Positions 1-64,000 of a stretch of DNA of 64,000 nucleotides are shown in pieces. Source of the stretch: Gammaproteobacteria bacterium (lineage in GTDB: Bacteria > Pseudomonadota > Gammaproteobacteria > Pseudomonadales > Azotimanducaceae). Each line of letters opens with the position of its first letter. The stretch's first letter is position 1. The notes beneath the pieces are model-generated. The model ran no database searches. It saw nothing but the letters and a program-made list of their open reading frames with translations, and was not told where the DNA came from. Made by a program: the position numbers and the translations under genes. The stretch spans positions 14,826 through 78,825 of the forward strand of contig JAPOTJ010000055.1 in assembly GCA_026709225.1 (NCBI GenBank), read 5' to 3'.

Positions 1-49
<49 letters not shown>

Positions 50-302
50 ACAACGTTTGTTAAATGACATTCGACAGACCTCCTGATCAACTCCGATAAA
101 TCGCCTAGGTCGCCCGCTCATAATCGACCTTGAAACACACGGGCAGTCTACTCTCTTTTTCTGATGCCGTGCTAAAACGCTGATCGTTGAAAAAATTTCA
201 AGCTATTTCACTTCTCTATTGACCCATTTGGGGCATGTGATGCACCTATTTCGGCTCTTGCTCAGCGGACAACAGCGTCGGCGGACATAGTGTTAACACG
301 CC
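50..302. other. Non-coding stretch before the toxin gene
   Basis: I see no gene here. The stretch is more AT-rich than its neighbours and contains one 15-bp inverted repeat at 187-201 (TTGAAA-AAA-TTTCAA). The vapC-like gene ends at its right edge, so this is 3' flank of the toxin-antitoxin pair. No clear terminator T-tract is present. Confidence 0.5.
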
Positions 303-701
303 CTACTTCAGGGCGTTGATTCGAGCGAGCTTGCCGGGCCACTGTAGTATCTTCCGGTCCGAAGTCACCAGCGTGCGTCCCTTCAGGCAGGTGGCGACGA
401 TAAACCGGTCAGCGGGGTCCCTGTGAAAGTTGCTGAGAGATTGCGAGGCGACAGCGATCCCACTATCGATTGGGATGTCGAGGATTCCGAGGCGTAAGAG
501 CTCTAGTCGCCACTCTTCAGGCTCCATCGGCAACTCGATGCGTCCACGTGCGCAGAGCATAGACATTTCCCAAAAGGTGGCAGATGACACTGCGATTGCA
601 TGATCTCGCCACGCGAGGTCTATGTGTTGGCGCGCTTCGCGACCTAGCTTCGCATCGTCTAGCATCAGCCAGAGCAGCGCATGGGTGTCTAGCAATATCA
701 C
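303..701 (-). CDS. vapC: PIN-domain toxin, VapC-like
   Basis: This 132-residue PIN-domain protein is the likely toxin of a type II toxin-antitoxin pair. PIN toxins are metal-dependent RNases that cut tRNA or rRNA. The acidic residues expected for the active site are visible: D5 in the opening LLDTHALLW motif, E45 in SSATFWEMS, D95 and D98 in HRDPADRF, and D115 in VTSDRKI. The length is typical of the family. Translation starts at a GTG that overlaps the TGA of the upstream antitoxin (GTGA), a coupling arrangement usual for such pairs. The cellular RNA target cannot be read from the sequence. Confidence 0.9.
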   Translation of the reverse strand: MILLDTHALLWLMLDDAKLGREARQHIDLAWRDHAIAVSSATFWEMSMLCARGRIELPMEPEEWRLELLRLGILDIPIDSGIAVASQSLSNFHRDPADRFIVATCLKGRTLVTSDRKILQWPGKLARINALK

Positions 702-1000
702 GGATTCAGCACACGATCAGGATCGGTTTCCGCCTCCATCTCATCCCAAAGATCTTCGACATCAACGATCTCGCCCTGTACTTTGATCTGTCCTTTGTAC
801 ATGCCAAGTAAGGTCGCCGGTCGCTTCGTATATGGCAGCAGCCTCGCAATTGGCTCCCTGTTCTTTGTGATCACGATCTCACCATTGTGCTCGGCAACCT
901 CATCCATGAGTTTCAGGCATTTGGCCTTGAATTCTGAAGCTTTCATGTAGCGCGGCTCTGAATAGTCGGGCTTGGTCGATGACTGCGAATGCGCCTTCAA
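698..1000 (-). CDS. Phd/YefM-type antitoxin
   Basis: This 100-residue antitoxin partner of the PIN toxin would neutralise the toxin through its C-terminal tail and bind the operon promoter through its N-terminal Phd/YefM fold. The family signature is seen around residues 19-58, with KASEFKAKCLKLMDEV followed by VITKNREPIARLLP. The C-terminal third is acidic, as expected for a toxin-binding tail. I chose the TTG start at 1000 because AGGAGA (1007-1012 on this strand) lies six bases upstream. The internal ATG at 946 has no comparable ribosome-binding site. The gene is transcribed before, and overlaps, the toxin gene. Confidence 0.85.
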   Translation of the reverse strand: MKAHSQSSTKPDYSEPRYMKASEFKAKCLKLMDEVAEHNGEIVITKNREPIARLLPYTKRPATLLGMYKGQIKVQGEIVDVEDLWDEMEAETDPDRVLNP

Positions 1001-1061
1001 CTGAAATCTCCTGCAAGTTTCACGATGACAATCGTACCATAGTCATGCCTATAGTCACATG

Positions 1062-1985
1062 TCATTTTCGCAGTGCGTCCGTAAGCGCAGACAAGTAACT
1101 CTCACGCAAGCGCTTCGAGACGTGCGCGTTTGGCGCGAATCCGTCGCCGCCGTGATACAGGCCGGGAAAGACAGCAAGCTCCGTGGCAACACCCGCGTCG
1201 CTGAGACGGCGCGCGTACTCGATATCTTCATCACGAAACAGATCCTCACTGCCGACGGACACATAGGCGTTTGGCAAATCTCGGAGGTCGGTTGCGCGCG
1301 TCGCCGCAGCGTAGGGCGAGGCTGACTCGCCGGGTTCGCCGTTCAAGTACATTTCCCAAGCCCTGAACGAAGTGCCTCGGTTCCACACCGGATGGTTGGT
1401 GATGGTGCCGGACGGCGTCGCGTGCAGGTTGTCGATCATTGGGTAGAGCAGAAGCTGCATTCTTAAGGGGAAATTGTCGAGGTCGCGATTCATCAATGCG
1501 ACACCAGCGCTCATGCCGCCGCCGGCACTCGCGCCGCCAATAGCAACGCGATCGAGATCAACCTCATAGCCGGTCTCACCCGACATAATCCAGCGAAGCG
1601 CAGCGTAGCAGTCGTTGGGACCCGCAGGGAAGGGGTGTTCGGGCGCGAGTCGATAATCGACCGAGAACACCGTGCATCCGCAGTGCTTGGCGATCGATTG
1701 CGCCATGGTGTCCTCGCCGTTCCCAAGAATGTACCCACCGCCATGAATCCACAGCACCGCAGCTTGTCTCGATTCGCTCGAAGTGCGGTACACATACACA
1801 TCGAGCGGGCCGTCGTCTGTGTGAATTGAAACCTTGTTGCTGTGTACACCGGATACCGGCGTAAAAGGCATGGCGGCGAGCATCGCGCGAGACGCCACGA
1901 TGTTCTCGCGTGTGAGTTCGAATGCTGGCATCGCCTCAAGTGCTGGCGCCAATTCGGGGTCGATTCGGTTGTAATCAAGCTGCAT
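1062..1985 (-). CDS. Alpha/beta hydrolase, hormone-sensitive-lipase family
   Basis: This cytoplasmic esterase or lipase of about 307 residues hydrolyses carboxyl esters; the natural substrate is unknown. The HSL-family oxyanion motif HGGG is present in WIHGGGYILG. The nucleophile elbow is GASAGGG, the acid residue probably lies in SEDLFRDED, and the catalytic histidine in GLYHGGDGF near the C-terminus. Two upstream in-frame ATGs exist, but the ATG at 1985 is preceded by GAGGA at good spacing and gives the normal family length. It is divergent from the enoyl-CoA hydratase gene across 116 bp, so shared regulation is possible. Confidence 0.9.
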   Translation of the reverse strand: MQLDYNRIDPELAPALEAMPAFELTRENIVASRAMLAAMPFTPVSGVHSNKVSIHTDDGPLDVYVYRTSSESRQAAVLWIHGGGYILGNGEDTMAQSIAKHCGCTVFSVDYRLAPEHPFPAGPNDCYAALRWIMSGETGYEVDLDRVAIGGASAGGGMSAGVALMNRDLDNFPLRMQLLLYPMIDNLHATPSGTITNHPVWNRGTSFRAWEMYLNGEPGESASPYAAATRATDLRDLPNAYVSVGSEDLFRDEDIEYARRLSDAGVATELAVFPGLYHGGDGFAPNAHVSKRLRESYLSALTDALRK

Positions 1986-2101
1986 GGTCAAGTCCTCGTC
2001 AATGAGGCCCTCGGCGTATATCGACATCTTGGCGATTGTAGAGCAAAGCAAGACGTTGGTATGCTATCCGCCGTCTGCGGGATCTGTGTGAGGTTAGATT
2101 C

Positions 2102-2905
2102 GTGACCAAGTTTTGCGAGGTGGAGACGCGCGAGCGCGTCATGATCGTGCGCATCAATCGGCCGGAGCGAATGAACGCCTTGCACCCTCCCGCCAATATC
2201 GAACTCGCCGAGGTGTTCGACGAGTTTGCTGAGAGTCCTGATCTGTGGGTGGCGATTATCACCGGCGCTGGCGACCGCGCCTTTTGCGCAGGCAACGACC
2301 TTCGCTATCAGGCCGAAGGCGGCGAGCGTCTGCCGATGCCGATGGGATTTGGCGGCCTCACTTCGCGGTTTGATCTGAACAAGCCGGTGATTGCCGCGGT
2401 GAATGGCGTTGCCATGGGCGGCGGCTTTGAAATCGCGCTTGCCTGCGACTTGATCATCGCCTCCGAAAATGCCAAGTTCGCGCTGCCGGAGCCAAAGGTC
2501 GGGCTCGCCGCGATTGCTGGTGGCCTGCAGCGACTGCCGCGACAAATCGGCACCAAGCGAGCGCTCGGCATGATTCTGACAGGTCGCCATGTGTCAGCAT
2601 CAGAGGGTGAGTCGCTTGGCTTTGTCAACCAAGTAGTGCCGCAGGCGGCGCTGATGGACACAGCCATGCACTGGGCTGAACAGATCCTGGAGTGCGCGCC
2701 GCTCTCCGTCCGCGCGAGCAAGGAGGTCGTTTACAAGAATTTCGACTATGCCTCGCTGCAGGAATCCATGGAGGCGAGCTACGATGGACTTTTCACCATG
2801 CGCGACAGCGCTGACTTTATTGAAGGCCCGAGGGCGTTCGCCGAAAAGCGTCCGCCAAAATGGACCGGCGCATGGGAAGTCGCCTTGATGCACTCGTCAG
2901 ATTGA
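2102..2905 (+). CDS. Enoyl-CoA hydratase/isomerase (crotonase) family
   Basis: This 267-residue crotonase-fold protein is probably an enoyl-CoA hydratase or isomerase in fatty-acid or side-chain beta-oxidation. The oxyanion-hole segments are AFCAGNDLRY (about residues 60-70) and MGGGFEIALACDL (about 105-118). A glutamate sits in ALPEPKVGL, at the usual catalytic region. The start is GTG at 2102, preceded by GAGG. The crotonase family is catalytically diverse, so the exact reaction is not assignable. The gene is divergent from the esterase and followed by the phoB promoter. Confidence 0.9.
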   Translation: MTKFCEVETRERVMIVRINRPERMNALHPPANIELAEVFDEFAESPDLWVAIITGAGDRAFCAGNDLRYQAEGGERLPMPMGFGGLTSRFDLNKPVIAAVNGVAMGGGFEIALACDLIIASENAKFALPEPKVGLAAIAGGLQRLPRQIGTKRALGMILTGRHVSASEGESLGFVNQVVPQAALMDTAMHWAEQILECAPLSVRASKEVVYKNFDYASLQESMEASYDGLFTMRDSADFIEGPRAFAEKRPPKWTGAWEVALMHSSD

Positions 2906-3030
2906 TCAGTACCTATGATGTCAAATGGATGGATTTCGTCGATGTCGGAGGTTTTCCGCAAAAGGGTGAAGAAAGTTATTGTCGAGCTTGGTTGAGACAC
3001 CCGGAACGGGTGCCTGGGACGCCGCGCCAA

Positions 3031-3064
3031 TTGTCATACGCTTGACATGAACTGAAGTGATACT
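3031..3064 (+). promoter_or_regulatory. Pho box and -10 element upstream of phoB
   Basis: TTGTCAT and TTGACAT occur as direct repeats at 3031-3037 and 3042-3048, an 11-bp period. Together they match the 18-bp PhoB-binding Pho box well. Ten bases later is GATACT (3059-3064), a plausible -10 element at the distance seen in known pho promoters, with no separate -35. This indicates autoregulation of the phoB operon by phosphorylated PhoB under phosphate starvation. Confidence 0.75.
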
Positions 3065-3100
3065 GATGCGTTTTCAAATACCTGCCTTGGAAGAACGGCC

Positions 3101-3844
3101 ATGTCGGTGAAGGTGATGCTCGTTGAGGACGAGGCGGACATCCGCGAGATGCTGGCGCTGTCGTTCATGCGCGCTGGCTTGGAGGTCGTCGAGGCGGAGA
3201 CTGCCGAAGAGTGCCTGCAAAAGATCGAACAGAATGTCCTGCCGGATGTGATGATCATTGATTGGATGCTGCCGGGCATGAGCGGCATCGAATTGGTTCG
3301 GCGTGTTCGCAAGGACACGCTCGTCAAGGAAACGCCGATCATCATGCTCACCGCGCGCGGCGAAGAGGTCGATAAGCTCAAGAGCTTTGAGGTGGGCGTG
3401 GACGACTACGTGACCAAGCCCTTTTCCCCGCGAGAGTTGAATGCGCGCGTGACCGCGCTGATGCGCCGCTCAGGGACGGCGGGCGACGGCAAGCTGCGCG
3501 CCGGCGATATCGAACTCGACCATGTGGCGCATCGCTTGCTCATACGCGACGAGCCGGTACACATCGGCCCCACCGAGTTCAAGCTGCTTGAATGGCTGAT
3601 GCGCCACCCTGATCGCGTCTACGAACGCGAGCAGCTGTTGGACCGTGTATGGGGGCGCACGGTCCTCTTGGACGAGCGAACGGTGGATGTGCATGTGCTA
3701 AGGCTGCGGAAAGTTCTCGCCCCGTTTGACCTCGACGCCGCCGTGCAGACGGTGCGGGGCGTTGGCTATCGCTTCTCGGTCTCGCACAAGCAGAAGAAGA
3801 AAAAGAAAAAAGGAAAGGCGCCCGATGACGTTGCCGGGGTCTGA
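3101..3844 (+). CDS. phoB: Phosphate-regulon response regulator PhoB
   Basis: This 247-residue OmpR/PhoB-class response regulator activates phosphate-starvation genes. The receiver domain (about 1-120) has the acidic pocket in VEDE, the phospho-acceptor D54 in IIDWMLPGMSG, and the conserved lysine in YVTKPFSP. A winged-helix DNA-binding domain follows (about 135-232), ending in TVRGVGYRFS. The C-terminus carries an unusual lysine-rich extension of about 19 residues (QKKKKKKGK). The gene heads the pho operon behind a Pho box. Its own operon is its most likely target. Confidence 0.95.
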   Translation: MSVKVMLVEDEADIREMLALSFMRAGLEVVEAETAEECLQKIEQNVLPDVMIIDWMLPGMSGIELVRRVRKDTLVKETPIIMLTARGEEVDKLKSFEVGVDDYVTKPFSPRELNARVTALMRRSGTAGDGKLRAGDIELDHVAHRLLIRDEPVHIGPTEFKLLEWLMRHPDRVYEREQLLDRVWGRTVLLDERTVDVHVLRLRKVLAPFDLDAAVQTVRGVGYRFSVSHKQKKKKKKGKAPDDVAGV

Positions 3845-3858
3845 TCGCCGTCAATCGC

Positions 3859-5148
3859 ATGGGTAGGCTGGCCTGGGTTGCCATAGGCATTCTTGCGAGC
3901 GTCCTTGTTTGGCAGCAGCTTGGGTTTGCTTGGGGCCTGGTGGCGGCGCTCGCTGTCGTCGTTGCTTACTTATCGACTCAACTCGCGCAATTGTCTCGTT
4001 GGGCGCAGCGGCCGCTCAAGCGACCCGAGCAAGACTCGATTTGGCGGCGCGACGCCTTGCGTATCGGGCAATCGCTTCGCAGCGCCCGTGCACGGGCGCG
4101 CCGTTTCGCGAGCGTGCTCAGGCAGATGCGGCGCACGGCGGACTCCATTCCCGACGGTCTCGTGGTGGTGCGTGGCGCTGGCGAGATCGAATACTTCAAT
4201 CAAAGCGCGCGCAGGATGCTCGGACTACTTCAAAGTGATCGCGGCAAAAACCTGTTCGCGCTCATTCGCGACCCTGATGTGCAGGCGCTGCTCGCAGGCG
4301 GTGGCGAGGCGCTTGTCGAAATCGACTCGCCGGTCACCGCTGGCGCGCGCATCGAGATGCGCCGCGTCAAGCTCCAGGAAGAGCGCGATATCGTCATCGC
4401 GCGCGACGTGACCGAGCTGAATCGGCTGCTGACGCTGCGCCGCGATTTTGTCGCCAACATCTCGCATGAGTTGAGGACGCCGCTCACGGTCATTCTCGGC
4501 TATCTGGAATCGCTCACCGAAGAGAAGCTCGGCAAGGCGCAGCGACAGGCGGCGATCGCCAAGCTAGAGCGGCCAGCGAGGCGCATGCAGGCGCTCGCCG
4601 AAGACCTCTTGACCCTGACCAATCTTGAGTCGTCGCCGTATCCTGACGATTCGAAGGTCACTGGCGTGGTGGTTGACGGCGTGCTGCAAGCGGTGGTGGA
4701 AGAAGCGCGCAACCTCTCGGGCGGCAAGCACGATATATCGCTTGAGAGTGATGCGACGCTCGCTGTCGAAGGGGTGTTCGAAGAGATCTACAGCGCATTT
4801 CACAACCTTGTCAGCAATGCCGTTCGCTACAGTCCGAATGGCGGTCATATCCGCGTTCGGTGGATGCGTCGCGCCGAGGGCGCCGTGTTCGAGGTCTCGG
4901 ATGAAGGCGTCGGCATTGCCGCTGAGCACCTGTCGCGCTTGACCGAGCGCTTTTATCGAGTGGACTTCAAGAGCGCTCGCGTGCGTGGCGGCACCGGCCT
5001 TGGACTGGCTATCGTTAAGCATGTGCTCAGGCGCCACGGCTCGGTGCTGCAGGTGGAGAGCACGCCGGGCGAAGGCAGCCGCTTCTGGTTTTTGCTGCCG
5101 CACATCGAAGCCGTGAAGTCGTGCAGCGAAGCGAGTGAGGCGCGATGA
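3859..5148 (+). CDS. phoR: Phosphate-regulon sensor kinase PhoR
   Basis: This membrane-bound sensor histidine kinase of 429 residues is the partner of PhoB. Two hydrophobic segments lie at about 4-17 and 24-38, followed by a basic stretch. A PAS-like domain runs from about 95 to 185. The dimerisation/phospho-acceptor motif is FVANISHELRTPL, with H203. The ATP-binding domain shows NAVRYSP, DEGVGI and GGTGLGLAIVKH. Phosphate status is presumably sensed through contact with the Pst transporter and PhoU rather than by a periplasmic domain, which is absent. It starts 14 bp after phoB and overlaps pstS by four bases. Confidence 0.95.
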   Translation: MGRLAWVAIGILASVLVWQQLGFAWGLVAALAVVVAYLSTQLAQLSRWAQRPLKRPEQDSIWRRDALRIGQSLRSARARARRFASVLRQMRRTADSIPDGLVVVRGAGEIEYFNQSARRMLGLLQSDRGKNLFALIRDPDVQALLAGGGEALVEIDSPVTAGARIEMRRVKLQEERDIVIARDVTELNRLLTLRRDFVANISHELRTPLTVILGYLESLTEEKLGKAQRQAAIAKLERPARRMQALAEDLLTLTNLESSPYPDDSKVTGVVVDGVLQAVVEEARNLSGGKHDISLESDATLAVEGVFEEIYSAFHNLVSNAVRYSPNGGHIRVRWMRRAEGAVFEVSDEGVGIAAEHLSRLTERFYRVDFKSARVRGGTGLGLAIVKHVLRRHGSVLQVESTPGEGSRFWFLLPHIEAVKSCSEASEAR

Positions 5149-6101
5149 GACGCATATCGGTGGCAATCCTGCCGCTTTTCTTCTTTTGGCTGTCGAGCGC
5201 TGTTCCCGAAGTGCCTCGGCTCGAACCATACCAGCGAGTGAGCGGCATATCGGGCAATCTCTCTTCGATCGGCTCCGATTCGCTTGCCAATCTGATGACG
5301 CTGTGGAGCGAGGCGTTTCAGGAGATCTATCCGAGCGTGAACGTGCAAGTGCAGGCAGCGGGCTCTTCGACCGCGCCGCTCGCGCTTGTTCAGGGCACCG
5401 CCGACTTTGGCCCCATGAGTCGCTTGATGAAGGGGCGCGAGATCGATGCCTTCGAGGCGCGCTACGGCTATGCGCCCACCGTCTTTCGCGTTGCGGCCGA
5501 TGCGCTCACGGTCTATGTACACCGCGACAACCCCATCGAATCCTTAAGCTTGCCGCAGGTCGATGCCATTTTCTCGCGCACGCGGCGCTGCGGCGCGCTT
5601 GGCGACGTCCGCGAATGGCGCGATGTCGGGCTTGGCGGCAGGTTGGAGCGAACGCCCTTGCAGCTCTACGGCCGCAACGCGGCGTCCGGCACCTATGGCT
5701 ACTTCAAGCAGCATGTGCTGTGTTCAGGTGACTTCAAGGACACCGTCAACGAACAGCCAGGGTCCGCTTCGGTGGTGCAGGCAGTGTCCTCTTCGCCGAG
5801 CGGCATCGGCTATTCGGGGATCGGCTATCGCACTTCCGGTGTACGTGCCGTGCCGCTGGCAGTTGAAGAAGGGCTTGCGCCGGTGATGCCGAGCGCGGCC
5901 ACTGCATCGAACCGCAGCTATCCGCTCTCGCGCTATCTGTATGTCTATGTCAACAAGCCGCCACAAGGTAGGATGCGTCCATTGAACACGGAGTTTCTTC
6001 GCTTTGTGCTGTCGGAAACAGGTCAGGGTGTCGCCGAGAAGGATGGGTTCGTGCCTTTGACCACCACGGTTGCCCTGCGCGAGCAGCGGAAGATCGAGTA
6101 G
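5145..6101 (+). CDS. pstS: Phosphate-binding protein PstS
   Basis: This periplasmic phosphate-binding protein (318 residues) belongs to the Pst ABC importer. A signal peptide with hydrophobic core LPLFFFWLSSAV occupies about the first 20 residues. Substrate-binding signatures follow: GSDSLANLMTLW, AAGSSTAPLAL, DFGPMSR and YGRNAASGTYGYF. The family's usual anion-binding serine/threonine and arginine positions appear to be covered by these motifs. Translation is coupled to phoR through an ATGA overlap. The gene order phoB-phoR-pstS within a single transcript is compact; pstS is often separately promoted in other bacteria. Confidence 0.92.
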   Translation: MRRISVAILPLFFFWLSSAVPEVPRLEPYQRVSGISGNLSSIGSDSLANLMTLWSEAFQEIYPSVNVQVQAAGSSTAPLALVQGTADFGPMSRLMKGREIDAFEARYGYAPTVFRVAADALTVYVHRDNPIESLSLPQVDAIFSRTRRCGALGDVREWRDVGLGGRLERTPLQLYGRNAASGTYGYFKQHVLCSGDFKDTVNEQPGSASVVQAVSSSPSGIGYSGIGYRTSGVRAVPLAVEEGLAPVMPSAATASNRSYPLSRYLYVYVNKPPQGRMRPLNTEFLRFVLSETGQGVAEKDGFVPLTTTVALREQRKIE

Positions 6102-6104
6102 TTT

Positions 6105-8150
6105 GTGGCGCGGCCGCTAGCATTCAAGAGACGCTTTGTCGATGCCTTGCTGAGACGTCTTGTTGGCGTTGGCGGCGCCGGCGTGATTGCGACCATCGCG
6201 CTGATCTTCCTCTATCTTGTCTGGGTGGTCGCGCCGGCGCTCAAGACGCCGAGCGTGACCGAGATCGATGTGATCGATACGCATCCTGCGACGAACCGGC
6301 GCGTGTTCGGCGTGGACGATACCTATGCGCAGCTCGACGCGAACGGTGATTTGCGGTTCTTTCGATCAAGGCTGGCGAGCGAAGGCGACGCTCGTGCGCC
6401 GCTTGCCGAGCCGCGCTTTGACGGTGCGCCTGTGCATCTTGGCGACGTGACGGATTTTGATGTCTACTGGGCAGCAGACAGACTGAAGATCGTCCTTCTC
6501 AAGGATGCGGGCGCTGTCATCGAATTGATCGAGTTTGATGCGAGCGATGCCCGCTTGCCGCTCGCAGAGATTGCGCGCACCCTATTCGCGGGCGATGCGG
6601 ATCAGGGGCAGATGCAAGCGGCTTTCGAAATGGTGCGTGTCGGGCCGCGCGGCACGCTGCTCTATGCGCTCGATGCGCGTGGGTCGCTGCATCTTATAGA
6701 CGCAAAGCGAGCGGGCGGCTTGAAGCGCACAGGCGCGTGGCCGCTTGTCCCCGAATCGAGCGATGTTTCTGCGATCACCTTCCTCTCTGGCCGATATTCG
6801 TGGCTCGTTGCGGATGATCATGGCCTCGTCACGCAGTGGATGATGCGCGCGCGCGAAGTCCTGCCGATGCGCGAGTTCAATTTTGATGCCCGCATCACGC
6901 ACCTTGCCGCCGAGCCTTGGCGAAAGGTCGCGCTCGCTGTGGACGAGCAAGGCGGCGTCCACCTGATGCACACCACGTCCGGGCGCGTGCTGGCGATGAA
7001 GGAACTTGATCGCGTGTCTGACATCGAGCAGATTCAAGTGTCGCCGCGCGGAGACAGGGCACTTCTGCGCAGTCGCGATGGTCAATCGCGACAGCTCATG
7101 CTGGACAACGAGCATCCTGAAATTTCGTGGCGCTCGCTCATGGCCAAAACTTGGTACGAAGGCTATCCGCAGCCGAGCTACACCTGGCAGAGCGCCGCAT
7201 CGGAATCCGATTTCGAGCCGAAGTTCTCATTCGTGCCGCTGATCGTCGGCACCTTCAAAGCCGCCTTCTACGCCATGCTGGTCGCCGTGCCTGTTGCTGT
7301 GCTCGGCGCCATCTACACGGCTTACTTCATGGCGCCCGCCATGCGCCGGCTTGTCAAGCCTGGTGTTGAATTCATGGCAGCCATGCCTACGGTGGTGCTC
7401 GGGTTCCTCGCAGGTTTGTGGCTCGCGCCGCTTGTCGAATCGCACTTGACCGCGACCTTGCTGTCGTTCATCGCCCTGCCGCTCAGTGTGCTTGCGCTCT
7501 CGCGCCTCGCATCACCTTTGCCGGAGGCATCTGTGCGCAAGCTCGAGCCTTGGCTCGGGCTGGTCGCAGTTCCACTCATTGCGCTCATTGTCTGGCTGCT
7601 CTTTCGCTTTGATGCGCCGCTCGAATCGCTCCTCTTCTCCGGCGACGCCCAATACTGGTTCCGCACGGTGCTCGGCCTCGACTACGATCAGCGCAACGCG
7701 CTCGTTGTTGGCATTGCCATGGGCATCGCGGTGGTGCCGATCATCTTCAGCATCTCGGAGGATGCCATTCACGGCGTGCCGCGCCACTTGACGAGCGGTT
7801 CGCTTGCGCTCGGCGCGACGCCATGGCAGACGCTCGCAAACCTCGTTGTGCCGTTTGCCAGCCCCGGCATTTTCTCGGCCGTAATGATCGGCTTTGGCCG
7901 CGCTGTCGGCGAGACCATGATCGTGCTCATGGCAACGGGCAACACGCCGCTCACCAATATGAACCTCTTTGAAGGCATGCGCACCTTTGCCGCCAATATT
8001 GCCGTCGAGCTGCCGGAATCGGAAGTTGGCAGCAGCCATTTTCGCCTGCTGTTCTTGAGTGCGCTGCTGCTTTTCGTCGTGACGTTTGTGTTCAACACCA
8101 TCGCCGAGGTCGTGCGCACGCGGCTACGCAAGCGCTACGCGAGTTTGTAG
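6105..8150 (+). CDS. pstC: Phosphate ABC transporter permease PstC (long form)
   Basis: This inner-membrane permease subunit of the phosphate importer has 681 residues, far longer than the roughly 320 of E. coli PstC. One membrane segment (about 19-40) is followed by a large soluble, presumably periplasmic region of some 330 residues rich in beta-type repeats. The permease domain, with its further membrane helices, occupies about 375-680. The coupling (EAA-like) loop is visible around TSGSLALGATPWQTLANLV. The enlarged PstC is a known variant in Gammaproteobacteria such as Pseudomonas and Vibrio. The start is a GTG three bases after the pstS stop; a TTG two bases earlier is out of frame. Confidence 0.93.
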   Translation: MARPLAFKRRFVDALLRRLVGVGGAGVIATIALIFLYLVWVVAPALKTPSVTEIDVIDTHPATNRRVFGVDDTYAQLDANGDLRFFRSRLASEGDARAPLAEPRFDGAPVHLGDVTDFDVYWAADRLKIVLLKDAGAVIELIEFDASDARLPLAEIARTLFAGDADQGQMQAAFEMVRVGPRGTLLYALDARGSLHLIDAKRAGGLKRTGAWPLVPESSDVSAITFLSGRYSWLVADDHGLVTQWMMRAREVLPMREFNFDARITHLAAEPWRKVALAVDEQGGVHLMHTTSGRVLAMKELDRVSDIEQIQVSPRGDRALLRSRDGQSRQLMLDNEHPEISWRSLMAKTWYEGYPQPSYTWQSAASESDFEPKFSFVPLIVGTFKAAFYAMLVAVPVAVLGAIYTAYFMAPAMRRLVKPGVEFMAAMPTVVLGFLAGLWLAPLVESHLTATLLSFIALPLSVLALSRLASPLPEASVRKLEPWLGLVAVPLIALIVWLLFRFDAPLESLLFSGDAQYWFRTVLGLDYDQRNALVVGIAMGIAVVPIIFSISEDAIHGVPRHLTSGSLALGATPWQTLANLVVPFASPGIFSAVMIGFGRAVGETMIVLMATGNTPLTNMNLFEGMRTFAANIAVELPESEVGSSHFRLLFLSALLLFVVTFVFNTIAEVVRTRLRKRYASL

Positions 8151-8159
8151 GTGCGATCG

Positions 8160-9815
8160 ATGACAGATCAAGCGCAAGCGACAGGCGCTGCCGCGGCAAA
8201 CTGGGCAGTCTGGTGGCACTCAGGCAAGCCATTGATCTGGCTCAATGCGCTGGCCGTGGCATTGTCCATCTCGGCAGTGGTCGGGCTGCTTGCGCTGCTT
8301 GCGGTGCGCGGGCTCGCCTACTTCTGGCCTGCCGAAGTGCTTGAGTTTGATCATCTTGACAACGGCGCGAAAACGCGGGTGGTCGGCGAGCTTGTGGCGC
8401 GGGAATTCACCGCGTCTGCTGATCAGCATGGTGACACCGAGCAATGGCTGCTCAAAACTGGCAATCGCCGCGCCAACCCACCGGACTTTCGCTGGTATGC
8501 GCGAGCGGAGATGTCCAATGTGCGAGCGCCCCCCGACCTTGTCGTGATCGAGCGGCGAGAATGGGGCAGGGCCTATGGTCGATTGCGCGCCCTCTACGAG
8601 GGTGATGCGCGTGTGGCAAGCGGTGAGCGCGTCTGGCCTGCGATCGAAGCGCGCTACGAGCAGGTGCAGGCGCTGCGCGATGCCGCGGCGACGCTGCAGT
8701 CCACCGGCATCGATGCCATCAACTACGAGCTTGAGGAACTGCGGCTCGATCGTCGCAGGCGCGAGTTCGAGGCCTTGCCGCCGTCGCTCGAACTGGTGTT
8801 TCGTGAGCGCGAACTGAAAGCCCGCTATGCCGAGTACGAAGCGCGTCTTGGCGACATCAATGCCGCGCTCGATCGCGATTCGCTGCATCTCGACATGATG
8901 AATGACGAGATCATTGAATTGCCGCTCGGTGACCTGCTTCGCATATGGCGGCCGAATCAGATGTCGTGGCGCGAGAAACTCAGACATTATTTTGTCGGCG
9001 TTGGCCTCTTCTTGACCGAGGGGCCGCGCGAAGCCAACACTGAAGGTGGCGTGTTTCCGGCGATTTTCGGCACTGCGCTCATGGTCATGCTGATGTCGAT
9101 TGTGGTCACGCCGTTTGGCGTGCTGGCGGCTCTCTATTTGCGCGAGTATGCCCGGCAGGGACCGCTCGTGCGCGTTGTGCGCATTGCTGTGAATAATTTG
9201 GCGGGCGTGCCGAGCATCGTCTACGGTGTCTTTGGGCTTGGCTTTTTCGTGTACTTCATCGGCGGCTCCATTGACGATCTCTTTTACGCGCACGCGGCGC
9301 CGGCGCCCACCTTCGGCACGCCCGGCCTCATTTGGGCTTCGCTGACACTCGCGCTGCTGACCGCGCCCGTGGTGATTGTCGCCACCGAGGAGGGGCTCGC
9401 GAGGATTCCAAGGTCGATTCGCGAGGGCAGCCTCGCGCTCGGCGCCACCAAGGCCGAGACGCTGCTGCGGGTGATTCTGCCGATGGCCAGTCCTTCGATA
9501 CTCACCGGCATCATATTGGCGGTGGCGCGTGCCGCGGGCGAAGTGGCGCCGCTGATGCTCGTCGGTGTCGTCAAACTCGCGCCGACCTTGCCGATCGATG
9601 GGCATTTTCCGTATATTCATCTTGAGCGCAAGTTCATGCACCTCGGATTTCATATCTACGACCTCGGTTTCCAAAGTCCCAACGTGGAGGCGGCGCGCCC
9701 GCTTGTGTTCGCCACAGCCTTGCTGCTCGTCGTGGTGATTCTCCTGCTCAACACCACTGCGATACTGCTTCGTGGCCGTCTTGAGCGACGCTATCGATCA
9801 AGCTACCAGGACTGA
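8160..9815 (+). CDS. pstA: Phosphate ABC transporter permease PstA (long form)
   Basis: This second permease subunit of the Pst importer has about 551 residues, against roughly 300 in E. coli. An N-terminal membrane helix (about 22-50) precedes a soluble insert of some 230 residues, with charged, helical, coiled-coil-like sequence around 150-250. The permease core then follows, with the coupling loop REGSLALGATKAETLLRVI. The long PstA pairs with the long PstC, so the two inserts probably interact outside the membrane. A GTG at 8151, immediately after the pstC stop, is an alternative start in the same frame and adds three residues. Confidence 0.92.
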   Translation: MTDQAQATGAAAANWAVWWHSGKPLIWLNALAVALSISAVVGLLALLAVRGLAYFWPAEVLEFDHLDNGAKTRVVGELVAREFTASADQHGDTEQWLLKTGNRRANPPDFRWYARAEMSNVRAPPDLVVIERREWGRAYGRLRALYEGDARVASGERVWPAIEARYEQVQALRDAAATLQSTGIDAINYELEELRLDRRRREFEALPPSLELVFRERELKARYAEYEARLGDINAALDRDSLHLDMMNDEIIELPLGDLLRIWRPNQMSWREKLRHYFVGVGLFLTEGPREANTEGGVFPAIFGTALMVMLMSIVVTPFGVLAALYLREYARQGPLVRVVRIAVNNLAGVPSIVYGVFGLGFFVYFIGGSIDDLFYAHAAPAPTFGTPGLIWASLTLALLTAPVVIVATEEGLARIPRSIREGSLALGATKAETLLRVILPMASPSILTGIILAVARAAGEVAPLMLVGVVKLAPTLPIDGHFPYIHLERKFMHLGFHIYDLGFQSPNVEAARPLVFATALLLVVVILLLNTTAILLRGRLERRYRSSYQD

Positions 9816-9830
9816 GTCGATCACAATCGC

Positions 9831-10640
9831 ATGTCAGAACAGAAGGCCATCGCATTTCAAACCTCGCCGGCCATGGCGCCCGCCGAGGAGATTTGCCTTG
9901 AAGTGGATAATCTTTCGCTCGCCTACGGCGAGGTTCAGGCACTCACAAACATCTGCCTCGATATTGCCAAGCGCAGCGTGACGGCGTTCATCGGGCCTTC
10001 TGGCTGCGGTAAGTCTTCCTTGCTGCGCTGCTTCAATCGCCTCAACGATCTCATTGACGATGCTAAGATCAAGGGCGAGATCAGACTCGGCGGCAAAAGC
10101 ATCTACGCGCCGGATGCGGAAGTCTCGGAGCTGAGGCGGCGGGTTGGCATGGTGTTTCAGCAGCCCAACCCTTTTCCGAAGTCGATTGCCGACAATGTCG
10201 CCTACGGTCTCAAGCTGCACGGTGCCTTGCCGCAGTCGGAAATTGATGATCGCATTGAAGAATCGCTGCGACGGGCGGCGCTGTGGGACGAGGTGCGAGA
10301 TCGACTCGGAGAGTCCGCGCTCGAATTATCGGGCGGTCAGCAGCAGCGACTTGTGATCGCCCGCGCTATTGCGGTCGAGCCTGATGTCCTGCTGTTGGAC
10401 GAGCCCGCCTCAGCGCTCGACCCGATCTCGACACTGCGCATTGAAGAGCTTATCCAACAACTGAAGGCGAGATATACGGTGGTGATTGTCACCCACAACA
10501 TGCAGCAGGCGGCGCGCGTCTCCGACTACACAGCCTTCCTCTATCTCGGCGAACTGATCGAATACGGCGTCACCCAGGCGATGTTCACGAATCCGCAGGA
10601 CCAGCGCACCGAGGACTACATCACCGGCAGGTACGGTTAG
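9831..10640 (+). CDS. pstB: Phosphate ABC transporter ATPase PstB
   Basis: This ATP-binding subunit of the Pst importer (269 residues) shows every ABC motif. The Walker A is [11 protein letters not shown], the Q-loop lies in [17 protein letters not shown], the signature is LSGGQQQR, the Walker B is [12 protein letters not shown], and the switch histidine is in [10 protein letters not shown]. The [10 protein letters not shown] segment is diagnostic for PstB within the ABC superfamily. The gene lies 15 bp after pstA and 7 bp before phoU, in one transcript. Confidence 0.96.
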
Positions 10641-10647
10641 TGCTCCC

Positions 10648-11328
10648 ATGAACCGACACATTTCAGAGCAGTTCGACGCCGAGCTTGAGCAGGTTCGGCT
10701 ACTGATGATGGAGATGGGCGGGCTCGTGACGCGCCAGGTCGAGGCCTCGGTGCAGGCGTTTGTCAGTCACGACTCCGCCGGCGCCGCCGAAGTGCTTGGC
10801 AACGAGCAAGAGGTCAATCGTTTGGAACTGGTGATCGATGATCAATGTGTACGCACTATCGCGCTCAGGCAGCCAGCCGCGCGCGACCTTCGCTTTCTCG
10901 TCAGTATTATGAAAGCCGGTACGGATCTGGAGCGTGCCGGCGACGAGACGGCGCGCATCGCCAAATTGACCGACAAGGTCTCGTCGCTCTCGCTTGCTGC
11001 GGACGACTATACGGATTTGAGGCGTATGGGCGCATTGGTCAGCAGTATGTTGCGCGAGTCGCTCGATGCGTTTGCGCGCATGAGCACGGGGGTTGCGCAC
11101 GAAGTGATTGCAGCTGATGCCGAGGTGGATTCGCTATACAGCCAAGTTGAATCGGCGCTGTCTGATCATGCCCTGTGCCAGCCTATTGAGATTGAGCGAG
11201 CCTTTCCTGCCGTCTGGGTGGCGCGCTCGCTTGAGCGTATTGGCGATCATGCCAAGAACATTGGTGAACATCTCATCTATCTGATTGATGGCACAGATGT
11301 GCGGCATTCGAGCCCACCGAGCGCGTGA
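10648..11328 (+). CDS. phoU: Phosphate transport system regulator PhoU
   Basis: This cytoplasmic helical protein of 226 residues couples the Pst transporter to PhoR and dampens signalling when phosphate is sufficient. It consists of two PhoU three-helix repeats (about 10-100 and 115-215). The metal-binding type motifs are seen as ERAGDETARI and ERIGDHAKNIGEH. The N-terminal segment MNRHISEQFDAELEQVR is typical of the family. This is the last gene of the seven-gene operon. A stem-loop overlaps its stop codon, and a stem-loop array follows. Confidence 0.95.
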   Translation: MNRHISEQFDAELEQVRLLMMEMGGLVTRQVEASVQAFVSHDSAGAAEVLGNEQEVNRLELVIDDQCVRTIALRQPAARDLRFLVSIMKAGTDLERAGDETARIAKLTDKVSSLSLAADDYTDLRRMGALVSSMLRESLDAFARMSTGVAHEVIAADAEVDSLYSQVESALSDHALCQPIEIERAFPAVWVARSLERIGDHAKNIGEHLIYLIDGTDVRHSSPPSA

Positions 11329-11339
11329 ACTGCGCTCGG
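11317..11339 (+). terminator. Stem-loop over the phoU stop codon
   Basis: CCGAGCGC pairs with GCGCTCGG around a 7-base loop that contains the phoU stop codon. No T-tract follows, so it is not a standard intrinsic terminator. It may stabilise the 3' end of the pho operon mRNA, or simply be the first member of the stem-loop series downstream. Confidence 0.4.
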
Positions 11340-11355
11340 CGCGTCACTAAGTATG

Positions 11356-11574
11356 GTCTGAACAAGTCCATCCTTGGACTTGTTCAGACTTGCAAAGCTT
11401 CAATTGCGATTGAAGCTTTGCTCGCGAATTCAATGCCTTACGGCACTGAATTCATCGGGCACTTCCTTGTGCCCGACCCTGCGGGCGGCTGAGCCTTGCA
11501 TCTTTGCTCCTGCAAAGATGTCGGCGGCACATCCATGTGCCGCTAGGGAAACTCTGTTGTTCAGAGTTTCCCTA
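11356..11574. repeat. Array of seven distinct stem-loops between phoU and lysR
   Basis: Seven near-perfect inverted repeats lie almost end to end: 11356-11389 (15 bp stem, TCCT loop), 11392-11421 (13 bp, TGCG), 11426-11453 (12 bp with one mismatch, TTAC), 11455-11476 (8 bp, 6-base loop), 11499-11520 (9 bp, TCCT), 11524-11543 (9 bp, CC) and 11544-11574 (13 bp, TTGTT). Gaps are 0-5 bases, apart from 22 bases between the fourth and fifth. The stems differ in sequence, so this is neither a CRISPR nor a simple tandem repeat. The last arm contains the stop codon of the convergent lysR gene. The function is unknown; a bidirectional transcription boundary or a mobile non-coding element are possibilities. 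Confidence 0.9.
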
Positions 11575-12492
11575 ACAGGTCGCAATCTTTGTCAAGATTT
11601 GCTTGAATCGCTTGAGTGGCGGGGTTGCCTCGGATGCGCGCCGTGATACGGTGCCAGCCTCAAGATGGCACTGGAAGGCGTTCACTGGCACCACCTTCAA
11701 GGGTGGGTTGTACCGGCCGCGAGTGACGGCGGAGCAGAGGTAAGCGAGATAGGGACCGGCTTGCATCAGCGCCAGGGACAGCGTGCTTGAACGCAGGACG
11801 GTCTCGACGCGCCTTCCGGTGTGCATCTCAAGCTCGCGGAAGACCTTGTCTAGCGAGGGCAACGGGTCTTGCGAGCCGCCATGCGCGTCGAAGTCATAGT
11901 CGATCCACGGGTATTCAATGAGGTCGTGGAAGTTTGGGCGCTCAATTTCATGAATTGGGTGGCGCTCGTGGGCGACGACGTTGAAGTGCATGACAGTGGC
12001 AGGTTCACGGCTGAGGAAGTTCGGCAACGGGGAGTCATTCATGAATACGCCGCAGTGCAGGTCGATCACGCCTTCGCGCAGCATCTCGATACCTTCGCGG
12101 TAGGTCTTGGTAGTGAGCACGAGCTCAATGCCCGGTAAATCACGCTGAAACTCTGCGATCACCTGTGGGATGATCACTTGCATCCACACTGGCGTCGCGC
12201 TGACGTGTAAGGTGCCAGCAATGCCACCGAGGAGCGCGTTTACTTCGTTGTCGGCCTTGTCGAGTTCATGCAGGAGATGCTGCGCCCTCTCAACGACAAA
12301 GGCACCGTAGGGTGTGAGACGAACGCCTCGTTGGATGCGCTCGAATAGCTGCCCTTGAAACTGCTCTTCGAGTCTTGCGATGATTCGTGACAGGCCGGGC
12401 TGCGAGACATGTAGTTTCTCGGCGGCAACATTCACCTTGCCCTCGCGGGCGAGGGTGATCAATCGAATCAAGTCATTGCGTCGATCAAACAC
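11572..12492 (-). CDS. LysR-family transcriptional regulator
   Basis: This 306-residue LysR-type regulator has an N-terminal winged helix-turn-helix (about 5-65, with VNVAAEKLHVSQPGLSRII) and a periplasmic-binding-like effector domain (about 90-295). No divergent target operon is adjacent. The upstream 280 bp hold no gene, so its regulon cannot be inferred from context, and the effector is unknown. The final codons and the stop lie inside the last stem-loop of the neighbouring array, so its C-terminus may have been shaped by that element. Confidence 0.9.
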   Translation of the reverse strand: MFDRRNDLIRLITLAREGKVNVAAEKLHVSQPGLSRIIARLEEQFQGQLFERIQRGVRLTPYGAFVVERAQHLLHELDKADNEVNALLGGIAGTLHVSATPVWMQVIIPQVIAEFQRDLPGIELVLTTKTYREGIEMLREGVIDLHCGVFMNDSPLPNFLSREPATVMHFNVVAHERHPIHEIERPNFHDLIEYPWIDYDFDAHGGSQDPLPSLDKVFRELEMHTGRRVETVLRSSTLSLALMQAGPYLAYLCSAVTRGRYNPPLKVVPVNAFQCHLEAGTVSRRASEATPPLKRFKQILTKIATC

Positions 12493-12774
12493 GTTGGGAG
12501 CCGGATACAGCCGGTCGGATGGCCTATGTGCTCAATACTAGCGACTTACTTCTAACTTGAATAATGACACTAGCTTTTGTATCTATAACCTATAGGCATA
12601 TTAGGATTCTGAGCCGTGCTTCCCTGCAACCTGATCGTGTGAAATCGGTCATTTCCCCATCGTGCTGGAGTTGCGGAGGAGGCACATGCGGGCGCCCGCA
12701 AGGCACAGAGCAAGATGGTGTTTGTTTTATACGAGCCGCAGCGCCGCCGCTAGCGACGGGACGCAAGAACGCCG
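12493..12774. other. Intergenic region upstream of lysR
   Basis: No convincing gene is present in this 282-bp stretch between the start of lysR and the end of the DUF349 gene. The part next to lysR (about 12535-12615) is AT-richer than the surroundings and contains the palindrome CCTATAGG, so the lysR promoter and autoregulatory site probably lie there. The rest resembles neither coding sequence nor a structured RNA. Confidence 0.45.
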
Positions 12775-15504
12775 CTATGCCGTCAGTTCTTTGACTGCGG
12801 AAAAGAAGCGAGCGTTCAGTTGCTTGCCAGCGGCCGCAACCGGTCCGGCGCGGCACCAGTCGCGCGCAACTTCGGTTGGGTCTTGTTGCTCGATCTGCGT
12901 GCCGCTCGCGCCTCGATTGATGCGCTCTACTTGAATCTTGAGGCGCAGCGCCTTGTCTTCGGGCGGTGATTCGCGTTCGAGATAAATGTCGAGCATGACG
13001 CACATGCGCCTGCGCTCGGCGAGGCTGGCCTCAAGGTCGGCCTCCGTCAATTGCCCCGCGTGCGCGTCTTGCAATCGCGCAAGCCGAGCAAGCGACGCTT
13101 TGCCGAAGAGCCGCGCCGATATTTCGGTCAGTGTCGCGAGGGCTGTAGTATCAATCGCTTCGCCTTGCAGTAGTGACTGCTCGGCATCGCCAAGGCCGCT
13201 ATCAATCTGCTCGGCAAGGTCGAGCAATTCAAGCTGTCGCGCCGCATCGCCTTCGCGCAATAGCTGCCGGTAGCGCCGCGAAAGGTCTCGCCACTTGGCA
13301 TCAATGCGCTTGAAGGATTCACCGCGCATGTCCTTGAATGCCTCCCACTCATTACTGAACTGTGACATCTCGCTCGGCGTCGCGGTTTGCGCCTGTACAT
13401 TCGCAAGCGTCAGCTCGAGTCTCTGTATCAGTTCGTGCGCCCTGCTGAGCCGATCCTGATAGGCCTCGTTCTCCTGAGTCTTCACCGTCCGGCGCTGCGA
13501 ATACACCTGATCGCATAGTCCGCGAAACTCTTTCCAAAGCTTGCGGTTGGCGGAATAGCTCATGGCGCCGACTTCACGCCAGCGCGCTTGAATGGCGGTG
13601 GTACCCTCGACGAGGCGCTCGGTGGATGTGGTGGACTCAAGCAGTGCGCGTAGCTCGGAAATGAGCCCTCGCGCCTTGACCTCGCTGCCTTTCCAATGCC
13701 CTGACAAGCGCGAAAACAGATCATCGCAGAGGCTATCGAATCGCTTCTGAAGCGCTTTCACCTTGGCTCGCTCCACCGGATAGGCGTCGCGCCATTCGTT
13801 GCGCGCAGTGCGCAGAATCTGATCGACGGATTTCCAATTAGGGTTTTTCCAGTCCTTTTGCTCAATGTAGCGCTCAAGGTCTTCGCAGATCTGCTTGCGC
13901 GTCGCGAGATTGCGCTTGCGAAGCTCGGCCTGCTGCCCGAAGTGCTCGCGGCACGGCGCGTAGGCGGATTCGGCGAGGCGTTCGAAGCGTCGCCGCAATT
14001 CATGATCGCGCGCACCGCTGAACGGGCCGGTCGCCTTCCATTCTTCGCGCAGCAAGCGAATATGGTCCACTTGCTCATCCGATGGCAGCGGGTTCTCAGC
14101 GATTTCCGCCATGCGCTCGCACAGGGACTCGCGTTTCGGCGTCGCAGCATATGCCTGCCAATCGCGCAGTCGCTGTATATCCTTGTCGGTATCGCGCAAG
14201 CGCTTCCACAGTTTCCGTGCTCGCGATTGACTCAGCAGGCGAAGCGTGTCGCCGCATTCGCGTCGCAAATCGCTTGCTTTGCCAAGACGCCCAAGCTCGA
14301 TTTCAGATTTGAGCGTCGCCGCCGTCTCATCAAAGCGTGTTAGCAGTTCGCGTTCGAGGGCATCGGTCGCCGCGCTGTAGTCGCTTGCGGCGCGCAGCCA
14401 GGCATTGAGATTGGCCGAGAGTGCGGCGTTGACCCGGTGCGTAAAGGACTCGAGGCGCTTCCTCATGGAGGCGAGCTGGCCCGCCTGCTGCCAGATCTGA
14501 CGGTAGTCGTCAATGTGCTTCGGGGCGTTGAATGTCGGCGGCGCATCTTGCAGCAGCGCTTCGATGTGCTCGGTTTCTTCTGGTGAAAGCGCTTCGACCC
14601 GGACGAGTCGGTTCTTCTCAGGTTGCGGTACGTCGCGGGCGCGCGCCGAAGGCGTCTCGGTCTGCTCGCTTTGCTCGGAGCGAACATGCGATTCTTTCGA
14701 TCTGCGCGCCTTGGCGACTTCCATTGCGTGCGTATATGGCTTGCTGCCGGCAAGGCGAGGGAATGCCGTGCGCAGTTGCGGACAGGCATCGAGCGCATGA
14801 TCGCGCGCGGATTCGCACTCCTGCCATTCCTGTTCGATGATGTTCAACCGCGCATCAAAGGTGCGATCCATTGGCATGCGCGACAGTTCCTCAATGCGCG
14901 CCGCAATGTCTTCGGCACGGGTGTTGGCCTCAAGCAGAGTTCGGCGCGTGCTGCGAATCCGGTCGAGGCGCGTTCGCGCGGCGCGGTAGACGTTCTTGTC
15001 GCGGTTCTTGGCCTTGCCCGCGAGGTCGTTCAGGATGGCTTCGGTCGTAACCAAGTCGGCTGCGGCGCGGCGCACCCCCGCATGGCTCGCTTCGCACGCG
15101 ACGGCGGCCAGGCTCGCTTCGTCTAGGGTATCGAGCAGCGGCGCCGCGCTTGCTTCATCTCGAATCGCGCGAACAAAGGCGAGCTTGACAGGCACCGACT
15201 CGAAGAGCGCATCCACCTGCTCGCTGTTCCCTTGGTGCATCAGGCGCGCGATGGCGTTGGCCGCGGCGCGCGCGAGTTCGGCATCTTTCGTCAGCAGGTC
15301 GGTGAGGATGCCGAGGTCGTCAAGCTTGGCGATGGCGGCGAGTCGAATAGATCGATCATAGGACTCGCTTGTATGCGCGAGTTCGGCCAGGTCTTTGCGA
15401 TAGATCGATACATCGTCCGGCTCGAGCGATTCAATGCGTGCGGCGATAGCCGGCGCCGAGCCGCCACTCAAGTTGACACGATTGCGAAACCGCCGGGAGA
15501 TCAT
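12775..15504 (-). CDS. DUF349-repeat protein
   Basis: This large helical protein of about 909 residues is built of repeated DUF349 units, visible as recurrent W-(K/R)-x-x-G/R patterns such as REEWKATGPFSGARDHELRRR and ARWREVGAMSYSANRKLWKEF (each quoted in part). It is charged, rich in Arg and Glu, and has no signal peptide or membrane segment. Proteins of this type are widespread in Gammaproteobacteria. Their molecular role is not established, so I assign none. I prefer the ATG at 15504; an upstream in-frame ATG at 15528 would add eight residues. It is divergent from the acyl-CoA dehydrogenase gene. Confidence 0.85.
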   Translation of the reverse strand: MISRRFRNRVNLSGGSAPAIAARIESLEPDDVSIYRKDLAELAHTSESYDRSIRLAAIAKLDDLGILTDLLTKDAELARAAANAIARLMHQGNSEQVDALFESVPVKLAFVRAIRDEASAAPLLDTLDEASLAAVACEASHAGVRRAAADLVTTEAILNDLAGKAKNRDKNVYRAARTRLDRIRSTRRTLLEANTRAEDIAARIEELSRMPMDRTFDARLNIIEQEWQECESARDHALDACPQLRTAFPRLAGSKPYTHAMEVAKARRSKESHVRSEQSEQTETPSARARDVPQPEKNRLVRVEALSPEETEHIEALLQDAPPTFNAPKHIDDYRQIWQQAGQLASMRKRLESFTHRVNAALSANLNAWLRAASDYSAATDALERELLTRFDETAATLKSEIELGRLGKASDLRRECGDTLRLLSQSRARKLWKRLRDTDKDIQRLRDWQAYAATPKRESLCERMAEIAENPLPSDEQVDHIRLLREEWKATGPFSGARDHELRRRFERLAESAYAPCREHFGQQAELRKRNLATRKQICEDLERYIEQKDWKNPNWKSVDQILRTARNEWRDAYPVERAKVKALQKRFDSLCDDLFSRLSGHWKGSEVKARGLISELRALLESTTSTERLVEGTTAIQARWREVGAMSYSANRKLWKEFRGLCDQVYSQRRTVKTQENEAYQDRLSRAHELIQRLELTLANVQAQTATPSEMSQFSNEWEAFKDMRGESFKRIDAKWRDLSRRYRQLLREGDAARQLELLDLAEQIDSGLGDAEQSLLQGEAIDTTALATLTEISARLFGKASLARLARLQDAHAGQLTEADLEASLAERRRMCVMLDIYLERESPPEDKALRLKIQVERINRGASGTQIEQQDPTEVARDWCRAGPVAAAGKQLNARFFSAVKELTA

Positions 15505-15599
15505 CGATATTGCAGTTTGATGCAGCAATATATTCTCGCACGCTGTTCGGTATCATGCGCTGTTCGCTATCAATCGCGACAGAGGACAGGTGTGCCGCA

Positions 15600-16730
15600 A
15601 TGGATTTTTCATTGAGCGAGGAACAGACGCTGCTTGCGGAGAGCTTGCAGCGCTATGTGCAAAACGAATATCAATTTGAAACCCGCCAGCAGATCGCCGC
15701 CACGCCCGAAGGGATGGACAAGCGCAACTGGCGCAAGTTTGGCGAACTCGGCTGGCTCGGCATGATGTTCAGCGAAGCGGACGGCGGCTATGGCGGCTCT
15801 GCCGTTGATCTCATGGTCATCATGGAACAGGTCGGCAAGGGATTGATCCTCGAGCCGTTCCTGTCCTCGCTTGTCCTTGCTGGCGGACTCATCGCCAAGG
15901 CGGGCAACGACGAACAAAAAGAGCGCTGGCTTGCCCCCATGATCGAAGGCGACCTGATCGGCTGCTTCGCTTTCGCTGAAAAACAGTCGAGGTTCAACCT
16001 TCATGATGTTTCGGCGACCGCGCAAACGACAGCGAGCGGGTATGCCTTGAACGGCAGCAAGGCGGTCGTGCTCGGTGCGCCCAACGCCGATCTGATCGTC
16101 GTGAGCGCGCGCACGAGCGGCGATGTGCGTGATGCCGAAGGCGTGAGCTTGTTTGTGGTGACGCCGAACGCCGCTGGCGTGACGCTCACCGACTACGTGA
16201 CCGTTGACGGCGGGCGCGCTGCCGAAGTTGCTTTCGAGAATGTCGAGCTTGGCGCCGATGCCCTGCTTGGCGAGATCGGCGCGGCCTCGTCCGTCATCGA
16301 GCGGGTGGTGGATGAAGCGCTGCTCGCTGTCGGTGCCGAGGCTGTTGGCGCCATGGAAGTGCTCTACAAGGCGACCGTCGAGTATGCGAAGCAGCGCAAG
16401 CAGTTCGGCGTGCCGATTGGGTCTTTCCAAGTGCTGCAGCACCGCATGGTGGACATGTTCATGGCGCATGAGCAAGCCAAGTCGCTCATGTACATGGCGG
16501 CCATCAGGCTTGATGAGGACGATGCGGCCGAGGCGCGCAAGGCGGCGTCCGCGTTCAAGGTGCAGGTCGGCAAATCTGGCCGCGCGGTAGGGCAGGGCGC
16601 GGTGCAAATCCACGGCGGCATGGGCATGACCGACGAGCTCAACATCGGCCATTATTTCAAGCGATTGACCGTGATCGAGACGTTGTTTGGCAATACTGAC
16701 CATCACCTGAAGCGCTTCGCATCGATCTGA
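15600..16730 (+). CDS. Acyl-CoA dehydrogenase
   Basis: This FAD-dependent acyl-CoA dehydrogenase (376 residues) introduces the alpha-beta double bond in acyl-CoA thioesters. The order is a helical N-domain starting DFSLSEEQTLLAES, a beta domain with CFAFAEKQSRFN, and a C-domain with YAKQRKQFGVPIGSFQ and the dimer/FAD motif QIHGGMGMTDE. The start at 15600 has AGGACAGG upstream and matches the family start, whereas the frame extends further upstream without support. The chain-length preference is unknown. Neighbouring P450, dehydrogenase and hydrolase genes suggest breakdown of a lipid or terpenoid-like substrate. Confidence 0.93.
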   Translation: MDFSLSEEQTLLAESLQRYVQNEYQFETRQQIAATPEGMDKRNWRKFGELGWLGMMFSEADGGYGGSAVDLMVIMEQVGKGLILEPFLSSLVLAGGLIAKAGNDEQKERWLAPMIEGDLIGCFAFAEKQSRFNLHDVSATAQTTASGYALNGSKAVVLGAPNADLIVVSARTSGDVRDAEGVSLFVVTPNAAGVTLTDYVTVDGGRAAEVAFENVELGADALLGEIGAASSVIERVVDEALLAVGAEAVGAMEVLYKATVEYAKQRKQFGVPIGSFQVLQHRMVDMFMAHEQAKSLMYMAAIRLDEDDAAEARKAASAFKVQVGKSGRAVGQGAVQIHGGMGMTDELNIGHYFKRLTVIETLFGNTDHHLKRFASI

Positions 16731-16748
16731 TTCGTCGCGGAACCGAAG

Positions 16749-17636
16749 GTGCCGCGTTGGCAGCGAAACCCCGAGCCGGAAGTGCCGGCGTGGTTTTGGC
16801 GCGCCGTCGATACGCCGTCGCGCGAGGCGTGCGTGCTGGTGGACGAATGCGACATCGTCTACCGCTCTTGGGGCGATGCTTCGAAGCCGCCAATTCTTTT
16901 GGTGCACGGCATGATGGCGCATTCGCGCTGGTGGGACTTCGTCGCGCCGCAATTGACCGACGACTGGTTTGTCACCGCGATTGACCTCGGCGGCATGGGC
17001 GATTCGGACTTTCGCCACGACTATTCGGGCGATACCTTTGCGAGCGAGATCAAGTCTGTGTGCGATGCCGCCGGACTCGATGAGCGTGTCGTCCTCGTTG
17101 CGCACAGCTTCGGCGGCGCCATGTCTATCAAGGCGGTCAATCGCTATCCTGATCGCTTCGCAGCCTTGGTGCTGGTGGATTCTGGACTGCGCGCGCCCGA
17201 TGAAGGCGAGCCGGAACGTCCGAGCCTGCGAGGCAGCGGCGCCTATCCTGATCGCGCGAGCGCCGAGGCGAGATTCCGTGTGCAGCCGCCGCAGGAAGTG
17301 CGTGCGCCCTATACCGCGCGCTATATCGCCAGCCAGTCCTTGATGCCTGTTGACGGCGGTTGGGCGTGGAAGTTTGATGATGACCTGCTCGGCGCACGGT
17401 CAGGTCTGGCGCTTGCGGCTGGCGAAGTGTCCTCCTTGCATCTGCCCGTCGCGCTTCTCTATGGCGAAGACAGCTCGCACTGCTCGGCGCGCACTGTCGA
17501 GTACATGCGCGAGCTGATACCTGGGACGTTCTTGGCGAGAGGCATCGCGGATGCCCAGCATCATGTCTTTCTTGATCAGCCAGAGGCGTTTGTATGCACG
17601 TTGCGAGAGACGCTGGCGGGCCTCACCTCGTCCTAA
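16749..17636 (+). CDS. Alpha/beta hydrolase
   Basis: This single-domain alpha/beta hydrolase has 295 residues. The oxyanion region is LLVHGMMAHSRWW (about 50-62), the nucleophile elbow is VAHSFGGAMS (Ser about 120), an acidic residue lies in YGEDSSHCS, and the catalytic histidine in DAQHHVFLDQP. The substrate is not predictable. The gene starts with GTG 18 bp after the acyl-CoA dehydrogenase, so the two are probably cotranscribed. Its 3' end overlaps the convergent P450 gene by 14 bp. Confidence 0.9.
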   Translation: MPRWQRNPEPEVPAWFWRAVDTPSREACVLVDECDIVYRSWGDASKPPILLVHGMMAHSRWWDFVAPQLTDDWFVTAIDLGGMGDSDFRHDYSGDTFASEIKSVCDAAGLDERVVLVAHSFGGAMSIKAVNRYPDRFAALVLVDSGLRAPDEGEPERPSLRGSGAYPDRASAEARFRVQPPQEVRAPYTARYIASQSLMPVDGGWAWKFDDDLLGARSGLALAAGEVSSLHLPVALLYGEDSSHCSARTVEYMRELIPGTFLARGIADAQHHVFLDQPEAFVCTLRETLAGLTSS

Positions 17637-18909
17637 ACTCAATATGCAGGGATTTCAGCGCGCGCAAGGCAAAGTTCGGCGCGACGGTGAAGTCGTTTTT
17701 GTCGGGTGCGAACCATATCTCGTCCACGCGGTCAATCAGCACCTTGAATGCCCAGTACATTTCGCGGCGGGCGAGCGGTGCGCCGAGGCAGTGGTGAACG
17801 CCTGAGCCGAACCCGAGGTGCCGTCCGGGCTTGCTGCGCTCAAGGTCAATCTCGTGCGGGCAATCAAATTCGCGGCCATCGCGGTTGGCGGCGGCGTAGC
17901 GGACGTTGATGGTTGCGTCTTCGGGGATGGTCACGCCGTGCAGTTCAATATCGCGGGTGGCGGTGCGGAACAAGCCTTGCACGGGGCTTTCAAGACGCAC
18001 GACTTCTTCGATGAAGGTGCGCAGATGCCTGTCCGGATTGTGCTTGAGCGCGCGCCAGACGGCAGGATTGTCAATCAGCAGCTTGACGCCGTAGCCGATG
18101 GCGTTGGTGGTGGTCTCGGAGCCGCCGACGAAGGTGTCGGCCATCATTTCGGCGTGCAATTCATTGTCGCTGAGCGTCCGTCCCCACTCTGGAATCTCGC
18201 GGTTGACGAGCTCTGAGAGCAGCGTGTCATCGGGTTGGCGCCGGAGCCGCTCGAAAATGCGTTGAAAATAGTGCTGCGCCTCGATTTCCATTTCCACCGA
18301 CCAGCGCTCTTCTTCTTCAGTTTGCATCATGCCGAGTCGCTGCACCCACGCGTCCGTCCACGCCTTGATCTGCCAGATGTCTTCTTCCGGCACGCCCATC
18401 TGGGCGCCGATGACAATGAGCGGCAGCGGCACTGCCATCTGCTTGACCCAGTCGCAGCTGCCGTCGTCGATGAACGCTTCGATGAGCTTGGTCGCCGTCG
18501 CCTCGACAAACGGGTCCATGTCCTTGATCTTCTTGGGGCGAAATGCCTCGTTGAACATGGCGCGCATCTGCTTATGATTGGGGTCGTCGCGGCCTGCGAG
18601 GGTCGGCGCTGGCAGCCAGCCCTTCTCGTGATAGAGGCGCTGCATGCGCCTCGCGCGCTCAATTTCGAGATGCGCGCGCGAGCCGCCTTTGCGCTGGTAC
18701 ATCGCGCTCGTGAAGGCCTTGGTGTCGAGCAGAATGTCGCGCAGGTCGTCAAAGCGCGTGACCACATACATGTTGGTGATGGGGTCCTTCCAGACGGGCG
18801 CTTGTTCTCGCAGCAGGTCATAGGCGGGGTATGGGCAGTTCTGCACGCCCGCATCGAGGAAGTTGACCTCGTCTGGGCTCTCGGGGATGACAGGCGCGTA
18901 GGGTTGCAT
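17623..18909 (-). CDS. Cytochrome P450
   Basis: This soluble bacterial-type cytochrome P450 (428 residues) is a heme mono-oxygenase. The heme-thiolate loop is FGSGVHHCLGAPLAR with the ligand cysteine at about 374. The I-helix oxygen-activation motif is GGSETTTNAI, and the K-helix ExxR lies in EEVVRLESP. No redox-partner gene (ferredoxin or reductase) is adjacent. It is convergent with the hydrolase. Together with the second P450 at 20.6-21.9 kb it suggests oxidation of a hydrophobic compound. The CYP family number cannot be assigned by eye. Confidence 0.94.
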   Translation of the reverse strand: MQPYAPVIPESPDEVNFLDAGVQNCPYPAYDLLREQAPVWKDPITNMYVVTRFDDLRDILLDTKAFTSAMYQRKGGSRAHLEIERARRMQRLYHEKGWLPAPTLAGRDDPNHKQMRAMFNEAFRPKKIKDMDPFVEATATKLIEAFIDDGSCDWVKQMAVPLPLIVIGAQMGVPEEDIWQIKAWTDAWVQRLGMMQTEEEERWSVEMEIEAQHYFQRIFERLRRQPDDTLLSELVNREIPEWGRTLSDNELHAEMMADTFVGGSETTTNAIGYGVKLLIDNPAVWRALKHNPDRHLRTFIEEVVRLESPVQGLFRTATRDIELHGVTIPEDATINVRYAAANRDGREFDCPHEIDLERSKPGRHLGFGSGVHHCLGAPLARREMYWAFKVLIDRVDEIWFAPDKNDFTVAPNFALRALKSLHIEFRTR

Positions 18910-18933
18910 TGAGGTGAGTACTTGTGTAGGCCG

Positions 18934-19155
18934 TTAGCTGTGCGCAAAGGGGTCCGGGGTGGACGGCCTCGGCGACGGCGTTTCCGCCGCCGTGATGCGA
19001 CGGGCAGGGTAGCGAACATGCTTCCGGTCGGATGCTGCCTCCATTGCCCGTGTGTCTTGAAAGATGGCAGCAATGTTGTAATCAAAGTGCGCCGCATGTG
19101 CTTTTCGGACAGCGCGTAACTCGGCGATGATTGGGTCAGTCGGTGTCTTCTTCAT
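18934..19155 (-). CDS. Small conserved-type protein of unknown function
   Basis: This 73-residue protein begins MKKTPTDPIIAELRAVRK, with a HAAHFDYNIAAIFQDTR core and a proline-rich tail. I recognise this as a recurrent small protein of bacterial accessory regions, often beside toxin-antitoxin-like genes, but no function is known to me. It lies directly downstream of the DUF4143 ATPase on the same strand and overlaps a 28-codon frame, so the three are probably one transcript. Confidence 0.6.
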   Translation of the reverse strand: MKKTPTDPIIAELRAVRKAHAAHFDYNIAAIFQDTRAMEAASDRKHVRYPARRITAAETPSPRPSTPDPFAHS

Positions 19156-19222
19156 TGGTGTCCTCGTCGAGCACGTTTGGTGAGTCGATTCTCGAGCTTG
19201 GTTGTATCTGTGCGTCCATCAT
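19136..19222 (-). CDS. Possible 28-residue leader-type frame
   Basis: This is a tiny acidic frame (MMDAQIQPSSRID at the start, DEDTNEEDTD at the end). Its ATG overlaps the stop codon of the ATPase gene (ATGA), and its end overlaps the start of the 73-residue gene. It could be translated by coupling, or it could be the remnant of a longer gene. Evidence is limited to the overlaps on both sides. Confidence 0.3.
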   Translation of the reverse strand: MMDAQIQPSSRIDSPNVLDEDTNEEDTD

Positions 19223-20367
19223 AAAAGCTCACCAAGATTTCGCAATGCCTGATCGAGGGGGAGGGCTTGAATTCCGTCGAAATAGAGGGGTGAATCGCCA
19301 CCGTAGAAGATCAATGCCTTGCTGCCGGGATAGTCCTTTTGGAACTCGCGGAGTGCGCGCGTGTCTTTGCTATGGAGCTGTCGAGCGCGTTTGACTTCGA
19401 TCGCGACCAGTCCGTGCGGGCCATAGAGCACGAAATCAATCTCTAGCCCACCGCGGGTGCGCCAGAAATGCGGCGCATATTCAAATCTCGAATAGTGGTT
19501 GGTGGCAAGCAGCTCTTGAAGCACGAGGGTTTCAAGCGCGGGTCCGTCGATGTTGCCCGCTGAATCAAGCGGACCCTGCGGTCGCAGTGTGCGGAACACG
19601 CCCACATCGAAGAAATAGAATTTGCTTTGCGCGATGAGCTGGCGCTTGGCGCTGCGCGCAAAGACGGGTAGGCGGACGGCAAGCAGCAGGTCTTCTAGGA
19701 TCGAGAAATATCGCTCGGCGACGCCGCGTGCCACCTGCGCCTCGCGCGCCACCGTGCTGATGTTGAGTACTTGGCCTTGGGAGAGGGATGCGGTCTCAAG
19801 AAAGCGCGAAAAATGACCTATGTTTCGCGTCAGTCCTTCCTGCAAAACTTCTTCGCGAAGATAGGTCTGCACATAGTCCTTGAGGTACTGCGCCGGGTCG
19901 GGGTCGCTGAATCTCGCTGGCAGATGGCCGAAGCGCAGCGCATCCTCAAGATCAAACGCACGCCCTAGTTCGGGCGCCGTGAGCGGGTGCATCTGATAGG
20001 TGCGCGCGCGCCCTGCAAGCAGATTGACACCGCGCCGCCTCAGCGTGCGCGCGCTCGACCCAGTCAAGATGAATCGAAGTCCTCTCGACTCTATCAGGTG
20101 ATGCACTTCATGAAGCACCTGAGGGATGCGCTGCACTTCGTCGATGACAACCCAGCGCGAGAAGTCTTCTGCGGGTATCAGACGCCGCAACTGACTCGGT
20201 TCGGCGACGAGCGGGTTGTAGAACTCGGACTGCAGCAGGTTGATGTACAACGCGTCAGGCACGTTCTTCCTGAGCCAGGTCGTCTTGCCGGTGCCCCGTG
20301 GCCCGAACAGAAAGAAGCTCTTACCCGAAGTGAGCGGATGCGCTAGCAGTCGTGGGAAATGTCGCAT
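19219..20367 (-). CDS. AAA ATPase of the DUF4143 family
   Basis: This 382-residue P-loop ATPase has an N-terminal AAA domain (Walker A FGPRGTGKTTWL at about 23-34, Walker B-like WVVIDEVQRIP at about 73-83). A C-terminal DUF4143 domain, with a restriction-endonuclease-like fold, is recognisable from EIDFVLYGPHGLVAIEVKRA. The E-x-K pattern in VAIEVKR resembles a PD-(D/E)xK core. These proteins are common, patchily distributed accessory genes of unclear function. Its promoter region has a TATAAT and two copies of a 12-bp word, suggesting tight control. Confidence 0.88.
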   Translation of the reverse strand: MRHFPRLLAHPLTSGKSFFLFGPRGTGKTTWLRKNVPDALYINLLQSEFYNPLVAEPSQLRRLIPAEDFSRWVVIDEVQRIPQVLHEVHHLIESRGLRFILTGSSARTLRRRGVNLLAGRARTYQMHPLTAPELGRAFDLEDALRFGHLPARFSDPDPAQYLKDYVQTYLREEVLQEGLTRNIGHFSRFLETASLSQGQVLNISTVAREAQVARGVAERYFSILEDLLLAVRLPVFARSAKRQLIAQSKFYFFDVGVFRTLRPQGPLDSAGNIDGPALETLVLQELLATNHYSRFEYAPHFWRTRGGLEIDFVLYGPHGLVAIEVKRARQLHSKDTRALREFQKDYPGSKALIFYGGDSPLYFDGIQALPLDQALRNLGELL

Positions 20368-20411
20368 GTGGTGCCGCCTCGCGTTGAACGCACTCGTGGC
20401 GTGAGTCCGAG

Positions 20412-20462
20412 ATTATAGTGCGTATTTTCACTTAGAAACTAAAAAAATCCTGCGTATTTTCA
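20412..20462 (-). promoter_or_regulatory. Promoter with repeated 12-bp operator-like word
   Basis: On the minus strand TATAAT (20412-20417) forms a perfect -10 element for the DUF4143 ATPase gene. Two identical copies of TGAAAATACGCA (20419-20430 and 20451-20462) lie upstream of it, 32 bp apart, about three helical turns. This arrangement suits a repressor or activator binding on one face of the DNA. No clear -35 hexamer is visible. Confidence 0.55.
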
Positions 20463-20623
20463 TGTTTCAAAGTCAAATTACGTGGAAAAGAGACGTACAG
20501 ACAGCCCCGCCACACCTTCTGTCACCGCTCCGCGTCAAAGTTATTGGTTGATTGACACGCACCATCGCGCTAACCTTGCGCACAGTTGCTAGCCACCCGC
20601 ATATTCGGAGCGAAAGACCACGC

Positions 20624-21877
20624 ATGCTTGACTTGTCACCTGATACCAATCTCCTAGATCCGCATCTGATTCCGAGTAACTCCGGACCGCCGCACCAGCT
20701 GTTTGATGCGTGGCGCGAATCGGACCCGATTCATTGGAATCCGCCCTCGGAGAGCTACAGCCCGCCGAATCCGGCCACCTTTGTCAGCAAAGGCTTCTAT
20801 GTGCTGACCCGCCACGCCGATGTGCGTGAAGTCTCGCTCGATCAAGAACGATTCTCGTCCCACGATGGCGGGCCGACCATTTGGGATTTTGAGGGCGAGC
20901 AGCTGATGCGTCAGCGCGCCGGGCTCATGGGCATGAGGCCAGATGACCACACGGCGACCAAGGCGCTTGTCGGACCGCCGTTCGGCGCCAAGGAACTATC
21001 GAGCTTCTACCCCGAGGTGCAGCAGGTGGCGGAAGAGATCGTGGACTCGGTGGCGAAGCGAGGCAAGTGCGAGTTCGCCTTTGATGTCGCTTCCAAGCTG
21101 CCGGTCTATACCTTTTGCAAGCTGCTCGGCGTGGCCGATGCGATGCGCGAGCAGGTCTTTACGCTTGGCAACATGCTTGCTGACATCGAGAAGCGAGACG
21201 ATGCGCATGGCGAGGACTACGCTGGCCCGGAGCTCATGCGCATTGGCAACGAGCTCGCGCAGGAAAAACTTGAAAGCCCAGACAATTCGGCGATGAGCCG
21301 CCTCGTGCATGGCGAGGTGGAAGGGCGCAAGCTCGACGCGGCGGGCCTCGGCATGTTCTTCGTGACGCTGGCGATCGCCGGTCACGAGACCACGCGCAAC
21401 ACGGCCACGCATTTCCTGCGGCTGATGAGCGAGCATCCTGATCAATACGCACTCCTGAGAAGCGATCTCGACAAGTACCTGCCGAACGCCATTGAGGAAG
21501 TGCTGAGGCATTCACCGCCAGTGATCAAGTTCCGCCGCACGGTCACGAGGGACACCGAAGTCGGCGGTCATCAGTTCCGCACAGGCGACAAGATTTACCT
21601 CTCGTATGCCGCCGCCAACCACGATCCGGCTGTGTTTGACGACCCGCACACATTCGACATCACGCGGCGCAATGCGCGCAAGCATCTGGCGTTTGGCGTC
21701 GGCCCGCACTTTTGCATGGGCGCGGCGCTCGCGCGCTATCAGTTGCGCGCGCTTCTCACGCAGTGGATCACGCGCCTGCCGGATTATTCGATTGACGGCG
21801 AGATGGAGATGCTGCCGAGCATCTGGTTCAATGCGGTGGTAAAAATGCCGCTTCGCTTTACGCCCGAAGCGGCGTAG
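20624..21877 (+). CDS. Cytochrome P450
   Basis: This second soluble cytochrome P450 has about 417 residues from the ATG at 20624. The heme loop is FGVGPHFCMGAALAR (Cys about 364), the I-helix is AIAGHETTRNTATH, and the ExxR motif is EEVLRHSPP. A TTG further upstream at 20552 would add 24 residues without a clear ribosome-binding site. It heads a same-strand run with two short-chain dehydrogenases, a glutathione transferase and an SRPBCC protein, with overlaps or gaps under 25 bp. It therefore probably starts an operon for oxidising a hydrophobic compound. Confidence 0.94.
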   Translation: MLDLSPDTNLLDPHLIPSNSGPPHQLFDAWRESDPIHWNPPSESYSPPNPATFVSKGFYVLTRHADVREVSLDQERFSSHDGGPTIWDFEGEQLMRQRAGLMGMRPDDHTATKALVGPPFGAKELSSFYPEVQQVAEEIVDSVAKRGKCEFAFDVASKLPVYTFCKLLGVADAMREQVFTLGNMLADIEKRDDAHGEDYAGPELMRIGNELAQEKLESPDNSAMSRLVHGEVEGRKLDAAGLGMFFVTLAIAGHETTRNTATHFLRLMSEHPDQYALLRSDLDKYLPNAIEEVLRHSPPVIKFRRTVTRDTEVGGHQFRTGDKIYLSYAAANHDPAVFDDPHTFDITRRNARKHLAFGVGPHFCMGAALARYQLRALLTQWITRLPDYSIDGEMEMLPSIWFNAVVKMPLRFTPEAA

Positions 21878-21893
21878 TTGCAGGAGAAGCCAG

Positions 21894-22784
21894 ATGGAAG
21901 TCAATGGTATTGGCGCCGCGGTCACCGGCGGTGGCAACGGCATCGGTAGGGCTATCGCACTCGCGCTCGGGCGCGCCGGCGCGAAGGTGGCGATTGGCGA
22001 TCTTGAATTAGGCGCCGCAGAGGCGGTGGCTGCCGAACTTCGCGAGCGTGGCGGCGAGGCTATTGCCGTTTCGCTCGATGTCACCGACGAAGCCAGCGTG
22101 AGCGACTTCGCGGATGCGGCCTGGGCTGCGTTCGGCTCGGTGCAGCTGCTTGTGAACAATGCAGGGGTGATGTCGCCCGTGTCGCCGCTTGCGGACATGA
22201 CCGAAGATGACTATGCGTGGGTGTTTTCAGTCAACGTGGGGGGCGTGTTGAGGGGTGTGCGGACATTTGTGCCAAGGTTCGTGCAAGCTGGCGAGCCTGC
22301 GCATGTTCTCAACACCGGAAGCGAGCATTCGCTCGGCGTGCCGCATGTTGGCGGAGGTCTCTACACCGCGTCGAAGCACGCGGTGATCGGTCTTTCGGAC
22401 GTGCTGCGCGCTGAATTGCCCGCGCACATCGGAGTCAGTGTGCTGTGTCCGGGACTCGTTGGCTCCACGCTCTGGAAAGCGAGCGAACGTCGTCCCGATG
22501 CGCTCGGCGGACCGAGCCAAGCCTCGGAAATGGCTGGCGAATTTATGAATCATATGGGCATGTCCGCGGAAGAAGTGGCTGAAAAGGCGGTCGCCGGTGT
22601 CCGCCGCGGCGACTTTCTGATTCCCACGCATGCCCATTCGGTCAAGTTTGCGGCCAAGCGCTGGCAAGAGATCGAATCGGCGTTTCAAGCCTACGCGCCG
22701 CATTACGACGGTGACGAGAAGTTCGATCTCACCCAGATCATGGCGGGCCAGTTGCACGCCCAGTCGCAGGAGTCATCAGCATGA
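21894..22784 (+). CDS. Short-chain dehydrogenase/reductase
   Basis: This NAD(P)-dependent oxidoreductase of the SDR superfamily (296 residues) probably acts on an alcohol or ketone made by the preceding P450. The Rossmann motif is TGGGNGIGRAIA (about 9-20), NNAG is present in LLVNNAGVMSP, and the catalytic Ser and YxxxK lie in NTGSEHS and LYTASKHAV. The tail is longer than that of minimal SDRs. A good AGGAGA ribosome-binding site precedes the ATG, 16 bp after the P450. The stop overlaps the next start (ATGA). Confidence 0.92.
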   Translation: MEVNGIGAAVTGGGNGIGRAIALALGRAGAKVAIGDLELGAAEAVAAELRERGGEAIAVSLDVTDEASVSDFADAAWAAFGSVQLLVNNAGVMSPVSPLADMTEDDYAWVFSVNVGGVLRGVRTFVPRFVQAGEPAHVLNTGSEHSLGVPHVGGGLYTASKHAVIGLSDVLRAELPAHIGVSVLCPGLVGSTLWKASERRPDALGGPSQASEMAGEFMNHMGMSAEEVAEKAVAGVRRGDFLIPTHAHSVKFAAKRWQEIESAFQAYAPHYDGDEKFDLTQIMAGQLHAQSQESSA

Positions 22785-23476
22785 CCATCACCTTGTATCA
22801 ATTCGCAACATCGCCCTTCACCGAGAAGGTGCGGCGGGCGCTCAACTACAAAGGACTCGCGTTCGATGTGCATGATGTGGATCGCATGAAAGCGCGTTCC
22901 GGCGGCTATGGAGAGGTAAGCGAGAGCGGTAAGTTCCCGGCGATTGTTGACGACGGCACTGTCGTGCTCGATTCGACCGACATCATGTATCACTTGGAGG
23001 CTGCGTATCCTGAGCCGCCGCTTGTGCCCGAGGATGCGCACGATCATGCGCTCGCCCATGCGATCGAGGAGTGGGCTGACGAGAGCCTGTATTTTTACGA
23101 AATGACCATGCGGCTCACGTGGGAGAACAATCTCGAAGCGGCGCTCGATGAGTTTGCCGAGACGCTGCCCGGGGTGCCGAAGCCGCAGCTCAAAGAGCTC
23201 ATTCGCACGGCAACGGGCGAAATCGTCACCGCCCAGGGCATTGGCCGAAAGTCACGGAGCCGCGTTGTGGCGGATGCGACGCGCCATTTTGAGATGCTTG
23301 AGAAGCTGCTTCAAGGTCGCGATTGGCTGGTGGGCGATCATGCGAGCTTTGCGGACTTTGCGGTGATTGGACAGCTAAACGCGCTCTTGTACGCCGAAGA
23401 AGCGCGCGCAGCCGCCGAAGGCAAGCAGGCCATCGCCGATTGGATGGCGCGCCTCGACGAGGTCGCGCCGAAGTAG
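22781..23476 (+). CDS. Glutathione S-transferase family protein
   Basis: This 231-residue protein has an N-terminal thioredoxin-like domain (LYQFATSPFTEKVRRALNYK at about 4-23, and the ESGKFPAIVDDGTVVLDST segment with the cis-proline). A helical C-terminal domain ends in the N-capping-type motif DHASFADFAVIGQL. It may conjugate or detoxify an electrophilic intermediate, or act as an isomerase, as some GSTs in catabolic operons do. It is coupled to the preceding dehydrogenase by an overlapping start and stop. Confidence 0.9.
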   Translation: MTITLYQFATSPFTEKVRRALNYKGLAFDVHDVDRMKARSGGYGEVSESGKFPAIVDDGTVVLDSTDIMYHLEAAYPEPPLVPEDAHDHALAHAIEEWADESLYFYEMTMRLTWENNLEAALDEFAETLPGVPKPQLKELIRTATGEIVTAQGIGRKSRSRVVADATRHFEMLEKLLQGRDWLVGDHASFADFAVIGQLNALLYAEEARAAAEGKQAIADWMARLDEVAPK

Positions 23477-23480
23477 CTCA

Positions 23481-24449
23481 ATGACAGCCAAGCACTCGAC
23501 GATTTGGCGGGCGCTTGGCACGGCGGTTCGTGACCGAACCAAGGGTCGGGGCGTGATCGCGCCGGTGCCGACGGGCGTTCGCCTTGACTCGAAAACATGC
23601 CTCGTCACAGGCGCGAGCAGCGGTCTTGGCAAGGCGGTGGCAGTGGCGCTTGCCGCGCGCGGCGCGCGCGTGCTCCTTGCGTGCCGTCCTGGACACGACG
23701 GGCTTGTTGAAGAGATCAGCGCCGCTTCCGGTTCAGATCAAGTGGTCATGCACGAAGTTGATCTCGCCGACCTCGACTCGGTCAGCGCGTTGTGCGCGAA
23801 CTTGAAGGAAGAAGCCACGCGCATAGATATTGCGGTCTTCAATGCGGGACTCATGCCGCGCACCGCGCGCAAGTCTGCCCAAGGTTTCGAACTGATGTTC
23901 GCCGTGCATTTTCTCGCCAATCGACTGCTCGCCGAGCGCATGGTTGCGGACGGCGTGCTCGCACCGTCCGCAGATGGAGATGCGCGCCCGCGGCTCATCT
24001 TTGTCTCTTCGGAAGCGCACCGCTCGTCGCCGCCAATTGATTTCGAGCAGTTTGCCCGATTCACGCCCTACGGCCTCAAGGATGGCTTGAAGCACTACGG
24101 CGTCAGCAAGCTGCACCTCACGACCTATGCGCGTGCGCTCGCGCGTCGCTTGGGCGACGATTTTGCTGTGCATTCGCTGTGCCCCGGACCGGTCAACTCC
24201 AAGATGGCGCGAGAAGCGCCGTGGTTCCTCAAGCCGCTCGTCTCACTCATCATGCGCAGTTTTTTCTTGACCCCAGTGAAGGCCGCTGAAGCCGTGCTGC
24301 ATCTCGCCTGCGCCGAAGATGCTGGTTCGCGCACTGGCATCTACCTGCATATGATGCGTGAAAAGGCGGTCTCGCCTCTGGCCGAGGATGTTGCGAACGG
24401 GCGGCAGTTGATTGAACATAGCGATACACTTCTGACACATTACCTGTAG
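23481..24449 (+). CDS. Short-chain dehydrogenase/reductase
   Basis: This second SDR has 322 residues and a layout like retinol-dehydrogenase-type enzymes. A leader of about 35 residues precedes the Rossmann motif TGASSGLGKAVAVAL (about 39-53). FNAGLMPR takes the place of NNAG, a serine lies in FVSSEAHRS, and the catalytic YxxxK is YGVSKLH. It is five bases downstream of the GST gene in the same operon. Substrate unknown. The presence of two different SDRs suggests two successive oxidation or reduction steps. Confidence 0.9.
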   Translation: MTAKHSTIWRALGTAVRDRTKGRGVIAPVPTGVRLDSKTCLVTGASSGLGKAVAVALAARGARVLLACRPGHDGLVEEISAASGSDQVVMHEVDLADLDSVSALCANLKEEATRIDIAVFNAGLMPRTARKSAQGFELMFAVHFLANRLLAERMVADGVLAPSADGDARPRLIFVSSEAHRSSPPIDFEQFARFTPYGLKDGLKHYGVSKLHLTTYARALARRLGDDFAVHSLCPGPVNSKMAREAPWFLKPLVSLIMRSFFLTPVKAAEAVLHLACAEDAGSRTGIYLHMMREKAVSPLAEDVANGRQLIEHSDTLLTHYL

Positions 24450-24470
24450 GCAAAAGAGCAGGCAAAAGAC

Positions 24471-24929
24471 ATGTTCAAGCACACAGTTGAATCAGACGAG
24501 ATCGTGATTGATGCGCCGATCGAGCTTGCTTGGTCGATCTTGACGGACACCACCACCTACGGCGAATGGAATCCGTTCACGCCGAAGATCGAGACCGATT
24601 TTGCAATCGGTTCGGAGGTGCGCCTCGCAGTGCACTTCGGCAAACTCAAGCTCGATCAAATCGAGATCATGCGCGCATTCGAAGCCCCGATGCGCCTTGC
24701 TTGGGGCGCCGGCATGTACAAAATCGGCTCGTTCCCGCTTGTGACCGCGCTGCGCGAGCAATGCCTGACAAAGCTCGGTGACGCGCGTTGCAGCTATGTC
24801 AGCCGCGACCATCTCTCCGGGTTGATCACGCCGCTGGTGAGGATTTCCTTCGGCAAAGCCATGCGCGATGGCTTTAATGCCGCCGGAAACGGATTGAAGC
24901 GGTATGCGGAGGCGCGGCATTCTGGCTAA
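24471..24929 (+). CDS. SRPBCC-fold protein (polyketide cyclase/START-like)
   Basis: This 152-residue protein has the SRPBCC (Bet v 1/START-like) pattern. A first strand DEIVIDAPIELAWSILTDTTTYGEWNPF (quoted in part: EIVIDAPIELAWSIL) is followed by a curved sheet, and a long C-terminal helix carries MRDGFNAAGNGLKRY. Such proteins bind hydrophobic ligands in a deep pocket and may act as carriers or cyclases. It is the last gene of the P450-SDR-GST-SDR operon, in keeping with a hydrophobic substrate. Catalytic function unknown. Confidence 0.85.
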   Translation: MFKHTVESDEIVIDAPIELAWSILTDTTTYGEWNPFTPKIETDFAIGSEVRLAVHFGKLKLDQIEIMRAFEAPMRLAWGAGMYKIGSFPLVTALREQCLTKLGDARCSYVSRDHLSGLITPLVRISFGKAMRDGFNAAGNGLKRYAEARHSG

Positions 24930-25023
24930 GGTCGTGTTCACACGCCCTAAGGAAAGAGACGCATATTAAGTCGCTGATAGAATAACCGGCACACGGGAAA
25001 GCAACATGTCTTGAGAGGTGGAA

Positions 25024-28000
25024 ATGAGCGAGGCCTCAACGAGGCAGGACATCATCACTACCGCCATTGAGCAGGCGGCCGAGATGAACCCGCAGGAGAC
25101 CGATGGCGAGTGGCTCGAAGTCGTCACCGTAGAGTCAGCGCCATATATCAAAGAATGGGACATCGCCGAGTGCTGGCATTGGCGCGAATGGCCTGATCGC
25201 CAGCAGCGTTTCAAGGAGACCACGAGGCAGGATCCCGGCATAGACGCCGTAGCGCGGCGTCGCAGCGACGGGCGCTACATCGCGATCCAGTGCAAATCTC
25301 GTAAGCTCGACGAAGCTGGCTGCGGCGCTTCAATCAAGGACGATGAAATAGCGAAATTCGGGCTCGCATCCGCAGATGAATTCTGGGCCGAACGCTGGCT
25401 TGTCACCAATGGCGATACGCCGCTTTCGAGTGGCGCAGCGAACGCACTGGCGATTCATGGCAAACCTCTGAAGCTGGTCAACATCACCAACGATCTGCAT
25501 CAGCAACAGCAGGCGAACGCCACAACCAATACGGTCTCCGAAGGCGACGACGGGTTGCGGAGCAAATCCAATATGCAAGATGAAGCCGTTGCGGAAAGCG
25601 TCCGCATCCTTAAGAGCCAAGCGCGCTCGGAGAGCGGTGGACTGCCGGTGGGCGAAGCGCGGGGAAGAATCATCCTGCCGTGCGGAACGGGCAAGACGCG
25701 CATTTCGCTGCGCATCATCGAAGCATTGACGCCTGAACGCGGGCTCTCCATCGTGCTCTGTCCGTCGATTGCGCTCGTCGCCCAGATACGGCGCGAGTAT
25801 CTGCAACACGCAAGTGTGTCGCTTGATGTACTGGCTGTTTGCTCTGATGAGAGCGCTGGCTACGATCCCAAGAAAGAGGGCAGCCGCAACGCGACGCTCG
25901 ACCCGACCGTTGACAACAGCAATGTCAGCGCGTCCGACGTCAAGGGCAAGGTCACCACCGATGCTGGCGAGATCGCGAACTGGATGCGAGAGGGCGCGCT
26001 CGGGAAAAGCATCAAGGTGCTCATCGGCACCTATCAGAGCAGCGCGAAGGTATCGGAAGCGCTTCTTGACGCGGGCATCCGGGCGAGCGTCATGATCGCC
26101 GACGAAGCGCATAGAACGGCAGGCTTGAAGCGCAAGAACTCGAAGTCGGCGGCGGCGAACAAGGAAGAGCAGCGTCTTCGCGACTTCACCGTCTGCCATG
26201 ACAACAGCAAATTCCCTGTGACGTACCGCGTCTATCAGACCGCGACGCCACGCATCTATGACGTCAAGCGTCCCACTGGCAACCCAAACTGGATCGTCCG
26301 CTCGATGGACGACGAAACGACCTTCGGTGTGGAACTCTATCGCAAGAGCTACCAGGAAGCCGTGCAGAGCCGCTGGCTGTCCGACTATCGCATTATTGCG
26401 CTCGGCATCAACGACCCGGATGCCTACAAGACCGCGAACGACCTCGCCAAGGCGACAAAAAGTACCGGGCGCGGCCAACTGACGACCACGGATTACCTGC
26501 GGGGCTTGGCGTTCGCGCTGACCATGGGCGGCGCCACGCAAGGCGATGAGGTCGATATCAAGTCGTGCATTGCCTTTATGAACACGGTGGACAAATCCAA
26601 GAACATGGCGGCGGACCTGCAAAGCGACCATGTAAAGCAGTGGATCTCGCGCTGGCTCAGCGAAAACGCCGATGGCAGGCGCGTGTCCGACTTTTCCCTT
26701 GAGCATCTCGACGCTTCGAGCAATGCGGCGGCGCGCGAAACCGCCAAGGGGCGGCTGGCTGCTGCCGATACGGCGCATCCTCACGGCATCATCAATGTTG
26801 GGATATTCGGAGAAGGCACCGACTCGCCGAGTTTGAGCGCGGTGGCGTTTTTGGAAGCGCGCAAGAGCCCCATCGATGTTGTGCAGGCCGTGGGTAGGGC
26901 GATGCGCACTGCGCCCGGCAAGGAACTCGGCTACATCGTCTGCCCGGTGGTGATTCCGCCTACCGCCGACCCGGAGAAGTGGCTGAGCACGAGCGCCCCG
27001 GAAGAGGGGTGGAAGGAACTCGGTCAAATCCTGCTTGCCCTGCGCGCTCACGACCAGCGCATCGAAGAAAATCTTGGTGAGCTCCTGCAACTGTACATCC
27101 CGAACCCGCCGCCGGTGGAGCGGACTTTGGTGGCGATCGCTGCCGGTGAAGGGAGGCGCATACAGTACGGCGAAGTGCAAGGCCCGCCCGGCGCCGCGCA
27201 GCACGCTGTCGAACAAGCGCTCGCAGGCAAGAGCCGCTTTGAGGCGGGCATCGCGCGTCTGAACGAGAAGCCCGATTCTAAAGAGGATGATGGTAGCGAG
27301 TCCGGTGTGTTTGTCATCGGCGAACAGCCTGCGGAATACGAAGCGTCCAAGGTGGAGATGACACAAATTCTCATCGGCAAGAAGCACAGCGATGGCAGCG
27401 TCGAGCTTCGTGCGGACTCGGTGGTGCGCGATGCGGCGCTTGCGGGCGAGGCGCGAGGCATTGTGAACATACAGAAAACCCGGGCACGCGCCCGCAAGAT
27501 GATCAACACTGGCGAAGGCGGCATTCGCGTGCGGCCGGGCGGCGCGCGCACGCCTCGAAAAACCGCCAAGGAACGAGCGGAAGAGCAGGGGCAGCTCATG
27601 CTCAAGCTGAGCGGGCTTGAGGAGTATGGCAACGCCATCAAGATGAACCTCTTATCGAAGTCGGGCTTAAGCGGCAATCGCGTCATGCGCGATCTCAACA
27701 TATTGGAATCGAGCATCACCGAAGCTGCGCATCATATGCGCGCCGATGGCTTGCTGCCCGCTCTGAACACGCACTTCGGACTCGACCGCCTCAAGGAGAC
27801 AGGGTCGAAGCAGGCCGATGGCTGTACGATCGCCGCGCTCTTGATGATGAACGCCGCGATGCTGCATCAGCGCATCAGCAATGGCGGCTGGCTCTCTGGC
27901 ATCAGCGACCTTGCGCTCATCAAGAACGAAGCCGATGTCGCACGCAAGCTCGGCCGCGAATGGGAGCGCATCATGCGCCACGATTTCCGCCCGGTGCTCG

Positions 28001-30351
28001 AACCCGCTTTGGAAGCGATCTATGCGGTCGAGACGACGGGCAAGACGGCTGGGCTGGAACGAGCGCTGCATCACCTCGCTGCGGAAGCGGAGCGTATTGC
28101 GGAAACTTATGCGGACATGGGCGCTGACCATGCCGGGCCGCTGTTCAACCGCGTGATGGGCAATCAGGCGTCGGATGGCGCGTTTTTCACTCGGCCTGTC
28201 GCCGCGTCGCTTGCCGCAAGGCTGACGCTCGATGCTTGCGGTGAGCAGGACTGGTCCGACCCAGAGGTTTGGCGGCAGCACAAGACGGTCGATTTGGCGT
28301 GCGGCAGCGGCACGCTGCTCGCGGCGATGCTCTTCGATATGAAGCGCCGTGCTGTCGAGAAAGGCGCGGACGCCGAGCGGCTGAACGAGCTTCAGAAGCT
28401 GGCAGTGGAGGATGTCATCAAGGGGTTGGATATCAATCCTGTATCGCTGCAACTCGCGGCGTCGCAATTAACTGCGGGCAATCAGCGCGTCAGTTACCGG
28501 AAGATGGGGCTGCATCTGATGCCGTATGGCCCGGATAAGCACGCGCCGGACCGCGTGTACGCCGGTACGCTCGAATTATTGGCGCAGCGCGCGATCGTGC
28601 AAAGGCGGGACGAACTCGATTTAGGTGACGATGCCATCGAGTCGCAAGCGACTTGGCAAGCGGCGGATGACGCCGAACTCGAAGATGCTGTGGATGCAGT
28701 GAAGGACGCGCGCATTGTCATTATGAATCCGCCGTTCACAAACCGTGCCAATATGGGTAAGAAATTTCCCAAGGACACTCAGAATGCCTTGCGAAATCGC
28801 GCCGACGGGTTGGAGGAAAAGCTGACGCGAGCCGACCCTGGTCTTATCGATTTTGCTGACAAAAACTCCATCAGTCCGCTTTTCGTTGGTCTTGCAGACC
28901 ACTGCGTAAAGCGCTCCGATGGAGTGGTCACGATGATTAATCCAACGATTGCGCTCACGGCACCCTCAGGTCTGCGCGAGCGTTTAGTGTTGGCGCAACG
29001 ATTCCACATCCACACTGTGTTGACTTCCCACCAACCGCGAAATATCAACCTGAGCCAGCATGCGGCCATCAACGAGAGCATCGTGGTGATGCGGCGGTGT
29101 GAAGGCGAACGGCCGCCAACACGTTTTATCAATCTTGATCGAGTTCCATCGGGCGATGACGAAGTCTTCGACTTGCATCAATGCATGCTGGGCTGTGACG
29201 GAGGTCTTATGGCGAATGGGTGGGGCAATGTCTATTACTGGTCATCGAAGCGCATAGAGACCGGTGACTGGACACCCGCGATCTGGCGATCATCGGAACT
29301 GGCAAAAGCAGGATGGGAGTTTGCCAACAGTTCAATCATGCGGAGACTTGGGTCGATACCCGGTTGCACTGCTCACGATGGAAGTCGCAGGGTGCGTGAG
29401 AACTTTGACAGATCACACCAAAACAACCCGGGAAGTATTCCCATTCTGGAGTCGAAAGGCGCTGACGGTCAGAAGAAGATTCGATCCGCACCCGACGGGC
29501 ACTGGATTTTCAAGATGGGTAGGGAACGCCAAGCAAAACACTATCTTGAGTGGTCGTCGCACCTTCTGATAACTGCTGGGCAACGTAGTAGCACCGCACG
29601 TTTGACTGCCACTGCGAGCGAAGCCAAACACCTCGGACAGACTTGGTTTCCCGTGGTCGGATTGTCGTCAGATGAAGCGAAGGCGGTGGCTGTATTCGTC
29701 AACTCAACGCTAGGAAGGCTTCAAATTATGCGAGATCCAGGGAAAACACTCGAGTTTCCAAGCTACTCGCCACAGGCCACAAACAACCTCAAAGTACCGG
29801 ATATCAAGGATGAGCGCATTCGCGAGCTTCTAGCCGACTGCTGGGAGCGCACCAAGGACATGATCGTCCCCCAATACCGAGACGGCGAATGCGAAGTGCG
29901 CCGCCTCTGGGACGAAGCCGTCGCCGAAGCGCTTGGCTGGGACGCCGCCGAACTCGCGCGGCTGCGCATGCTCCTGCACAAAGAACCCCATGTGCGCGGC
30001 CTCGGATACGGGCAATACGCCGACGAAGCGGAGATCGCGCCCGCCGACCGCCGACGCTTCACAGAACTCGCCGACCGTTGGGAGAGAGATACCGTCTTTA
30101 TGTCCAACTCAAGCCGTGCAGTCAAGCATCCCGCCCATAGGGAGATCATAAGCATGGGGGAATCGGTGGTGCCGCTGCTCATGGAACGGATTCAGGAGAA
30201 TCTGGACGGGAAGCGGGAAGCGGGCGGTCACTGGTTCTACGCGCTGCACAGTATCACCGGCGCCAACCCAGTCAAGCACAGCGAGCGCGGTAATATCCAA
30301 GCAGTGGAAGAGGCGTGGCTGGAATGGGGTGCCCGCAATGGATACGGCTAG
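25024..30351 (+). CDS. Single-chain restriction-modification enzyme (type ISP-like) with extra C-terminal domain
   Basis: This 1775-residue polypeptide combines every restriction-modification function. An Mrr/PD-(D/E)xK-type nuclease lies at about 65-100 (GIDAV, then AIQCKSRK). The SF2 helicase/translocase has Walker A PCGTGKT (about 219-225), IADEAH (about 358-363) and the arginine-finger motif QAVGRAMRT (about 621-629). A helical spacer is followed by a gamma-class N6-adenine methyltransferase with DLACGSGT (about 1090-1097) and NPPF (1235-1238), then a target-recognition region (about 1300-1640). This order matches type ISP enzymes such as LlaGI. The last 100 residues or so (about 1673-1775) are an extra domain resembling a small stand-alone protein family (RWERDTVF, HPAHREII, HWFYALHSITGANPV). 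The start ATG has GAGAGGTGG upstream. The stop overlaps the next gene by 14 bp. Confidence 0.88.
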   Translation: MSEASTRQDIITTAIEQAAEMNPQETDGEWLEVVTVESAPYIKEWDIAECWHWREWPDRQQRFKETTRQDPGIDAVARRRSDGRYIAIQCKSRKLDEAGCGASIKDDEIAKFGLASADEFWAERWLVTNGDTPLSSGAANALAIHGKPLKLVNITNDLHQQQQANATTNTVSEGDDGLRSKSNMQDEAVAESVRILKSQARSESGGLPVGEARGRIILPCGTGKTRISLRIIEALTPERGLSIVLCPSIALVAQIRREYLQHASVSLDVLAVCSDESAGYDPKKEGSRNATLDPTVDNSNVSASDVKGKVTTDAGEIANWMREGALGKSIKVLIGTYQSSAKVSEALLDAGIRASVMIADEAHRTAGLKRKNSKSAAANKEEQRLRDFTVCHDNSKFPVTYRVYQTATPRIYDVKRPTGNPNWIVRSMDDETTFGVELYRKSYQEAVQSRWLSDYRIIALGINDPDAYKTANDLAKATKSTGRGQLTTTDYLRGLAFALTMGGATQGDEVDIKSCIAFMNTVDKSKNMAADLQSDHVKQWISRWLSENADGRRVSDFSLEHLDASSNAAARETAKGRLAAADTAHPHGIINVGIFGEGTDSPSLSAVAFLEARKSPIDVVQAVGRAMRTAPGKELGYIVCPVVIPPTADPEKWLSTSAPEEGWKELGQILLALRAHDQRIEENLGELLQLYIPNPPPVERTLVAIAAGEGRRIQYGEVQGPPGAAQHAVEQALAGKSRFEAGIARLNEKPDSKEDDGSESGVFVIGEQPAEYEASKVEMTQILIGKKHSDGSVELRADSVVRDAALAGEARGIVNIQKTRARARKMINTGEGGIRVRPGGARTPRKTAKERAEEQGQLMLKLSGLEEYGNAIKMNLLSKSGLSGNRVMRDLNILESSITEAAHHMRADGLLPALNTHFGLDRLKETGSKQADGCTIAALLMMNAAMLHQRISNGGWLSGISDLALIKNEADVARKLGREWERIMRHDFRPVLEPALEAIYAVETTGKTAGLERALHHLAAEAERIAETYADMGADHAGPLFNRVMGNQASDGAFFTRPVAASLAARLTLDACGEQDWSDPEVWRQHKTVDLACGSGTLLAAMLFDMKRRAVEKGADAERLNELQKLAVEDVIKGLDINPVSLQLAASQLTAGNQRVSYRKMGLHLMPYGPDKHAPDRVYAGTLELLAQRAIVQRRDELDLGDDAIESQATWQAADDAELEDAVDAVKDARIVIMNPPFTNRANMGKKFPKDTQNALRNRADGLEEKLTRADPGLIDFADKNSISPLFVGLADHCVKRSDGVVTMINPTIALTAPSGLRERLVLAQRFHIHTVLTSHQPRNINLSQHAAINESIVVMRRCEGERPPTRFINLDRVPSGDDEVFDLHQCMLGCDGGLMANGWGNVYYWSSKRIETGDWTPAIWRSSELAKAGWEFANSSIMRRLGSIPGCTAHDGSRRVRENFDRSHQNNPGSIPILESKGADGQKKIRSAPDGHWIFKMGRERQAKHYLEWSSHLLITAGQRSSTARLTATASEAKHLGQTWFPVVGLSSDEAKAVAVFVNSTLGRLQIMRDPGKTLEFPSYSPQATNNLKVPDIKDERIRELLADCWERTKDMIVPQYRDGECEVRRLWDEAVAEALGWDAAELARLRMLLHKEPHVRGLGYGQYADEAEIAPADRRRFTELADRWERDTVFMSNSSRAVKHPAHREIISMGESVVPLLMERIQENLDGKREAGGHWFYALHSITGANPVKHSERGNIQAVEEAWLEWGARNGYG

Positions 30352-30793
30352 CTGGGAGCGGTTGCTTGCAGAGCAGTTCCCGAAGCTTGCCAGTGAGGGA
30401 TTCCATATAGTGGAACAGGCGTCACGCCGATACAACTGCATCGCATATGCTGCCGGCGATACTACCGATTGGTGGTGGCCAGGTCGCTACTGGCCCCCTT
30501 GGGCAACAGTCAACCACAAGATAGAAAGCCTCGAAGAACTGTTCGCCGGGTTGGATTACGGCGAGTGCGACGACGATAGCTTCGAGGCTGGCTACGAAAA
30601 GGTCGTTCTCTACGTGAGTTTTGGCAGGTTTGAACATGCGGCGCGGCAGGTGCCGACCGGACGTTGGCGCAGCAAAATGGGGCGGGGGCCGCTTATCGAA
30701 CATCTCAGCCCGGAATCGCTTGCGGGTGGCGTGTACGGCAGTCCGACAGCTTATATGCGGAGGCCCGCGATTGTTTCAGGCACTTCAGCATAA
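30338..30793 (+). CDS. Small conserved protein with YNCIAYA and WWWP motifs
   Basis: This 151-residue protein of unknown function is recognisable by YNCIAYAAGDTTDWWWP (about 27-43) and a tail with KMGRGPLIEHLSPESLAGGVYG. I recall this as a conserved family (I think DUF7689) normally encoded next to a small protein like the domain now fused to the end of the upstream restriction enzyme. The Cys and Asp in the NCIAYA..D motif could be catalytic, but that is speculation. The ATG at 30338 overlaps the upstream gene by 14 bp, implying translational coupling. Confidence 0.75.
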   Translation: MDTASWERLLAEQFPKLASEGFHIVEQASRRYNCIAYAAGDTTDWWWPGRYWPPWATVNHKIESLEELFAGLDYGECDDDSFEAGYEKVVLYVSFGRFEHAARQVPTGRWRSKMGRGPLIEHLSPESLAGGVYGSPTAYMRRPAIVSGTSA

Positions 30794-30814
30794 AGGCTCA
30801 AAGCGCGAGGACGC

Positions 30815-33800
30815 TTACCAGGTATCCACATTCGGCCGCTTCTTGCCGTGTCTTTCTGGCGTTGGCGGCAGCGAGTTGAGGCCGGCGACGATCCAATCGC
30901 GCGATGTCGCCGGGTCGATCACATCATCGACGCCGAAGAAGCTCGCTGCGTTGACGGCCTTGGCGCGATCATAGGCCTCGGCCACCATCTCGTCGAACTT
31001 GGCGCGGCGTGCTTCGGCATCTTCAATCGCTGCGAAGTCGCTGCGGTAGGCGAGCTTGATCGAGCCTTCGATGTTCATGCCTGCGAATTCCGCTGTCGGC
31101 CAGGCGGCGACGAACAGCGGCACCATGGAACTGCCGCCGCACATGGCTTGCACGCCAAGACCATAGGCTTTGCGCAGAATGATCCCGAAGATCGGCACAG
31201 TCAAGTTGGCGCCTGTGTTGAAAAGACGGCAGCAGTGGCGCACGAGCGCGGTCTTCTCGACTTCCGGTCCGACCATGATGCCTGGGCAGTCCATCAGCGA
31301 GACGATCGGCAAGTCAAAGGCGTCACATAGCTGCAGGAATCTCGCGGCCTTGTCGGCAGCGTCGGAGTCAATCGCGCCTGACAGATGATGGGCGTTATTG
31401 GCGATGAGACCGAGCGGACGGCCTTCGATGCGAATCAGCGCGGTGATGATGCCGACGCCGAAGCCTTCGCGTAGTTCAAGCACGGAATCCTCGTCCGCGA
31501 GCGTGTTGATCACGTCCCGCACCTGGTAGATGCGCTTGCGGTTCTCAGGCACGAGGTGTCGCATTCGGCGCTGATCCGGCGCCTGCCATTCCTTGATCGT
31601 CCCTTGAAAGTAGGAGAGGTACTGCTTGGCGAGTCTGGTCGCATCGGCTTCGTCGTCTGCGAGCACGTCCACAACACCGTTCGCGACCTGCATCGACATG
31701 GGGCCGATCTCGCGCGGTGAGAAGATGCCGAGGCCGCCGCCTTCGATCATCGCCGGGCCGCCCATGCCGATGTTCGATTTTTTAGTGGCGATGACGACAT
31801 CGCAGCAGCCAAGCAGCGCCGTGTTGCCGGCGAAGCAATAGCCGGAATTGATGCCGACCATGGGCACGAGGCCGGAGAGCTTCGACCATTGCGTGAAGGT
31901 GAACACGTCCATGCCGAGGCCGCCGACGGTATCTGTGTCGCCCGGTCGTCCGCCGCCGCCTTCGGTGTACATCACAATCGGTAGCGCATGGCGCTCGGCG
32001 AGGTGGAACAGGCGGTCCTGCTTGTAGTGGTTCTTGACGCCTTGTGTGCCAGCGAGCACCGTGTAGTCGTAGGCGAGCAGCGCGCATCGGGCGTTGCTCG
32101 ACTCGAACAGATGGCCATTGACTTGGCCAAGTCCCATGACGACGCCATCGCCGGGTGTGTTCGCGCGTAGCCAGTCGATGCTGCGTCTACGTCGCTGCGC
32201 GGCGAGCACCAAAGGCCCGTATTCGACGAACGTGCCCTCATCGCACAGATCAGCGAGGTTTTCACGCGCCGTTCGCTGACCAGTTTTGCGACGCTTGGCG
32301 ACGGCCTCCGGTCGGCTGTCATCGAGACCGAATGCGTGCCTTGCGAAGACTTCGGCGAGGTCGTCTCGAATGTGGTCGAGGTCCAACTGTTCGTCTTCGT
32401 CGTGCGCTTGCGTTTCGACATCGCTTTGCCTGAGAAACACGAGCGGGCTGCCCTCCGCCACCACATCGCCTACGCGCACCGCGACGCTGGTCACGTGCCC
32501 GGGACGCATCGCTTTGATCTCGTGCTCCATCTTCATCGCTTCGATAAGCACGAGCGTCGTGCCTGTGGCGAGGTGTTGGCCGGATTCGACGAGGACTTCG
32601 AGCACTGTGCCTTGAATCGGCGCATAGAGTGCCTCGCCTTCCTGCTCCGTGCTTGGACTATTGTGGGCGACTTCAGATATCTGCTGCGCACGATCAAAAT
32701 TGAACACCGCAAGCGGGTCGTCGCTTGAAACTTGCGCGCCGGCAAGCTGCGCGGGTGATTCTGTCGGTTCAAGCTTCGGCAGCGATGAGAGCAGGGACGC
32801 AAGCCGCTCGTCGAGCCATTCGGTGTGAACTTCGCCGCGCACAAACGCCTCGTCTTTGATGATGGCCGCGAGCAGCGCACGGTTGGTGTCAATGCCTTCA
32901 ATGCGAAACTCGTCGAGCGCACGTCCGGCGCGTCCAAGGAGCGCCTCGATGTTCGGCGCGCGCGAACTCGCGATGAGCTTGGCGATCAACGTATCGAAAT
33001 TCGGATTCGGCGCATATCCGACTTCTGCGCAATCGTCGATGCGAATGCCGGGGCCGCCGGGCCGAGCGTAGGCGGTGATCTGACCGACCGACGGTTTGAT
33101 CTCGCCGTTCTCGTCGTACCGCTCGGCGTTGATGCGAAGCTCAATCGCGTGGCCTTGCGGCGTGATTTCTTGACTGAGGCCAAGTTCATCGAGCGACAGG
33201 CCAGCCGCCACGTTCAACTGCGCTTCGACGAGGTCAACGCCGGTGACTTCTTCGGTGACGGTGTGCTCGACCTGTACGCGCGCATTGGCTTCGATGAAGG
33301 CGAACCCGCGCGGCAGGCTTGGGTCGAGCAGAAATTCGAAAGTGCCGAGCGAACTGTAATCGACGCTGCGCGCGAGCGTCATGGCGGCGTCGATGATTTC
33401 GCCCTCAAGCTGCTTGTCCAAGTATGGCGCGGGCGCGATTTCGATGAGTTTTTGCCGCCGGCGCTGCAGGCTGCATTCGCGCGTGCCGAAATGGATGATG
33501 TGCCGATGGGCATCGCCGAGAATCTGCACTTCGATATGGCGAGCATGCGTGACGCACTCTTCAATGAATAGTTCCTCGGAACCGAAGGCGCTTTTCGCTT
33601 CCGAGCGGCAGCGCGCGAATGCCGATTCCAAGTCAGCCTCGCAGTCCACTCGCCTCATGCCGCGCCCACCGCCGCCGTGCGCGGCTTTGAGCATGACTGA
33701 TCGACCCGATGGAAGCGAGCGGAAAAAGGCTTGGCAGTGGGCAAGGCTGGTGTCCTCACTCGTGCCGAGAAGCACAGGCACGCCGAGTGATTCGGCCTGC

Positions 33801-34162
33801 CTTCGCGCCAAGGATTTGTTGCCGAAAAGTCTCAGCGCTTCGATGTTCGGACCGACGAACGTCAGTCCTTTATGCCGCACGATTTGCGCGAACTCGGCGT
33901 CCTCGGCAAGAAAGCCATAGCCGGGATGCACGGCGTCGCACGCTTCATTCAGGGCGGCTTGGGCAATCTGTTCGGCATCGAGATACGCGGGGACGCCCGC
34001 TTTCGAGATCTCAATGGCGTTGTCCATATGCTGGGTATGCAGTGCCGATGCATCGTCCTTGGAATAGATGCCGATGGTGGAGATGCCGAGGTTCGCCGCG
34101 GCGCGCGCGATGCGGATGGCGATTTCGCCGCGATTGGCGATAAGGAGTCGGTTGAAGGCCAT
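30815..34162 (-). CDS. Single-chain biotin-dependent acyl-CoA carboxylase (BC-BCCP-CT)
   Basis: All three parts of a biotin carboxylase are in one 1115-residue chain. Biotin carboxylase occupies about 1-450 (NRGEIAIRIARAA at the start, the ATP-binding glycine loop HGGGGRGMR, and EANARVQVEHTVTEEVTG). The biotin carrier lies at about 520-590, with the attachment lysine K544 in EAMKMEHE. The carboxyltransferase fills about 625-1110 (YTEGGGGRPGD, SGYCFAGNTALLG, MDCPGIMVGPE). This architecture matches the single-chain long-chain acyl-CoA carboxylases described in actinobacteria and some proteobacteria. Substrate length is not readable. It is convergent with the restriction cluster, and its 5' end lies next to tRNA-Gly. 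Confidence 0.92.
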   Translation of the reverse strand: MAFNRLLIANRGEIAIRIARAAANLGISTIGIYSKDDASALHTQHMDNAIEISKAGVPAYLDAEQIAQAALNEACDAVHPGYGFLAEDAEFAQIVRHKGLTFVGPNIEALRLFGNKSLARRQAESLGVPVLLGTSEDTSLAHCQAFFRSLPSGRSVMLKAAHGGGGRGMRRVDCEADLESAFARCRSEAKSAFGSEELFIEECVTHARHIEVQILGDAHRHIIHFGTRECSLQRRRQKLIEIAPAPYLDKQLEGEIIDAAMTLARSVDYSSLGTFEFLLDPSLPRGFAFIEANARVQVEHTVTEEVTGVDLVEAQLNVAAGLSLDELGLSQEITPQGHAIELRINAERYDENGEIKPSVGQITAYARPGGPGIRIDDCAEVGYAPNPNFDTLIAKLIASSRAPNIEALLGRAGRALDEFRIEGIDTNRALLAAIIKDEAFVRGEVHTEWLDERLASLLSSLPKLEPTESPAQLAGAQVSSDDPLAVFNFDRAQQISEVAHNSPSTEQEGEALYAPIQGTVLEVLVESGQHLATGTTLVLIEAMKMEHEIKAMRPGHVTSVAVRVGDVVAEGSPLVFLRQSDVETQAHDEDEQLDLDHIRDDLAEVFARHAFGLDDSRPEAVAKRRKTGQRTARENLADLCDEGTFVEYGPLVLAAQRRRRSIDWLRANTPGDGVVMGLGQVNGHLFESSNARCALLAYDYTVLAGTQGVKNHYKQDRLFHLAERHALPIVMYTEGGGGRPGDTDTVGGLGMDVFTFTQWSKLSGLVPMVGINSGYCFAGNTALLGCCDVVIATKKSNIGMGGPAMIEGGGLGIFSPREIGPMSMQVANGVVDVLADDEADATRLAKQYLSYFQGTIKEWQAPDQRRMRHLVPENRKRIYQVRDVINTLADEDSVLELREGFGVGIITALIRIEGRPLGLIANNAHHLSGAIDSDAADKAARFLQLCDAFDLPIVSLMDCPGIMVGPEVEKTALVRHCCRLFNTGANLTVPIFGIILRKAYGLGVQAMCGGSSMVPLFVAAWPTAEFAGMNIEGSIKLAYRSDFAAIEDAEARRAKFDEMVAEAYDRAKAVNAASFFGVDDVIDPATSRDWIVAGLNSLPPTPERHGKKRPNVDTW

Positions 34163-34187
34163 GCTGGGGTCACGGACTGCGTATGCA
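34104..34187. repeat. Repeat copy A, part 1 (start of carboxylase gene)
   Basis: These 84 bp cover the first codons and 5' flank of the carboxylase gene. They recur at 38337-38420 with about 93% identity (6 differences by eye). Here the sequence continues into the tRNA-Gly region; in the second copy it jumps directly to the sequence found at 34347-34392. Confidence 0.85.
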
Positions 34188-34262
34188 AGTTGAGAATCCT
34201 ACCCGACCCGGCATGGGGTCGCAGTCATGATCAGCGTTGGGTCATGCGCATGAGTGGCTTCA

Positions 34263-34338
34263 TGGAGCGGGAAACCGGGTTCGAACCGGCGACCTCAACC
34301 TTGGCAAGGTTGCGCTCTACCAACTGAGCTATTCCCGC
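34263..34338 (-). tRNA. tRNA-Gly (anticodon GCC)
   Basis: A complete 76-base cloverleaf reads on the minus strand. The acceptor stem GCGGGAA pairs with TTCCCGC. The D-arm has AGCTCAGTTGGTAGAGC, the anticodon stem-loop has CTTGCCAAG with GCC, and the T-arm has GGTTCGAACC. The discriminator base is T and CCA is encoded. It lies between the carboxylase start and an island-like patch. A second, diverged copy of the flanks at 38.4 kb lacks it. Confidence 0.97.
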
Positions 34339-34346
34339 GAGCAAAC

Positions 34347-34392
34347 GCAATTGTGCGAGAGTTGGACGCGGGTTGCAAGTCGCAGAGTTGTC
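34347..34392. repeat. Repeat copy A, part 2 (tRNA-Gly 5' flank)
   Basis: These 46 bp just upstream of tRNA-Gly, on its own strand, recur at 38422-38467 with four differences. In the second copy the segment follows part 1 directly, without the 159-bp tRNA-bearing stretch. Confidence 0.85.
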
Positions 34393-34452
34393 CAACGCTA
34401 GATGAGGGTGAACTGGAGGTGAATCCGCGATCATTGGAGGATGATTGTGGAC

Positions 34453-35003
34453 ATGGACCTGCGTCGGGTGAAAACGATAGACGAGATGCGGACGCTGCTG
34501 GCCGGCGTGCTGCTTGAATGCCGGGCCTTGGACCGGGCATCGGTCTGCGAACTGCTGGAATGAGCGCCGGGCGGTTCGGGCGGGTGTACACGCGCGCGGA
34601 CATCGTGCTGCTGGCGGAGGCGGACAGGCTCTGCGGGCAGATGTCGGGGAAGGCGATGGGGCATGTCCTGCGGCGGCAGTCGGAGGTCTTCGGCGAAGCG
34701 GCGTTCGGGCGCCTGGCGGGGATCTCGCCGAGCCACATCCACAACCTGCGGTGCTCGCGGACCTTGCGGTCGAAGCGGACGACGCTGGAGAAGATGGGGC
34801 CGTCGCCGTCGGCGATCAGCGAGCGCAGGCCGCCGGAGCCGAGGGGCGAGCCCGGGCACGTCAGGGTGACATCGTGCACTAGGGCGACCTTGACGGCGCC
34901 AAGGGCGTGTACTTGGTCAACTTGGTGGACTGCGAGACGCAACACCAGTGCATCGGCGCGCGACGAGCTGTTCAGGCATGTCTTCAAAGGCCGGGCCGCC
35001 TGA
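34453..35003 (+). pseudogene. Degraded integrase-type transposase
   Basis: Fragments of one DDE integrase/transposase occur in changing frames. The N-terminus is MDLRRVKTIDEMRTLL (34453-34563). A central part from 34560 has the recognisable YTRADIVLLAEADRL, RLAGISPSHIHNLRCSR and PEPRGEPGHVRV. A catalytic-domain piece at about 34880-34960 reads DLDGAKGVYLVNLVD. A tail reads ARDELFRHVFKGRAA, stopping at 35003. Compared with the intact family, the region between the N-terminus and YTRAD is deleted and frames shift near 34870 and 34950. It is therefore a dead insertion-sequence relic. No terminal inverted repeats were found. Confidence 0.7.
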
Positions 35004-35316
35004 CGCCGGGTGGATTCGTGTCCCGCAGCGACCGGGCCCCGGCGCCCGGCCGCATGGCACCCCGCTGCGGCATGGCGCCTGCCAAGCCCACAATCCGCAG
35101 CGCCGGGCTGCCGCAGCAGGCAGGTTTTCTGGGTTGCTCCGAAGTGCCCACCGCCGCCAACAGAACGCCAGTTCCACACGCAATCCCGGCCGAATCCGCT
35201 ACCATTCCGACCAAACCCTGTTGCTTACATCGCGGACCCACCCACCAAGAGACCTCGACTTACAAAGTCTCCATTATTCACCCTCATGTTCTTACTGGAG
35301 AACACTCGCTCGCCGA
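35004..35316. other. Gene-free stretch between two relics
   Basis: No intact gene is supported in these 313 bp between the transposase relic and the sulfotransferase relic. The left part is very GC-rich and the right part (about 35220-35310) notably AT-richer, which suggests a patchwork of insertion and deletion debris. I see no terminal repeats or structured RNA. Confidence 0.45.
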
Positions 35317-35600
35317 TCACTCGGAGAATTCGCGGACGAACCGCTCGATGAGGCTTCGCCCCCTTGCCGCGACCAGCCGCTTGGGCGCCGGACCATAGGC
35401 GGCCATGAAATCTTCCAGGCGTGGGCTCGCGTTGCGGAAGGGCTCCAGCGCGAGGCTCCCGGCGATGCCATTCGTGATGGGCGCGCCGGCCGGCTCGAAC
35501 AACCGCAGGGCGTCCGCCCGCAGGTTTTCAAACCGGCCGAAAAGCACCTGCCGCCCGTGCGCGACACGTGGACGTAAACGAAGTGGTCGGTTGCGATCAT
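35317..35600 (-). pseudogene. Internally deleted sulfotransferase-family relic
   Basis: On the minus strand the frame opens with MIATDHFVYVHVSRTGGR, typical of the nucleotide-binding start of sulfotransferase-like enzymes. After a frame change near 35545 it continues with a C-terminal part. That part reads FENLRADALRLFEPAGAP, FRNASPRLEDFMAAYG and LIERFVREF, the usual end of such proteins. The whole central domain is missing. It is a non-functional remnant of a transferred gene next to a dead transposase. Confidence 0.55.
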
Positions 35601-35646
35601 TGAAGAGATCAGCAATCGGGCACTTTGAATCGACATTCCCGTCGGT

Positions 35647-36108
35647 TCAAAAGCTCACCGCGTTTGCCAAAGGTTTTCCGCAGCTAATCAGAACGATGGC
35701 GGTTTGCCTCTGCTGAAACCGAATCGTCCGCTTTACCAAGGTCTTTTTGACATTGCTGTGGAAGCCGCGCCCGGCCACCACTGGCGTGAAATCGACATTG
35801 GTTTCCCCCGCAACCAGCTTGTCCACGATGTCGGCTCCGGCTTGCAACTGATCTGCGACTTGGGCGTGGACCTTGCCGCGCTTCAGCTCGAGCGCTACCA
35901 CCCAGCCAGTTTGGCCGTCGCTTTCTCCGAAGAGCAGGTAGTCGCAACGGGTTTCGCTTTTGCCGAGTGGCGAACCCGTCCGATCAAGGTCGAGAACCAA
36001 GCGCGGTTGCGGCACGTCTTTCAAGGGGACTTTGCAACCTTGCTTGCTGCAATGACTTACCTCCATGCTCGGTTCAACCCGCGAGCGCACGGCTTGCAGG
36101 AAACTCAC
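35647..36108 (-). CDS. Nuclease-like partner of the adjacent ATPase
   Basis: This protein of about 153 residues has a pattern resembling a PD-(D/E)xK nuclease core. CDYLLFGE supplies an acidic residue, followed by VVALELKRGK with the E-x-K pair, and then a helix with QVADQLQAGADIVDKL. I chose the GTG at 36108 because it overlaps the TGA of the ATPase gene (GTGA) and follows GGGAG; an earlier GTG at 36144 would overlap the ATPase by 40 bp. An ATPase coupled to a small nuclease-like protein is a common design in phage-defence modules. The role here is inferred, and I do not recognise the exact family. Confidence 0.6.
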   Translation of the reverse strand: MSFLQAVRSRVEPSMEVSHCSKQGCKVPLKDVPQPRLVLDLDRTGSPLGKSETRCDYLLFGESDGQTGWVVALELKRGKVHAQVADQLQAGADIVDKLVAGETNVDFTPVVAGRGFHSNVKKTLVKRTIRFQQRQTAIVLISCGKPLANAVSF

Positions 36109-37613
36109 GCATTGCTCCCGGCCAGATTGCCCAAGGTCACCCACTTGTTGTAGGTCTCGGCAGACACATCATCAAAGCTGGCGGAGTACAGATCGCCGGA
36201 GGCGCTGAGGTTGACCTCCTCGATCACCGTGCCCTTGGGCCGTTTTTTTGGATTGAATGCCCAGACGCCGACCTCCGATCTCTGGAGAGCAATGCCGTTG
36301 CCCTTGGCAGTCTTTTGGCGTGACTTGGGCACTGCGGATGTGAGGACAATGTTGCTGAGCTCCTCCAGAACCCACTCGCTGTGGGTGGTCACTAGAACCC
36401 GGATGCCTGAATTCACGACGCTTGCGATCTGCCGGGTGAACTCAACCTGCATGGCGGGATGCAGATGCGATTCAGGTTCCTCGATGATCAGGAGGTCGCC
36501 CGGTACAACCAAATGGCGCAGGAACAGCACCACCGGGGCAAGTTCGGAAACCATGGAGGAGGCGTTCATCAAGGGCAGCGTTTCACGCCACCCCTCCGGC
36601 TGGTAAGCGAAGCGGGGATAGCCCGCGGCCTCGCCTGTTTCCATCAGCACCGTGCCTTGGAGGATGGCGTCCTCAATCTTCCCGGCTTGGCTGGCGCGCG
36701 ATTTCCGGCGCCGATGCGGATGGCTGTCAATGCCGATCAGTTGCTCCAGAAAGTCTGCCAGCACGCCGGACAGCGTGGGCGTCTTGGGCGCTTGACGCAG
36801 GCCAGCCATTGCGGCTCTTTCGATCAGTGCGCTGACGACGACGCTGTGCGCGTGCATGACGCCCGTTCGATCCGCTGGCAGGTAGTAGGCCTGGCGATGC
36901 AGCGCGCCAACAATCTCAGGCAGCAACAGGTCGATCAATGACTCCAACAGGCGCGCATACCGGAACGGCGCTTCGGGCCGGCCGACGAGGAGTCGGCCGA
37001 TTCGTTCCAGTTCCCAGAGAGTGCGGCTGTGGCTGGTTTCGCCGTTGAGCGAAAACTCCAGTTCGTCAGGAAAAGTGGAGATGAACTCCAGTGGTTTCAG
37101 TGACAGCTTGTGCTCAAACTTGATCGAGCCAGCGTCATCTGATGGTTTGCGCACGGTGACTCCCGATTGTCCGCCTTTCCCTCTGCGGACCAGAGCGGGA
37201 AGGCTGGCGGCCCCAAAGCATCGGGTGATTTCATCGGCAAGGGCGCTGGCCTGCTCGGAGAATAGGGACTGAATCGTCCGGGCAACGGCGGATGGTATGG
37301 TCAGCGCATCGTCGCTTCGCCCCTCCCACGGAGGCTCATCATGGCTGCCGAAAACTTCACCGGCCCAGTCCCCAACGGCCTTGATTGTGCTGCTTGGCGT
37401 TCCGCTCTCCGACGCAAAGCGAACAGGATTGCGCATGCCGCCCGGCATCTCCGACCCGAAGAACCGATGCAGCGCATAGATTAGGATGGCTAAGTAGGAC
37501 TTGCCCGTGTTGCTCGGTCCCACAAAGACCGTCAACGGACGCAGATCGATTCGTCCTTCAATGATCGGGCCAAAATTGGCGAGTTCCAGTTCGATCGGTT
37601 CTTTGGTGGTCAT
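36105..37613 (-). CDS. AAA/OLD-like ABC-type ATPase
   Basis: This 502-residue SMC/ABC-type ATPase is of the kind found in OLD, Septu and retron-associated systems. The N-terminus reads IELELANFGPI followed by Walker A VGPSNTGKSYLA (about 29-40). A long helical middle follows, then a Walker B LLIIEEPESHLHPAMQ and a switch-type VTTHSEWVLEEL near the C-terminus. No Toprim domain is visible, so it is not a complete OLD nuclease. The nuclease function would come from the overlapping downstream gene. The start MTTKEP at 37613 is the family-like start; 21 upstream in-frame residues look non-coding. Confidence 0.85.
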   Translation of the reverse strand: MTTKEPIELELANFGPIIEGRIDLRPLTVFVGPSNTGKSYLAILIYALHRFFGSEMPGGMRNPVRFASESGTPSSTIKAVGDWAGEVFGSHDEPPWEGRSDDALTIPSAVARTIQSLFSEQASALADEITRCFGAASLPALVRRGKGGQSGVTVRKPSDDAGSIKFEHKLSLKPLEFISTFPDELEFSLNGETSHSRTLWELERIGRLLVGRPEAPFRYARLLESLIDLLLPEIVGALHRQAYYLPADRTGVMHAHSVVVSALIERAAMAGLRQAPKTPTLSGVLADFLEQLIGIDSHPHRRRKSRASQAGKIEDAILQGTVLMETGEAAGYPRFAYQPEGWRETLPLMNASSMVSELAPVVLFLRHLVVPGDLLIIEEPESHLHPAMQVEFTRQIASVVNSGIRVLVTTHSEWVLEELSNIVLTSAVPKSRQKTAKGNGIALQRSEVGVWAFNPKKRPKGTVIEEVNLSASGDLYSASFDDVSAETYNKWVTLGNLAGSNA

Positions 37614-37934
37614 TCTTCGTCCCAGTAAGTCTTGACGAGCGCGCTGATGCGAAAGGCAACTCCATCTCCTCATCATACGCGCCCGTAGCCGTCTGGTAGG
37701 CTCCCTCGGTGCCTTGTTGCCAACACACTGAAGGAACCGCGCTGGCGAGGATGGGTGAATATCCTAGCCAGTACGGTTCCCCGCTCGAAACTTGTTCACG
37801 GGAGGCAAAGTACGGCTGGCTCAATGCGGAATCAAGCGAAAATCGCACCCGCGCATGTCGCCCTGAATGCCGTTGAAGCGAAAGTGATGACGCATGTATT
37901 CCTCATGCTTTCGCTTGATCTTTCACAATAGCCG
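37614..37934. other. Region without a recognised gene
   Basis: This 321-bp stretch lies between the ATPase gene and the coiled-coil gene. A minus-strand frame from a GTG at 37848 (96 codons, running into the ATPase gene in another frame) has plausible composition (GYSPILASAVPSVCWQQG). A 33-residue piece ending DMRGCDFRLIPH overlaps it near 37930-37830. I recognise neither, so they may be debris of transferred genes. No clear promoter stands out. Confidence 0.35.
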
Positions 37935-38261
37935 TCACCCATCTTTCGCAGGCAGGCGATCTAGCATGAGCGAATAAAGATTGTCGAGCCTCCGGTTTGT
38001 GTCCTTTATGTCGGAGCGAAACTGCTCGTGCTCCTTCGCCCCTGCCTGGATCGCGGCTTCTATGCGGGCGATGTTGGACGCCTGCTCCTTCGCACCCGCT
38101 TGGATCGAGGCTTCCATGCGAGCGATGTTGGCCTCGCCAACTTTTCCAACAGCTTCTATCTGAGTGCTAAGCTTTGAACTCACGTTCTGAATGACGATCC
38201 AAACAATACCTATGGTGATTGCCGCAATCGTCGCCCACGGCATGAAATCTTGAATTGTCAT
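37935..38261 (-). CDS. Membrane-anchored coiled-coil protein
   Basis: This protein of about 108 residues has one N-terminal membrane segment (MPWATIAAITIGIVWIVIQN) followed by a charged helical coiled-coil stalk with a tandem 18-residue repeat (NIARMEASIQAGAKEQAS, then NIARIEAAIQAGAKEHEQ). It ends RRLDNLYSLMLDRL. I chose the ATG at 38261 because GGAAAA precedes it; an ATG four codons earlier is possible. The function is unknown; similar short membrane-stalk proteins are common accessory genes. It lies immediately beside the second copy of the carboxylase/tRNA flank repeat. Confidence 0.6.
   Translation of the reverse strand: MTIQDFMPWATIAAITIGIVWIVIQNVSSKLSTQIEAVGKVGEANIARMEASIQAGAKEQASNIARIEAAIQAGAKEHEQFRSDIKDTNRRLDNLYSLMLDRLPAKDG
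38029..38136. repeat. 54-bp tandem repeat inside the coiled-coil gene
   Basis: Two consecutive 54-bp units (38029-38082 and 38083-38136) begin with TGCTCCTTCG and differ at a few positions. They encode the two 18-residue coiled-coil repeats. Because the unit is a multiple of three, copy-number changes would alter stalk length without breaking the frame. Confidence 0.8.
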
Positions 38262-38336
38262 AGCGTTTTCCATTGGTGGCACCGTGCGTATCGATGCGGA
38301 TTCTAGCACCGACAGCATCCCCCGTCCGACGCGCCC

Positions 38337-38467
38337 CGCGCGATGCGGATGGCGATTTCGCCGCGGTTGGCGATAAGGATTCGGTTGAAGGCCATGCTGG
38401 TCTCGGGGACTGCGTATGCATGCAATTGCGCAAGAGTTGGGTGCGGGTTGCAAGTCGCAGAGTTGTC
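38337..38467. repeat. Repeat copy B: carboxylase start joined to tRNA flank, tRNA missing
   Basis: Positions 38337-38420 match 34104-34187, and 38422-38467 match 34347-34392, with overall identity of about 92%. Only one base separates the two parts here, against 159 bp in copy A, where the intervening DNA carries tRNA-Gly. The copy is in the same orientation as copy A, so the 34.4-38.3 kb patch is flanked by imperfect direct repeats. The divergence implies an old event or import from a related genome. Confidence 0.85.
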
Positions 38468-38604
38468 TTGTCAGCGCGACGCAGTATAGTAAGAAGAGGT
38501 ATCGTTAAGTATTTAAGCCGCCGAGCAATCTTTTCATTAAAGCAACGAGATCCCTTTGTGCTTATCCTCAACCCCAAGTTCACGCCGATGTGGAGAGATG
38601 CACA

Positions 38605-38799
38605 ATGACAGGAAAGAAAGTCCCCAAGGTACGTCTTGTTGATCCCAATGTCGAACCGACAGACGAAGAACTGGCGATGATTGCAGAGTCAATGATGGAA
38701 GGCGTCAAGCAACGTGCGGAAAAAGCAGAAGCCGCGTTTCAAGCACAAATGCGAACCGTGTTCGGGCCACAGTACCAAGCGAGTAACCATGAGCGATGA
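38605..38799 (+). CDS. Hypothetical small protein
   Basis: This 64-residue charged, helical protein begins MTGKKVPKVRLVDPNVEPTD and has an Ala/Glu/Lys-rich second half (EGVKQRAEKAEAAFQAQM). GGAGAG sits at proper distance before the ATG at 38605. A further 31-codon frame (38789-38884) overlaps its end and may be translated by coupling, but nothing supports that beyond the overlap. I do not recognise the family. It lies right of the duplicated flank, in the accessory patch. Confidence 0.5.
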   Translation: MTGKKVPKVRLVDPNVEPTDEELAMIAESMMEGVKQRAEKAEAAFQAQMRTVFGPQYQASNHER

Positions 38800-38898
38800 G
38801 CGCCAGACAACCCAACCTCATCGTCATTGGAGGCGCGCTTGGTGCGCATTCCCATTGAACCAGAAAAAAGTTAACACAGCATGACGGTTGGATGACTG

Positions 38899-38927
38899 TT
38901 CGGTGACAGGCGCGAGGCCCCTATAAT
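38899..38927 (+). promoter_or_regulatory. Probable promoter of the NnrU-like gene
   Basis: A perfect TATAAT (38922-38927) lies 17 bp after TTCGGT (38899-38904), a weak -35 match. The predicted transcript would begin near 38934, about 30 bases before the ATG of the NnrU-family gene. Confidence 0.4.
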
Positions 38928-38962
38928 TGGTGTGTGTCCCTTTTTGTGTGGTGGTGCATCTG

Positions 38963-39691
38963 ATGGCGGCTTTTGCGATGAGTGAATTTGCGTGGTTGTG
39001 CGTATGGGCGCTGCTGTTCGTCTTGCAGCACCTTGGGGTCACGAGTTCTGGACTGCGCACAGCGCTTGTCGGCAGGGTGGGCGAAAAAGCGTATCTCGGC
39101 GTCTACTCGCTGCTGTCGATCGTCATTTTCGTGTTGCTGGTGCGGGCGTACAACGACAGCCTGCCGAGCATGGTGTTCTGGCCGACATTCGAGTGGATGC
39201 GCGTGCTTGCGCTGTGTGTCATGCCCGTCGCGCTGTTCCTCTTGATCGGCGGTCTGGTGCATCGCAACCCATCGACGGTCGGCGTGGTGCTCGATGACGG
39301 CGAGGAAGTGCCAGTCACCGGCGTGATGCGCATCACGCGCCATCCGGTGCAGTCTGCGATTCTTCTCTGGTCGCTCACCCATGTGCTCGTCAATCCCGAC
39401 CCGCCGTCGCTTGTCTTCTTCGGCGCTATCGCGCTCGTGTCGGGCTATGGCATGCGCCTCATCGATCAGCGCAAGCAAGCCGTGTTTGGCGCATCTTGGC
39501 AAGCGTTCAGTGAGGCGACGTCTGCTATTCCGTTTGTCGCGGTTGCCAGCGGGCGCCAATCGCTGCGGCTCAAGGAGATCGGCGTGCTGGCGCCTGCGCT
39601 GACGCTTTTCGCCTATTTTGCGCTGTGGTGGGGACACGCATACGTATCGGGCGTGTCGCTCGTTCAAGTCATTCAGGCAGCAAATGCCTGA
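38963..39691 (+). CDS. NnrU family membrane protein
   Basis: This integral membrane protein of about 242 residues has six or seven hydrophobic segments. The NnrU/isoprenylcysteine-methyltransferase-like signature is [21 protein letters not shown], followed by [16 protein letters not shown]. NnrU was first linked to denitrification gene clusters, but the wider family is not restricted to them, and no nitrite or nitric oxide reductase gene is nearby. I chose the ATG at 38963; an ATG at 38978 is possible. Its end overlaps the convergent malate dehydrogenase gene by 23 bp. Confidence 0.82.
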
Positions 39692-40652
39692 CCGCATCGC
39701 GTTCTTCAATGAGTTCGGCTTGCGTGAGCATCATGCGCTTGCGGCTCTCTTCGCCGATTGACCAGGACTGCTCGATCTGCCATTCGCAGTCCGTCGTGTG
39801 GCAGGGGAACGAATAGATGAGGCCAGGCTCGGTGTCGAAGCTGCCATCTGAACAGACGCCCATGCTCACGACATCCTCGCCGCCAGAGCCACTGAGCCAG
39901 TCGCGCATGTGCTCGATGGCGGCGTTGGCAGCCGAAGCGGCTGACGAAGCCCCGCGCGCCTTGATGATCGCGGCGCCGCGCTGCTGCACCGACGGAATGA
40001 AGGTGTCAGAAACCCAGGCCGCATCGACAAGTTCGCCAGCGGCGCGTCCGTCAACGCTCGCGTTGGTGATGTCCGGATACTGCGTGGCCGAGTGATTGCC
40101 CCAGATGCACAGGCGCGTCACGCGGCTGACATGCGTGCTAACTTTCTCAGCAAGCTGGGCTTTGGCGCGATTGTGGTCGAGCCGGGTCATGGCCGTGAAT
40201 TGCCGCGGATTGAGGCTCGGCGCGTTTCGCTGCGCAATGAGGCAATTGGTGTTGGCCGGATTGCCGACGACGAGCACGCGCACGTCTCTCGATGCGACCT
40301 GATCGAGCGCGCGGCCTTGCACTGAAAAAATCGCTGCATTGGCTTCCAAGAGGTCTTTGCGCTCCATGCCCGGTCCGCGCGGCCTGGAGCCGACAAGCAG
40401 CGCGACCTCGGTGTCCGCAAAGGCGACTTGGGCATCATCGCTTGCCTGCACGTCTGCAAGTAGGTCGAAGGCGCAGTCGTGCAATTCCATGATGACGCCG
40501 CCCAAGGCATCGAGCGCTGGCGTGATTTCAAGCAGCTTGAGAATGACCGGCTGGTCGGGGCCGAGCAGTTGCCCGGATGCAATCCGAAAGAGCAGGGCAT
40601 AGCCGATTTGACCGGCAGCGCCGGTGACGGAAACGACGACTGGAGGCTTCAT
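39669..40652 (-). CDS. mdh: Malate dehydrogenase
   Basis: This NAD-dependent malate dehydrogenase (327 residues) interconverts malate and oxaloacetate in the TCA cycle. The dinucleotide-binding loop is [15 protein letters not shown], and NPANTNC precedes the substrate region. The catalytic histidine lies in [11 protein letters not shown] with the partner aspartate in TRLDHNRA. The length and the [14 protein letters not shown] start fit the LDH-like MDH type, not the 312-residue enteric type. The ATG at 40652 is preferred over a TTG four codons upstream. Confidence 0.96.
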
Positions 40653-40690
40653 ATGGGGCTTCAATCAAGTGGAGAGCAGCGAAAATTGTA

Positions 40691-41716
40691 TCAATGTGCG
40701 CCGATGAGCTTCTTGACCGCGCTGCGTGCCCGCGCCAAGTCTGTGTTGTCGTAAGGTGCGCAAGGCGGCAGTTCGGTGGTGCCTTCGCGAAGCCAGCATG
40801 CATGGCCTGCATCAACGATTGGCTCGTGAAGCCTGCCGATGTCGCGCCGAAGTCTGCGCGGCGCAAGGCGCATGGCGAGCCTGTGCGCAATGGCGCTGAC
40901 TCGGAAGTTCGCGGCGTGCCGCCACCAGCGGGCATCGCCAAAATCAAAAAGCAGGACGGGTTTCTTTATCGCTAGCGCATCGCTCAGCATGGAAGCGCTG
41001 TCGCAGGTCACGATCACGGCATCGGCGCTTGCGAGGTAATCCGCATAGGGATTGTCCGCTTGTCCCCAGCACCAGAGGTGGTGCGGTACTTGCAAACTTT
41101 CGAGGTGTGCTGTTGCCGAAGCAGGCGTTCGCGCACTCGTCGAGATGAGCAGGCTGCCTGACAGCGCCTTGGCGAGTTCGCTCGAGAGGCGCGCAAGGCG
41201 CTCGCTGTGCCGATGGTCAAGCGTCCACGCGCCGCTATTCCCGCCAATCAAGAGCGCGATGTGTGGTTTCGGCAAGTGACTGAAACCTGATGTCGATACG
41301 TGCGACGCTCGTGTCGATGCGTGCAATGGAAGCTGAAGTTCGATGCGTTTTTCCGCCGGTTCCAGCAAATACTGCGGCGTGAACAATACGAGGTCGAAGC
41401 CATCCGGATGGTGCCACGGCCTGCCGAGATGCACGATTTTCGTCCGGCCCTCAGATGCCTTGCCGATGTAGCGCGCGGCGGCTTCGTTTCGCCGCCCGGC
41501 GGTGATCACGAGGTCTGGCCAAGGCGGTTTGATCAGCCGCTTCGATCGCCCGTCGAGCCCTCTGAGGCTCGGTCTGCCAATGAGCGTCACCATCAACTCG
41601 GCAGGCGAATAGCGCATGGGTATCTCGCGAGTCTCAACGTCGAGTGCGCTAGCGAGGGCGCGCATCTGCGCATTGTCGCCAGCTTTGTGGCCGGTCAGTA
41701 GCCAGGCTTGCGGCAT
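40691..41716 (-). CDS. ELM1/GtrOC1-family putative glycosyltransferase
   Basis: This protein of about 341 residues is of the mitochondrial-fission-ELM1-like family (DUF1022). Family landmarks are LLTGHKAGDNAQMRALA at the start, DLVITAGRRNEAAARYI, VHLGRPWHHPDGFDLVLFTPQY, LLIGGNSGAWTLD, and VTCDSASMLSDALAIKKPVLLF near the end. The last pattern resembles a nucleotide-sugar binding site of GT-B glycosyltransferases. Bacterial members have been proposed to act in surface polysaccharide or lipid A assembly. The gene is divergent from lptF, which supports an envelope role. The ATG at 41716 is preferred over an upstream TTG. Confidence 0.85.
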   Translation of the reverse strand: MPQAWLLTGHKAGDNAQMRALASALDVETREIPMRYSPAELMVTLIGRPSLRGLDGRSKRLIKPPWPDLVITAGRRNEAAARYIGKASEGRTKIVHLGRPWHHPDGFDLVLFTPQYLLEPAEKRIELQLPLHASTRASHVSTSGFSHLPKPHIALLIGGNSGAWTLDHRHSERLARLSSELAKALSGSLLISTSARTPASATAHLESLQVPHHLWCWGQADNPYADYLASADAVIVTCDSASMLSDALAIKKPVLLFDFGDARWWRHAANFRVSAIAHRLAMRLAPRRLRRDIGRLHEPIVDAGHACWLREGTTELPPCAPYDNTDLARARSAVKKLIGAH

Positions 41717-41818
41717 GGGAAGCGAAACGAACAAGGGAATTGAACCTTACATGAAACGCCCGCCCACATGAGCGCCTGATAAGATGCTGAGACCTCACCA
41801 CCCTTCCTCATCACGCTC

Positions 41819-42871
41819 TTGATTGCCGCGCGCTACTTGCATCTTTCGACCTTGACGCCGATCGCCTTGTCGTTCGCGCTGCTCGTCGCGCTCTTTCTCT
41901 TCTTTGCGGCGGCAGATCTGCTGAACGACGCTGTCAGCCGCGTGCTGAGCGCCGCCTCGCTACCTCGCCTGCTGCTCGTGCAAACCTTGATCGCCTGCGA
42001 AGTGCTGATCCCCTCGGCGCTTTATTTCGGCATCGTGGACGGGCTTGGCCGAATGTACCGCAGCTCGGAACTCGTGGTGTTCTACGCGAATGGCTGGAGC
42101 GAAGTGCGAACGGCGCTGACACTCGCCCAAGTGCTGATTCCTGCGGCGATTCTCGTCGCGGTCCTTTCCATCTTCGTGCGTCCCATTGCGTATGAGCTGA
42201 GTTATGCGATCGAAGCTGAATCTGCCAAGCGTATCGAACCCGAGAGCTTGGTGCCTGGGCGCTTCTATCCTTTGGCGGATGAGGAGATGACCTTGAGCGT
42301 CGGCGGCGTCGATGGTGACCTCATGCTCGATGTGTTTGTGCAGACGGAAGGCGGCGACGGATCGCGGGTGATTCGGGCGCGTGAGGGGCGGCTGCTCGAA
42401 TCAGGCGCGGAGCCCGGCGTCGGGCGGGTCATCGAGTTAACTGACGGCTACGCTTACCGGCTCGGCGCTGGCGTCGATCACGAATACACATACGAGCGCC
42501 TGCAATTGAAGCTCGAAGCGCCCTCCCAGGCGAGCCAAGTGCGCAATCGACGCGCGCAGCCGACCGAGGCGCTGTTTGGTTCCGATAATCCGAAGGAAGC
42601 AGCCGAGCTTCAATGGCGCTTGTCACTGCCGTTCACCTCGCTGCTCATGGGGCTGCTCGCCGTGCCTTTGGCGCGAAGCGCTCCGCGGCGGAGCCGCTTT
42701 CGGCAAATGCTGTTTGCGATCCTTGCCTATGCGGTGGCGTTCAACCTCGCCATTATCGCCAAGGGCTGGGTCGAGAGCGGACTCGTCGGCGTGTTCCCCG
42801 GCATCTGGTGGTTTCACGGACTGCTGCTGCTCACGCTGGTGCTCTTGATGCGGTGGCCAGCGCTCCGCTAA
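41819..42871 (+). CDS. lptF: LPS export permease LptF
   Basis: This inner-membrane permease (350 residues) of the LptB2FG transporter extracts lipopolysaccharide for transport to the cell surface. Three N-terminal membrane segments (about 12-34, 48-70 and 95-120) are followed by a periplasmic beta-jellyroll domain (about 130-260) and further helices, including LPFTSLLMGLLAVPLARSAPR. The start is a TTG (LIAARYLHL), matching the family's first helix. It overlaps lptG by one base (TAATG). lptA and lptB are not in the window. Confidence 0.9.
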   Translation: MIAARYLHLSTLTPIALSFALLVALFLFFAAADLLNDAVSRVLSAASLPRLLLVQTLIACEVLIPSALYFGIVDGLGRMYRSSELVVFYANGWSEVRTALTLAQVLIPAAILVAVLSIFVRPIAYELSYAIEAESAKRIEPESLVPGRFYPLADEEMTLSVGGVDGDLMLDVFVQTEGGDGSRVIRAREGRLLESGAEPGVGRVIELTDGYAYRLGAGVDHEYTYERLQLKLEAPSQASQVRNRRAQPTEALFGSDNPKEAAELQWRLSLPFTSLLMGLLAVPLARSAPRRSRFRQMLFAILAYAVAFNLAIIAKGWVESGLVGVFPGIWWFHGLLLLTLVLLMRWPALR

Positions 42872-43989
42872 TGCGATTGCTGACTCGATACCTGCTCACT
42901 GAGCTGGCCAAGGGCTACCTGCTTGCTGCGCTTGCGCTTGCCGCGCTGTTCTTCATATTTGGCGTTGTTCGTGAAATCGACAACCTCGGTGAAGGCAGCT
43001 ATCGGCTGTATCACGCCGCGTGGTATGTCGGCATGACAAGCTTCAATACCCTGCTCGAACTGCTTCCCTTCGTGGCATTCCTTGGCGGATTGCTGGCGCT
43101 GTCGAATCTCGCGAGGCGCCAAGAGATGCTCGTGATGAGCAGCGCGGGGCTGCCGATCTCGCACGGTGTGCGCGCATCTGCACTGGCATCGGGAAGCCTT
43201 GCGCTTCTTGCGCTTATTCTCGGCGAGTGGCTGGCGCCGCCGCTCTACAAGGAAGCGGAACTGCAGCGCATGCTGCTCAAGTCGGGCAGCGCCGAACTCC
43301 TGCAAGGCGGCGGTTTCTGGGTGCGCGGCGATCAGTGGTATCTGAAAGCGCAGCGGCTCGGCGCGGGAAAGGACCCCGAGTCCGTCCTCATTTTGGAATT
43401 CACGCCGGACGGTCCGCTGAAGCGCTACTACCGCGCCGCGAGCGCCGAGATACTGACATCGGGTCATTGGGCGCTGAAGGAAGTGGAAAGCCGCGAATTT
43501 GCAACTGGCGGCTCGGTCTTGCGTAGAAGCCCTTTGCAGGAATGGACGCCGCCTTCAAGCGTGACGCCGCTTGCAGGCGGCGCGTCTGACTCGGTACGCG
43601 AAGATGCGCCCGGGCGAATTCAGCCCTTGCCGCTCGCATCCTTGAGCCTGTCTCAATTGAGCGCGCGGGTCTCTGCCTTGCGCGCTGACAAGTTGCCAGC
43701 CGACGATGCCGAACTCTTGTTCTGGCAGCGGCTGCTCGCGCCTTTTGGAGTCGTCGCTATGGGCCTGCTCATCATGCCGCTTATTTTTGGGGATCTGCGC
43801 TCCGGGAACTTTGGATTGCGGCTTGCGATCGGCTCTGGCGTCGGCGTCGGCATGTGGATACTTGGCGACCTCACCGGCTCGGTCGCGCTCCTGATCAGCG
43901 CGCCAGCATTCCTGTCGGCTGCCCTGCCGATCTTGCTCATTGGCTGCGCGTCCTGGGCGAGCATCCGTTATTTCGGGCGACGAGTGTAA
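42871..43989 (+). CDS. lptG: LPS export permease LptG
   Basis: This second permease of the LPS exporter has 372 residues. It starts MRLLTRYLLTELAKGYLLA and has the family pattern of paired N-terminal helices (VREIDNLGEGSYR, ELLPFVAFLGGLLAL), a periplasmic jellyroll with VLILEFTPDG, and C-terminal helices containing PLIFGDLRSGNFGLRLA. A longer frame reads upstream into lptF, but the ATG at 42871 gives the expected N-terminus and overlaps the lptF stop. The partner gene is immediately upstream. Confidence 0.93.
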   Translation: MRLLTRYLLTELAKGYLLAALALAALFFIFGVVREIDNLGEGSYRLYHAAWYVGMTSFNTLLELLPFVAFLGGLLALSNLARRQEMLVMSSAGLPISHGVRASALASGSLALLALILGEWLAPPLYKEAELQRMLLKSGSAELLQGGGFWVRGDQWYLKAQRLGAGKDPESVLILEFTPDGPLKRYYRAASAEILTSGHWALKEVESREFATGGSVLRRSPLQEWTPPSSVTPLAGGASDSVREDAPGRIQPLPLASLSLSQLSARVSALRADKLPADDAELLFWQRLLAPFGVVAMGLLIMPLIFGDLRSGNFGLRLAIGSGVGVGMWILGDLTGSVALLISAPAFLSAALPILLIGCASWASIRYFGRRV

Positions 43990-43998
43990 GGAGCGTCA

Positions 43999-45711
43999 AT
44001 GCGTCTCTTAATCGCGTTCATGCGCGCCTATCCGCTGCAGACGATCATCGTTCTGCCCGCGCTCCTGCTTGCGAGTCTCGCCGAAGGCTTGAGCGCGGCA
44101 TTGGTTCTGCCCATCTTGAATCTGGCAAGCGCCGAGGTAAGCGCAGCCGGTTCGGACATGGGCGCTGCGGGCGATGCCTTCGCAGCGCAGCTCACAGGGC
44201 TGCTTGACCGCGTTGGACTCGAAGCGAATTTGCAGACCATGCTCGTGCTCGTCGTGCTCGGCATCCTCGCCAAGAGTCTGCTCGTGCTTATTGCCAATCA
44301 ACGCATTGGCTACGTTGCGGCGCGATTGATCACCGACCTGCGCCTCGAACTCCTGCAAGCGGTGCTGGCGTCACAGTGGCGTTACTTCGTCGCTCAGCCG
44401 ATCGGCAGCCTCGCCAACGCCATGGGCACCGAAGCCATGCGCGCGGCGACCGGCTACATCTATGGCATGACCACCTTGTCACTGCTGCTGATGGCGTCGG
44501 TCTACATCGGCGCGGCGTTGCTCGTCTCGTGGACGGCGACCTTGTATGCGGTTGCTGGCAGCCTCTTGATCGCGTTCGCTATGCACGGCCTCGTGCGCAT
44601 GGCGCGGCGCGCTGGAAAGAGCCAGACGAAGCTCTACACGACGCTCATGTCGCGCCTGACCGATACGCTGCAAGCGGTCAAGCTGTTCAAGGTTTCGGCG
44701 CGCGAAGACCTTGCTGGCTCGGTGCTCATCGCATCGACCGAAGGGCTCAATCGCGCGCTGCGCAGGGAAGTGTGGAGCAACGCCGCGCTCACCGCCGCGC
44801 AAGAACCCTTGTATATGCTCGTGATCGCGCTTGGACTGTTCGCGGCGTTCAGCTACTTTGGCATGTCCATCGCCGCCGTGACCACGCTCACGATCATGCT
44901 GCTGCGCGTCATGGTCAGCCTCGGCAAGGCGCAGAAGCAGTATCAGAAGATGATGGCGTGCGACAGCGCCTACTGGTCGCTCAAGCGAAGCATCGATGCC
45001 GCGCGCGAGCAGGCGGAAGTCTCCGCTGGCAGCAAGGCGCCGACCTTGCGCAAAGGTGTGACGGTGAACGCCATCGACCTGTCGTTCGAGGGTTCGATGG
45101 TGCTTGCGGACGCGAGCATGGAGATTCCGGTGGGCGTGATCACCACCCTCGCGGGCGCATCGGGTTCAGGCAAAAGCAGCATCGTCAATTGCGTCTGCGG
45201 GCTGCTCACGCCCGACGCTGGCGAAGTGCTGATCGACGGCGTGCCGCTCGATGAGCTTGATCTCTCTGCTTGGCGCTCGCAGATCGGCTATGTGCCGCAG
45301 GAACATTTGATTTTGAACGACTCAATTCGCAACAACGTCACGCTTGGCGAAGAGGGCGTCAGCGCTGATCGCATCGAAGCGGCGCTCGCCGCCGCGGGTC
45401 TGATGGATGTGGTGCGAGACATGCCGCAGGGTCTCGATGCGCCGGTCGGCGAGCGCGGCGCCCGCCTCTCCGGCGGACAAAGGCAGCGATTGATGATCGC
45501 GCGTGCGCTCCTGCACCGGCCTTGGCTGCTGATCTTGGACGAAGCGACGAGCGGACTCGATACGAGCAGCGAGCGTGACATTGGCCGCACGCTTGAAGCC
45601 TTGAAGAAAGACATGGCGATTCTCGCCGTGTTTCACCAAGGCGAGCTTGCGCGGGTGGCCGATCGAACCTATTTGATCGAGGATGCGCGACTGAAGCGCG
45701 TGGATGGTTGA
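43999..45711 (+). CDS. ABC transporter with fused permease and ATPase (MsbA-like)
   Basis: This ABC half-exporter has 570 residues. Six membrane helices (about 1-320) precede a nucleotide-binding domain (about 345-565) with Walker A GASGSGKSS, Q-loop YVPQEH, signature LSGGQRQR, Walker B LLILDEATSGLD and a switch histidine in VFHQGELARV. It begins 9 bp after lptG, so it is probably in the same operon and may move a lipid or LPS-related molecule. It is more divergent than canonical MsbA, and peptide or drug export cannot be excluded. Confidence 0.85.
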   Translation: MRLLIAFMRAYPLQTIIVLPALLLASLAEGLSAALVLPILNLASAEVSAAGSDMGAAGDAFAAQLTGLLDRVGLEANLQTMLVLVVLGILAKSLLVLIANQRIGYVAARLITDLRLELLQAVLASQWRYFVAQPIGSLANAMGTEAMRAATGYIYGMTTLSLLLMASVYIGAALLVSWTATLYAVAGSLLIAFAMHGLVRMARRAGKSQTKLYTTLMSRLTDTLQAVKLFKVSAREDLAGSVLIASTEGLNRALRREVWSNAALTAAQEPLYMLVIALGLFAAFSYFGMSIAAVTTLTIMLLRVMVSLGKAQKQYQKMMACDSAYWSLKRSIDAAREQAEVSAGSKAPTLRKGVTVNAIDLSFEGSMVLADASMEIPVGVITTLAGASGSGKSSIVNCVCGLLTPDAGEVLIDGVPLDELDLSAWRSQIGYVPQEHLILNDSIRNNVTLGEEGVSADRIEAALAAAGLMDVVRDMPQGLDAPVGERGARLSGGQRQRLMIARALLHRPWLLILDEATSGLDTSSERDIGRTLEALKKDMAILAVFHQGELARVADRTYLIEDARLKRVDG

Positions 45712-45724
45712 TCTGCCTGTCCAC

Positions 45725-45744
45725 ACCTACCCAAACGGGCGGGT
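45725..45744. promoter_or_regulatory. Imperfect palindrome upstream of hyuA (putative LuxR-type operator)
   Basis: ACCTACCC and GGGCGGGT flank a four-base AAAC spacer. The core CTACCCAAACGGGCGG matches the perfect palindrome at 57877-57894 at 12 of 16 positions, including the spacer. It lies 58-77 bp before hyuA, which suits an activator site for the nearby LuxR/MalT-type regulator. Confidence 0.5.
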
Positions 45745-45801
45745 TTCTTTCCTCGGATTGCTTGTTACCCTTCTAGGTATTCGGGGCGTGATGCGCGTGA
45801 A

Positions 45802-47874
45802 ATGAACAAGGTCTTCAGGGCCGCGAGCGATGTCGGTGGCACCTTCACGGATTTGGTGCTGTACAGCTCTGGGGCTGACGGTGGCGAGGTCAAGACCTCA
45901 AAGGTTGACACCACGCCCCCGGACTTTGAGCAGGGCGTGATGGCGAGCCTGAAGAAACTCGACGTTGATCCCGCTCAACTCGATTTCTTGGCGCACGGCT
46001 CGACCGTGGTCATCAACGCCATCACTGAGCGAAAAGGCGCGAAGACCGCGCTCATCACCACCAAGGGTTTTCGCGATGTGCTTGAGATCGCGCGCGGCAA
46101 TCGTCCCGACCTGTTCAATTTCAATTTCCGCAAACCAAAGCCGTTTGTGGAGCGTTATTTGCGGCTTGAGTTACCTGAGCGGACCGACTATCACGGCACT
46201 ATACAAACGCCGGTGGACCTCTCGCCGCTCGCGGCGCAGCTCGAATTCTTGAAAGAACAGGGCATCTCGGCGATTGCTGTGGCCTTCCTGCACGCCTACA
46301 TTAACCCCGCCAACGAAGCGCGCGCGGCGGCTGAGATTCGTAGACTCTGGCCGCAAGTTTCGGTGCTCGCTTCACACGAAGTCTCACGGGAATGGCGCGA
46401 GTACGAGCGCACCAACACGACCGTTCTATCGGCCTATGTGCATCCGAACGCCGAAGCGTACATTGATCGCTTGGAAAAGTGCCTAGCGTCCGAGGGGTTC
46501 CGCGGCAACCCGTTCATGATGCAGTCGAACGGCGGCATCACCACCTCCGACGCTGCCAAGCGCAATCCTATTTCCATGGTCGAATCGGGCCCGGCGAGCG
46601 GCATTTTCGCGGCGGCGTATCTCGGTGCGCTCATCGACCAGCCCAACCTCATCGTGCTCGATATCGGCGGCACCACCGCCAAATGCGCGCTGATCGCGGA
46701 CGGCCAAGTGCGCATCAGCACCGAATATCACATTGAAAAAACGCAGAAGTCGCCGGGCTATCCGATTCAAACGCCTGTCTCGGAGATCGTCGAGATCGGC
46801 ACCGGCGGGGGTTCCATCGCGTGGGTTGACGCAGGAGGCAAGCTGCATGTCGGTCCGCAGTCCGCCGGCGCCGATCCGGGCCCGGCGGCCTATGGGCGCG
46901 GCGGCGGGCACGTCACCACCACCGACGCCAACCTGGTGCTTGCGCGCATTGACCCGGCGAGCTTTGTTGGCGGCGAAGTCGAGCCTGACTGGGATTCGAT
47001 TGACCGCGCGTTTTCGGTCTTGCAAAAGCGCTTGTCGATGAGTCGCGAAGCGGTGGCGCACGGCGTTGTGCAGATCGCCAACGCCAATATGGTCAACGCG
47101 CTGCGCCTTGTCTCCACGAACAAGGGACACGACCCGCGTGACTTCGCGCTCATCGCCTTTGGCGGCGGCGGCGCGATGCACGCCCTGCCGCTCGCCGAAG
47201 AGCTTGGTGTTCGCAAGGTCATTGTGCCCGTCAATTCATCTGTGTTCTCAGCTTGGGGGATGCTGCTGACCGATCTGCGACGAGACTATGTGCAGACCAA
47301 TCCCATGCAGTTTGAATCTGACAATTTCCCGAAGATCTTGCAGGGCTTTGCCGACCTGCAGCGTGCGGCCATTGATGCCTATCGCGGAGACGGCGTTGCG
47401 CGCACCGATGAAGACGTGAGCTTCGAGTTTCACGCGGACATGCGCTACGAGGGACAGGAACACACAGTGAAGATTGCGGTTGCGACGGGCGCTAAGCTGG
47501 CACGAGAATCATTGATGGCTGCCACCGATGTCTTCCACGCAGCGCATGAACAGCGCTATACCTACCGGCTCGACAATGCTGTACAGCTCGTCAATTTCCA
47601 TTTGGTCGCGGTTGTGTCGGTCGACAAGCCGCCGCTCGCAACGCGTGCCGTCACCGGTGCGTCACTTGAGTCGGCGAGCCTTGGAACGCGGGTCGTCGAT
47701 TTCCATCCGCACCCGCGATGTGAAGCGCGCATCTTTGACGGCAGCAAGCTCGAAGCCGGTATGCGCATCAGCGGACCGGCGGTGATTCAAGAGCGAGCCG
47801 TCACCCTGCCGGTATGGTCCGGCAACAACGTCAGTGTTGACGAATTTGGAAATTATCATGTCGAACTTGCCTGA
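45802..47874 (+). CDS. Hydantoinase/oxoprolinase subunit A (HyuA family)
   Basis: This 690-residue protein of the hydantoinase A/5-oxoprolinase family is the ATP-binding subunit of an enzyme that opens cyclic amides or ureides with ATP hydrolysis. The N-terminal domain begins FRAASDVGGTFTDLVLY. The second ATPase-type motif is IVLDIGGTTAKCALI, preceded by MVESGPASGI, and GTGGGSIAWVD follows. The full length matches family members. It forms a two-gene unit with the HyuB gene 48 bp downstream. The true substrate (hydantoin, N-methylhydantoin, oxoproline or another cyclic ureide) is not determined by sequence; cluster context favours a cyclic ureide. Confidence 0.9.
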   Translation: MNKVFRAASDVGGTFTDLVLYSSGADGGEVKTSKVDTTPPDFEQGVMASLKKLDVDPAQLDFLAHGSTVVINAITERKGAKTALITTKGFRDVLEIARGNRPDLFNFNFRKPKPFVERYLRLELPERTDYHGTIQTPVDLSPLAAQLEFLKEQGISAIAVAFLHAYINPANEARAAAEIRRLWPQVSVLASHEVSREWREYERTNTTVLSAYVHPNAEAYIDRLEKCLASEGFRGNPFMMQSNGGITTSDAAKRNPISMVESGPASGIFAAAYLGALIDQPNLIVLDIGGTTAKCALIADGQVRISTEYHIEKTQKSPGYPIQTPVSEIVEIGTGGGSIAWVDAGGKLHVGPQSAGADPGPAAYGRGGGHVTTTDANLVLARIDPASFVGGEVEPDWDSIDRAFSVLQKRLSMSREAVAHGVVQIANANMVNALRLVSTNKGHDPRDFALIAFGGGGAMHALPLAEELGVRKVIVPVNSSVFSAWGMLLTDLRRDYVQTNPMQFESDNFPKILQGFADLQRAAIDAYRGDGVARTDEDVSFEFHADMRYEGQEHTVKIAVATGAKLARESLMAATDVFHAAHEQRYTYRLDNAVQLVNFHLVAVVSVDKPPLATRAVTGASLESASLGTRVVDFHPHPRCEARIFDGSKLEAGMRISGPAVIQERAVTLPVWSGNNVSVDEFGNYHVELA

Positions 47875-47922
47875 CATACTGTCAGCGCGACTTCCATCCT
47901 CAATCACGCGAAGGGAGGTTCA

Positions 47923-49593
47923 ATGAGCGCGAGTACATTTGATCTAGAGGTCATCAAGGACTGCATCGTCGCGGTCGGTGACGAGATGTTCGAGGCGGTG
48001 ATACGCACGAGCATGAGTCCGATCATTTACGAGACGACCGACTTTGCTGTCGGCGCCACCGATGCGCGTGGCAATCTGCTCGCGCAAGGCAATGGCGTGA
48101 CGGCATTCCTTGCCACGCTCGACACGGCTGTGCAGGACCTGCTCAAGCACTATCCGAATCCGGGTGAGATTGCGCCCGGCGATGCGTTCATCACCAATAG
48201 TCCCTACAGCGGTGGAGGCACACATCTCTCCGACGTGGTGATCATCGTGCCCGTGTTTCATCAGGACAGATTGATTGCGTTTACTGTCAACAAGGCGCAC
48301 TGGACCGAAGTGGGCGGCTCGCAGCCGGGCAGCGTATCGACCGAATCGACAGAGATCTACCAGGAAGGCTTGCATTTCCGCTTCTTGAAGCTCTATTCAA
48401 AGGGCGTGCTGAACGACAGTCTTGTACAGCTCATTCGAGACAATGTGCGGCTGCCCGATTCGACTATCGGCGATATGCATTCAGGTGTGGCGGCGGCGCG
48501 TGTGGGCGCTGCGAGAATTCAAGAACTTGCCGACAAGTACGGCACCAACCTTGTTTTGAGCGCGATGGAGGATCTGCTCGACTACGGGGAGCGCATGACG
48601 CTTGAGGAAATCCGCAAACTGCCGAAGGGCCGCTATGAGGCCGAGGATGTCGTGGAGGGTGATGGACTCGGCAACGGGCCGTTCATGGTGCGCTGCGCTG
48701 TGACCATTGGTGACGATGAGATCGTGGCTGACTTTACCGGCACGAGCGAGCAGGCCGCCGGTCCAATCAATTGCGCCTACACGGGGCTGATCACCGGCGC
48801 GCGGTGCCTGTTCAAGGCCATCACCAATACCGAGATTCCGGCGAACGGCGGCTGCTTTCGCGCGCTCAAAGTCATCTGTCCGCAAGGCACGGTCATCAGC
48901 GCCGTATCGCCAGCGCCAGTGTCGCTCTACTACGAGTCGCTCATCGCTGCCATCGACGTCATGTGGAAAGCGCTCGCCTCGGTGCTCCCGGACCGGCTCT
49001 CTGCCGGACATCAGCGCACTGTGGGCGCAAACTTTATTTCCGGAAATCATCCGGACACGGACGAACTGTTCGTGCTTGGTCAGCCGCTCGTTGGCGGATG
49101 GGGCGCATCAGCCGACCTCGACGGCGACAACGGCCAGTTCTGCTGCGGCAATGGCGAAACCTTCAATATACCTGTTGAGCTCTTCGAGACGCGCTACGGC
49201 CTGCAAGTCGAGCGCTACGCTTTCCACGATGAAGCCGGCGGCGAAGGCCAGTACCGCGGCGGGCGCGGTGTCGTCTTGGACTATCGCGTCATGTCGGATG
49301 AGGTGTTTTTGACCTATGCTGCGAGCCGCACATCGGTTCGTCCCTGGGCGATCAACAACGGCGTTGAAGGCACGCACAACTATGCCAAGGTGATCCGCTC
49401 GTCGGGAGACGAAGAACGCTATTCGATGTGCACCATGGTTCGCGCCGACAAGGGCGAGTGCATTCGCCTCGTGTCGGCCACAGGCGGCGGCTACGGCAGC
49501 CCGAACAAGCGGCGCGCAGAACTCATTGAGCAGGATATTCGCAACGGTTTCCTCTCCCCGCAGCGGGCAAAGGAAGTCTATGCCTATGGTTGA
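47923..49593 (+). CDS. Hydantoinase/oxoprolinase subunit B (HyuB family)
   Basis: This 556-residue HyuB-family protein is the catalytic partner of HyuA. Family landmarks are VGDEMFEAVIRTSMSPIIYE at the start, PGDAFITNSPYSGG, FTVNKAHWTEVGG, DIMHSG-like IGDMHSGVAAARVG, FTGTSEQAAGPINC and GEGQYRGGRG. The histidines and aspartates in these loops are typical of the metal-binding core. It follows hyuA after 48 bp with AAGGGAGG before the ATG. A second HyuB-family gene lies 4 kb downstream on the other strand, without its own HyuA. Confidence 0.9.
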   Translation: MSASTFDLEVIKDCIVAVGDEMFEAVIRTSMSPIIYETTDFAVGATDARGNLLAQGNGVTAFLATLDTAVQDLLKHYPNPGEIAPGDAFITNSPYSGGGTHLSDVVIIVPVFHQDRLIAFTVNKAHWTEVGGSQPGSVSTESTEIYQEGLHFRFLKLYSKGVLNDSLVQLIRDNVRLPDSTIGDMHSGVAAARVGAARIQELADKYGTNLVLSAMEDLLDYGERMTLEEIRKLPKGRYEAEDVVEGDGLGNGPFMVRCAVTIGDDEIVADFTGTSEQAAGPINCAYTGLITGARCLFKAITNTEIPANGGCFRALKVICPQGTVISAVSPAPVSLYYESLIAAIDVMWKALASVLPDRLSAGHQRTVGANFISGNHPDTDELFVLGQPLVGGWGASADLDGDNGQFCCGNGETFNIPVELFETRYGLQVERYAFHDEAGGEGQYRGGRGVVLDYRVMSDEVFLTYAASRTSVRPWAINNGVEGTHNYAKVIRSSGDEERYSMCTMVRADKGECIRLVSATGGGYGSPNKRRAELIEQDIRNGFLSPQRAKEVYAYG

Positions 49594-49626
49594 CTGTGAA
49601 TGCCCGCAAGGATAGCCTAACTGCGC

Positions 49627-49642
49627 CTACTCGGGGCTACTC
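49627..49642 (+). promoter_or_regulatory. Direct-repeat half-sites upstream of the LuxR-type gene
   Basis: CTACTC occurs twice (49627-49632 and 49637-49642) with a four-base spacer and a 10-bp period. The half-site and spacing are those of the palindrome at 57877, but in direct orientation. It lies about 45 bp before the regulator gene, so autoregulation is possible. The six-base word is short, so chance is a real alternative. Confidence 0.35.
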
Positions 49643-49685
49643 GCTGTGCTCAGGCGGCGCTTCGGTCTGTTGAGGCACATGGTCA

Positions 49686-52427
49686 ATGAACGCGAGGACA
49701 AGCGCAAGCAATAGCGATACCGCCGCTCGGCGAGTGGTATGGGCGCTTCGTGGCAAGCTTCGTCCGCCGCTTCGATACCAGTCTGTGATTCGGCGGGTCG
49801 AACTGATCCGCTTGCTCGACGAAGTGCTGCACCATACGGCGTCGGTGCTGATTGCGCCTGCCGGATTCGGCAAAACGACCATTCTGACGCAGTGGCGCGA
49901 GCGCATGGTGAGCAAGGGCGTGAGGCTTGCCTGGCTGACCGTTGATAGTCAGGACGACGATGCCCATCGGCTCGTCTGCTATTGCATCTTCGCCCTTTCG
50001 GAAGCCGGCGTGGACTTGGGTCAGCTTGAGGGCTTCGCGCAGCAGGGACTGCACGATATTCCGCTCGAATCAGTGCTCGTTCGCATGCTTGATGCGATTG
50101 AAGAGACGAATCAAAAAGTGGCGCTGGTTCTTGATGATTATCACCGCATCGAGTCGCCGTCGATCAACGACCTATTCGACACGCTCATTGACAATGCGCC
50201 GGATAATTTTCATTTGATCATCAGTTCGAGGCAGCGGCCAGCCTTTGATCTTGAGCAGCATTTTGTCACCGGCAAGGGTATCCAGCTGGATTCGGAAACC
50301 TTGCGATTCTCCGATGCCGAGATGAACGAAGCGCTTCATGACATTGGCGACAGTGCCCTTGTGGACACGATCAAGCGCACCACCGAAGGCTGGCCGGTCG
50401 CTGTGCAACTTGCTCGGCTCGCTTACGCCGATGGCGCGTCGTTCCAGCAAGCGGCTGGCACCGGGCGCGAAGGCCACATTGCCAACTACTTCTCCGAACA
50501 GGTGGTGCGCGGCCTGGGTGATGAGCTGCAGGCGTTCTTGACGCGCACCGCGATACTTGATCAATTTAATATACAACTTGCGGGCGAGGTCTACGGTGGC
50601 AAGGATGCCGCGAAAGTCTTGGGGCAGCTGGGCGACCTTGGCGCATTGATCGTGCGGCTTGATGAGGCCGGAGAGTGGTACCGCTACCACCACTTGTTCG
50701 CTGACTTCTTGCTCAGTCGTCTCAAGGAGCGAGAACCCGAAGCCATTGCGTCACTGCACTTGCGGGCGTCGAAGTGGTTCGAGTCAGATGGCGATACGCA
50801 GCAAGCAGTGCGTCATGCGGTCGATGGGGAGGACTTGGAACGCGCGGCAGGACTCATCGAATCTGCAGGCGGCTGGGAGCTGATCCTGTTCGGTGGCATC
50901 GGCTATCTCAGAAATCTGTTGAACCTGATGCCGGCGATGAGCTTGGATGATTTTCCGCGCCTGCAAGTCGCCCAAGCTTATCTGTTGCTCAAAACTGGAA
51001 AGGTGTTTGAAGCACGCGCATGGCTCGACCGAGCGCTGCAGAACCCGATACTAACTGCCTACGACGGCGAACGCTCGGCCTGGTTCGAGAGAGATGTCCT
51101 CAATGTCGGCTGTTTGTTGCACAGCTACGAGGACGACGAACGGGCGCTGTGCCGCGCTGACTTGCCGGAGAAGATGGTGGTGCCCGGTAGCCACGCATCA
51201 GATGTGGTGACTCATGCGGTATTGGCCTGCTACCAGGTTGTCGGTGAACTCGCGGAAGGCAAGTTCGAAGCATCAAAGAACACCATTCGCAAGGCCATGC
51301 GATTCATGCGGCAAAGCAACTCGATTCTCGGCCTCAATTACTGCTACCTTCATTCTGCCGTCGCGCACTTCCATCAATGCCAAGTGAACAAGGCGCTCGC
51401 CGATGCCCAGGAAAGCAGCGCCATGGCGGCGGACAACTTTGGCAGCGACAGCGGACTGAAATCTCTCTCCGATGTGATCTTGGGCGTGTTGCTGTTTTGG
51501 CGCAATCAGATCAACGAGGAGGGCTGGCATCGATTTGAGATGGCGTTCGAGCATATCGCCAAATACGACGGCTGGTTCGACATTTATTCACTGGCACTTG
51601 AAGCATCCGTTGAGCGTGCGCTCCTGCAAGGGTGCCCTGAGGAAGCGAATCGCGCAATAGAGCGCGGTCGCAAGCTCGCGCAGGAAAAATCCATGGATCG
51701 ATTCGATGCGCACATCGATTCACTTGCGCTGACCATTGCCGTTGAATGCGAAGACTACGAGGTGCATCGCCAGTTGGCGCATGAGGTGTCGGCGCGGCAC
51801 GCCATCGGCGCGTGGCAAGATCGTCCCTTCGTGTGGCGAAACCATGTCTATCGGGCATTGGCGCTCGCAAGCAACTTCGCCTCGCAGGAGCCCTCGAGAA
51901 GCCTTCTGCTGCTGCGCGATGCCATTGAGTGCTGTCGCCGAATCGGCGCGCGCTTCTGGCTGATTCGTCTACGTGCGGCGCAGGCGACGCTGCTTGACCA
52001 GAACGGCGAGCGTCAGCGAAGCATTGATGCGCTCTCCAAAGCCCTCGAGCTGGCGCGCCCGGAAGAGCTGCTCACAGCGGTCGCCCGCCCAAGAGCGATT
52101 CTTGGCACGCTTCGACATGCGCAACGTCATTGGCGGAGGGAACCGGGCAACACGGCAACGCGCCGGTTCGCAGGCGAAGCCATCAACCTGCTGCAGCACT
52201 ATGCCAATATCGAGTCCGCGCACCTTGATGATCAGGTTTCCCTCAGCCCTCGCGAAATGGAAGTCCTCTGGGAGCTGTCTCTTGGGCGTTCAAACAAGCA
52301 AATCGCCCGCGCGCTCTACATGACCGAGCACACGGTGAAATATCATCTGAAGAACGTGTTTCGCAAGCTTTCGGTGAATCGACGCACCGAAGCGCTCAAG
52401 GTCGCGCATGAAGCAGGGCTCATTTAG
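49686..52427 (+). CDS. MalT/LAL-type LuxR-family transcriptional regulator
   Basis: This large ATP-dependent regulator has 913 residues. An N-terminal STAND-type NTPase begins with LRGKLRPPLRYQSVIRRVEL and Walker A IAPAGFGKTT (about 56-65), with LVLDDYHRIES as Walker B. A long TPR-like helical middle (about 350-820) precedes a C-terminal LuxR HTH (about 845-910) with LSPREMEVLWELSLGRSNKQ. MalT-like proteins oligomerise on binding an inducer and ATP and then activate catabolic operons. Set between hyuAB and the transport operons, it is the obvious local activator. The inducer is presumably the pathway substrate. Its 3' end overlaps the convergent MFS gene by 8 bp. Confidence 0.9.
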   Translation: MNARTSASNSDTAARRVVWALRGKLRPPLRYQSVIRRVELIRLLDEVLHHTASVLIAPAGFGKTTILTQWRERMVSKGVRLAWLTVDSQDDDAHRLVCYCIFALSEAGVDLGQLEGFAQQGLHDIPLESVLVRMLDAIEETNQKVALVLDDYHRIESPSINDLFDTLIDNAPDNFHLIISSRQRPAFDLEQHFVTGKGIQLDSETLRFSDAEMNEALHDIGDSALVDTIKRTTEGWPVAVQLARLAYADGASFQQAAGTGREGHIANYFSEQVVRGLGDELQAFLTRTAILDQFNIQLAGEVYGGKDAAKVLGQLGDLGALIVRLDEAGEWYRYHHLFADFLLSRLKEREPEAIASLHLRASKWFESDGDTQQAVRHAVDGEDLERAAGLIESAGGWELILFGGIGYLRNLLNLMPAMSLDDFPRLQVAQAYLLLKTGKVFEARAWLDRALQNPILTAYDGERSAWFERDVLNVGCLLHSYEDDERALCRADLPEKMVVPGSHASDVVTHAVLACYQVVGELAEGKFEASKNTIRKAMRFMRQSNSILGLNYCYLHSAVAHFHQCQVNKALADAQESSAMAADNFGSDSGLKSLSDVILGVLLFWRNQINEEGWHRFEMAFEHIAKYDGWFDIYSLALEASVERALLQGCPEEANRAIERGRKLAQEKSMDRFDAHIDSLALTIAVECEDYEVHRQLAHEVSARHAIGAWQDRPFVWRNHVYRALALASNFASQEPSRSLLLLRDAIECCRRIGARFWLIRLRAAQATLLDQNGERQRSIDALSKALELARPEELLTAVARPRAILGTLRHAQRHWRREPGNTATRRFAGEAINLLQHYANIESAHLDDQVSLSPREMEVLWELSLGRSNKQIARALYMTEHTVKYHLKNVFRKLSVNRRTEALKVAHEAGLI

Positions 52428-53769
52428 CGGCGCTCTTCCAAGTGTCCTTGGCGAAGTGCAGGCTCTTCTCGAAAGGCTTGATGCCAAGGAATAGTGCGCA
52501 CGCGGCAAGGGCGGAGGCGCCGAGTCCCACGGCCGCCATGGCGTAGCGCAGGTCTTCGGGGTGTCCAAACACCTGCTCGGTGAGCACCGCGACCAGCGAC
52601 GGGCCGATCCCGATGCCAATGAGGTTCACTGGAAAGAGATAGAGGAGGGCTGAGACCTGTCCGCGCAGCTCGTTCGGGGTGAATTGCTGCAGGGACGAGA
52701 CGGCGAGGCCCCAGGGCGCCGCAGAAAAGAACACCATCGGCACCATGACGAGCAGCGCAGCTTCGGCGGTCGCCATCAAAGGAAAGGCTGCTGCGGGAAG
52801 GAGCGTTCCAACAGCGCACCATGCAGCCGTGATCAATGCGCTCGACTCGTGGCCTCTGGCGCGAAACTTATCGGCGATCCATCCGCCTGTATAGATGCCG
52901 CCGGCGCCGAAGATCAGCAGTATCGTGCCGTAGGCGGTGCCCGCCTCAACGATAGTCCAGCCATAGGTGCGCGTGAGAAAGCTCGGCGTCCATAAGGCCA
53001 TGCCGTTGACCATGACGCCCAAGCAGCCGAATCCACAGGCATGGCAGGCGAATGTGCGCCAATTGGCAGCGACGAACTGCCGGAACTCGCGGAAAGGCAC
53101 TGGTTTGACGGTGTCGTTACCGCCGTGAAGTCGCCCTTTTCGGTAGGGTTCGCGTACTGTGAGCAGCAGGAGCAGCAGCAATGCGCCGGGCGCGGCGACG
53201 ACAAAGAATGCAACTTGCCAGGCATGGACATGCCCGATCACAGGCAGATGCAGATCTGGGCTGTCTCCGATAAGACTGAGTACGCCAGCGCCGACAAGAT
53301 AGGAAATCCCGAAGCCCATATAGGTGCCCATCACATAGGTGCTGATGCCGCGAGCAAGCTTGTCCTCCGGAAAGTAGTCGGTGATGATCGAGTAGGCGGC
53401 GGGATTGAGCGCCGCCTCACCGATGCCGACACCCATTCTTGCCAGGAAGAAACTCCAGAAGTTTTTGACCAGGCCGCAGGCTGCGGTCATCAGGCTCCAG
53501 AAAGCGACGCCGACGGCGACCACACCGACACGATGATGGCTGTCGGCATAGCGGCCGATCGGATAGCCCATGAAGGAATAGAAGACCGCGAAGGCAAATC
53601 CGTGCAGGAGACTGATTTGGAAGTCCGAAAAGCCCATGTCCGTTCTGATTGGGTCCACGAGCAGCGTCAATATGGAGCGGTCCACATACGAGAGGATGTA
53701 GGCGAGCATGAGCACGGCCACGACATACCAGTATTGGAAGGGTCTGTATGTGGGCGGCTCCCGCTTCAC
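52420..53769 (-). CDS. MFS transporter
   Basis: This 449-residue major facilitator has about 12 membrane helices. The first begins QYWYVVAVLMLAYILSYVDRSIL, and the conserved loop 2-3 motif appears as YPIGRYADSHHRVG. The N-terminal VDRSIL pattern resembles sugar-acid/organic-anion carriers of the ACS/spinster type. It is the last gene of the minus-strand unit TonB receptor-HyuB-MFS, with 9 bp to the HyuB stop. It probably moves the substrate or a product across the inner membrane. Confidence 0.9.
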   Translation of the reverse strand: MKREPPTYRPFQYWYVVAVLMLAYILSYVDRSILTLLVDPIRTDMGFSDFQISLLHGFAFAVFYSFMGYPIGRYADSHHRVGVVAVGVAFWSLMTAACGLVKNFWSFFLARMGVGIGEAALNPAAYSIITDYFPEDKLARGISTYVMGTYMGFGISYLVGAGVLSLIGDSPDLHLPVIGHVHAWQVAFFVVAAPGALLLLLLLTVREPYRKGRLHGGNDTVKPVPFREFRQFVAANWRTFACHACGFGCLGVMVNGMALWTPSFLTRTYGWTIVEAGTAYGTILLIFGAGGIYTGGWIADKFRARGHESSALITAAWCAVGTLLPAAAFPLMATAEAALLVMVPMVFFSAAPWGLAVSSLQQFTPNELRGQVSALLYLFPVNLIGIGIGPSLVAVLTEQVFGHPEDLRYAMAAVGLGASALAACALFLGIKPFEKSLHFAKDTWKSAAK

Positions 53770-53778
53770 GGTCGGCGA

Positions 53779-55464
53779 CTAGGCGATGTGCGTGTCAAAC
53801 TCTGCGTCGTCGGCGCGCACACCGTAGCCGCGCGCTTCGTCAGACGTGATGTAGCCGTTGCGCAGATCGTCGTGGATATGTTCGAGCCTCCGACTCGAAG
53901 GCGCGCCGAGTCCGCCGCCGTTGCCGGTGAGAATACGCACCACGTCGCCGCGCGCGAGTTCAAGATTTGTCACTTCGCCGTAAGGCTCGCGCTCTCCTGT
54001 CGCGCGCAGGATTTCCAAGCGGTTGCCGGTGCCGCTTTCTCCGCCTAAGAGCCCCCACGGCGGGCTTTTGTGCCGCGTGTAGCCAGCCGTCACCCAGCCT
54101 CGCTCGCCAACGATGCGATACCTCAAATCAATGCCTTTGCCGCCGCGAAATTCTCCGGCGCCTGTTGGCTCCGGATTGAGCGCATAGCATTCGACATGAA
54201 TCGCATTGCGCCGCTCGTTGACTTCCACCGGGCAATTGAACGTGTCGCCGTGCGAGTATGAGAACTGCGCATTGTCACCGTCCCAGCCGAGTCCTGCGCC
54301 CCAGCCGCCGACCTCCGGCTCAACCAATGTGTGTTCTGCTCCCTTGTGATCGAGCGCGCGAATCACGGTCGAGCAAATTGAAGAGAAGTGGCCTGCGGGC
54401 ACGACGTCGGGCATGTGGGGTGCGAGCGTTTTGCACAGGAGATCCGTACAGCGGATCTTGTTTTCGTAATAGAGCCCAACCGCAGCAGGGCGAAGCGCGT
54501 GAAAGATTGAACCTGGGCGGGTCAGCAGCCTGAGCGGGCGAAAGCAGCCGGCATTCGCCCATGGTTCCGGCAGCGTGATGGCTTTGAACACGGCTTGGGC
54601 GCTGATTTCAGTTGCTTCGCGCGTGCCGTTGATCGGCCCCTTCTCCTGATCTGGATTGTCGCGAAGGTCAATGACCATTTCCCGGTCAGAGATATGAATG
54701 GTCGCGTTGATCATTCGGCCATCGTCAAGACGGTCATGGCCGTGAAACTCGCCGTGCGGAAGCGCTTTCAGGCCGCTCAAAGCCATCGCCTCGCCATAAT
54801 CCATGTAGCGCCTGACCGCTGCAATATAGGCGCGTGTCCCGTATTTCTCGCACAGCTCGATGACTCTTTTCTCGCCGAGGCGCAGCGCCGCGAGGCCAGC
54901 CCACAGATCGCCAAGCGCCTGCTCAGGCAAACGACTATTGGCTCGGATAATCGAAAACACGCTGCCGATCGGCTTGCCGCCGTCGAACAGCCTGACTGTT
55001 GGCAGCAGCAGCCCTTCTTGGAAGATCTCGGTGGCGCTCGGCGACATTGAGCCGGGCACCATGCCGCCGATATCGACGAGGTGCCCTTTGCTCGCGGTCC
55101 ACGCGACGATCTGGTTGTCAACAAACACCGGCTGGCAGAGCACCACATCGTTTGCGTGACTGACGCCTCCGTTGTAGGGGTCGTTTGAAATGAACACGTC
55201 GCCCGCTTGCAGCGGCGCCAGCTCCGGGCTGTTCAATACAGCTCGCACGGCGGGCGCGAGCATGCTCACGAAGCCGGGAATGCCAGCACCAGCGCTGGCA
55301 AGATTGCCTTCCCCGTCGGTGATGGCGACGCCGAAATCGAGCACTTCATAGATCACCGAGCTCATCGCGGCTTGCGCCATGGCGACGAACATCTCTCGCG
55401 AGGCCGCCGACAGCGCGCCCGCAATCACGTCTTGAGTAAAGGCGTCCTCTGTTTGCGCAGGCAA
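53779..55464 (-). CDS. Second HyuB-family protein
   Basis: This 561-residue hydantoinase B/oxoprolinase-family protein has the same landmarks as the one at 47.9 kb. These include AAMSSVIYEVLDFGVAITDG, AGDVFISNDPYNGGVSHAND, ASKGHLVDIGGMVPGS, GDLWAGLAALRLGEKR and GEFRGGKGIDLRYR. It is clearly divergent from the first copy and not a recent duplicate. There is no HyuA gene beside it, so it must share the HyuA at 45.8 kb or act alone. It sits between the TonB receptor gene and the MFS gene in one operon. Confidence 0.9.
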   Translation of the reverse strand: MPAQTEDAFTQDVIAGALSAASREMFVAMAQAAMSSVIYEVLDFGVAITDGEGNLASAGAGIPGFVSMLAPAVRAVLNSPELAPLQAGDVFISNDPYNGGVSHANDVVLCQPVFVDNQIVAWTASKGHLVDIGGMVPGSMSPSATEIFQEGLLLPTVRLFDGGKPIGSVFSIIRANSRLPEQALGDLWAGLAALRLGEKRVIELCEKYGTRAYIAAVRRYMDYGEAMALSGLKALPHGEFHGHDRLDDGRMINATIHISDREMVIDLRDNPDQEKGPINGTREATEISAQAVFKAITLPEPWANAGCFRPLRLLTRPGSIFHALRPAAVGLYYENKIRCTDLLCKTLAPHMPDVVPAGHFSSICSTVIRALDHKGAEHTLVEPEVGGWGAGLGWDGDNAQFSYSHGDTFNCPVEVNERRNAIHVECYALNPEPTGAGEFRGGKGIDLRYRIVGERGWVTAGYTRHKSPPWGLLGGESGTGNRLEILRATGEREPYGEVTNLELARGDVVRILTGNGGGLGAPSSRRLEHIHDDLRNGYITSDEARGYGVRADDAEFDTHIA

Positions 55465-55505
55465 GCGCGAATGACTCGTTCAGTCAGTTCAAAAAGGCCG
55501 AGCGA

Positions 55506-55703
55506 TCAGAAGTTGTAGCGCATGTCCATGCGCCAGACTCTTGGCTGCCCCGGGTGCAGGAATAGCGGCGTCACGACTTCGGAATTGTATTCCTCGTCCG
55601 CCGCATTATTGACATAGAGCGATGTGGTCCAGCGCTCGCCTTCGAGGCCGATTCTCAAGTTCACGAGTTCCAAGTCGTCCCTTGGGAAATCGTTTTCCGG
55701 TGT
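55506..55703 (-). other. In-frame continuation of the TonB receptor after an amber codon
   Basis: After the TAG at 55704-55706 the same frame continues for 65 codons, encoding the expected last strands of a TonB-dependent receptor (DDLELVNLRIGLEGERWTTS, ADEEYNSEVV, and the terminal VWRMDMRYNF with the C-terminal aromatic residue). The stop TGA is at 55506-55508. One base change from TGG (Trp) to TAG explains the interruption. Without this part the barrel cannot close normally. Confidence 0.75.
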
Positions 55704-57827
55704 CTAGTACTGCTTGCCACGGCGCTCGTAGTCCACACGGGCGAACCACGTCAGGCCATTGCCGACGGGGTATTCGATACGCGCACCGGCGTTAAAGGTG
55801 CTATCCGGCACGTAGGGCAGGTCGTTGCCGACCGTCGCTGGGCGCTCCTGATATGCGGTGATCTCGGCGTTGGTGAGGCCGTAGGCGGCGTAGATGTCCA
55901 AATTGTCAGTTGCGCGCCATGCGGCTTCGACTTCAAACCCATCAAGCTCGGCTTCATCGACATCTTCGAACACCTGCACGAACGCGAGGCCGTCGAAGGG
56001 GAAGTATTGCGTGTTGTCCACTTTGGAGGTGAACAGTGCGGCGTTGAGCCTGATCGAACCGTTGTCCCACTTTGCGCCGACTTCAAAGGTGTTGTTCTCT
56101 TCCTGTTCGATGGCTTCGTTCGCGGTCGTGCTGATGATGCCGACGCCTGGGTAGTTGAACTGGCCGGCGCGGTAGCCGATCCCCCAGCTTGCGTAGACGT
56201 TCAGCTCGTCTGTCACAAGGTAGCCGAGCGTCACCTTCGGCTGAAACTTGCTGAACTCCTTCTTGTTGGCATCGCTGCCCGGGCGAGTATTGGCAAGCAG
56301 TTCAGTCCAAGTGTCGTAGGCGCCGCAGTTGACGTTCGCGATGCCTCCGTCTTCACATGCCGCTGCGCCATATGGCTGGTTCACGCCGGACGCATCGGCC
56401 GTGGTGTAGACGCGACCCGCCGTGTTGTACGGGTTGACGTTCTGTTCGCGGGTCTCTTTGTCGTAGCGTCCGGCCAGGGTCAAGGTGAGGGGGTCTGTGA
56501 TCTGCCAATCGATGCTCCCGAACACCGCCCATGCGTAGCTATCCTCGAGAAACGCGAGGAAGTTCCCGGGCGCAACGCCGGTCGGATTGGTGCTGTCGTC
56601 GAACTCAGGCACGGTGACGGAGCGTTTGATGCCTTGGCCCTTGTCGATACCGGTCACGGTGGTGCGCTGCCGTTCCCATGACAGGTAATAGGCGCCGACT
56701 TGCCAGCCAATTCGACTGTCCGAATTCGATGTCAGGCGAAGTTCTTGACTCCAGCCTTCGACATCGACGTAGCTGTGCTGCGTGCCATCATCGAACCCGG
56801 AAAAATAGGGTGCCGCGTCGACGGTGGACGAGGCTTCGAGCTCATCGTAGGTGGTCACCGACTTGAAGTCGGCAAAGTCGAACGACTTGTCGATCTTGAC
56901 TGAGAACGAGAGCATATCGCGCGTGCCGCGATCAGGGTTGTTGGCTACGTAGGGGATGCCGGTCAAGTTGGCGCCTTCGCTCATCACCTGCTCCCCCGTC
57001 ACGCCGAGTTCGGGGATCGGCACGCCAAACAGCGCGATGCCCGGCCAATGGAAGCCGATCGCCTTGCCGTCGTGCTTGCTGACCTCGCCTTTGAAGTCAA
57101 TGGCAAGGGTTTCTTCAGGGGTGTAGGTGAGGCGACCTCGCAATGTGCGGTCATGATAGGGGTCCACATCCTCGTCAATCGTGATGTTGGTGAAATAGCC
57201 GTCTCGCTGCACCATGCGCCCCGAGAGCCGAAAGGCGAGGTTGTCGGCGAGCGGCCCGCTGTAGGAACCTTGGACGCCAACTTCGTCTTTCGTTCCATAG
57301 CTGAGTTTGATATGGCCTTCAGGCTCGAAGCTCGGCGCTTTGGTGGTGACGATAATGGCGCCGTTCGCTGCGTTGCGGCCATAGAGCGCGCCTTGCGGAC
57401 CTTTGACGACTTCAATCTGCTCGACGTCAAACACTTGACCGATGTACTGGCGCGGATTGACTGTCAGCACACCGTCCACGACGACCGCCACCGGCAATTC
57501 TCCGTTTCGCACCCGGCTTAAGCCCCGAACTGTCAGGAAAGACGTGCCGATTGTTTGTGATTCGGCGAGCGTGACATTTGGAATCAACTGAATGTAATCG
57601 GCGGTCTGCGTGACGCCAGCATCGTCAAGCTGCGCTTCGGTCATGGCATTGACGGTAATCGGCGCTTCTTGGATGCTCTCATCCATTTTTCTTGCGGTCA
57701 CGACAATCTCTTCGAGCGGGGATTGCTGAGCCGCGAGCTGCCCAGCCAACGCGACGCACAGGGCGACAAGGCTGTAGCAGACGTAGTGAAAGGCGCGAAA
57801 TGTTGCTCTCATGATACTGGCCCCCAT
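55704..57827 (-). CDS. TonB-dependent outer-membrane receptor, interrupted by an in-frame TAG
   Basis: This outer-membrane receptor imports a substrate using TonB energy. A signal peptide (about 1-34, core SLVALCVALAGQLAAQ) is followed by the TonB-box region PLEEIVVTARK, the plug domain (about 50-160, with GPQGALYGRNAANGAI) and the barrel. The read part has 707 residues and ends RRGKQY at a TAG. A further 65 in-frame codons downstream complete the barrel. The gene is therefore either a recent nonsense mutant or carries a sequencing error. It heads the operon with HyuB and MFS and is divergent from the NCS1 permease, so it likely brings in the cluster's substrate. Confidence 0.88.
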   Translation of the reverse strand: MGASIMRATFRAFHYVCYSLVALCVALAGQLAAQQSPLEEIVVTARKMDESIQEAPITVNAMTEAQLDDAGVTQTADYIQLIPNVTLAESQTIGTSFLTVRGLSRVRNGELPVAVVVDGVLTVNPRQYIGQVFDVEQIEVVKGPQGALYGRNAANGAIIVTTKAPSFEPEGHIKLSYGTKDEVGVQGSYSGPLADNLAFRLSGRMVQRDGYFTNITIDEDVDPYHDRTLRGRLTYTPEETLAIDFKGEVSKHDGKAIGFHWPGIALFGVPIPELGVTGEQVMSEGANLTGIPYVANNPDRGTRDMLSFSVKIDKSFDFADFKSVTTYDELEASSTVDAAPYFSGFDDGTQHSYVDVEGWSQELRLTSNSDSRIGWQVGAYYLSWERQRTTVTGIDKGQGIKRSVTVPEFDDSTNPTGVAPGNFLAFLEDSYAWAVFGSIDWQITDPLTLTLAGRYDKETREQNVNPYNTAGRVYTTADASGVNQPYGAAACEDGGIANVNCGAYDTWTELLANTRPGSDANKKEFSKFQPKVTLGYLVTDELNVYASWGIGYRAGQFNYPGVGIISTTANEAIEQEENNTFEVGAKWDNGSIRLNAALFTSKVDNTQYFPFDGLAFVQVFEDVDEAELDGFEVEAAWRATDNLDIYAAYGLTNAEITAYQERPATVGNDLPYVPDSTFNAGARIEYPVGNGLTWFARVDYERRGKQY

Positions 57828-57876
57828 TAAATTCGAGCATGGTCTCCAAGACTATCTGCCATCAAATTGGCTTTGC

Positions 57877-57894
57877 ACTACTCAAACGAGTAGT
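57877..57894. promoter_or_regulatory. Perfect palindrome between the divergent transport operons
   Basis: ACTACTC-AAAC-GAGTAGT is a perfect 7-bp inverted repeat with a 4-base spacer, in the 120-bp region between the TonB receptor and permease genes. LuxR-type HTH proteins bind two-fold sites of about this size. A degenerate copy with the same spacer lies upstream of hyuA. It is the best candidate for the operator shared by both operons. Confidence 0.6.
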
Positions 57895-57947
57895 TTTCGC
57901 CATATTTCAGGAATTCGTCGGGTGAGTTGTTCTACAGTGCCAGCACG

Positions 57948-59237
57948 ATGACTCGCACCGTGTCACTTCAGTCCGACGATTTTGCGCTCAAAGCTGTGCC
58001 TCAGGAGGCGAGCGCGAGCGGGCTGCACCTTGCGCTGATCATTGTCGGTGGCACGATCGGCTTTGCCGTCTATGTGATCGCCGCGCAAATTGGCGGTTCG
58101 CTCGGATATGCGCAGGCAGCGGTTGCGTTCGCGGTGGGGAGCCTGATCCTCGGTGTCATGGGCGCTTGGACATCCTATGTGGGCGCAAAGTCGCGCTTTT
58201 CGACTTATCTGCTGACGCAATTCGCCTTTGGTCCTCGTGGTGCGAAGCTCGCCAATGTGGCGGTCGCCGTGTCGCTTGTCGGATGGTACGGGGTCATCAG
58301 CAACACCCTCGGCACGGCCTCGCAGCAGATGCTTCTCGAGGCATTGGCGATCGAGGTGTCGCCTTACTTGACCGTGAGCATTGCCAGTGCGCTGATGATT
58401 GCGATCACAGCGCTCGGATTCACCGGCATTGATCGGCTCGCGCTGTTCATGGTGCCGTTCATGCTCCTGTTCATGGTGCTCGCCGCGTGGCTCGCGATCA
58501 CAGGTGGCAACGGCGAGTTTTTGGACATCGAGCAGCGGTTTTCGATGCCGACAGCGATCTCGGCTGTCGTCGGCACCTACATCGCCGGCGTCATCATTCA
58601 GCCCGACTACAGTCGCTTCGCGGTCAACACAAGACATGCCATCTGGTCGGTGTTCATCGCGCTCGGCGTGGCATTTCCGCTGATTCAGTACCTCGCGGCG
58701 GTGCCGAGCATGGCGCTCGGCGAGCCGGACATCGTGCGCATGCTGGCCTTGATCGGCTTTCTTGTCCCAGGGTTTTTTCTGATGTTTCTTGGCGCTTGGG
58801 CCAGCAATGTGCTGTGCCTCTACTCTGCAGGGCTCTCCTTCGCAACGCTGCTCACGAGACTGAAGCGCGTCCGCCTGCCACATATTATTGTGGTCATAGG
58901 CATCTTCGGCACCGCGCTCGCATTTATTCCGGCGCAGACCTATATCGTTGATTACCTTGTTGTGCTGGGCGTCGCCATCCCCCCGATCGGCGCGATCTAC
59001 ATCATCGACGCCATGTTCATCCGCAGATTCTCGATGCAGATTGAATCTCTCGATGAAGAGCCATCAATCAGATGGACAGCGTTGATCGCCTGGCTTTTCG
59101 CGGCAGTCGCCGGGTATCTGACGAGCGAGACGAGTTTCCAGCTCGTGGGCATTGCGGCCATTGACTCGTTAATCGTGGCAAGCGTCCTGTTCTCGTTGCT
59201 TGAGGTTCGGCGTATTCGCGCTGCGCGCGCCGGATAA
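57948..59237 (+). CDS. NCS1-family purine/cytosine/hydantoin-type permease
   Basis: This 429-residue inner-membrane permease of the nucleobase-cation-symport-1 family has about 12 hydrophobic helices. The opening LHLALIIVGGTIGFAVYV, LILGVMGAWTSYVGAKSRFST and YGVISNTLGTA patterns resemble CodB-like members. The family includes Mhp1, the hydantoin permease, which fits the neighbouring hydantoinase-type genes. The ATG at 57948 is preferred over a TTG seven codons upstream. It is the first gene of the plus-strand unit permease-avidin-like-racemase. Confidence 0.88.
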   Translation: MTRTVSLQSDDFALKAVPQEASASGLHLALIIVGGTIGFAVYVIAAQIGGSLGYAQAAVAFAVGSLILGVMGAWTSYVGAKSRFSTYLLTQFAFGPRGAKLANVAVAVSLVGWYGVISNTLGTASQQMLLEALAIEVSPYLTVSIASALMIAITALGFTGIDRLALFMVPFMLLFMVLAAWLAITGGNGEFLDIEQRFSMPTAISAVVGTYIAGVIIQPDYSRFAVNTRHAIWSVFIALGVAFPLIQYLAAVPSMALGEPDIVRMLALIGFLVPGFFLMFLGAWASNVLCLYSAGLSFATLLTRLKRVRLPHIIVVIGIFGTALAFIPAQTYIVDYLVVLGVAIPPIGAIYIIDAMFIRRFSMQIESLDEEPSIRWTALIAWLFAAVAGYLTSETSFQLVGIAAIDSLIVASVLFSLLEVRRIRAARAG

Positions 59238-59251
59238 TCGGCCAACAGGTC

Positions 59252-60112
59252 GTGACCGCAACCGAATCGCCCATCCAAGGAACCTGGTACAACGCCTTTT
59301 GCTCTCGCTTGGACCTCTCGGTGAGCGAGACTGGTCGTATCAGCGGGTTCTACACGTCGCATACGGGCAGCACCGGCACGTCCGCGCTGCTTGGTCAACT
59401 TGACGTTGGAGCCGCTGTGACGGGGCAAGCGGGAACGCCATTCGCACTCGGTATTCAATGGCGCCTGATCAACGAAGATCAATCGAACGCCGACGGGAGT
59501 TGGCATTGGGTGTCTATGTTCGCTGGGCAATATCATCCGCAGCAGCGGGTGTCCAAGCCGGGGCAAACGCCATACACTCTCCCCGAGACGCTCGAGATAT
59601 TGAACCTTCTCATTGCCACTGCCACCCTCCCTGGGCTCGCCGACACTGCGCCGGTCACATGGCCGCAGACACTTGATTTTCATCGATCACCGCCTGAGTA
59701 CTACCAAGGCGCTCTGCCCGGCGAGCCGGTGCTCTATACGCCAACGGCTGCCGACAATGTGAGCGGTGCGTGGCTGAGTTCGGACGGTGAGCGACTCGAT
59801 CTCAGGTCCGACTTTGCGGCTGGTCAAGTGACTGGCAGCTATACCGATGCCGACGGCGTAGGCTTCGATGTCGTCGGTCTTGTCGATACGCTCGCGCCTG
59901 CGGTGGAACGCTCCGTGAGTTGGCAAGGGGTGACGCTCTCTCTGATGCAATCGAATTCTCGCGGCCGCAAGCAGTTGAAAGTGCTCGCTGGCGGCGTTGA
60001 TTATCGGGATACGCGCAACATGTCTCTTTGGTCGAGCGATCTGCGATCGACAAGTTGGACAGACAGATTCGTGCAGCAGAGCTTGCGAGCATCACACTTC
60101 ACCAGACGGTGA
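59252..60112 (+). CDS. Tandem avidin-like domain protein
   Basis: The first half of this 286-residue protein matches the avidin/streptavidin pattern. GTWYN (10-14) is followed by a serine at 18, GFYTSHTGS (32-40) with Tyr and Ser where streptavidin has Y43 and S45, then ALGIQW (65-70) and FAGQY (90-94). The second half repeats the start of the fold: SGAWLSSDGERLDL (171-184), GSYTDADGVG (195-204), and SVSW (221-224). Streptavidin's W108 and W120 have no clear counterparts. No signal peptide is visible, unlike most avidins. The GTG start is 14 bp after the permease stop. Biotin binding is not certain. The location suggests binding of a cyclic ureide, inferred from biotin's ureido ring. Confidence 0.7.
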   Translation: MTATESPIQGTWYNAFCSRLDLSVSETGRISGFYTSHTGSTGTSALLGQLDVGAAVTGQAGTPFALGIQWRLINEDQSNADGSWHWVSMFAGQYHPQQRVSKPGQTPYTLPETLEILNLLIATATLPGLADTAPVTWPQTLDFHRSPPEYYQGALPGEPVLYTPTAADNVSGAWLSSDGERLDLRSDFAAGQVTGSYTDADGVGFDVVGLVDTLAPAVERSVSWQGVTLSLMQSNSRGRKQLKVLAGGVDYRDTRNMSLWSSDLRSTSWTDRFVQQSLRASHFTRR

Positions 60113-60203
60113 ACGTTGACTTCCTGCTCGTTTGGGCAGGTGACATGCGCTGCTTCGCGTGGGTAGAGTCTCCCTCGCATGGCACGATCTTTGGGAGGCT
60201 CAT

Positions 60204-61040
60204 ATGTCGATGGATACCAGCATCAAAGTCTTGTACGTCAATCCTGTTGGGTTTCCGGCGTATGACCAGGTCTTCGCGGACATGGCAAGCAAGTACAAGT
60301 ACCCCAACACCGCTGTGGATGTCGCGTCGCTCAATCCGGCGAACGTGTCGCCGAAAATGACCGATTTGGAATTTCGCGCCTATGAGTCGCTGATCATCGC
60401 CGACACCGTCAAGGCGGCGCGTCAAGCATCGAAAGATGGGTACGACGCGATGATTATCGGTTGCTTCTACGACCCTGCCTTGGCTGATGCGCGTGAAATA
60501 TCAGGAGAGACTGTTGTAGTTGCGCCGTGTCAAGCCTCTACCACAGCGGCGCTCAATATCGCGAACAGCTTTGGGGTCATCATCGGCGAGCCGAAATGGG
60601 AAGATCAAATGCGTACTGCGGTGTATGAATATGGCTACCGGGATAAGTGCGCAGGGTTTCGGGACGTGGGGCTGCGCGTGGAGCAATTTCACGACGATCC
60701 ATCGAACACCAAGAAGTTGCTAGAAACCGCGGCGGTCGATGCTGTGCGCGTTGACAAGGCCGAGTCGATCATATTGGGCTGCACCTTGGAGGTTGGCTTC
60801 TTTGAAGACTTGCAGACCTATCTATTTGATCGATTCAAGGCATGGATACCAGTGATCGACAGCTCCATCGCTTCGCTCAAAGCCGCTGAGAATGCGGCGC
60901 TGCAGAAAAAGTTCGGCTGGAAGAATAGCCGCATGTGGGGCATGTCGGCACCGCCTGAAGATGAGTTAGCGAAGTTCGAGATCTTTCAGGATGAATATCA
61001 GTGGGGCAATATCATTCACGTCGCGGCTGACGGCAGTTAA
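60204..61040 (+). CDS. Asp/Glu/hydantoin racemase family protein
   Basis: This 278-residue protein of the Asp/Glu/hydantoin racemase superfamily interconverts stereoisomers by a two-base mechanism using paired cysteines. Both are visible: C87 in MIIGCFYDPALADARE and C193 in SIILGCTLEVGF. The opening IKVLYVNPVG is typical of hydantoin-racemase-type members. The ATG at 60204 is preceded by GGGAGG, whereas a longer frame upstream lacks support. It is the last gene of the permease operon. Racemisation of a 5-substituted hydantoin, or a similar ureide, before ring opening is the expected role. Confidence 0.88.
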   Translation: MSMDTSIKVLYVNPVGFPAYDQVFADMASKYKYPNTAVDVASLNPANVSPKMTDLEFRAYESLIIADTVKAARQASKDGYDAMIIGCFYDPALADAREISGETVVVAPCQASTTAALNIANSFGVIIGEPKWEDQMRTAVYEYGYRDKCAGFRDVGLRVEQFHDDPSNTKKLLETAAVDAVRVDKAESIILGCTLEVGFFEDLQTYLFDRFKAWIPVIDSSIASLKAAENAALQKKFGWKNSRMWGMSAPPEDELAKFEIFQDEYQWGNIIHVAADGS

Positions 61041-61363
61041 GGCATCAGGCGCGTACTGACCGCACCGAAAGGAGATTGCTGCGCAGTGCCAGCGAAATAG
61101 GTACCCAGTGTGCGTGCGAATCCCTCGAAGTCGTTCGCTTCAAGCTGTTTGAGCAATCCTTCAAACAATGACTCGTTGCAGTCGAACAGTTCGCGAATGG
61201 TGTCAAGGAGCAGGCTTTTGCCGAAGCGACGTGGGCGGGACAGGAAAAAATAACGTCCTTGGTCAGTGATCTCTTTGACAAGCTGCGTCTTGTCCACGTA
61301 GATACAGCCGTCCTCCCGAAGGTTTCTGAAGGACTGAATGCCAATCGGAAGGCGGCGATTCAT
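61037..61363 (-). pseudogene. Truncated AAA-ATPase-like relic
   Basis: The N-terminus is that of the predicted AAA-ATPase/DUF1703 family (MNRRLPIGIQSFRNLREDG, YVDKTQLV, then FFLSRPRRFGKSLLLDTI with the P-loop-like RFGKSLLL). After about 70 residues it jumps to a C-terminal fragment (LEANDFEGFARTLGTYFAG) and stops at 109 residues. Intact members have about 500. The nuclease-like second domain is lost, so this is a remnant. Its 3' end overlaps the racemase stop by four bases. Confidence 0.7.
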
Positions 61364-61473
61364 CGTATGTCGCACCTCAATGATTGCTGTAAATGGCAGC
61401 ATGGGATTCGGTGGTGCCCTTTGCAAGCTCGCGGCGGAGCGCTTTTTTCTCGTTGTCGTGCTTGGGAGGCGTT

Positions 61474-62190
61474 ATGAGAAAGCAAGCAATCAACTTGACC
61501 TCCTTCCGTTTCTTGTGCTATATAAGCGAAGTCCAACACGGAATCGTGAAAGGAACAGGCAATGAACATGAACATTCTCACCCCCCCCCCCCGCATTCAA
61601 ATGGGGCATCAGCAATAAAATGGCGGCTGACGACGTTCGCCGCCGTGCTTGTAATGGTGGGGCTGACATCGCCGGTATTTGCGCAGCCGGAAGCCTGGCT
61701 GCATCCCCCGAGCGGCAGCCCGCAGGAAGGTAGTCTTACTTTCAACCTGACCTGCCCAGCAGGACCCAATCCCAATCGTTCTGGATCAGGGAGTTACAAC
61801 GCCACCGAGCCCCATCATTATCGCGCCAGCACCTATTTTCGGGTCGAGGCGCGGAATGTGGCGGGCAACGCTGGGGACCAAGAGATGCTGCCCGACGACC
61901 ATGCCGGACGAGCCTGGGGCAAGACCATGTGGTGCGAACTCTGGGGCGGCTGCAGTACGTTGGTGCGGCCAAAGGAACTGGATATTATGCTCAGAGTCAC
62001 CCCAGACAGCAATATCACCATGAGTGACAGCTCCAGTTCAGCCACCGGGACACAGTTCATGGTGACGCGGCGATACGGCACTTGGCCCGATTCCGTCGCG
62101 ATCTCCGACCATCGGCCCTGTCCTTCATTCGGCCACAGCTATCCGGTGACAATTACAGCCACGATTGTCGCCACGCGAGAGTTGAACTGA
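61474..62190 (+). CDS. Secreted protein of unknown function with a C12 tract near its start
   Basis: The open frame encodes a hydrophobic signal peptide (LTTFAAVLVMVGLTSPVFAQ) followed by a mature domain of about 165 residues. It has four cysteines (LTCPAG, MWCELWGGC, HRPCPS), suggesting two disulfides. Two starts compete. The ATG at 61474 has GGGAGG and is in frame, but adds an odd 50-residue leader. The ATG at 61562 has AAGGA, follows a good promoter and would put the signal peptide at the N-terminus, but a run of 12 C (61581-61592) leaves it one base out of frame. With 13 or 10 C it would read through. This is either a phase-variable gene in the OFF state or a homopolymer sequencing error. 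I do not recognise the mature domain. Confidence 0.55.
   Translation: MRKQAINLTSFRFLCYISEVQHGIVKGTGNEHEHSHPPPPHSNGASAIKWRLTTFAAVLVMVGLTSPVFAQPEAWLHPPSGSPQEGSLTFNLTCPAGPNPNRSGSGSYNATEPHHYRASTYFRVEARNVAGNAGDQEMLPDDHAGRAWGKTMWCELWGGCSTLVRPKELDIMLRVTPDSNITMSDSSSSATGTQFMVTRRYGTWPDSVAISDHRPCPSFGHSYPVTITATIVATRELN
61495..61524 (+). promoter_or_regulatory. Sigma-70-type promoter before the C12-tract gene
   Basis: TTGACC (61495-61500) and TATATA (61519-61524) are separated by 18 bp, which is a strong match. The transcript would start near 61531, placing the ATG at 61562 just after a short leader with AAGGA and excluding the ATG at 61474. Confidence 0.55.
61581..61592. repeat. C12 homopolymer tract inside a coding start
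   Basis: Twelve consecutive C lie six codons after the ATG at 61562. Tracts of this length are prone to slipped-strand mispairing, and here length changes would switch the secreted protein's reading frame. With 12 C the frame from 61562 closes after 18 codons at a TAA. Confidence 0.8.
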
Positions 62191-62262
62191 GGCTGCGACG
62201 CGCGCGATTCAAGGTGGCGATGGCCGCGCCGAAGCTTGATGCGTTTGAGTCGCACGTGGAAG

Positions 62263-62862
62263 CTACCCTTCGTCCTGCTTCATCGGCAATTCGACATCGA
62301 TAAGGATGCTGACCTCGTCGCTCACCATCGGCACGGCGCGGTCAAGCCCCCAGTCCGAGCGCAGCACCTGCGCTTGGGCAGTGACACCAATGGTCGGCAC
62401 ATTGAGAAAAGGGTGATCCGCCGCCTTGTTGATGGTGGCGTTCAATGTGACGGGCTTGGTGACGCCTTTGATGGTGAGGTCGCCAGCGATATCGAAGGTG
62501 TCTTCGCCAGTAGCGGTGATGCCGGTCGATGCGAAGTTGATTTCCGGGTGATTGGCGGTGTCGAAAAAGTTCTCGCCGTTGAGGTGTTCGTTGAACACGT
62601 CAACACGGCTTTCGACGCTTGTGGCGTCGATGAGGACGCTCACACTGCTCTCTTCGGGGTTGGCCGCGTCGGCGTCGAGCAAGACCTCGAAATTGTCGAA
62701 GCCGACATGCGGATTGGAAAAGCCCAAATGGCTGTATGAGAAGCTGATGTAGCCATGGGTTTTGTCGAGGCCATACTCACCTGAAGGGACATCCCAAGCA
62801 AACACCGACAGAGGCGCGGCGAGGACGAAGAGACCGAGTGCGAAGCTGCGCGCGTGCATCAT
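62263..62862 (-). CDS. YceI family periplasmic protein
   Basis: This lipocalin-like YceI-family protein has about 199 residues with a signal peptide (FALGLFVLAAPLSVFA, then mature WDVPSGEYGLDKTHGYISFS). The beta-barrel pattern includes HLGFSNPHVGFDNF, FDTANHPEINFASTG and IKGVTKPVTLNATI. Family members bind polyisoprenoids such as octaprenyl lipids in the periplasm, and some are stress-induced. The ATG at 62862 is followed by a second ATG; AGGAA lies upstream. It is a single gene, convergent with the preceding plus-strand gene. Confidence 0.92.
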   Translation of the reverse strand: MMHARSFALGLFVLAAPLSVFAWDVPSGEYGLDKTHGYISFSYSHLGFSNPHVGFDNFEVLLDADAANPEESSVSVLIDATSVESRVDVFNEHLNGENFFDTANHPEINFASTGITATGEDTFDIAGDLTIKGVTKPVTLNATINKAADHPFLNVPTIGVTAQAQVLRSDWGLDRAVPMVSDEVSILIDVELPMKQDEG

Positions 62863-62967
62863 GGGGAAAGTTCCTAGCGGATTCAATTATCTGATGGGCT
62901 AGCATACCGCAAGCACAGATAAGGCGTTCACAAACCTTCCTCCATAGCGCATGATAGGATTCGCACC

Positions 62968-63486
62968 ATGCGGGAGGACAATTGCGATTGCGTTGACAAG
63001 ATGTCCTTGATGCCTGACTCTTCCTCCGCCGATACTCAGTTCATGCGCTGTGCGCTCCGCTTGGCCGAGAAAGCGCGTGAGCGCGGCGAAGTGCCGGTTG
63101 GTGCTGTTGTTGTCGCGCAAGGTGAGGTCATCGGCGAAGGCTTTAATCAGCCAATTACCTTGCAAGACCCGAGCGCCCATGCGGAAATGCTCGCTTTGCG
63201 GGCAGCGGCCAAGCATATTGGCAACTACCGTCTGCAAGGTGCGTCGCTCTATGTGACCATAGAGCCTTGCATGATGTGTTGCGGAGCGATGGTGCACGCT
63301 CGAATTGCACGGCTGGTGTTTGCAGCGCGCGAACCGCGTGCGGGCGCTGTGGTGAGCAACGCCCAGCTCTTGGAAAACAGGTGGCTCAATCATCGCGTGC
63401 AGGTCGTAGAAGGCGTACTTGCCGAACCGTGCGGCGAACTGATGAGAGCCTTCTTTCGAGAGCGGCGGCGGGAACGCTCGTCGTGA
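62968..63486 (+). CDS. tadA: tRNA-specific adenosine deaminase TadA
   Basis: This 172-residue zinc deaminase converts the wobble adenosine of tRNA-Arg(ACG) to inosine. The catalytic centre is complete: H71 and E73 in SAHAEMLAL, and C101 and C104 in EPCMMCCGAM. The substrate motif MVHARIARLVFAARE follows. A start at 62968 has AGGA at suitable distance; a start at 63001 would give the more usual N-terminus. The stop overlaps the purL start (GTGA), so the two are translationally coupled. Confidence 0.94.
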   Translation: MREDNCDCVDKMSLMPDSSSADTQFMRCALRLAEKARERGEVPVGAVVVAQGEVIGEGFNQPITLQDPSAHAEMLALRAAAKHIGNYRLQGASLYVTIEPCMMCCGAMVHARIARLVFAAREPRAGAVVSNAQLLENRWLNHRVQVVEGVLAEPCGELMRAFFRERRRERSS

Positions 63487-64000
63487 CGCTTGTTCTCGAC
63501 GGCCCGCTTGCTTTCTCGCCTTTTCGCGCCGCGCGCCTGTTCGAGCAAGCAAAGCGCCTGTGCCCTGGCCTTTCCGCCTTGCGCGCGACCTATGTGCATT
63601 ACCTGACCTGCCAGCTTGAAAGCGACGCCTTGGCGCAAGCGAAATCGCTGCTCGCCTATGGCCAACGAGGCGATGCGCCCGGCGAAGAGATGGACTTCTT
63701 CTGCCTGGCGTTGCCACGTACTGGCACGGTCTCGCCGTGGTCGAGCAAGGCGACGGATGTCTTCCACACCTCGGGCCTGATGCAAGTTGAGCGCGTGGAG
63801 CGCGGTGTGCGATGGGACGTTCTCGGCGAGGCCGACGAGCGCATCCTGCCCCTTCTGCACGACCGCATGACCATGCGCGTGTCCTTCTCGTCCGAAGATC
63901 ATCCGTTTCAAGCACCGCGCACCCGCGAGCGTCTCGAAACCGTTGCGCGGGTCGACTTGAGCGCCGCCAACGAAACTCTTGGCCTAGCGCTGTCCGATGC
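63483..64000 (+). CDS. purL: Phosphoribosylformylglycinamidine synthase PurL, 5' part
   Basis: This is the start of the large single-chain FGAM synthase of purine biosynthesis, cut by the window end after about 172 codons. The N-terminal PurS-like domain covers about 1-90 (LVLDGPLAFSPFRAARLFEQ). It is followed by the diagnostic LPRTGTVSPWSSKATDVFHTSGL and VERGVRWDV, then the linker region (RTRERLETVARVDLSAANET). The large form fits a gamma- or betaproteobacterium. The start GTG overlaps the tadA stop. Confidence 0.92.
   Translation, partial: MTLVLDGPLAFSPFRAARLFEQAKRLCPGLSALRATYVHYLTCQLESDALAQAKSLLAYGQRGDAPGEEMDFFCLALPRTGTVSPWSSKATDVFHTSGLMQVERVERGVRWDVLGEADERILPLLHDRMTMRVSFSSEDHPFQAPRTRERLETVARVDLSAANETLGLALSD

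Follow-up and report, generated by a model that had tools for sequence, protein, structure and literature searches.

A type ISP-like restriction-modification enzyme with a C-terminal HWF domain and an overlapping DUF7689 gene: a possible guard arrangement

Within the window, the 64,000-nucleotide stretch of gammaproteobacterial DNA analysed here, a single-chain restriction-modification (R-M) enzyme of type ISP-like architecture carries a C-terminal domain of about 100 residues, here named HWF after its motif, and its stop codon is overlapped by a gene of the DUF7689 family. HWF begins at a sharp boundary, is paired near-obligately with DUF7689 across genomes and viral contigs, and its partner conserves a Cys, a His and a second His in a predicted papain-like fold. 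We propose that HWF on this enzyme may silence DUF7689, a putative hydrolase that would be unleashed if infection inhibited, remodelled or destroyed the enzyme, a reading to which we give a probability of roughly 0.4. The fusion suggests that a defence enzyme bears, and keeps under control, a further weapon directed at proteins, and it gives an uncharacterised gene pair of chromosomes and viral contigs a testable role by pointing to a partner enzyme and an assayable activity.

Layout of the enzyme and its C-terminal addition

An initial annotation had described a type ISP-like enzyme with a tail of about 100 residues and a small gene overlapping its stop, and both descriptions were borne out by profile matches (Mrr_cat_2, ResIII), methylase motifs and the junction itself. 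The features of the enzyme are as follows.

25018..30351, + strand: type ISP-like R-M enzyme with C-terminal HWF, 1777 aa if started at the GTG, 1775 aa if started at the ATG at 25024
25153..25509, + strand: Mrr-type nuclease domain, residues 46-164 (Mrr_cat_2, E 6e-13; motif IDAVARR...AIQCK)
25570..27087, + strand: SF2 helicase-like ATPase, residues ~185-690 (ResIII, E 2e-12; LlaBIII, E 4e-48 over 71-689)
27115..28167, + strand: putative coupler, residues ~700-1050, boundaries approximate, placed by position between helicase and methylase and by analogy with LlaBIII
28168..29217, + strand: predicted N6-adenine methyltransferase domain, residues ~1050-1400 (DLACGSG at 1092, NPPF at 1237; weak Eco57I/MTS matches)
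29218..30045, + strand: target-recognition region (TRD), residues ~1400-1676, the most divergent part among relatives
30046..30348, + strand: HWF, an all-helical accessory domain, residues ~1677-1777 (profile matches, AlphaFold2 model)
30338..30351, + strand: 14-nt stop/start overlap of the enzyme and DUF7689 genes (junction sequences)

As in type ISP enzymes, the single chain holds an N-terminal Mrr-family nuclease with a PD-(D/E)XK-type motif, an SF2 helicase-like ATPase, and an N6-adenine methylase with a TRD that dispenses with a separate specificity subunit. The Pfam ResIII match covers residues 185-411, and the helicase motifs are GTGKT (223), DEAH (362) and QAVGRAMR (623). The closest solved proteins are LlaBIII (4xqk), aligned over residues 71-689, and LlaGI (5ffj), over 214-689; the methylase half has diverged too far to match either in sequence, and its probable identity follows from its motifs and position. 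Type ISP chains end with the TRD, whereas this one runs on for the ~100 residues of HWF, which contain both HPAHREII and HWFYALHSITGANPV. Judged from its sequence, the enzyme is an extended variant of type ISP and not a typical member.

In the published type ISP architecture the C-terminal end is formed by the TRD core, jaw and guide (PMC4872093). Two homologues from the window's family have alignments that reach the TRD's end, L043 from genome G119 (52% identity) and L044 from G096 (48%). Their chains stop at '..GQYADAG' ('..HVRGLGRGQYADAG') or near the equivalent point, which is where HWF starts here, and LlaGI and LlaBIII also end with the TRD (PMC4872093); a reading of the tail as a regular component of type ISP enzymes was rejected on these grounds, in support of the earlier suggestion that a two-gene module had moved onto an R-M enzyme. 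In a profile search the tail matched stand-alone proteins, mostly of 98-211 aa, encoded upstream of DUF7689 genes. AlphaFold2 modelled it as five or six helices (pLDDT 89.5). A HEAT-like or other known fold was considered and rejected, with no Foldseek match below E 5 and a best VIA Z of 3.6, a structural null that does not suffice to call the fold new. HWF had no match in Pfam, sequence searches of the PDB with the HWF and DUF7689 profiles returned none, and neither protein matched a known toxin, antitoxin or defence family in Pfam (beyond DUF7689 itself), NCBIfam, PADLOC or PHROGs; P0002 gave no match in plasmids and phages.

The DUF7689 gene and conservation of the fused cassette

30338..30793, + strand: DUF7689 (PF24738) protein, 151 aa, predicted papain/NlpC-P60-like fold (Pfam, AlphaFold2, structural matches)
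30437..30439, + strand: codon of Cys34, predicted nucleophile, invariant in 30/30
30635..30637, + strand: codon of His100, predicted catalytic base, present in 29/29 aligned
30701..30703, + strand: codon of His122, predicted third active-site residue, present in 26/28

The 151-aa product, in which the motifs YNCIAYA and WWWP had been noticed, was identified by domain search as a member of PF24738 (E 3e-34; 118.6 bits against a gathering threshold of 22.6; model positions 2-118 of 118), a family that has no described function and whose name was not found in the literature searched. Conservation of the three residues was counted over 30 HWF-DUF7689 pairs. In the AlphaFold2 model (pLDDT 93.3) Cys34 opens a helix (34-38), His100 lies in a strand (97-104) and His122 stands at the end of another (119-122); the predicted fold is papain/NlpC-P60-like, its Cys beginning a helix and His lying within the sheet. 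The structural matches, which include AvrPphB, NlpC/P60 peptidases, the type VI secretion (T6SS) amidases Tae1/Tse1, CdiA-CT and a papain-like toxin/immunity pair (9l5u), are consistently papain-like but individually weak (Z at most 6.1, Foldseek E-values above 0.01). On this model the protein may be an active papain-like hydrolase. Weak CHAP or NLPC_P60 similarity was seen in two distant members of the family (L022 and L017).

The fused enzyme followed by DUF7689, with an identical 14-nt overlap, was found at L002, L003, L004, L005, L030 and L040. The fusion with its overlapping gene recurs in five or more further genomes and has been kept at six or more loci from several genera. A purine-rich stretch just 5' of the DUF7689 start is provided by the codons of the tail's conserved WLEWG. 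Among relatives the TRD is 51-75% identical and the helicase 84-99%. Between L003 and L004 the nuclease, helicase and coupler are 96-99% identical, the methylase 76% and the TRD 61%, while HWF is 98-99% and DUF7689 95% identical, a pattern indicating that the recognition part has been exchanged and the accessory part kept. These two near-identical enzymes (L003 2690-8014; L004 370-5697) form a natural specificity switch. For both HWF and DUF7689, dN lies well below dS in most pairs (ratio about 0.2-0.3, a rough figure since dS is near saturation). An acyl-CoA carboxylase gene adjoins the cassette in the window and lies 2.9 kb from it in G154, and other genes flank it in L002/L005 and in L003, giving at least three different genomic contexts overall. 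A second, truncated HWF frame lies just downstream of the DUF7689 gene in L030 (2659-2817; genome G143), probably a trace of cassette exchange or duplication.

HWF-DUF7689 pairs also exist apart from R-M enzymes, and the cassette could in principle be a mobile pair that landed behind an enzyme and was fused to it by read-through of the frames, with no functional coupling. We regard such hitch-hiking as very improbable, given that the fusion and the 14-nt overlap have been kept in at least six loci of several genera, that dN/dS is well below 1 for HWF and DUF7689, and that the TRD has been exchanged around the cassette.

Pairing of HWF with DUF7689 and its other carriers

Our survey with the HWF and DUF7689 profiles covered 200 genomes of the window's family. 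DUF7689 scored above the cut-off in 12, two of which were set aside (G115, a broken frame; G132, a weak NlpC-like protein); in all ten with a strong match HWF is adjacent, HWF occurring in 11 genomes, and the overlap of ten genomes among 200 has a hypergeometric probability of 5e-16. Both genes look degenerate in G131. The initial annotation had described the tail-like protein as normally encoded beside the YNCIAYA/WWWP protein, and this pairing proved real: a stand-alone HWF gene lies directly upstream of DUF7689 in L006, L008, L018, L020 and L021, and profile scans of viral contigs with DUF7689 found HWF directly upstream in 20/20 distinct contigs, usually overlapping or abutting, with weak HWF matches in L104 (E 3e-7) and L113 (E 5e-8). 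In the genomes and contigs covered, HWF and DUF7689 are thus a near-obligate pair, far beyond chance. Their distances are correlated (Mantel r 0.64, 0/2000 permutations), which reflects co-inheritance that linkage alone explains and is hence no evidence of contact.

The two partners do not occur symmetrically. No strong DUF7689 match stands without HWF among the 200 family genomes and the 20 viral contigs, and HWF stands without DUF7689 in genome G007 and in five large phage contigs (LR756508, 484 kb; IMG/VR contigs of 452, 412, 140 and 86 kb, some possibly fragments). For the strong DUF7689 matches this is the occurrence expected of a toxin, never alone, and an antitoxin, sometimes alone; the distant DUF7689 members L017, L019 and L022 lack HWF. 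The stand-alone phage proteins (L025 3989-4291, L079 7992-8285, L080 7968-8264, L082 7827-8312, L084 7986-8282) are candidate anti-defence proteins. In antitoxin-toxin operons the antitoxin gene often comes first and the toxin second, with overlapping ends. An antitoxin-like role of HWF is therefore favoured by the asymmetric occurrence, the HWF-first gene order and the overlap.

The same three features would suit a purely selfish cassette, in which HWF is antitoxin to DUF7689 and fusion to a useful enzyme only hinders loss of the cassette, with no sensing of infection; carriage on viral contigs and the at least three genomic contexts point the same way. This account leaves unexplained why fusions to particular partner proteins recur and why the first gene varies, however, and we consider it decidedly unlikely.

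HWF is found at the C-terminus of unrelated proteins: the ISP enzyme, a PD-(D/E)XK-like protein and a sigma-70 region 2. In G075 and G119 it is fused to the PD-(D/E)XK-like protein; DUF7689 comes next, then the type III genes Mod and Res, and the locus further holds genes for an HSP90-like ATPase protein and a C5 methylase. The N-terminal part of this fusion is assigned to PD-(D/E)XK from the motif DVVLQTPKHLCIGEVK only, having no Pfam or PDB match. The sigma-70 region 2 fusion, also followed by DUF7689, is on a viral contig (L097 3139-4014). Ahead of stand-alone HWF genes there is often a variable first gene, which is TIGR04255 in L071 and L073 and, by sequence likeness, in L106, L107, L111 and L112, DUF3467 in L074, and of several unnamed kinds elsewhere. 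On the six viral contigs with a TIGR04255-type gene, a candidate third gene of the module, the HWF protein that follows it has a hydrophobic N-terminus and DUF7689 comes last. In G395 the pair has a DUF499 gene nearby, together with what looks by eye like a fragment of HsdR. On a Bacteroides conjugative plasmid (L024 5035-6033) a predicted lipoprotein, with a MAC/perforin gene downstream, contains a DUF7689-like and then an HWF-like domain (E 3e-6) in one chain. Two domains fused in one chain usually touch, and L024 thus argues for direct contact between the two.

The proposal that the module is a defence accessory was upheld in part. The R-M links in G075/G119 and G395 and the frequent carriage on viral contigs make it likely, whereas the sigma-70, TIGR04255, DUF3467 and unknown companions speak against an exclusive tie to defence. 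Most of the genes that surround the enzyme in the window are metabolic, with no dense defence island. An AAA_15/AAA_21 ATPase resembling PD-T4-4_A, AriA and OLD-type defence ATPases is encoded 5.3 kb downstream (36105-37676, - strand), and an AAA_14-DUF4143 ATPase at 19219-20367 (- strand) matches the PADLOC candidate PDC-S01.

A general plug-in role, in which HWF-DUF7689 reports or acts on the protein bearing HWF, would best account for the sigma-factor fusion and for the variety of first genes, and it leaves room for a regulatory hydrolase. ClpXP controls type I restriction, and DUF7689 could similarly dock on HWF and process or remove its carrier, be it the enzyme, the nuclease or the sigma factor, in which case HWF would be a processing handle and not an antitoxin. 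The position of HWF, always C-terminal on unrelated N-terminal proteins, sigma-70 region 2 included, and then followed by DUF7689, agrees with this, as does a papain-like fold suited to proteolysis. The lone HWF proteins of large phages, which have no hydrolase, are not predicted by it, though, and typical stand-alone HWF proteins hold little else to process; we judge it unlikely, if still worth weighing.

HWF might also be a mere tether, with no latent toxin, by which the translocating enzyme carries the hydrolase against phage proteins on the same DNA. The fusion would dock DUF7689 at the C-terminus, after the TRD, and other R-M genes are associated with the pair in G075/G119, yet pairs on viral contigs exist without any nuclease and the phages have orphan HWF, so that such a direct second effector seems improbable.

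Proposed mechanism and comparison with known systems

In the guard arrangement that we prefer, a type ISP enzyme would have acquired HWF, the helical partner domain of a two-protein module with the DUF7689 cysteine hydrolase. The 14-nt overlap would couple translation, so that the HWF enzyme and DUF7689 are made together, and HWF would dock DUF7689 onto the C-terminus of the enzyme and hold it inactive. Inhibition, remodelling or destruction of the enzyme in infection would then release or activate DUF7689, whose toxic action would be an attack on a host or phage protein, in an arrangement like that of PrrC with EcoprrI. A guard role is suggested because HWF, the likely inhibitor, is built into a restriction enzyme, as expected for a sensor of restriction inhibition or loss. 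The identity of HWF (98-99%) and DUF7689 (95%) across the TRD exchange was counted in its favour; the middling structural Z, the sigma-factor, TIGR04255 and DUF3467 companions, the metabolic neighbours and the missing match to known toxin or antitoxin families were counted against it. A more specific version is doubtful: that HWF is a built-in antitoxin silencing a papain-like protease toxin which loss or inhibition of restriction unleashes, that the orphan phage HWF proteins are decoys neutralising the protease, and that the same core is a general guard module on other proteins. If the guard arrangement is true, the guarding function of R-M systems would reach beyond RNA-cutting effectors (PrrC) to include papain-like hydrolases, and the orphan HWF proteins of large phages would be candidates for an anti-defence role.

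The enzyme shares with LlaGI and LlaBIII (4xqk, 5ffj) the order Mrr nuclease, SF2 helicase, coupler, N6-adenine methylase and TRD in a single chain. Those enzymes, of 1578 aa, end at the TRD guide subdomain (PMC4872093), whereas the window enzyme adds the ~100-residue HWF and the overlapping DUF7689 gene. The 151-aa protein is a clear member of DUF7689 (PF24738). With NlpC/P60, CHAP and papain-like toxins (AvrPphB, Tae1/Tse1, CdiA-CT, 9l5u) it has in common a predicted fold in which the Cys begins a helix and His lies in the strands that follow; the likeness is at fold level only, DUF7689 being a family of its own with the motifs N-C-[IV]-A-x-A and WxSKxG, and the window protein has no evident signal peptide. 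A precedent for an effector silenced by an R-M system is PrrC with EcoprrI (PMC12707154, PMC2610378), with which, as with PARIS, the window system shares the proposed logic of an R-M-linked effector released upon restriction inhibition (PMC12707154, PMC2610378); no homology is claimed, and the likeness is one of logic alone. The link of effector to R-M is seen here as genetic linkage and fusion, and silencing is predicted. PrrC is an anticodon nuclease encoded beside a multi-subunit type IC enzyme, whereas in the window a papain-like hydrolase is the candidate effector, with its putative tether fused into a single-chain enzyme.

Follow-up and report, generated by a model that had tools for sequence, protein, structure and literature searches.

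To our knowledge, regulators of the LAL family, the MalT-like, large ATP-binding members of the LuxR family, are numerous, and few of them have a defined operator. The family has been termed poorly studied in the accessible part of one source (PMC3282765). Among the closest described systems is the MalT-type regulator ACSP50_3915 of Actinoplanes sp. SE50/110, for which 17 transcript starts are described as having a palindrome (TCATCC-5 nt-GGATGA) at their -35 position, and this palindrome ends 34.4 +/- 1.0 bases before the start of the transcript; deletion of ACSP50_3915 lowers transcription, and the region has been rearranged between species while the palindrome stays (PMC7567727). For NarL of Escherichia coli, the corresponding source, as excerpted, reports that a single site 32 bp upstream of the -10 element (centre at -44.5) suffices for activation (PMC9314961). 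Open-licence PMC papers searched for hydantoinase with LuxR/MalT, for hydantoin utilization regulators, and for avidin-like proteins with hydantoinase yielded none on the regulon considered here.

The DNA analysed (the window, a stretch of 64,000 nucleotides, G000:C107:14826-78825) belongs to a host genome of 3,085,532 bases in 111 contigs and carries a hydantoinase cluster, a set of genes for the import and ring opening of small cyclic molecules. By Pfam, a plus-strand block with hyuA, hyuB1, and the gene for a 913-residue MalT-like LuxR-family regulator is followed by a minus-strand block with an MFS transporter, a second hyuB, and a TonB-dependent receptor (TBDR); after the TBDR gene, the plus strand encodes an NCS1 permease, an avidin-like protein, and an Asp/Glu/hydantoin racemase:

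45802..47874, plus strand: hyuA, hydantoinase A/oxoprolinase family (Pfam)
47923..49593, plus strand: hyuB1, hydantoinase B (Pfam)
49686..52427, plus strand: MalT-like LuxR-family (LAL) regulator, the proposed binder (Pfam GerE HTH; MalT the best NCBIfam model)
52420..53769, minus strand: MFS transporter, in the TBDR operon (Pfam)
53779..55464, minus strand: hyuB2, second hydantoinase B, in the TBDR operon (Pfam)
55704..57827, minus strand: TonB-dependent receptor, gene 1 of the operon behind the putative central operator (Pfam)
57948..59237, plus strand: NCS1 permease (Pfam Transp_cyt_pur), its control by the central operator being uncertain
59252..60112, plus strand: avidin-like protein, matching avidin in its N-terminal part and with what seems to be a second avidin-type repeat
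60204..61040, plus strand: Asp/Glu/hydantoin racemase (Pfam), start at the ATG 60204 from sequence and homologues

The closest NCBIfam models of the hyu genes (45802-55464) are caprolactamase subunits, all below cut-off (caprolactamase alpha in the case of hyuA). The same stretch holds a single hyuA yet two divergent hyuB genes, and both hyuB genes are kept in the related loci L061-L065 and L138. The avidin-like protein (59252-60112), which may bind a substrate with a biotin-like ring, has a 56% identical homologue (L189:2063-2917) that adjoins a racemase gene in genome G467 too; among 97 genomes searched (its own included), no carrier was found besides the window genome and G467. Elsewhere in the window, a protein of 1777 residues that combines Mrr-type nuclease and helicase domains (25018-30351) and a protein with AAA_15/AAA_21 domains (36105-37676) are possibly encoded by defence genes, and two cytochrome P450 genes together with short-chain dehydrogenases and a glutathione transferase (17623-24449) form a possible catabolic island.

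The initial annotation had tied this cluster into one regulon of four units through a shared operator-like motif. The sites discussed below, including one that it did not contain, are as follows:

57877..57894, no strand: putative central operator, perfect dyad ACTACTC-AAAC-GAGTAGT, conserved before the TBDR gene in relatives
57849..57854, minus strand: TAGTCT, a hexamer resembling a -10 element, in the TBDR promoter at a distance of 22 bp to the operator
45726..45743, plus strand: putative operator of the hyuA promoter, CCTACCC-AAAC-GGGCGGG, conserved in L061, L063, and L065
45766..45771, plus strand: -10-like hexamer TACCCT of hyuA, 22 bp past the operator
60123..60140, plus strand: putative third operator before the racemase gene, CCTGCTC-GTTT-GGGCAGG, with 17 of 1000 shuffles as good
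60164..60169, plus strand: TAGAGT, a hexamer resembling a -10 element, in the racemase promoter at a distance of 23 bp to the operator
49627..49642, plus strand: direct repeat CTACTC-GGGG-CTACTC from the initial annotation, probably no functional site

The perfect palindrome is present where it had been claimed, reading ACTACTCAAACGAGTAGT with perfect arms. Perfect 7-4-7 palindromes are common in the window (11, where 20 dinucleotide shuffles average 6.75), and symmetry by itself is thus no evidence for a site; judged by comparison with relatives, the conserved feature at 57877-57894 is rather the ACTACTC arms at that place. When the TBDR promoters of the window and of L061, L063, L138, and L171 are aligned on the site, 13 of the 14 arm bases are identical, whereas the flanks agree at only 5-9 of 30 bases upstream and 6-9 of 30 downstream, and the 22-base spacer at 7-8 positions. 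A pattern scan of 57700-58050 found neither a sigma-70-like promoter nor a terminator pattern. The description of this palindrome as lying between divergent transport operons holds up on the TBDR side; the NCS1 side, where no TANNNT hexamer resembling a -10 element stands at 22 bp, is uncertain.

Upstream of hyuA, the related palindrome with the AAAC spacer was likewise found as described, the interval 45725-45744 containing CTACCCAAACGGGCGG, which matches the core at 12 of 16 positions. On its own this site is weak and not significant, with 119 of 1000 shuffles of the upstream region matching the CTACTC palindrome equally well, but it is supported by comparison with L061, L063, and L065, in which 16 of its 18 bases are identical, while the flanks share 8-13 of 30 bases upstream and 7-8 of 30 downstream. 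The half-site repeat reported before the MalT/LuxR-type gene exists as a sequence (CTACTCGGGGCTACTC, the sole exact direct repeat of its kind in the window and no palindrome) but did not survive as a site: inspection by eye revealed no counterpart upstream of the regulator gene in the five orthologous loci, and the repeat looks accidental. No dyad before the regulator gene rises above background (24 of 400 simulations for the best one). The third site, which the initial annotation lacked, occupies the 91-bp gap before the racemase gene, and the 17 shuffles listed for it equal its match to CTACTC-N4-GAGTAG; a dyad is also found at the racemase promoters of the relatives. With 8-10 of 14 arm bases shared, the sites at the racemase genes are the weaker ones.

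Relatives with an orthologous cluster comprise L061-L065, obtained by a regulator search of named genomes, and the held-out genome G614 (locus L188); they are close to one another and count as one lineage for most purposes. In L061-L065, the regulator is 59-60% identical to that of the window. One strand carries hyuA, hyuB1, an NCS1 gene, and the regulator gene, and the opposite strand MFS, hyuB2, TBDR, and racemase genes, followed by a divergent NCS1 gene (in L062, this last gene, divergent from the racemase gene, has no NCS1 match). A ACTACTCGGAAGTGTAGT dyad before the TBDR gene, CCCACTCGAAAGAGTAGT or near variants between the racemase gene and its divergent neighbour, and CCTGCCCAAACGGGTGGG before hyuA were each found in 5 of 5 loci; the TBDR and racemase dyads show 1-3 mismatches to CTACTC-N4-GAGTAG, and for each of these ten regions 0 to 14 of 1000 shuffles are as good. 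A second group, the genus g33 (loci L138, L171, and L172; regulator about 34% identical), has the order regulator, hyuA, hyuB, NCS1, and then a TBDR gene divergent from racemase, hyuB2, and MFS genes. There, ACTACTCGCATTAGTAGT lies between the TBDR and racemase genes in L138 and L171 (0 of 1000 shuffles each), and CCTACCC[GA]AATTGATAGT precedes the regulator gene in all three loci.

Two held-out cases, G614 and G467, were both found after the motif had been fixed. All four composite sites (dyad plus -10-like hexamer, see below) are in place in G614, and in G467, a member of g33, ACTACTCGCACGAGTAGT stands upstream of the TBDR gene (L196) with 14 of 14 arm bases as in the window. In G467 (L172 and L196/L197), the matches to the regulator and to the TBDR are each split in two, pointing to frameshifts or to errors in assembly. 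Overall, versions of the dyad recur before TBDR, racemase, and NCS1 permease genes and the hyuA operon across the six genomes with an orthologous cluster (regulator 59-60% identical) and three g33 genomes, that is, before several cluster units in more than one lineage, as a cluster-local regulon demands. On this comparative evidence, the central and hyuA dyads are real and conserved even though the gene order differs and the flanks match only at chance level. Absence of the motif upstream of orthologous operons, or an equal frequency at unrelated promoters, had been named beforehand as speaking against a shared operator; both were looked for, and the motif passed.

The dyads also keep a distance. 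Across 35 site-directions (the window, L061-L065, L188 of G614, L138, L171, and L172, both directions being counted where genes flank the site on either side), the distance from the dyad to TANNNT is exactly 22 bp in 24 cases, 23 bp in 2 (the window racemase and the L062 TBDR genes), 24 bp in 1, and 38 bp in 1, with none at the remaining offsets within 8 to 44. Close relatives repeat each other in this full set, and a subset with one locus per lineage has 6 of 11 at 22 bp. The hexamer is missing at 22 bp on the NCS1 side in the window, before the L062 gene opposite the racemase gene, and in either direction from the dyad between the TBDR and racemase genes of g33; at the operon site of g33, this distance is taken by TATAGG, which is not TANNNT, in 3 of 3 loci. 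If the hexamer is set at -12 to -7, the dyad spans -52 to -35 with its centre at -43.5, so that, apart from these exceptions, an operator at the -35 position stands at a fixed distance from the -10 element as in class II promoters. No recognizable -35 sequence was seen at these promoters (by eye throughout, and by pattern scan at the central site only). Around the L061-type dyad between racemase and NCS1 genes, a -10-like hexamer stands 22 bp away to either side in 4 of the 5 loci as well as in G614, and one dyad could therefore serve two promoters.

The perfect ACTACTC palindrome occurs once in the host genome, in which matches that allow up to 3 mismatches show no enrichment, with 51 places versus 177 for a reversed control pattern. 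The composite dyad-N22-TANNNT (up to 1 mismatch) gave 21 matches in G000 and the five L061-L065 genomes, 20 of them in the cluster and 1 a stray in G101; since 11 matches to the reversed control turn up in these six genomes, it is the location of the matches, not their number, that carries weight, and matches in the window and L061-L065 are partly circular, these sequences having served to derive the pattern. The host genome itself has 2 composite matches, both in the cluster, versus 2 for the control pattern. With zero mismatches, the composite was found in the 206 genomes of the window's family at the 2 window sites and at 9 others in 7 genomes; these 9 (205 other genomes) compare to 7 for the control and hence represent background. 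With host composites in the cluster and the family at background, the motif is not equally frequent at unrelated promoters, again as befits a cluster-local regulon. In the family of L063, 5 of 9 genomes possess the regulator, and the four that lack it have no cluster-type sites (two of them contain a total of 3 strays, and the other two are free of matches). Composite sites are absent from G001, and a scan of 97 relatives with CTACTCAAACGAGTAG (up to 2 mismatches) showed no enrichment over control.

Several further matches were discarded on inspection. One of the three next-best matches in the host genome (C109:47220, L143) lies inside a cobalamin riboswitch, as does a CTACTC-type match in the same-genus genome G001 (L033); the match in G580 is within the open reading frame of an AMP-binding enzyme, and those in L163, L165, and L166 neighbour genes without a link to hydantoinase genes. 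A stem of the cobalamin riboswitches (L143 5072-5259 and L033 1479-1666) mimics CTACTC...GAGTAG and represents a trap for motif scans.

Eight distant clusters that combine a LAL gene with hydantoinase genes (regulator about 25-35% identical) were scanned with a weight matrix that includes the window's own sites. A good dyad in the tested gap was found in 2 of 8, L142 and L161, between the regulator gene and hyuA, without TANNNT at 22 bp; L139, L140, L141, L173, L174, and L175 have no dyad above background in the gaps tested. Since six of the eight thus lack it there, the operator is not common to the LAL family as a whole. The dyads between the distant LAL gene and the hyuA-like gene (L142 7344-7361 and L161 8074-8091) are of the ACTACYC type.

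The regulator encoded in the window (913 residues) ends in a LuxR/GerE helix-turn-helix (HTH) (PF00196, E=7.5e-17, residues 852-907), whereas its matches to AAA_22, nSTAND_NTPase5, and TPR_MalT are below the Pfam gathering scores. Its best NCBIfam model is MalT, with 301.5 bits over residues 23-909, which is below the cut-off of the E. coli MalT equivalog (NF003420, 537 bits). The HTH is identical at 53 of 56 positions to that of L061 and to that of L063 (95%), versus 57% for residues 1-845, and at 31 of 56 positions to that of L138, versus 32% for the rest; its solved relatives include NarL and ComA. The LAL protein is also the sole regulator among the genes common to the clusters. The proposal that a LuxR-type HTH protein is the binder is strengthened to this extent, the sole conserved candidate having a conserved HTH. 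The proposal of one shared regulon stands insofar as one operator family links hyuA and the TBDR operon; the count of four units does not, because the direct repeat before the regulator gene is unsupported as a site. The regulator gene is more likely part of the hyuA-hyuB transcript (92-bp gap) than a unit of its own, and in g33 the operon behind the site begins with it. Its position within the hyuA unit, or at its head, implies autoregulation.

We thus propose, with a probability of roughly 0.8, that the MalT-like LuxR-family (LAL) regulator encoded in the cluster uses the dyads as its operators, in class II activation. What the DNA shows directly is where the sites lie, that they are conserved, how they are spaced, and that they are confined to the cluster; for the binder, the activation, and the inducer, we infer the following. 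The LAL protein would be switched on, presumably by ATP and a pathway metabolite, and a dimer of its C-terminal HTHs would bind the 18-bp dyad, for which we suggest the consensus ACTACYC-N4-GRGTAGT, grading to CCTRCCC-N4-GGGYRGG. Each dyad would abut the -35 position, 22-23 bp upstream of TANNNT and centred near -43.5, from where the bound activator would recruit RNA polymerase to promoters with a usable -10 element; as a recognizable -35 sequence is lacking, the polymerase would depend on this activator. In the window, the three sites would serve hyuA-hyuB1-regulator (positive autoregulation), TBDR-hyuB2-MFS, and the racemase gene, and in close relatives one dyad would fire the racemase and NCS1 permease genes in opposite directions.

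These dyads could instead be operators of another, unlinked regulator, with the LAL protein controlling something else or acting elsewhere. The LAL protein is, after all, only presumed to be the binder, the boxes of the type member MalT (GGA[TG]GA in the excerpted text; PMC9628970) are unlike the dyad, and 6 of the 8 distant clusters lack a dyad in the gaps tested. An unlinked regulator would, however, normally have sites elsewhere, whereas the host composite is confined to the cluster and the rest of the family is at background; the four regulator-less genomes of the L063 family and G001 are devoid of cluster-type sites, no second regulator is encoded among the conserved genes, and the LAL HTH is conserved far above the rest of the protein. 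We consider this explanation unlikely. Markedly less probable still is a repressor role, with the LAL protein or a different factor bound to the dyads. A repressor would also block transcription from sites touching the -35 position, and the LAL protein SCO6993 of Streptomyces coelicolor is described to repress via palindromes in the available text (PMC9628970). A repressor needs no fixed spacing, whereas the constant 22-23 bp together with a poor -35 is typical of activator-dependent promoters, and MalT-type and NarL activators are reported, in the parts of the sources at hand, at the same distance (PMC7567727, PMC9314961).

Hardly any weight falls on chance palindromes, RNA hairpins, or terminators without a regulatory role, even though perfect 7-4-7 palindromes exceed expectation in the window (11 versus 6.75) and two other CTACTC-type matches (G001 and the host genome) turned out to be cobalamin riboswitch stems. 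Identical arms recur at orthologous promoters of rearranged clusters, Rfam has no match in 45000-62000, and no terminator pattern was found at 57700-58050; such a reading is refuted for the TBDR and hyuA sites unless their conservation is an artefact.

Beyond activation by the cluster's own LAL protein, a broader picture may be sketched, which we regard as tentative and on balance doubtful: a self-contained LAL regulon to scavenge and open a cyclic ureide or lactam, in which a NarL-like dyad, 2 bp shorter, would drive class II promoters, in relatives firing two divergent promoters symmetrically from a single dyad with 22 bp on each side, and a dyad logic that may reach other LAL-hydantoinase clusters (a dyad between the regulator gene and hyuA being seen in 2 of the 8 distant clusters). 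The presence of an avidin-like protein may point to a substrate with a biotin-like ring. The analysis provides one LAL regulator of uncultured gammaproteobacteria with a putative consensus, a promoter geometry of fixed distances, and a delimited set of targets, and it groups hyuA, two hyuB genes, TBDR, MFS, and racemase genes as one physiological unit, which would aid the search for the substrate. The control itself would be well made but ordinary for bacteria, of a known kind and without surprise.

How the locus relates to known systems may be summed up as follows. With E. coli MalT, the window regulator shares a C-terminal LuxR HTH and may share an NTP-binding N-terminus and a TPR-like middle (the matches to the latter two being below gathering scores), but MalT boxes are GGA[TG]GA hexamers and not an ACTACYC dyad (PMC9628970). 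SCO6993 resembles it as a LAL protein with palindromes and a site at its own promoter, binding in the window being presumed, and differs from the proposal made here as a repressor whose sites, in the available text, have no common consensus (PMC9628970). The NarL 7-2-7 sites, exemplified by the engineered site TACCCCTAAAGGGGTA, share with the window dyads an inverted repeat with outward TAC and a GerE-type HTH dimer (proposed for the window) (PMC4549865), and the dyad centre lies 31 bp upstream of the -10 element, as compared to 32 bp for the NarL site (PMC9314961). In contrast to NarL, the window has TAC-N8-GTA instead of TAC-N10-GTA, that is, 2 bp less (PMC4549865), and its sites are not inverted heptamers 2 bp apart; moreover, NarL is a phosphorylated response regulator and the window regulator presumably a large LAL-type ATPase. 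With ACSP50_3915, finally, the window system has in common a LAL-type regulator gene within the region of its sites, a palindrome at -35, and a rearranged cluster, while its arms are ACTACYC with a spacer of 4, and ACSP50_3915 is actinobacterial and governs a 51-gene region, the window system being known from sequence alone (PMC7567727).

Follow-up and report, generated by a model that had tools for sequence, protein, structure and literature searches.

The window, a 64,000-nucleotide stretch of DNA from a Gammaproteobacteria bacterium (contig JAPOTJ010000055.1), encodes a tandem avidin-family protein whose relatives are linked to genes for ATP-dependent HyuA and HyuB ring-opening enzymes far above chance, and a shared palindrome indicates that the avidin and HyuAB belong to one predicted regulon. 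The window avidin may well bind, in the cytoplasm, a small cyclic amide or ureide on which HyuAB acts, a reading to which we give about even weight. The fuller and somewhat more tentative proposal is that it is a natural single-chain dimeric avidin in which biotin has been swapped for the ring compound of HyuAB, with a dedicated LuxR/MalT regulator and operator, and that avidins became joined to HyuAB clusters in at least two separate avidin lineages. The purpose of bacterial avidins is a long-open question, to which the usual answer has been biotin starvation of rivals or grazers; an avidin clade co-regulated with cyclic-amide catabolism would be a testable answer to why bacteria make avidins and points to a metabolic function, in place of sequestering biotin, for some of them.

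The avidin gene, which starts with GTG, was assigned to its family by a PF01382 match of 35.7 bits over residues 8-97 (gathering cut-off 24), and the streptavidins in the PDB are weak sequence matches (E 4.5e-5). The avidin landmarks named in a preliminary description of this DNA are all present (GTWYN, residues 10-14; GFYTSHTGS, residues 32-40; FAGQY, residues 90-94). That description also proposed a second, partial repeat; the repeat stands, as the two halves align as profiles (hhalign E 3.7e-6, probability 87%), but it is not partial, since the AlphaFold2 model (pLDDT 78, pTM 0.80; input alignment of eleven relatives) contains two complete barrels of eight strands each. Together with Foldseek comparison to streptavidins, the model identifies both as eight-stranded antiparallel barrels, upholding the avidin fold that had been proposed. 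The top Foldseek match in the PDB, 6S50 (E 8.9e-12, 285 columns, TM-score 0.70 by query length), and 6S4Q are engineered single-chain dimeric streptavidins, and both outrank all single streptavidins over the full length. A second prediction of the AlphaFold2 type, for the P. poae fusion protein, again gave two eight-strand barrels; residues 1-384 of this model, the pepsin-like domain, have a pLDDT below 50 and their placement relative to the barrels is unreliable. The C-terminal extension of about 150 residues that characterizes extended-clade avidins corresponds here to residues 145-286, i.e., the second barrel. In fold and tandem architecture, as modelled, the window protein is thus a two-barrel avidin. 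Inspection by eye shows no signal peptide, in agreement with the preliminary description, the barrel beginning nine residues past the N-terminus, and the protein is probably located in the cytoplasm.

In streptavidin, N23, S27 and Y43 hold the ureido oxygen of biotin, S45 and D128 bind the ureido N-H groups, T90 binds the sulphur, N49 and S88 contact the carboxylate, and W79, W92, W108 and W120 line the site. A survey of 23 distinct tandem avidins, in streptavidin numbering, showed N23, S27, Y43, S45, W79 and L110 to be invariant in barrel 1 (23/23), the retained contacts being N14, S18, Y34, S36 and W70 of the window avidin; the polar pocket residues (N, S, Y, S, T, S and Q) and W86 are likewise conserved in all 23. 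Every one of the 23 has Ser in place of T90, Trp in place of S88 and Leu in place of D128, and N49 is altered throughout. The W92 position is occupied by Leu, Met, Phe or Tyr and the W108 position by His or Asn (the register is certain to within one residue, and the adjacent column is also without Trp), while the counterpart of W120 is a variable residue that is not Trp in the window avidin. The full set of 12 biotin contacts is therefore not present, although those to the head group are retained. The preliminary description noted two missing biotin-contact tryptophans; in the window avidin, W92, W108 and W120 all lack a Trp counterpart and W79 is retained. None of the four contacts tested in barrel 2, the equivalents of N23, S27, Y43 and S45, is conserved, so the fold alone does not demand them. 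The pocket pattern suggests a ligand with a carbonyl-bearing ring and without the tail of biotin. Four tandem avidins that are not linked to HyuAB share the altered pocket, which is therefore a clade trait rather than one specific to the hydantoinase context; of the changed role proposed earlier, the altered site is supported.

The NCS1 permease, avidin and racemase genes are co-directional, and a gap of 14 bases separates the permease from the avidin gene. HyuA, HyuB1 and LuxR/MalT lie upstream on the same strand, and MFS, HyuB2 and TonB are on the opposite strand (Table 1); these six genes extend the cluster beyond the span described earlier. The flanking NCS1 permease and Asp/Glu/hydantoin racemase named there are both supported by domain matches; assignment of the permease to the NCS1 family holds, but its closest solved structure is CodB (7QOA, E 2.6e-29) rather than Mhp1. 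Of the aromatic sandwich residues W108 and F204 of CodB (PMC9379551), the former is retained and the latter is Tyr in the alignment with CodB, Q105 of CodB aligns with Leu, and the score against the CodB equivalog, 179 bits, is below the cut-off of 326, so that the permease does not qualify as a CodB. The closest solved structures to the racemase are OpaE and allantoin/hydantoin racemases, and its catalytic Cys motifs, GCF and GCT, are both present in 17/17 racemases.

Table 1. Features of the window and of the avidin protein
Feature	Position	Strand	Evidence and remarks
Biotin-dependent carboxylase	30815-34162		
Predicted operator CTACCC-AAAC-GGGCGG	45727..45742		Upstream of HyuA; 2 mismatches
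HyuA (ATP-dependent hydantoinase/lactamase subunit)	45802..47874	+	PF01968, 303 bits
HyuB1	47923..49593	+	PF02538, 536.6 bits
LuxR/MalT-type transcriptional regulator, 913 aa	49686..52427	+	PF00196; MalT model 301 bits, below cut-off
MFS transporter	52420..53769	-	PF07690, 148 bits
HyuB2 (hydantoinase B/oxoprolinase)	53779..55464	-	PF02538, 472 bits
TonB-dependent receptor	55704..57827	-	PF00593, PF07715; divergent from NCS1
Predicted operator CTACTC-AAAC-GAGTAG	57878..57893		Between TonB and NCS1; exact; 0.0 expected in window
NCS1-family permease	57927..59237	+	PF02133, 92 bits; start TTG 57927 or ATG 57948
Tandem avidin-family protein, 286 aa	59252..60112	+	PF01382, AlphaFold2, Foldseek
Avidin barrel 1	residues ~10-144		Eight strands within 10-144 (AlphaFold2)
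Avidin barrel 2	residues ~172-285		Eight strands within 172-285 (AlphaFold2)
Predicted operator CTGCTC-GTTT-GGGCAG	60124..60139		Between avidin and racemase; 2 mismatches
Asp/Glu/hydantoin racemase	60159..61040	+	PF01177, 80.5 bits; likely start ATG 60204 or 60210

HyuA, HyuB1 and HyuB2 carry, by eye, the ATP motif and the D-H-D-H metal tetrad expected of a HyuAB-type cyclic amidase, both as defined in caprolactamase (PMC8453981). These motifs and the HyuA/HyuB domains are shared with caprolactamase CapAB; however, the closest curated model to HyuA, caprolactamase alpha (CapA), is matched at 504 of 1000 bits, and the caprolactamase NCBIfam equivalog at 243 of 1000 by HyuB1 and 218 of 1000 by HyuB2, about half (CapA) and a quarter (CapB) of the cut-offs, and the substrate is therefore probably another ring compound. 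Clusters for hydantoin utilisation (hyu) contain ATP-dependent hyuA/hyuB, a racemase and an Mhp1-type carrier. The window resembles them in HyuA, HyuB, the hydantoin-type racemase and the NCS1 carrier, but the avidin, the LuxR/MalT regulator and the TonB receptor are additional, and the 95% complete genome gave no above-cut-off match to the N-carbamoyl amino acid amidohydrolase (hyuC) of the hyu pathway. A search of the same genome for a pepsin-like gene gave no match, though the positive control also gave none.

HyuA and HyuB adjoin 19 of the 23 distinct tandem avidins (in Pseudomonas, sphingomonads and the window), which supports the link to hydantoinase-type genes expected from the preliminary description. 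Of the two outcomes named there as refuting it, a fold other than the avidin barrel and homologues lacking a conserved hydantoinase link, neither was observed. The single annotated relative yielded by a protein search is encoded on a plasmid of Novosphingobium, where its neighbours are genes for LuxR, TonB, racemase, HyuA, HyuB and M24 peptidase. When contigs of 84,980 species were scanned, the window protein alone gave no match and a six-sequence alignment was too diverse as a query; a three-sequence alignment identified 11 loci, eight in Pseudomonas and three in sphingomonads (L015 is on the same contig as L010), with HyuA and HyuB in 11/11 and a racemase called in all except L023. Gene order in Pseudomonas is LuxR, HyuA, HyuB, porin-like protein, racemase, MFS and avidin, the avidin being mostly fused C-terminal to a pepsin-like domain. 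Among 249 Pseudomonas genomes, 11 had a tandem avidin, 9 of them in a HyuAB cluster; the reverse search found ten HyuA, nine of which (76-100% identity) share a gene run with an avidin, and the tenth (53% identity) is without one. The hypergeometric probability of this co-occurrence is about 6e-15 with the kinship of the genomes ignored.

At 13 further avidin loci, all belonging to the same phylum, neither HyuA nor HyuB nor racemase was found (7-20 kb examined each), which rules out the HyuAB link as a general trait of avidins. The tandem avidins without HyuAB nearby are at L037 and L040 (both Pseudomonas), G298 and G184. An avidin in every related HyuAB cluster is likewise ruled out by five loci: L067 and L068 (LuxR-TonB-HyuA-HyuB-NCS1, with an NCS1 49% identical to that of the window), L054 (M24-NCS1-outer-membrane protein-HyuA-HyuB), L065 (ABC-HyuA-HyuB-racemase-M24) and L064 (NCS1-cupin-HyuA-HyuB-dipeptidase-like). 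The avidin is thus an accessory component, the core being uptake and ring opening.

A palindrome, CTACYC-N4-GRGTAG, first seen as the exact site between TonB and NCS1 of the window and then in relatives, precedes HyuA, TonB/NCS1 and, in Novosphingobium, the avidin gene, to which it is immediately upstream; this sharing indicates that these genes form one regulon. With up to 2 mismatches, the three sites in Table 1 are the only intergenic matches in the window. The HyuAB-linked loci contain 17 exact copies against 0.0 expected by first-order Markov resampling, counts that are not independent, as the consensus was derived from the same, mutually related loci. With up to 1 mismatch, the spacing of 4 gave 24 matches in the linked loci and other spacings gave 0-5. 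No copy was found at the four unlinked tandem-avidin loci or at the 13 control avidin loci. The LuxR/MalT protein is the putative binder of the palindrome because its gene adjoins the sites.

Taken as a pathway, the ring compound would be imported by the TonB receptor and NCS1 permease (in Pseudomonas by the porin-like protein and MFS), its stereoisomers would be interconverted by the racemase, and HyuA/HyuB would open the ring at the expense of ATP, with the LuxR/MalT regulator presumably activating the genes through the palindrome. Barrel 1 of the avidin would grip the carbonyl oxygen of the substrate or an intermediate with the former biotin-ureido triad N14, S18 and Y34, together with S36 and W70; W86 and the missing W92 and W108 may reshape the tail channel, and barrel 2, having lost the tested contacts, may serve as a built-in dimer partner. 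The avidin could then capture, buffer or pass on the ring compound, possibly by direct hand-over; both the class of ligand and the role of the avidin (buffer, carrier or enzyme) are inferred. The preliminary description had proposed a cytoplasmic binder of a cyclic ureide, of which the hydantoinase link is supported and the ureide is not, since the replacement of D128 by Leu and the dipeptidase-type genes (M24, M19) adjacent in sister clusters are equally compatible with a lactam or a cyclic dipeptide. Several observations run counter to a HyuAB-serving binder: the change at D128 removes one ureide N-H contact, the pepsin-like fusion in most Pseudomonas is unexplained by a pure carrier role, the changed pocket occurs in the four tandem avidins without HyuAB, and an above-cut-off carbamoylase is absent from the genome.

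An unlikely alternative, which shares its mechanism with the proposed binder but not the ureide, is that HyuAB opens a cyclic dipeptide (diketopiperazine) or peptide-derived lactam that the avidin binds and dipeptidases finish. It gains from the M24 genes in the clusters of Novosphingobium EMRT-2, Sphingomonas and some Pseudomonas, from a dipeptidase-like gene, dipeptide-type ABC genes and the pepsin-like domain in related clusters, and from the loss of D128, which a lactam would tolerate; moreover, OpaE and NozR, racemases of the same subfamily, act on diketopiperazine-like rings (PMC12661438). The window cluster itself shows neither an M24 nor a dipeptidase gene, however, and the known substrates of NCS1 carriers are nucleobases, hydantoins and allantoin rather than cyclic dipeptides. 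Quite unlikely is a biotin-catabolism regulon, in which HyuAB would open the ureido ring of biotin, perhaps with a shortened side chain, while the avidin holds the head group. Retention of head-group contacts with loss of side-chain contacts is what shortened biotin would predict, and a cyclic ureide would fit HyuAB, the racemase and the permease alike, but D128, a ureido N-H contact, is Leu in 23/23, beta-oxidation genes are not recurrent in the clusters of relatives, and biotin offers no obvious task for the racemase, M24 and aldolase-type genes.

That the protein is an ordinary biotin-sequestering avidin for defence or competition, the function put forward for bacterial avidins by Laitinen et al. 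(2021), with an incidental HyuAB neighbourhood, appears improbable: linkage and a common operator far above chance, the loss of the W92, W108 and W120 counterparts and the changes at S88 and D128 in 23/23 weigh against it, as does the carboxylase encoded in the window, with which a cytosolic trap without visible export signal would compete, even though PF01382 membership, the retained head-group contacts and the judgement of extended avidins as potent biotin binders in PMC8033661 speak for it. Equally improbable is an enzymatic barrel, e.g., an isomerase or hydrolase of the ring compound in which the carbonyl-binding triad would act as an oxyanion-type site. The complete conservation of polar pocket residues and W86 and the peptidase-like domain fused in Pseudomonas would suit an enzyme, but Ser and the His at window residue 118, which is Asn in the window avidin, are the only obvious candidates for a catalytic acid or nucleophile, and we know of no avidin-fold enzyme that could serve as precedent.

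Extended avidins, with a barrel and a C-terminal extension of about 150 residues, were described by Laitinen et al. in 2021 (PMC8033661), in whose main text the extension has no recognised domain, a pepsin-like aspartic peptidase fusion is reported for Pseudomonas veronii and P. fluorescens, biotin binding is considered likely and defence is the preferred role. The tandem avidins share the barrel plus extension and the Pseudomonas fusion with that clade; they differ in that the extension is a second, degenerate barrel and the gene belongs to a putative HyuAB regulon. Both are new relative to the main text of that paper, in which the words hydantoin and operon do not occur. Locus L019 is from a P. 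veronii strain, and P. veronii belongs to the extended clade. In the open-access literature, we found no paper joining an avidin with hydantoinase or hydantoin racemase, or biotin catabolism with hydantoinase. With the engineered streptavidins 6S50 and 6S4Q, the window avidin has in common two barrels in one chain, but it is natural, 18% identical, has a ligand-type site in barrel 1 only and has changed side-chain contacts. Natural one-chain, two-barrel avidins with one active-type site would represent a scaffold so far hand-built by engineers, and tandem avidins are possible binders for non-biotin ring compounds.

With regard to the history of the pairing, the window protein pairs in the avidin tree with the unlinked G184 protein, distant from the Pseudomonas and sphingomonad group, whereas in the HyuA tree the window groups with sphingomonads, both placements being uncertain due to long branches. 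This conflict suggests that avidin and HyuAB may have been joined or exchanged more than once.

The nearest relative of the window avidin, at about 40% identity, is a peptidase-avidin fusion (a tandem avidin joined to a peptidase-like domain) in locus L009, which has rimP-nusA-like genes downstream; HyuAB, the predicted ATP-dependent cyclic amidase, was not found in the 20 kb read around this fusion. The Pseudomonas fusions of loci L037 and L040 are also in no HyuAB cluster. Each has a gene for an outer-membrane protein nearby, together with other genes that look catabolic, and these neighbors suggest that the two fusions may bind other ligands.

The porin-like protein of the Pseudomonas cluster in L013 has equivalents in other Pseudomonas clusters, always with the racemase gene directly downstream, and neither it nor its equivalents had a Pfam or NCBIfam match.

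Features located in the window and in the compared loci
Feature	Location	Remarks
Single-chain biotin-dependent carboxylase	window 30815-34162	minus strand
Peptidase-avidin fusion	L009 (G184) 8100-10358	apparent signal peptide
Peptidase-avidin fusion	L037 (G771) 8363-10336	Pseudomonas
Peptidase-avidin fusion	L040 (G726) 8480-10390	Pseudomonas
Porin-like protein, ~296 aa	L013 5631-6521	apparent signal peptide; conserved

Because the window encodes a biotin-dependent carboxylase, the cell needs free biotin. Elsewhere in the window, 25018-30351 is a probable defence gene; its large product of 1777 aa combines domains of an Mrr-type nuclease and of a type III restriction helicase. A separate run (15510-24929), encoding an acyl-CoA dehydrogenase, an alpha/beta hydrolase, two P450s and two short-chain dehydrogenases, is likely a cluster for lipid or terpenoid degradation.
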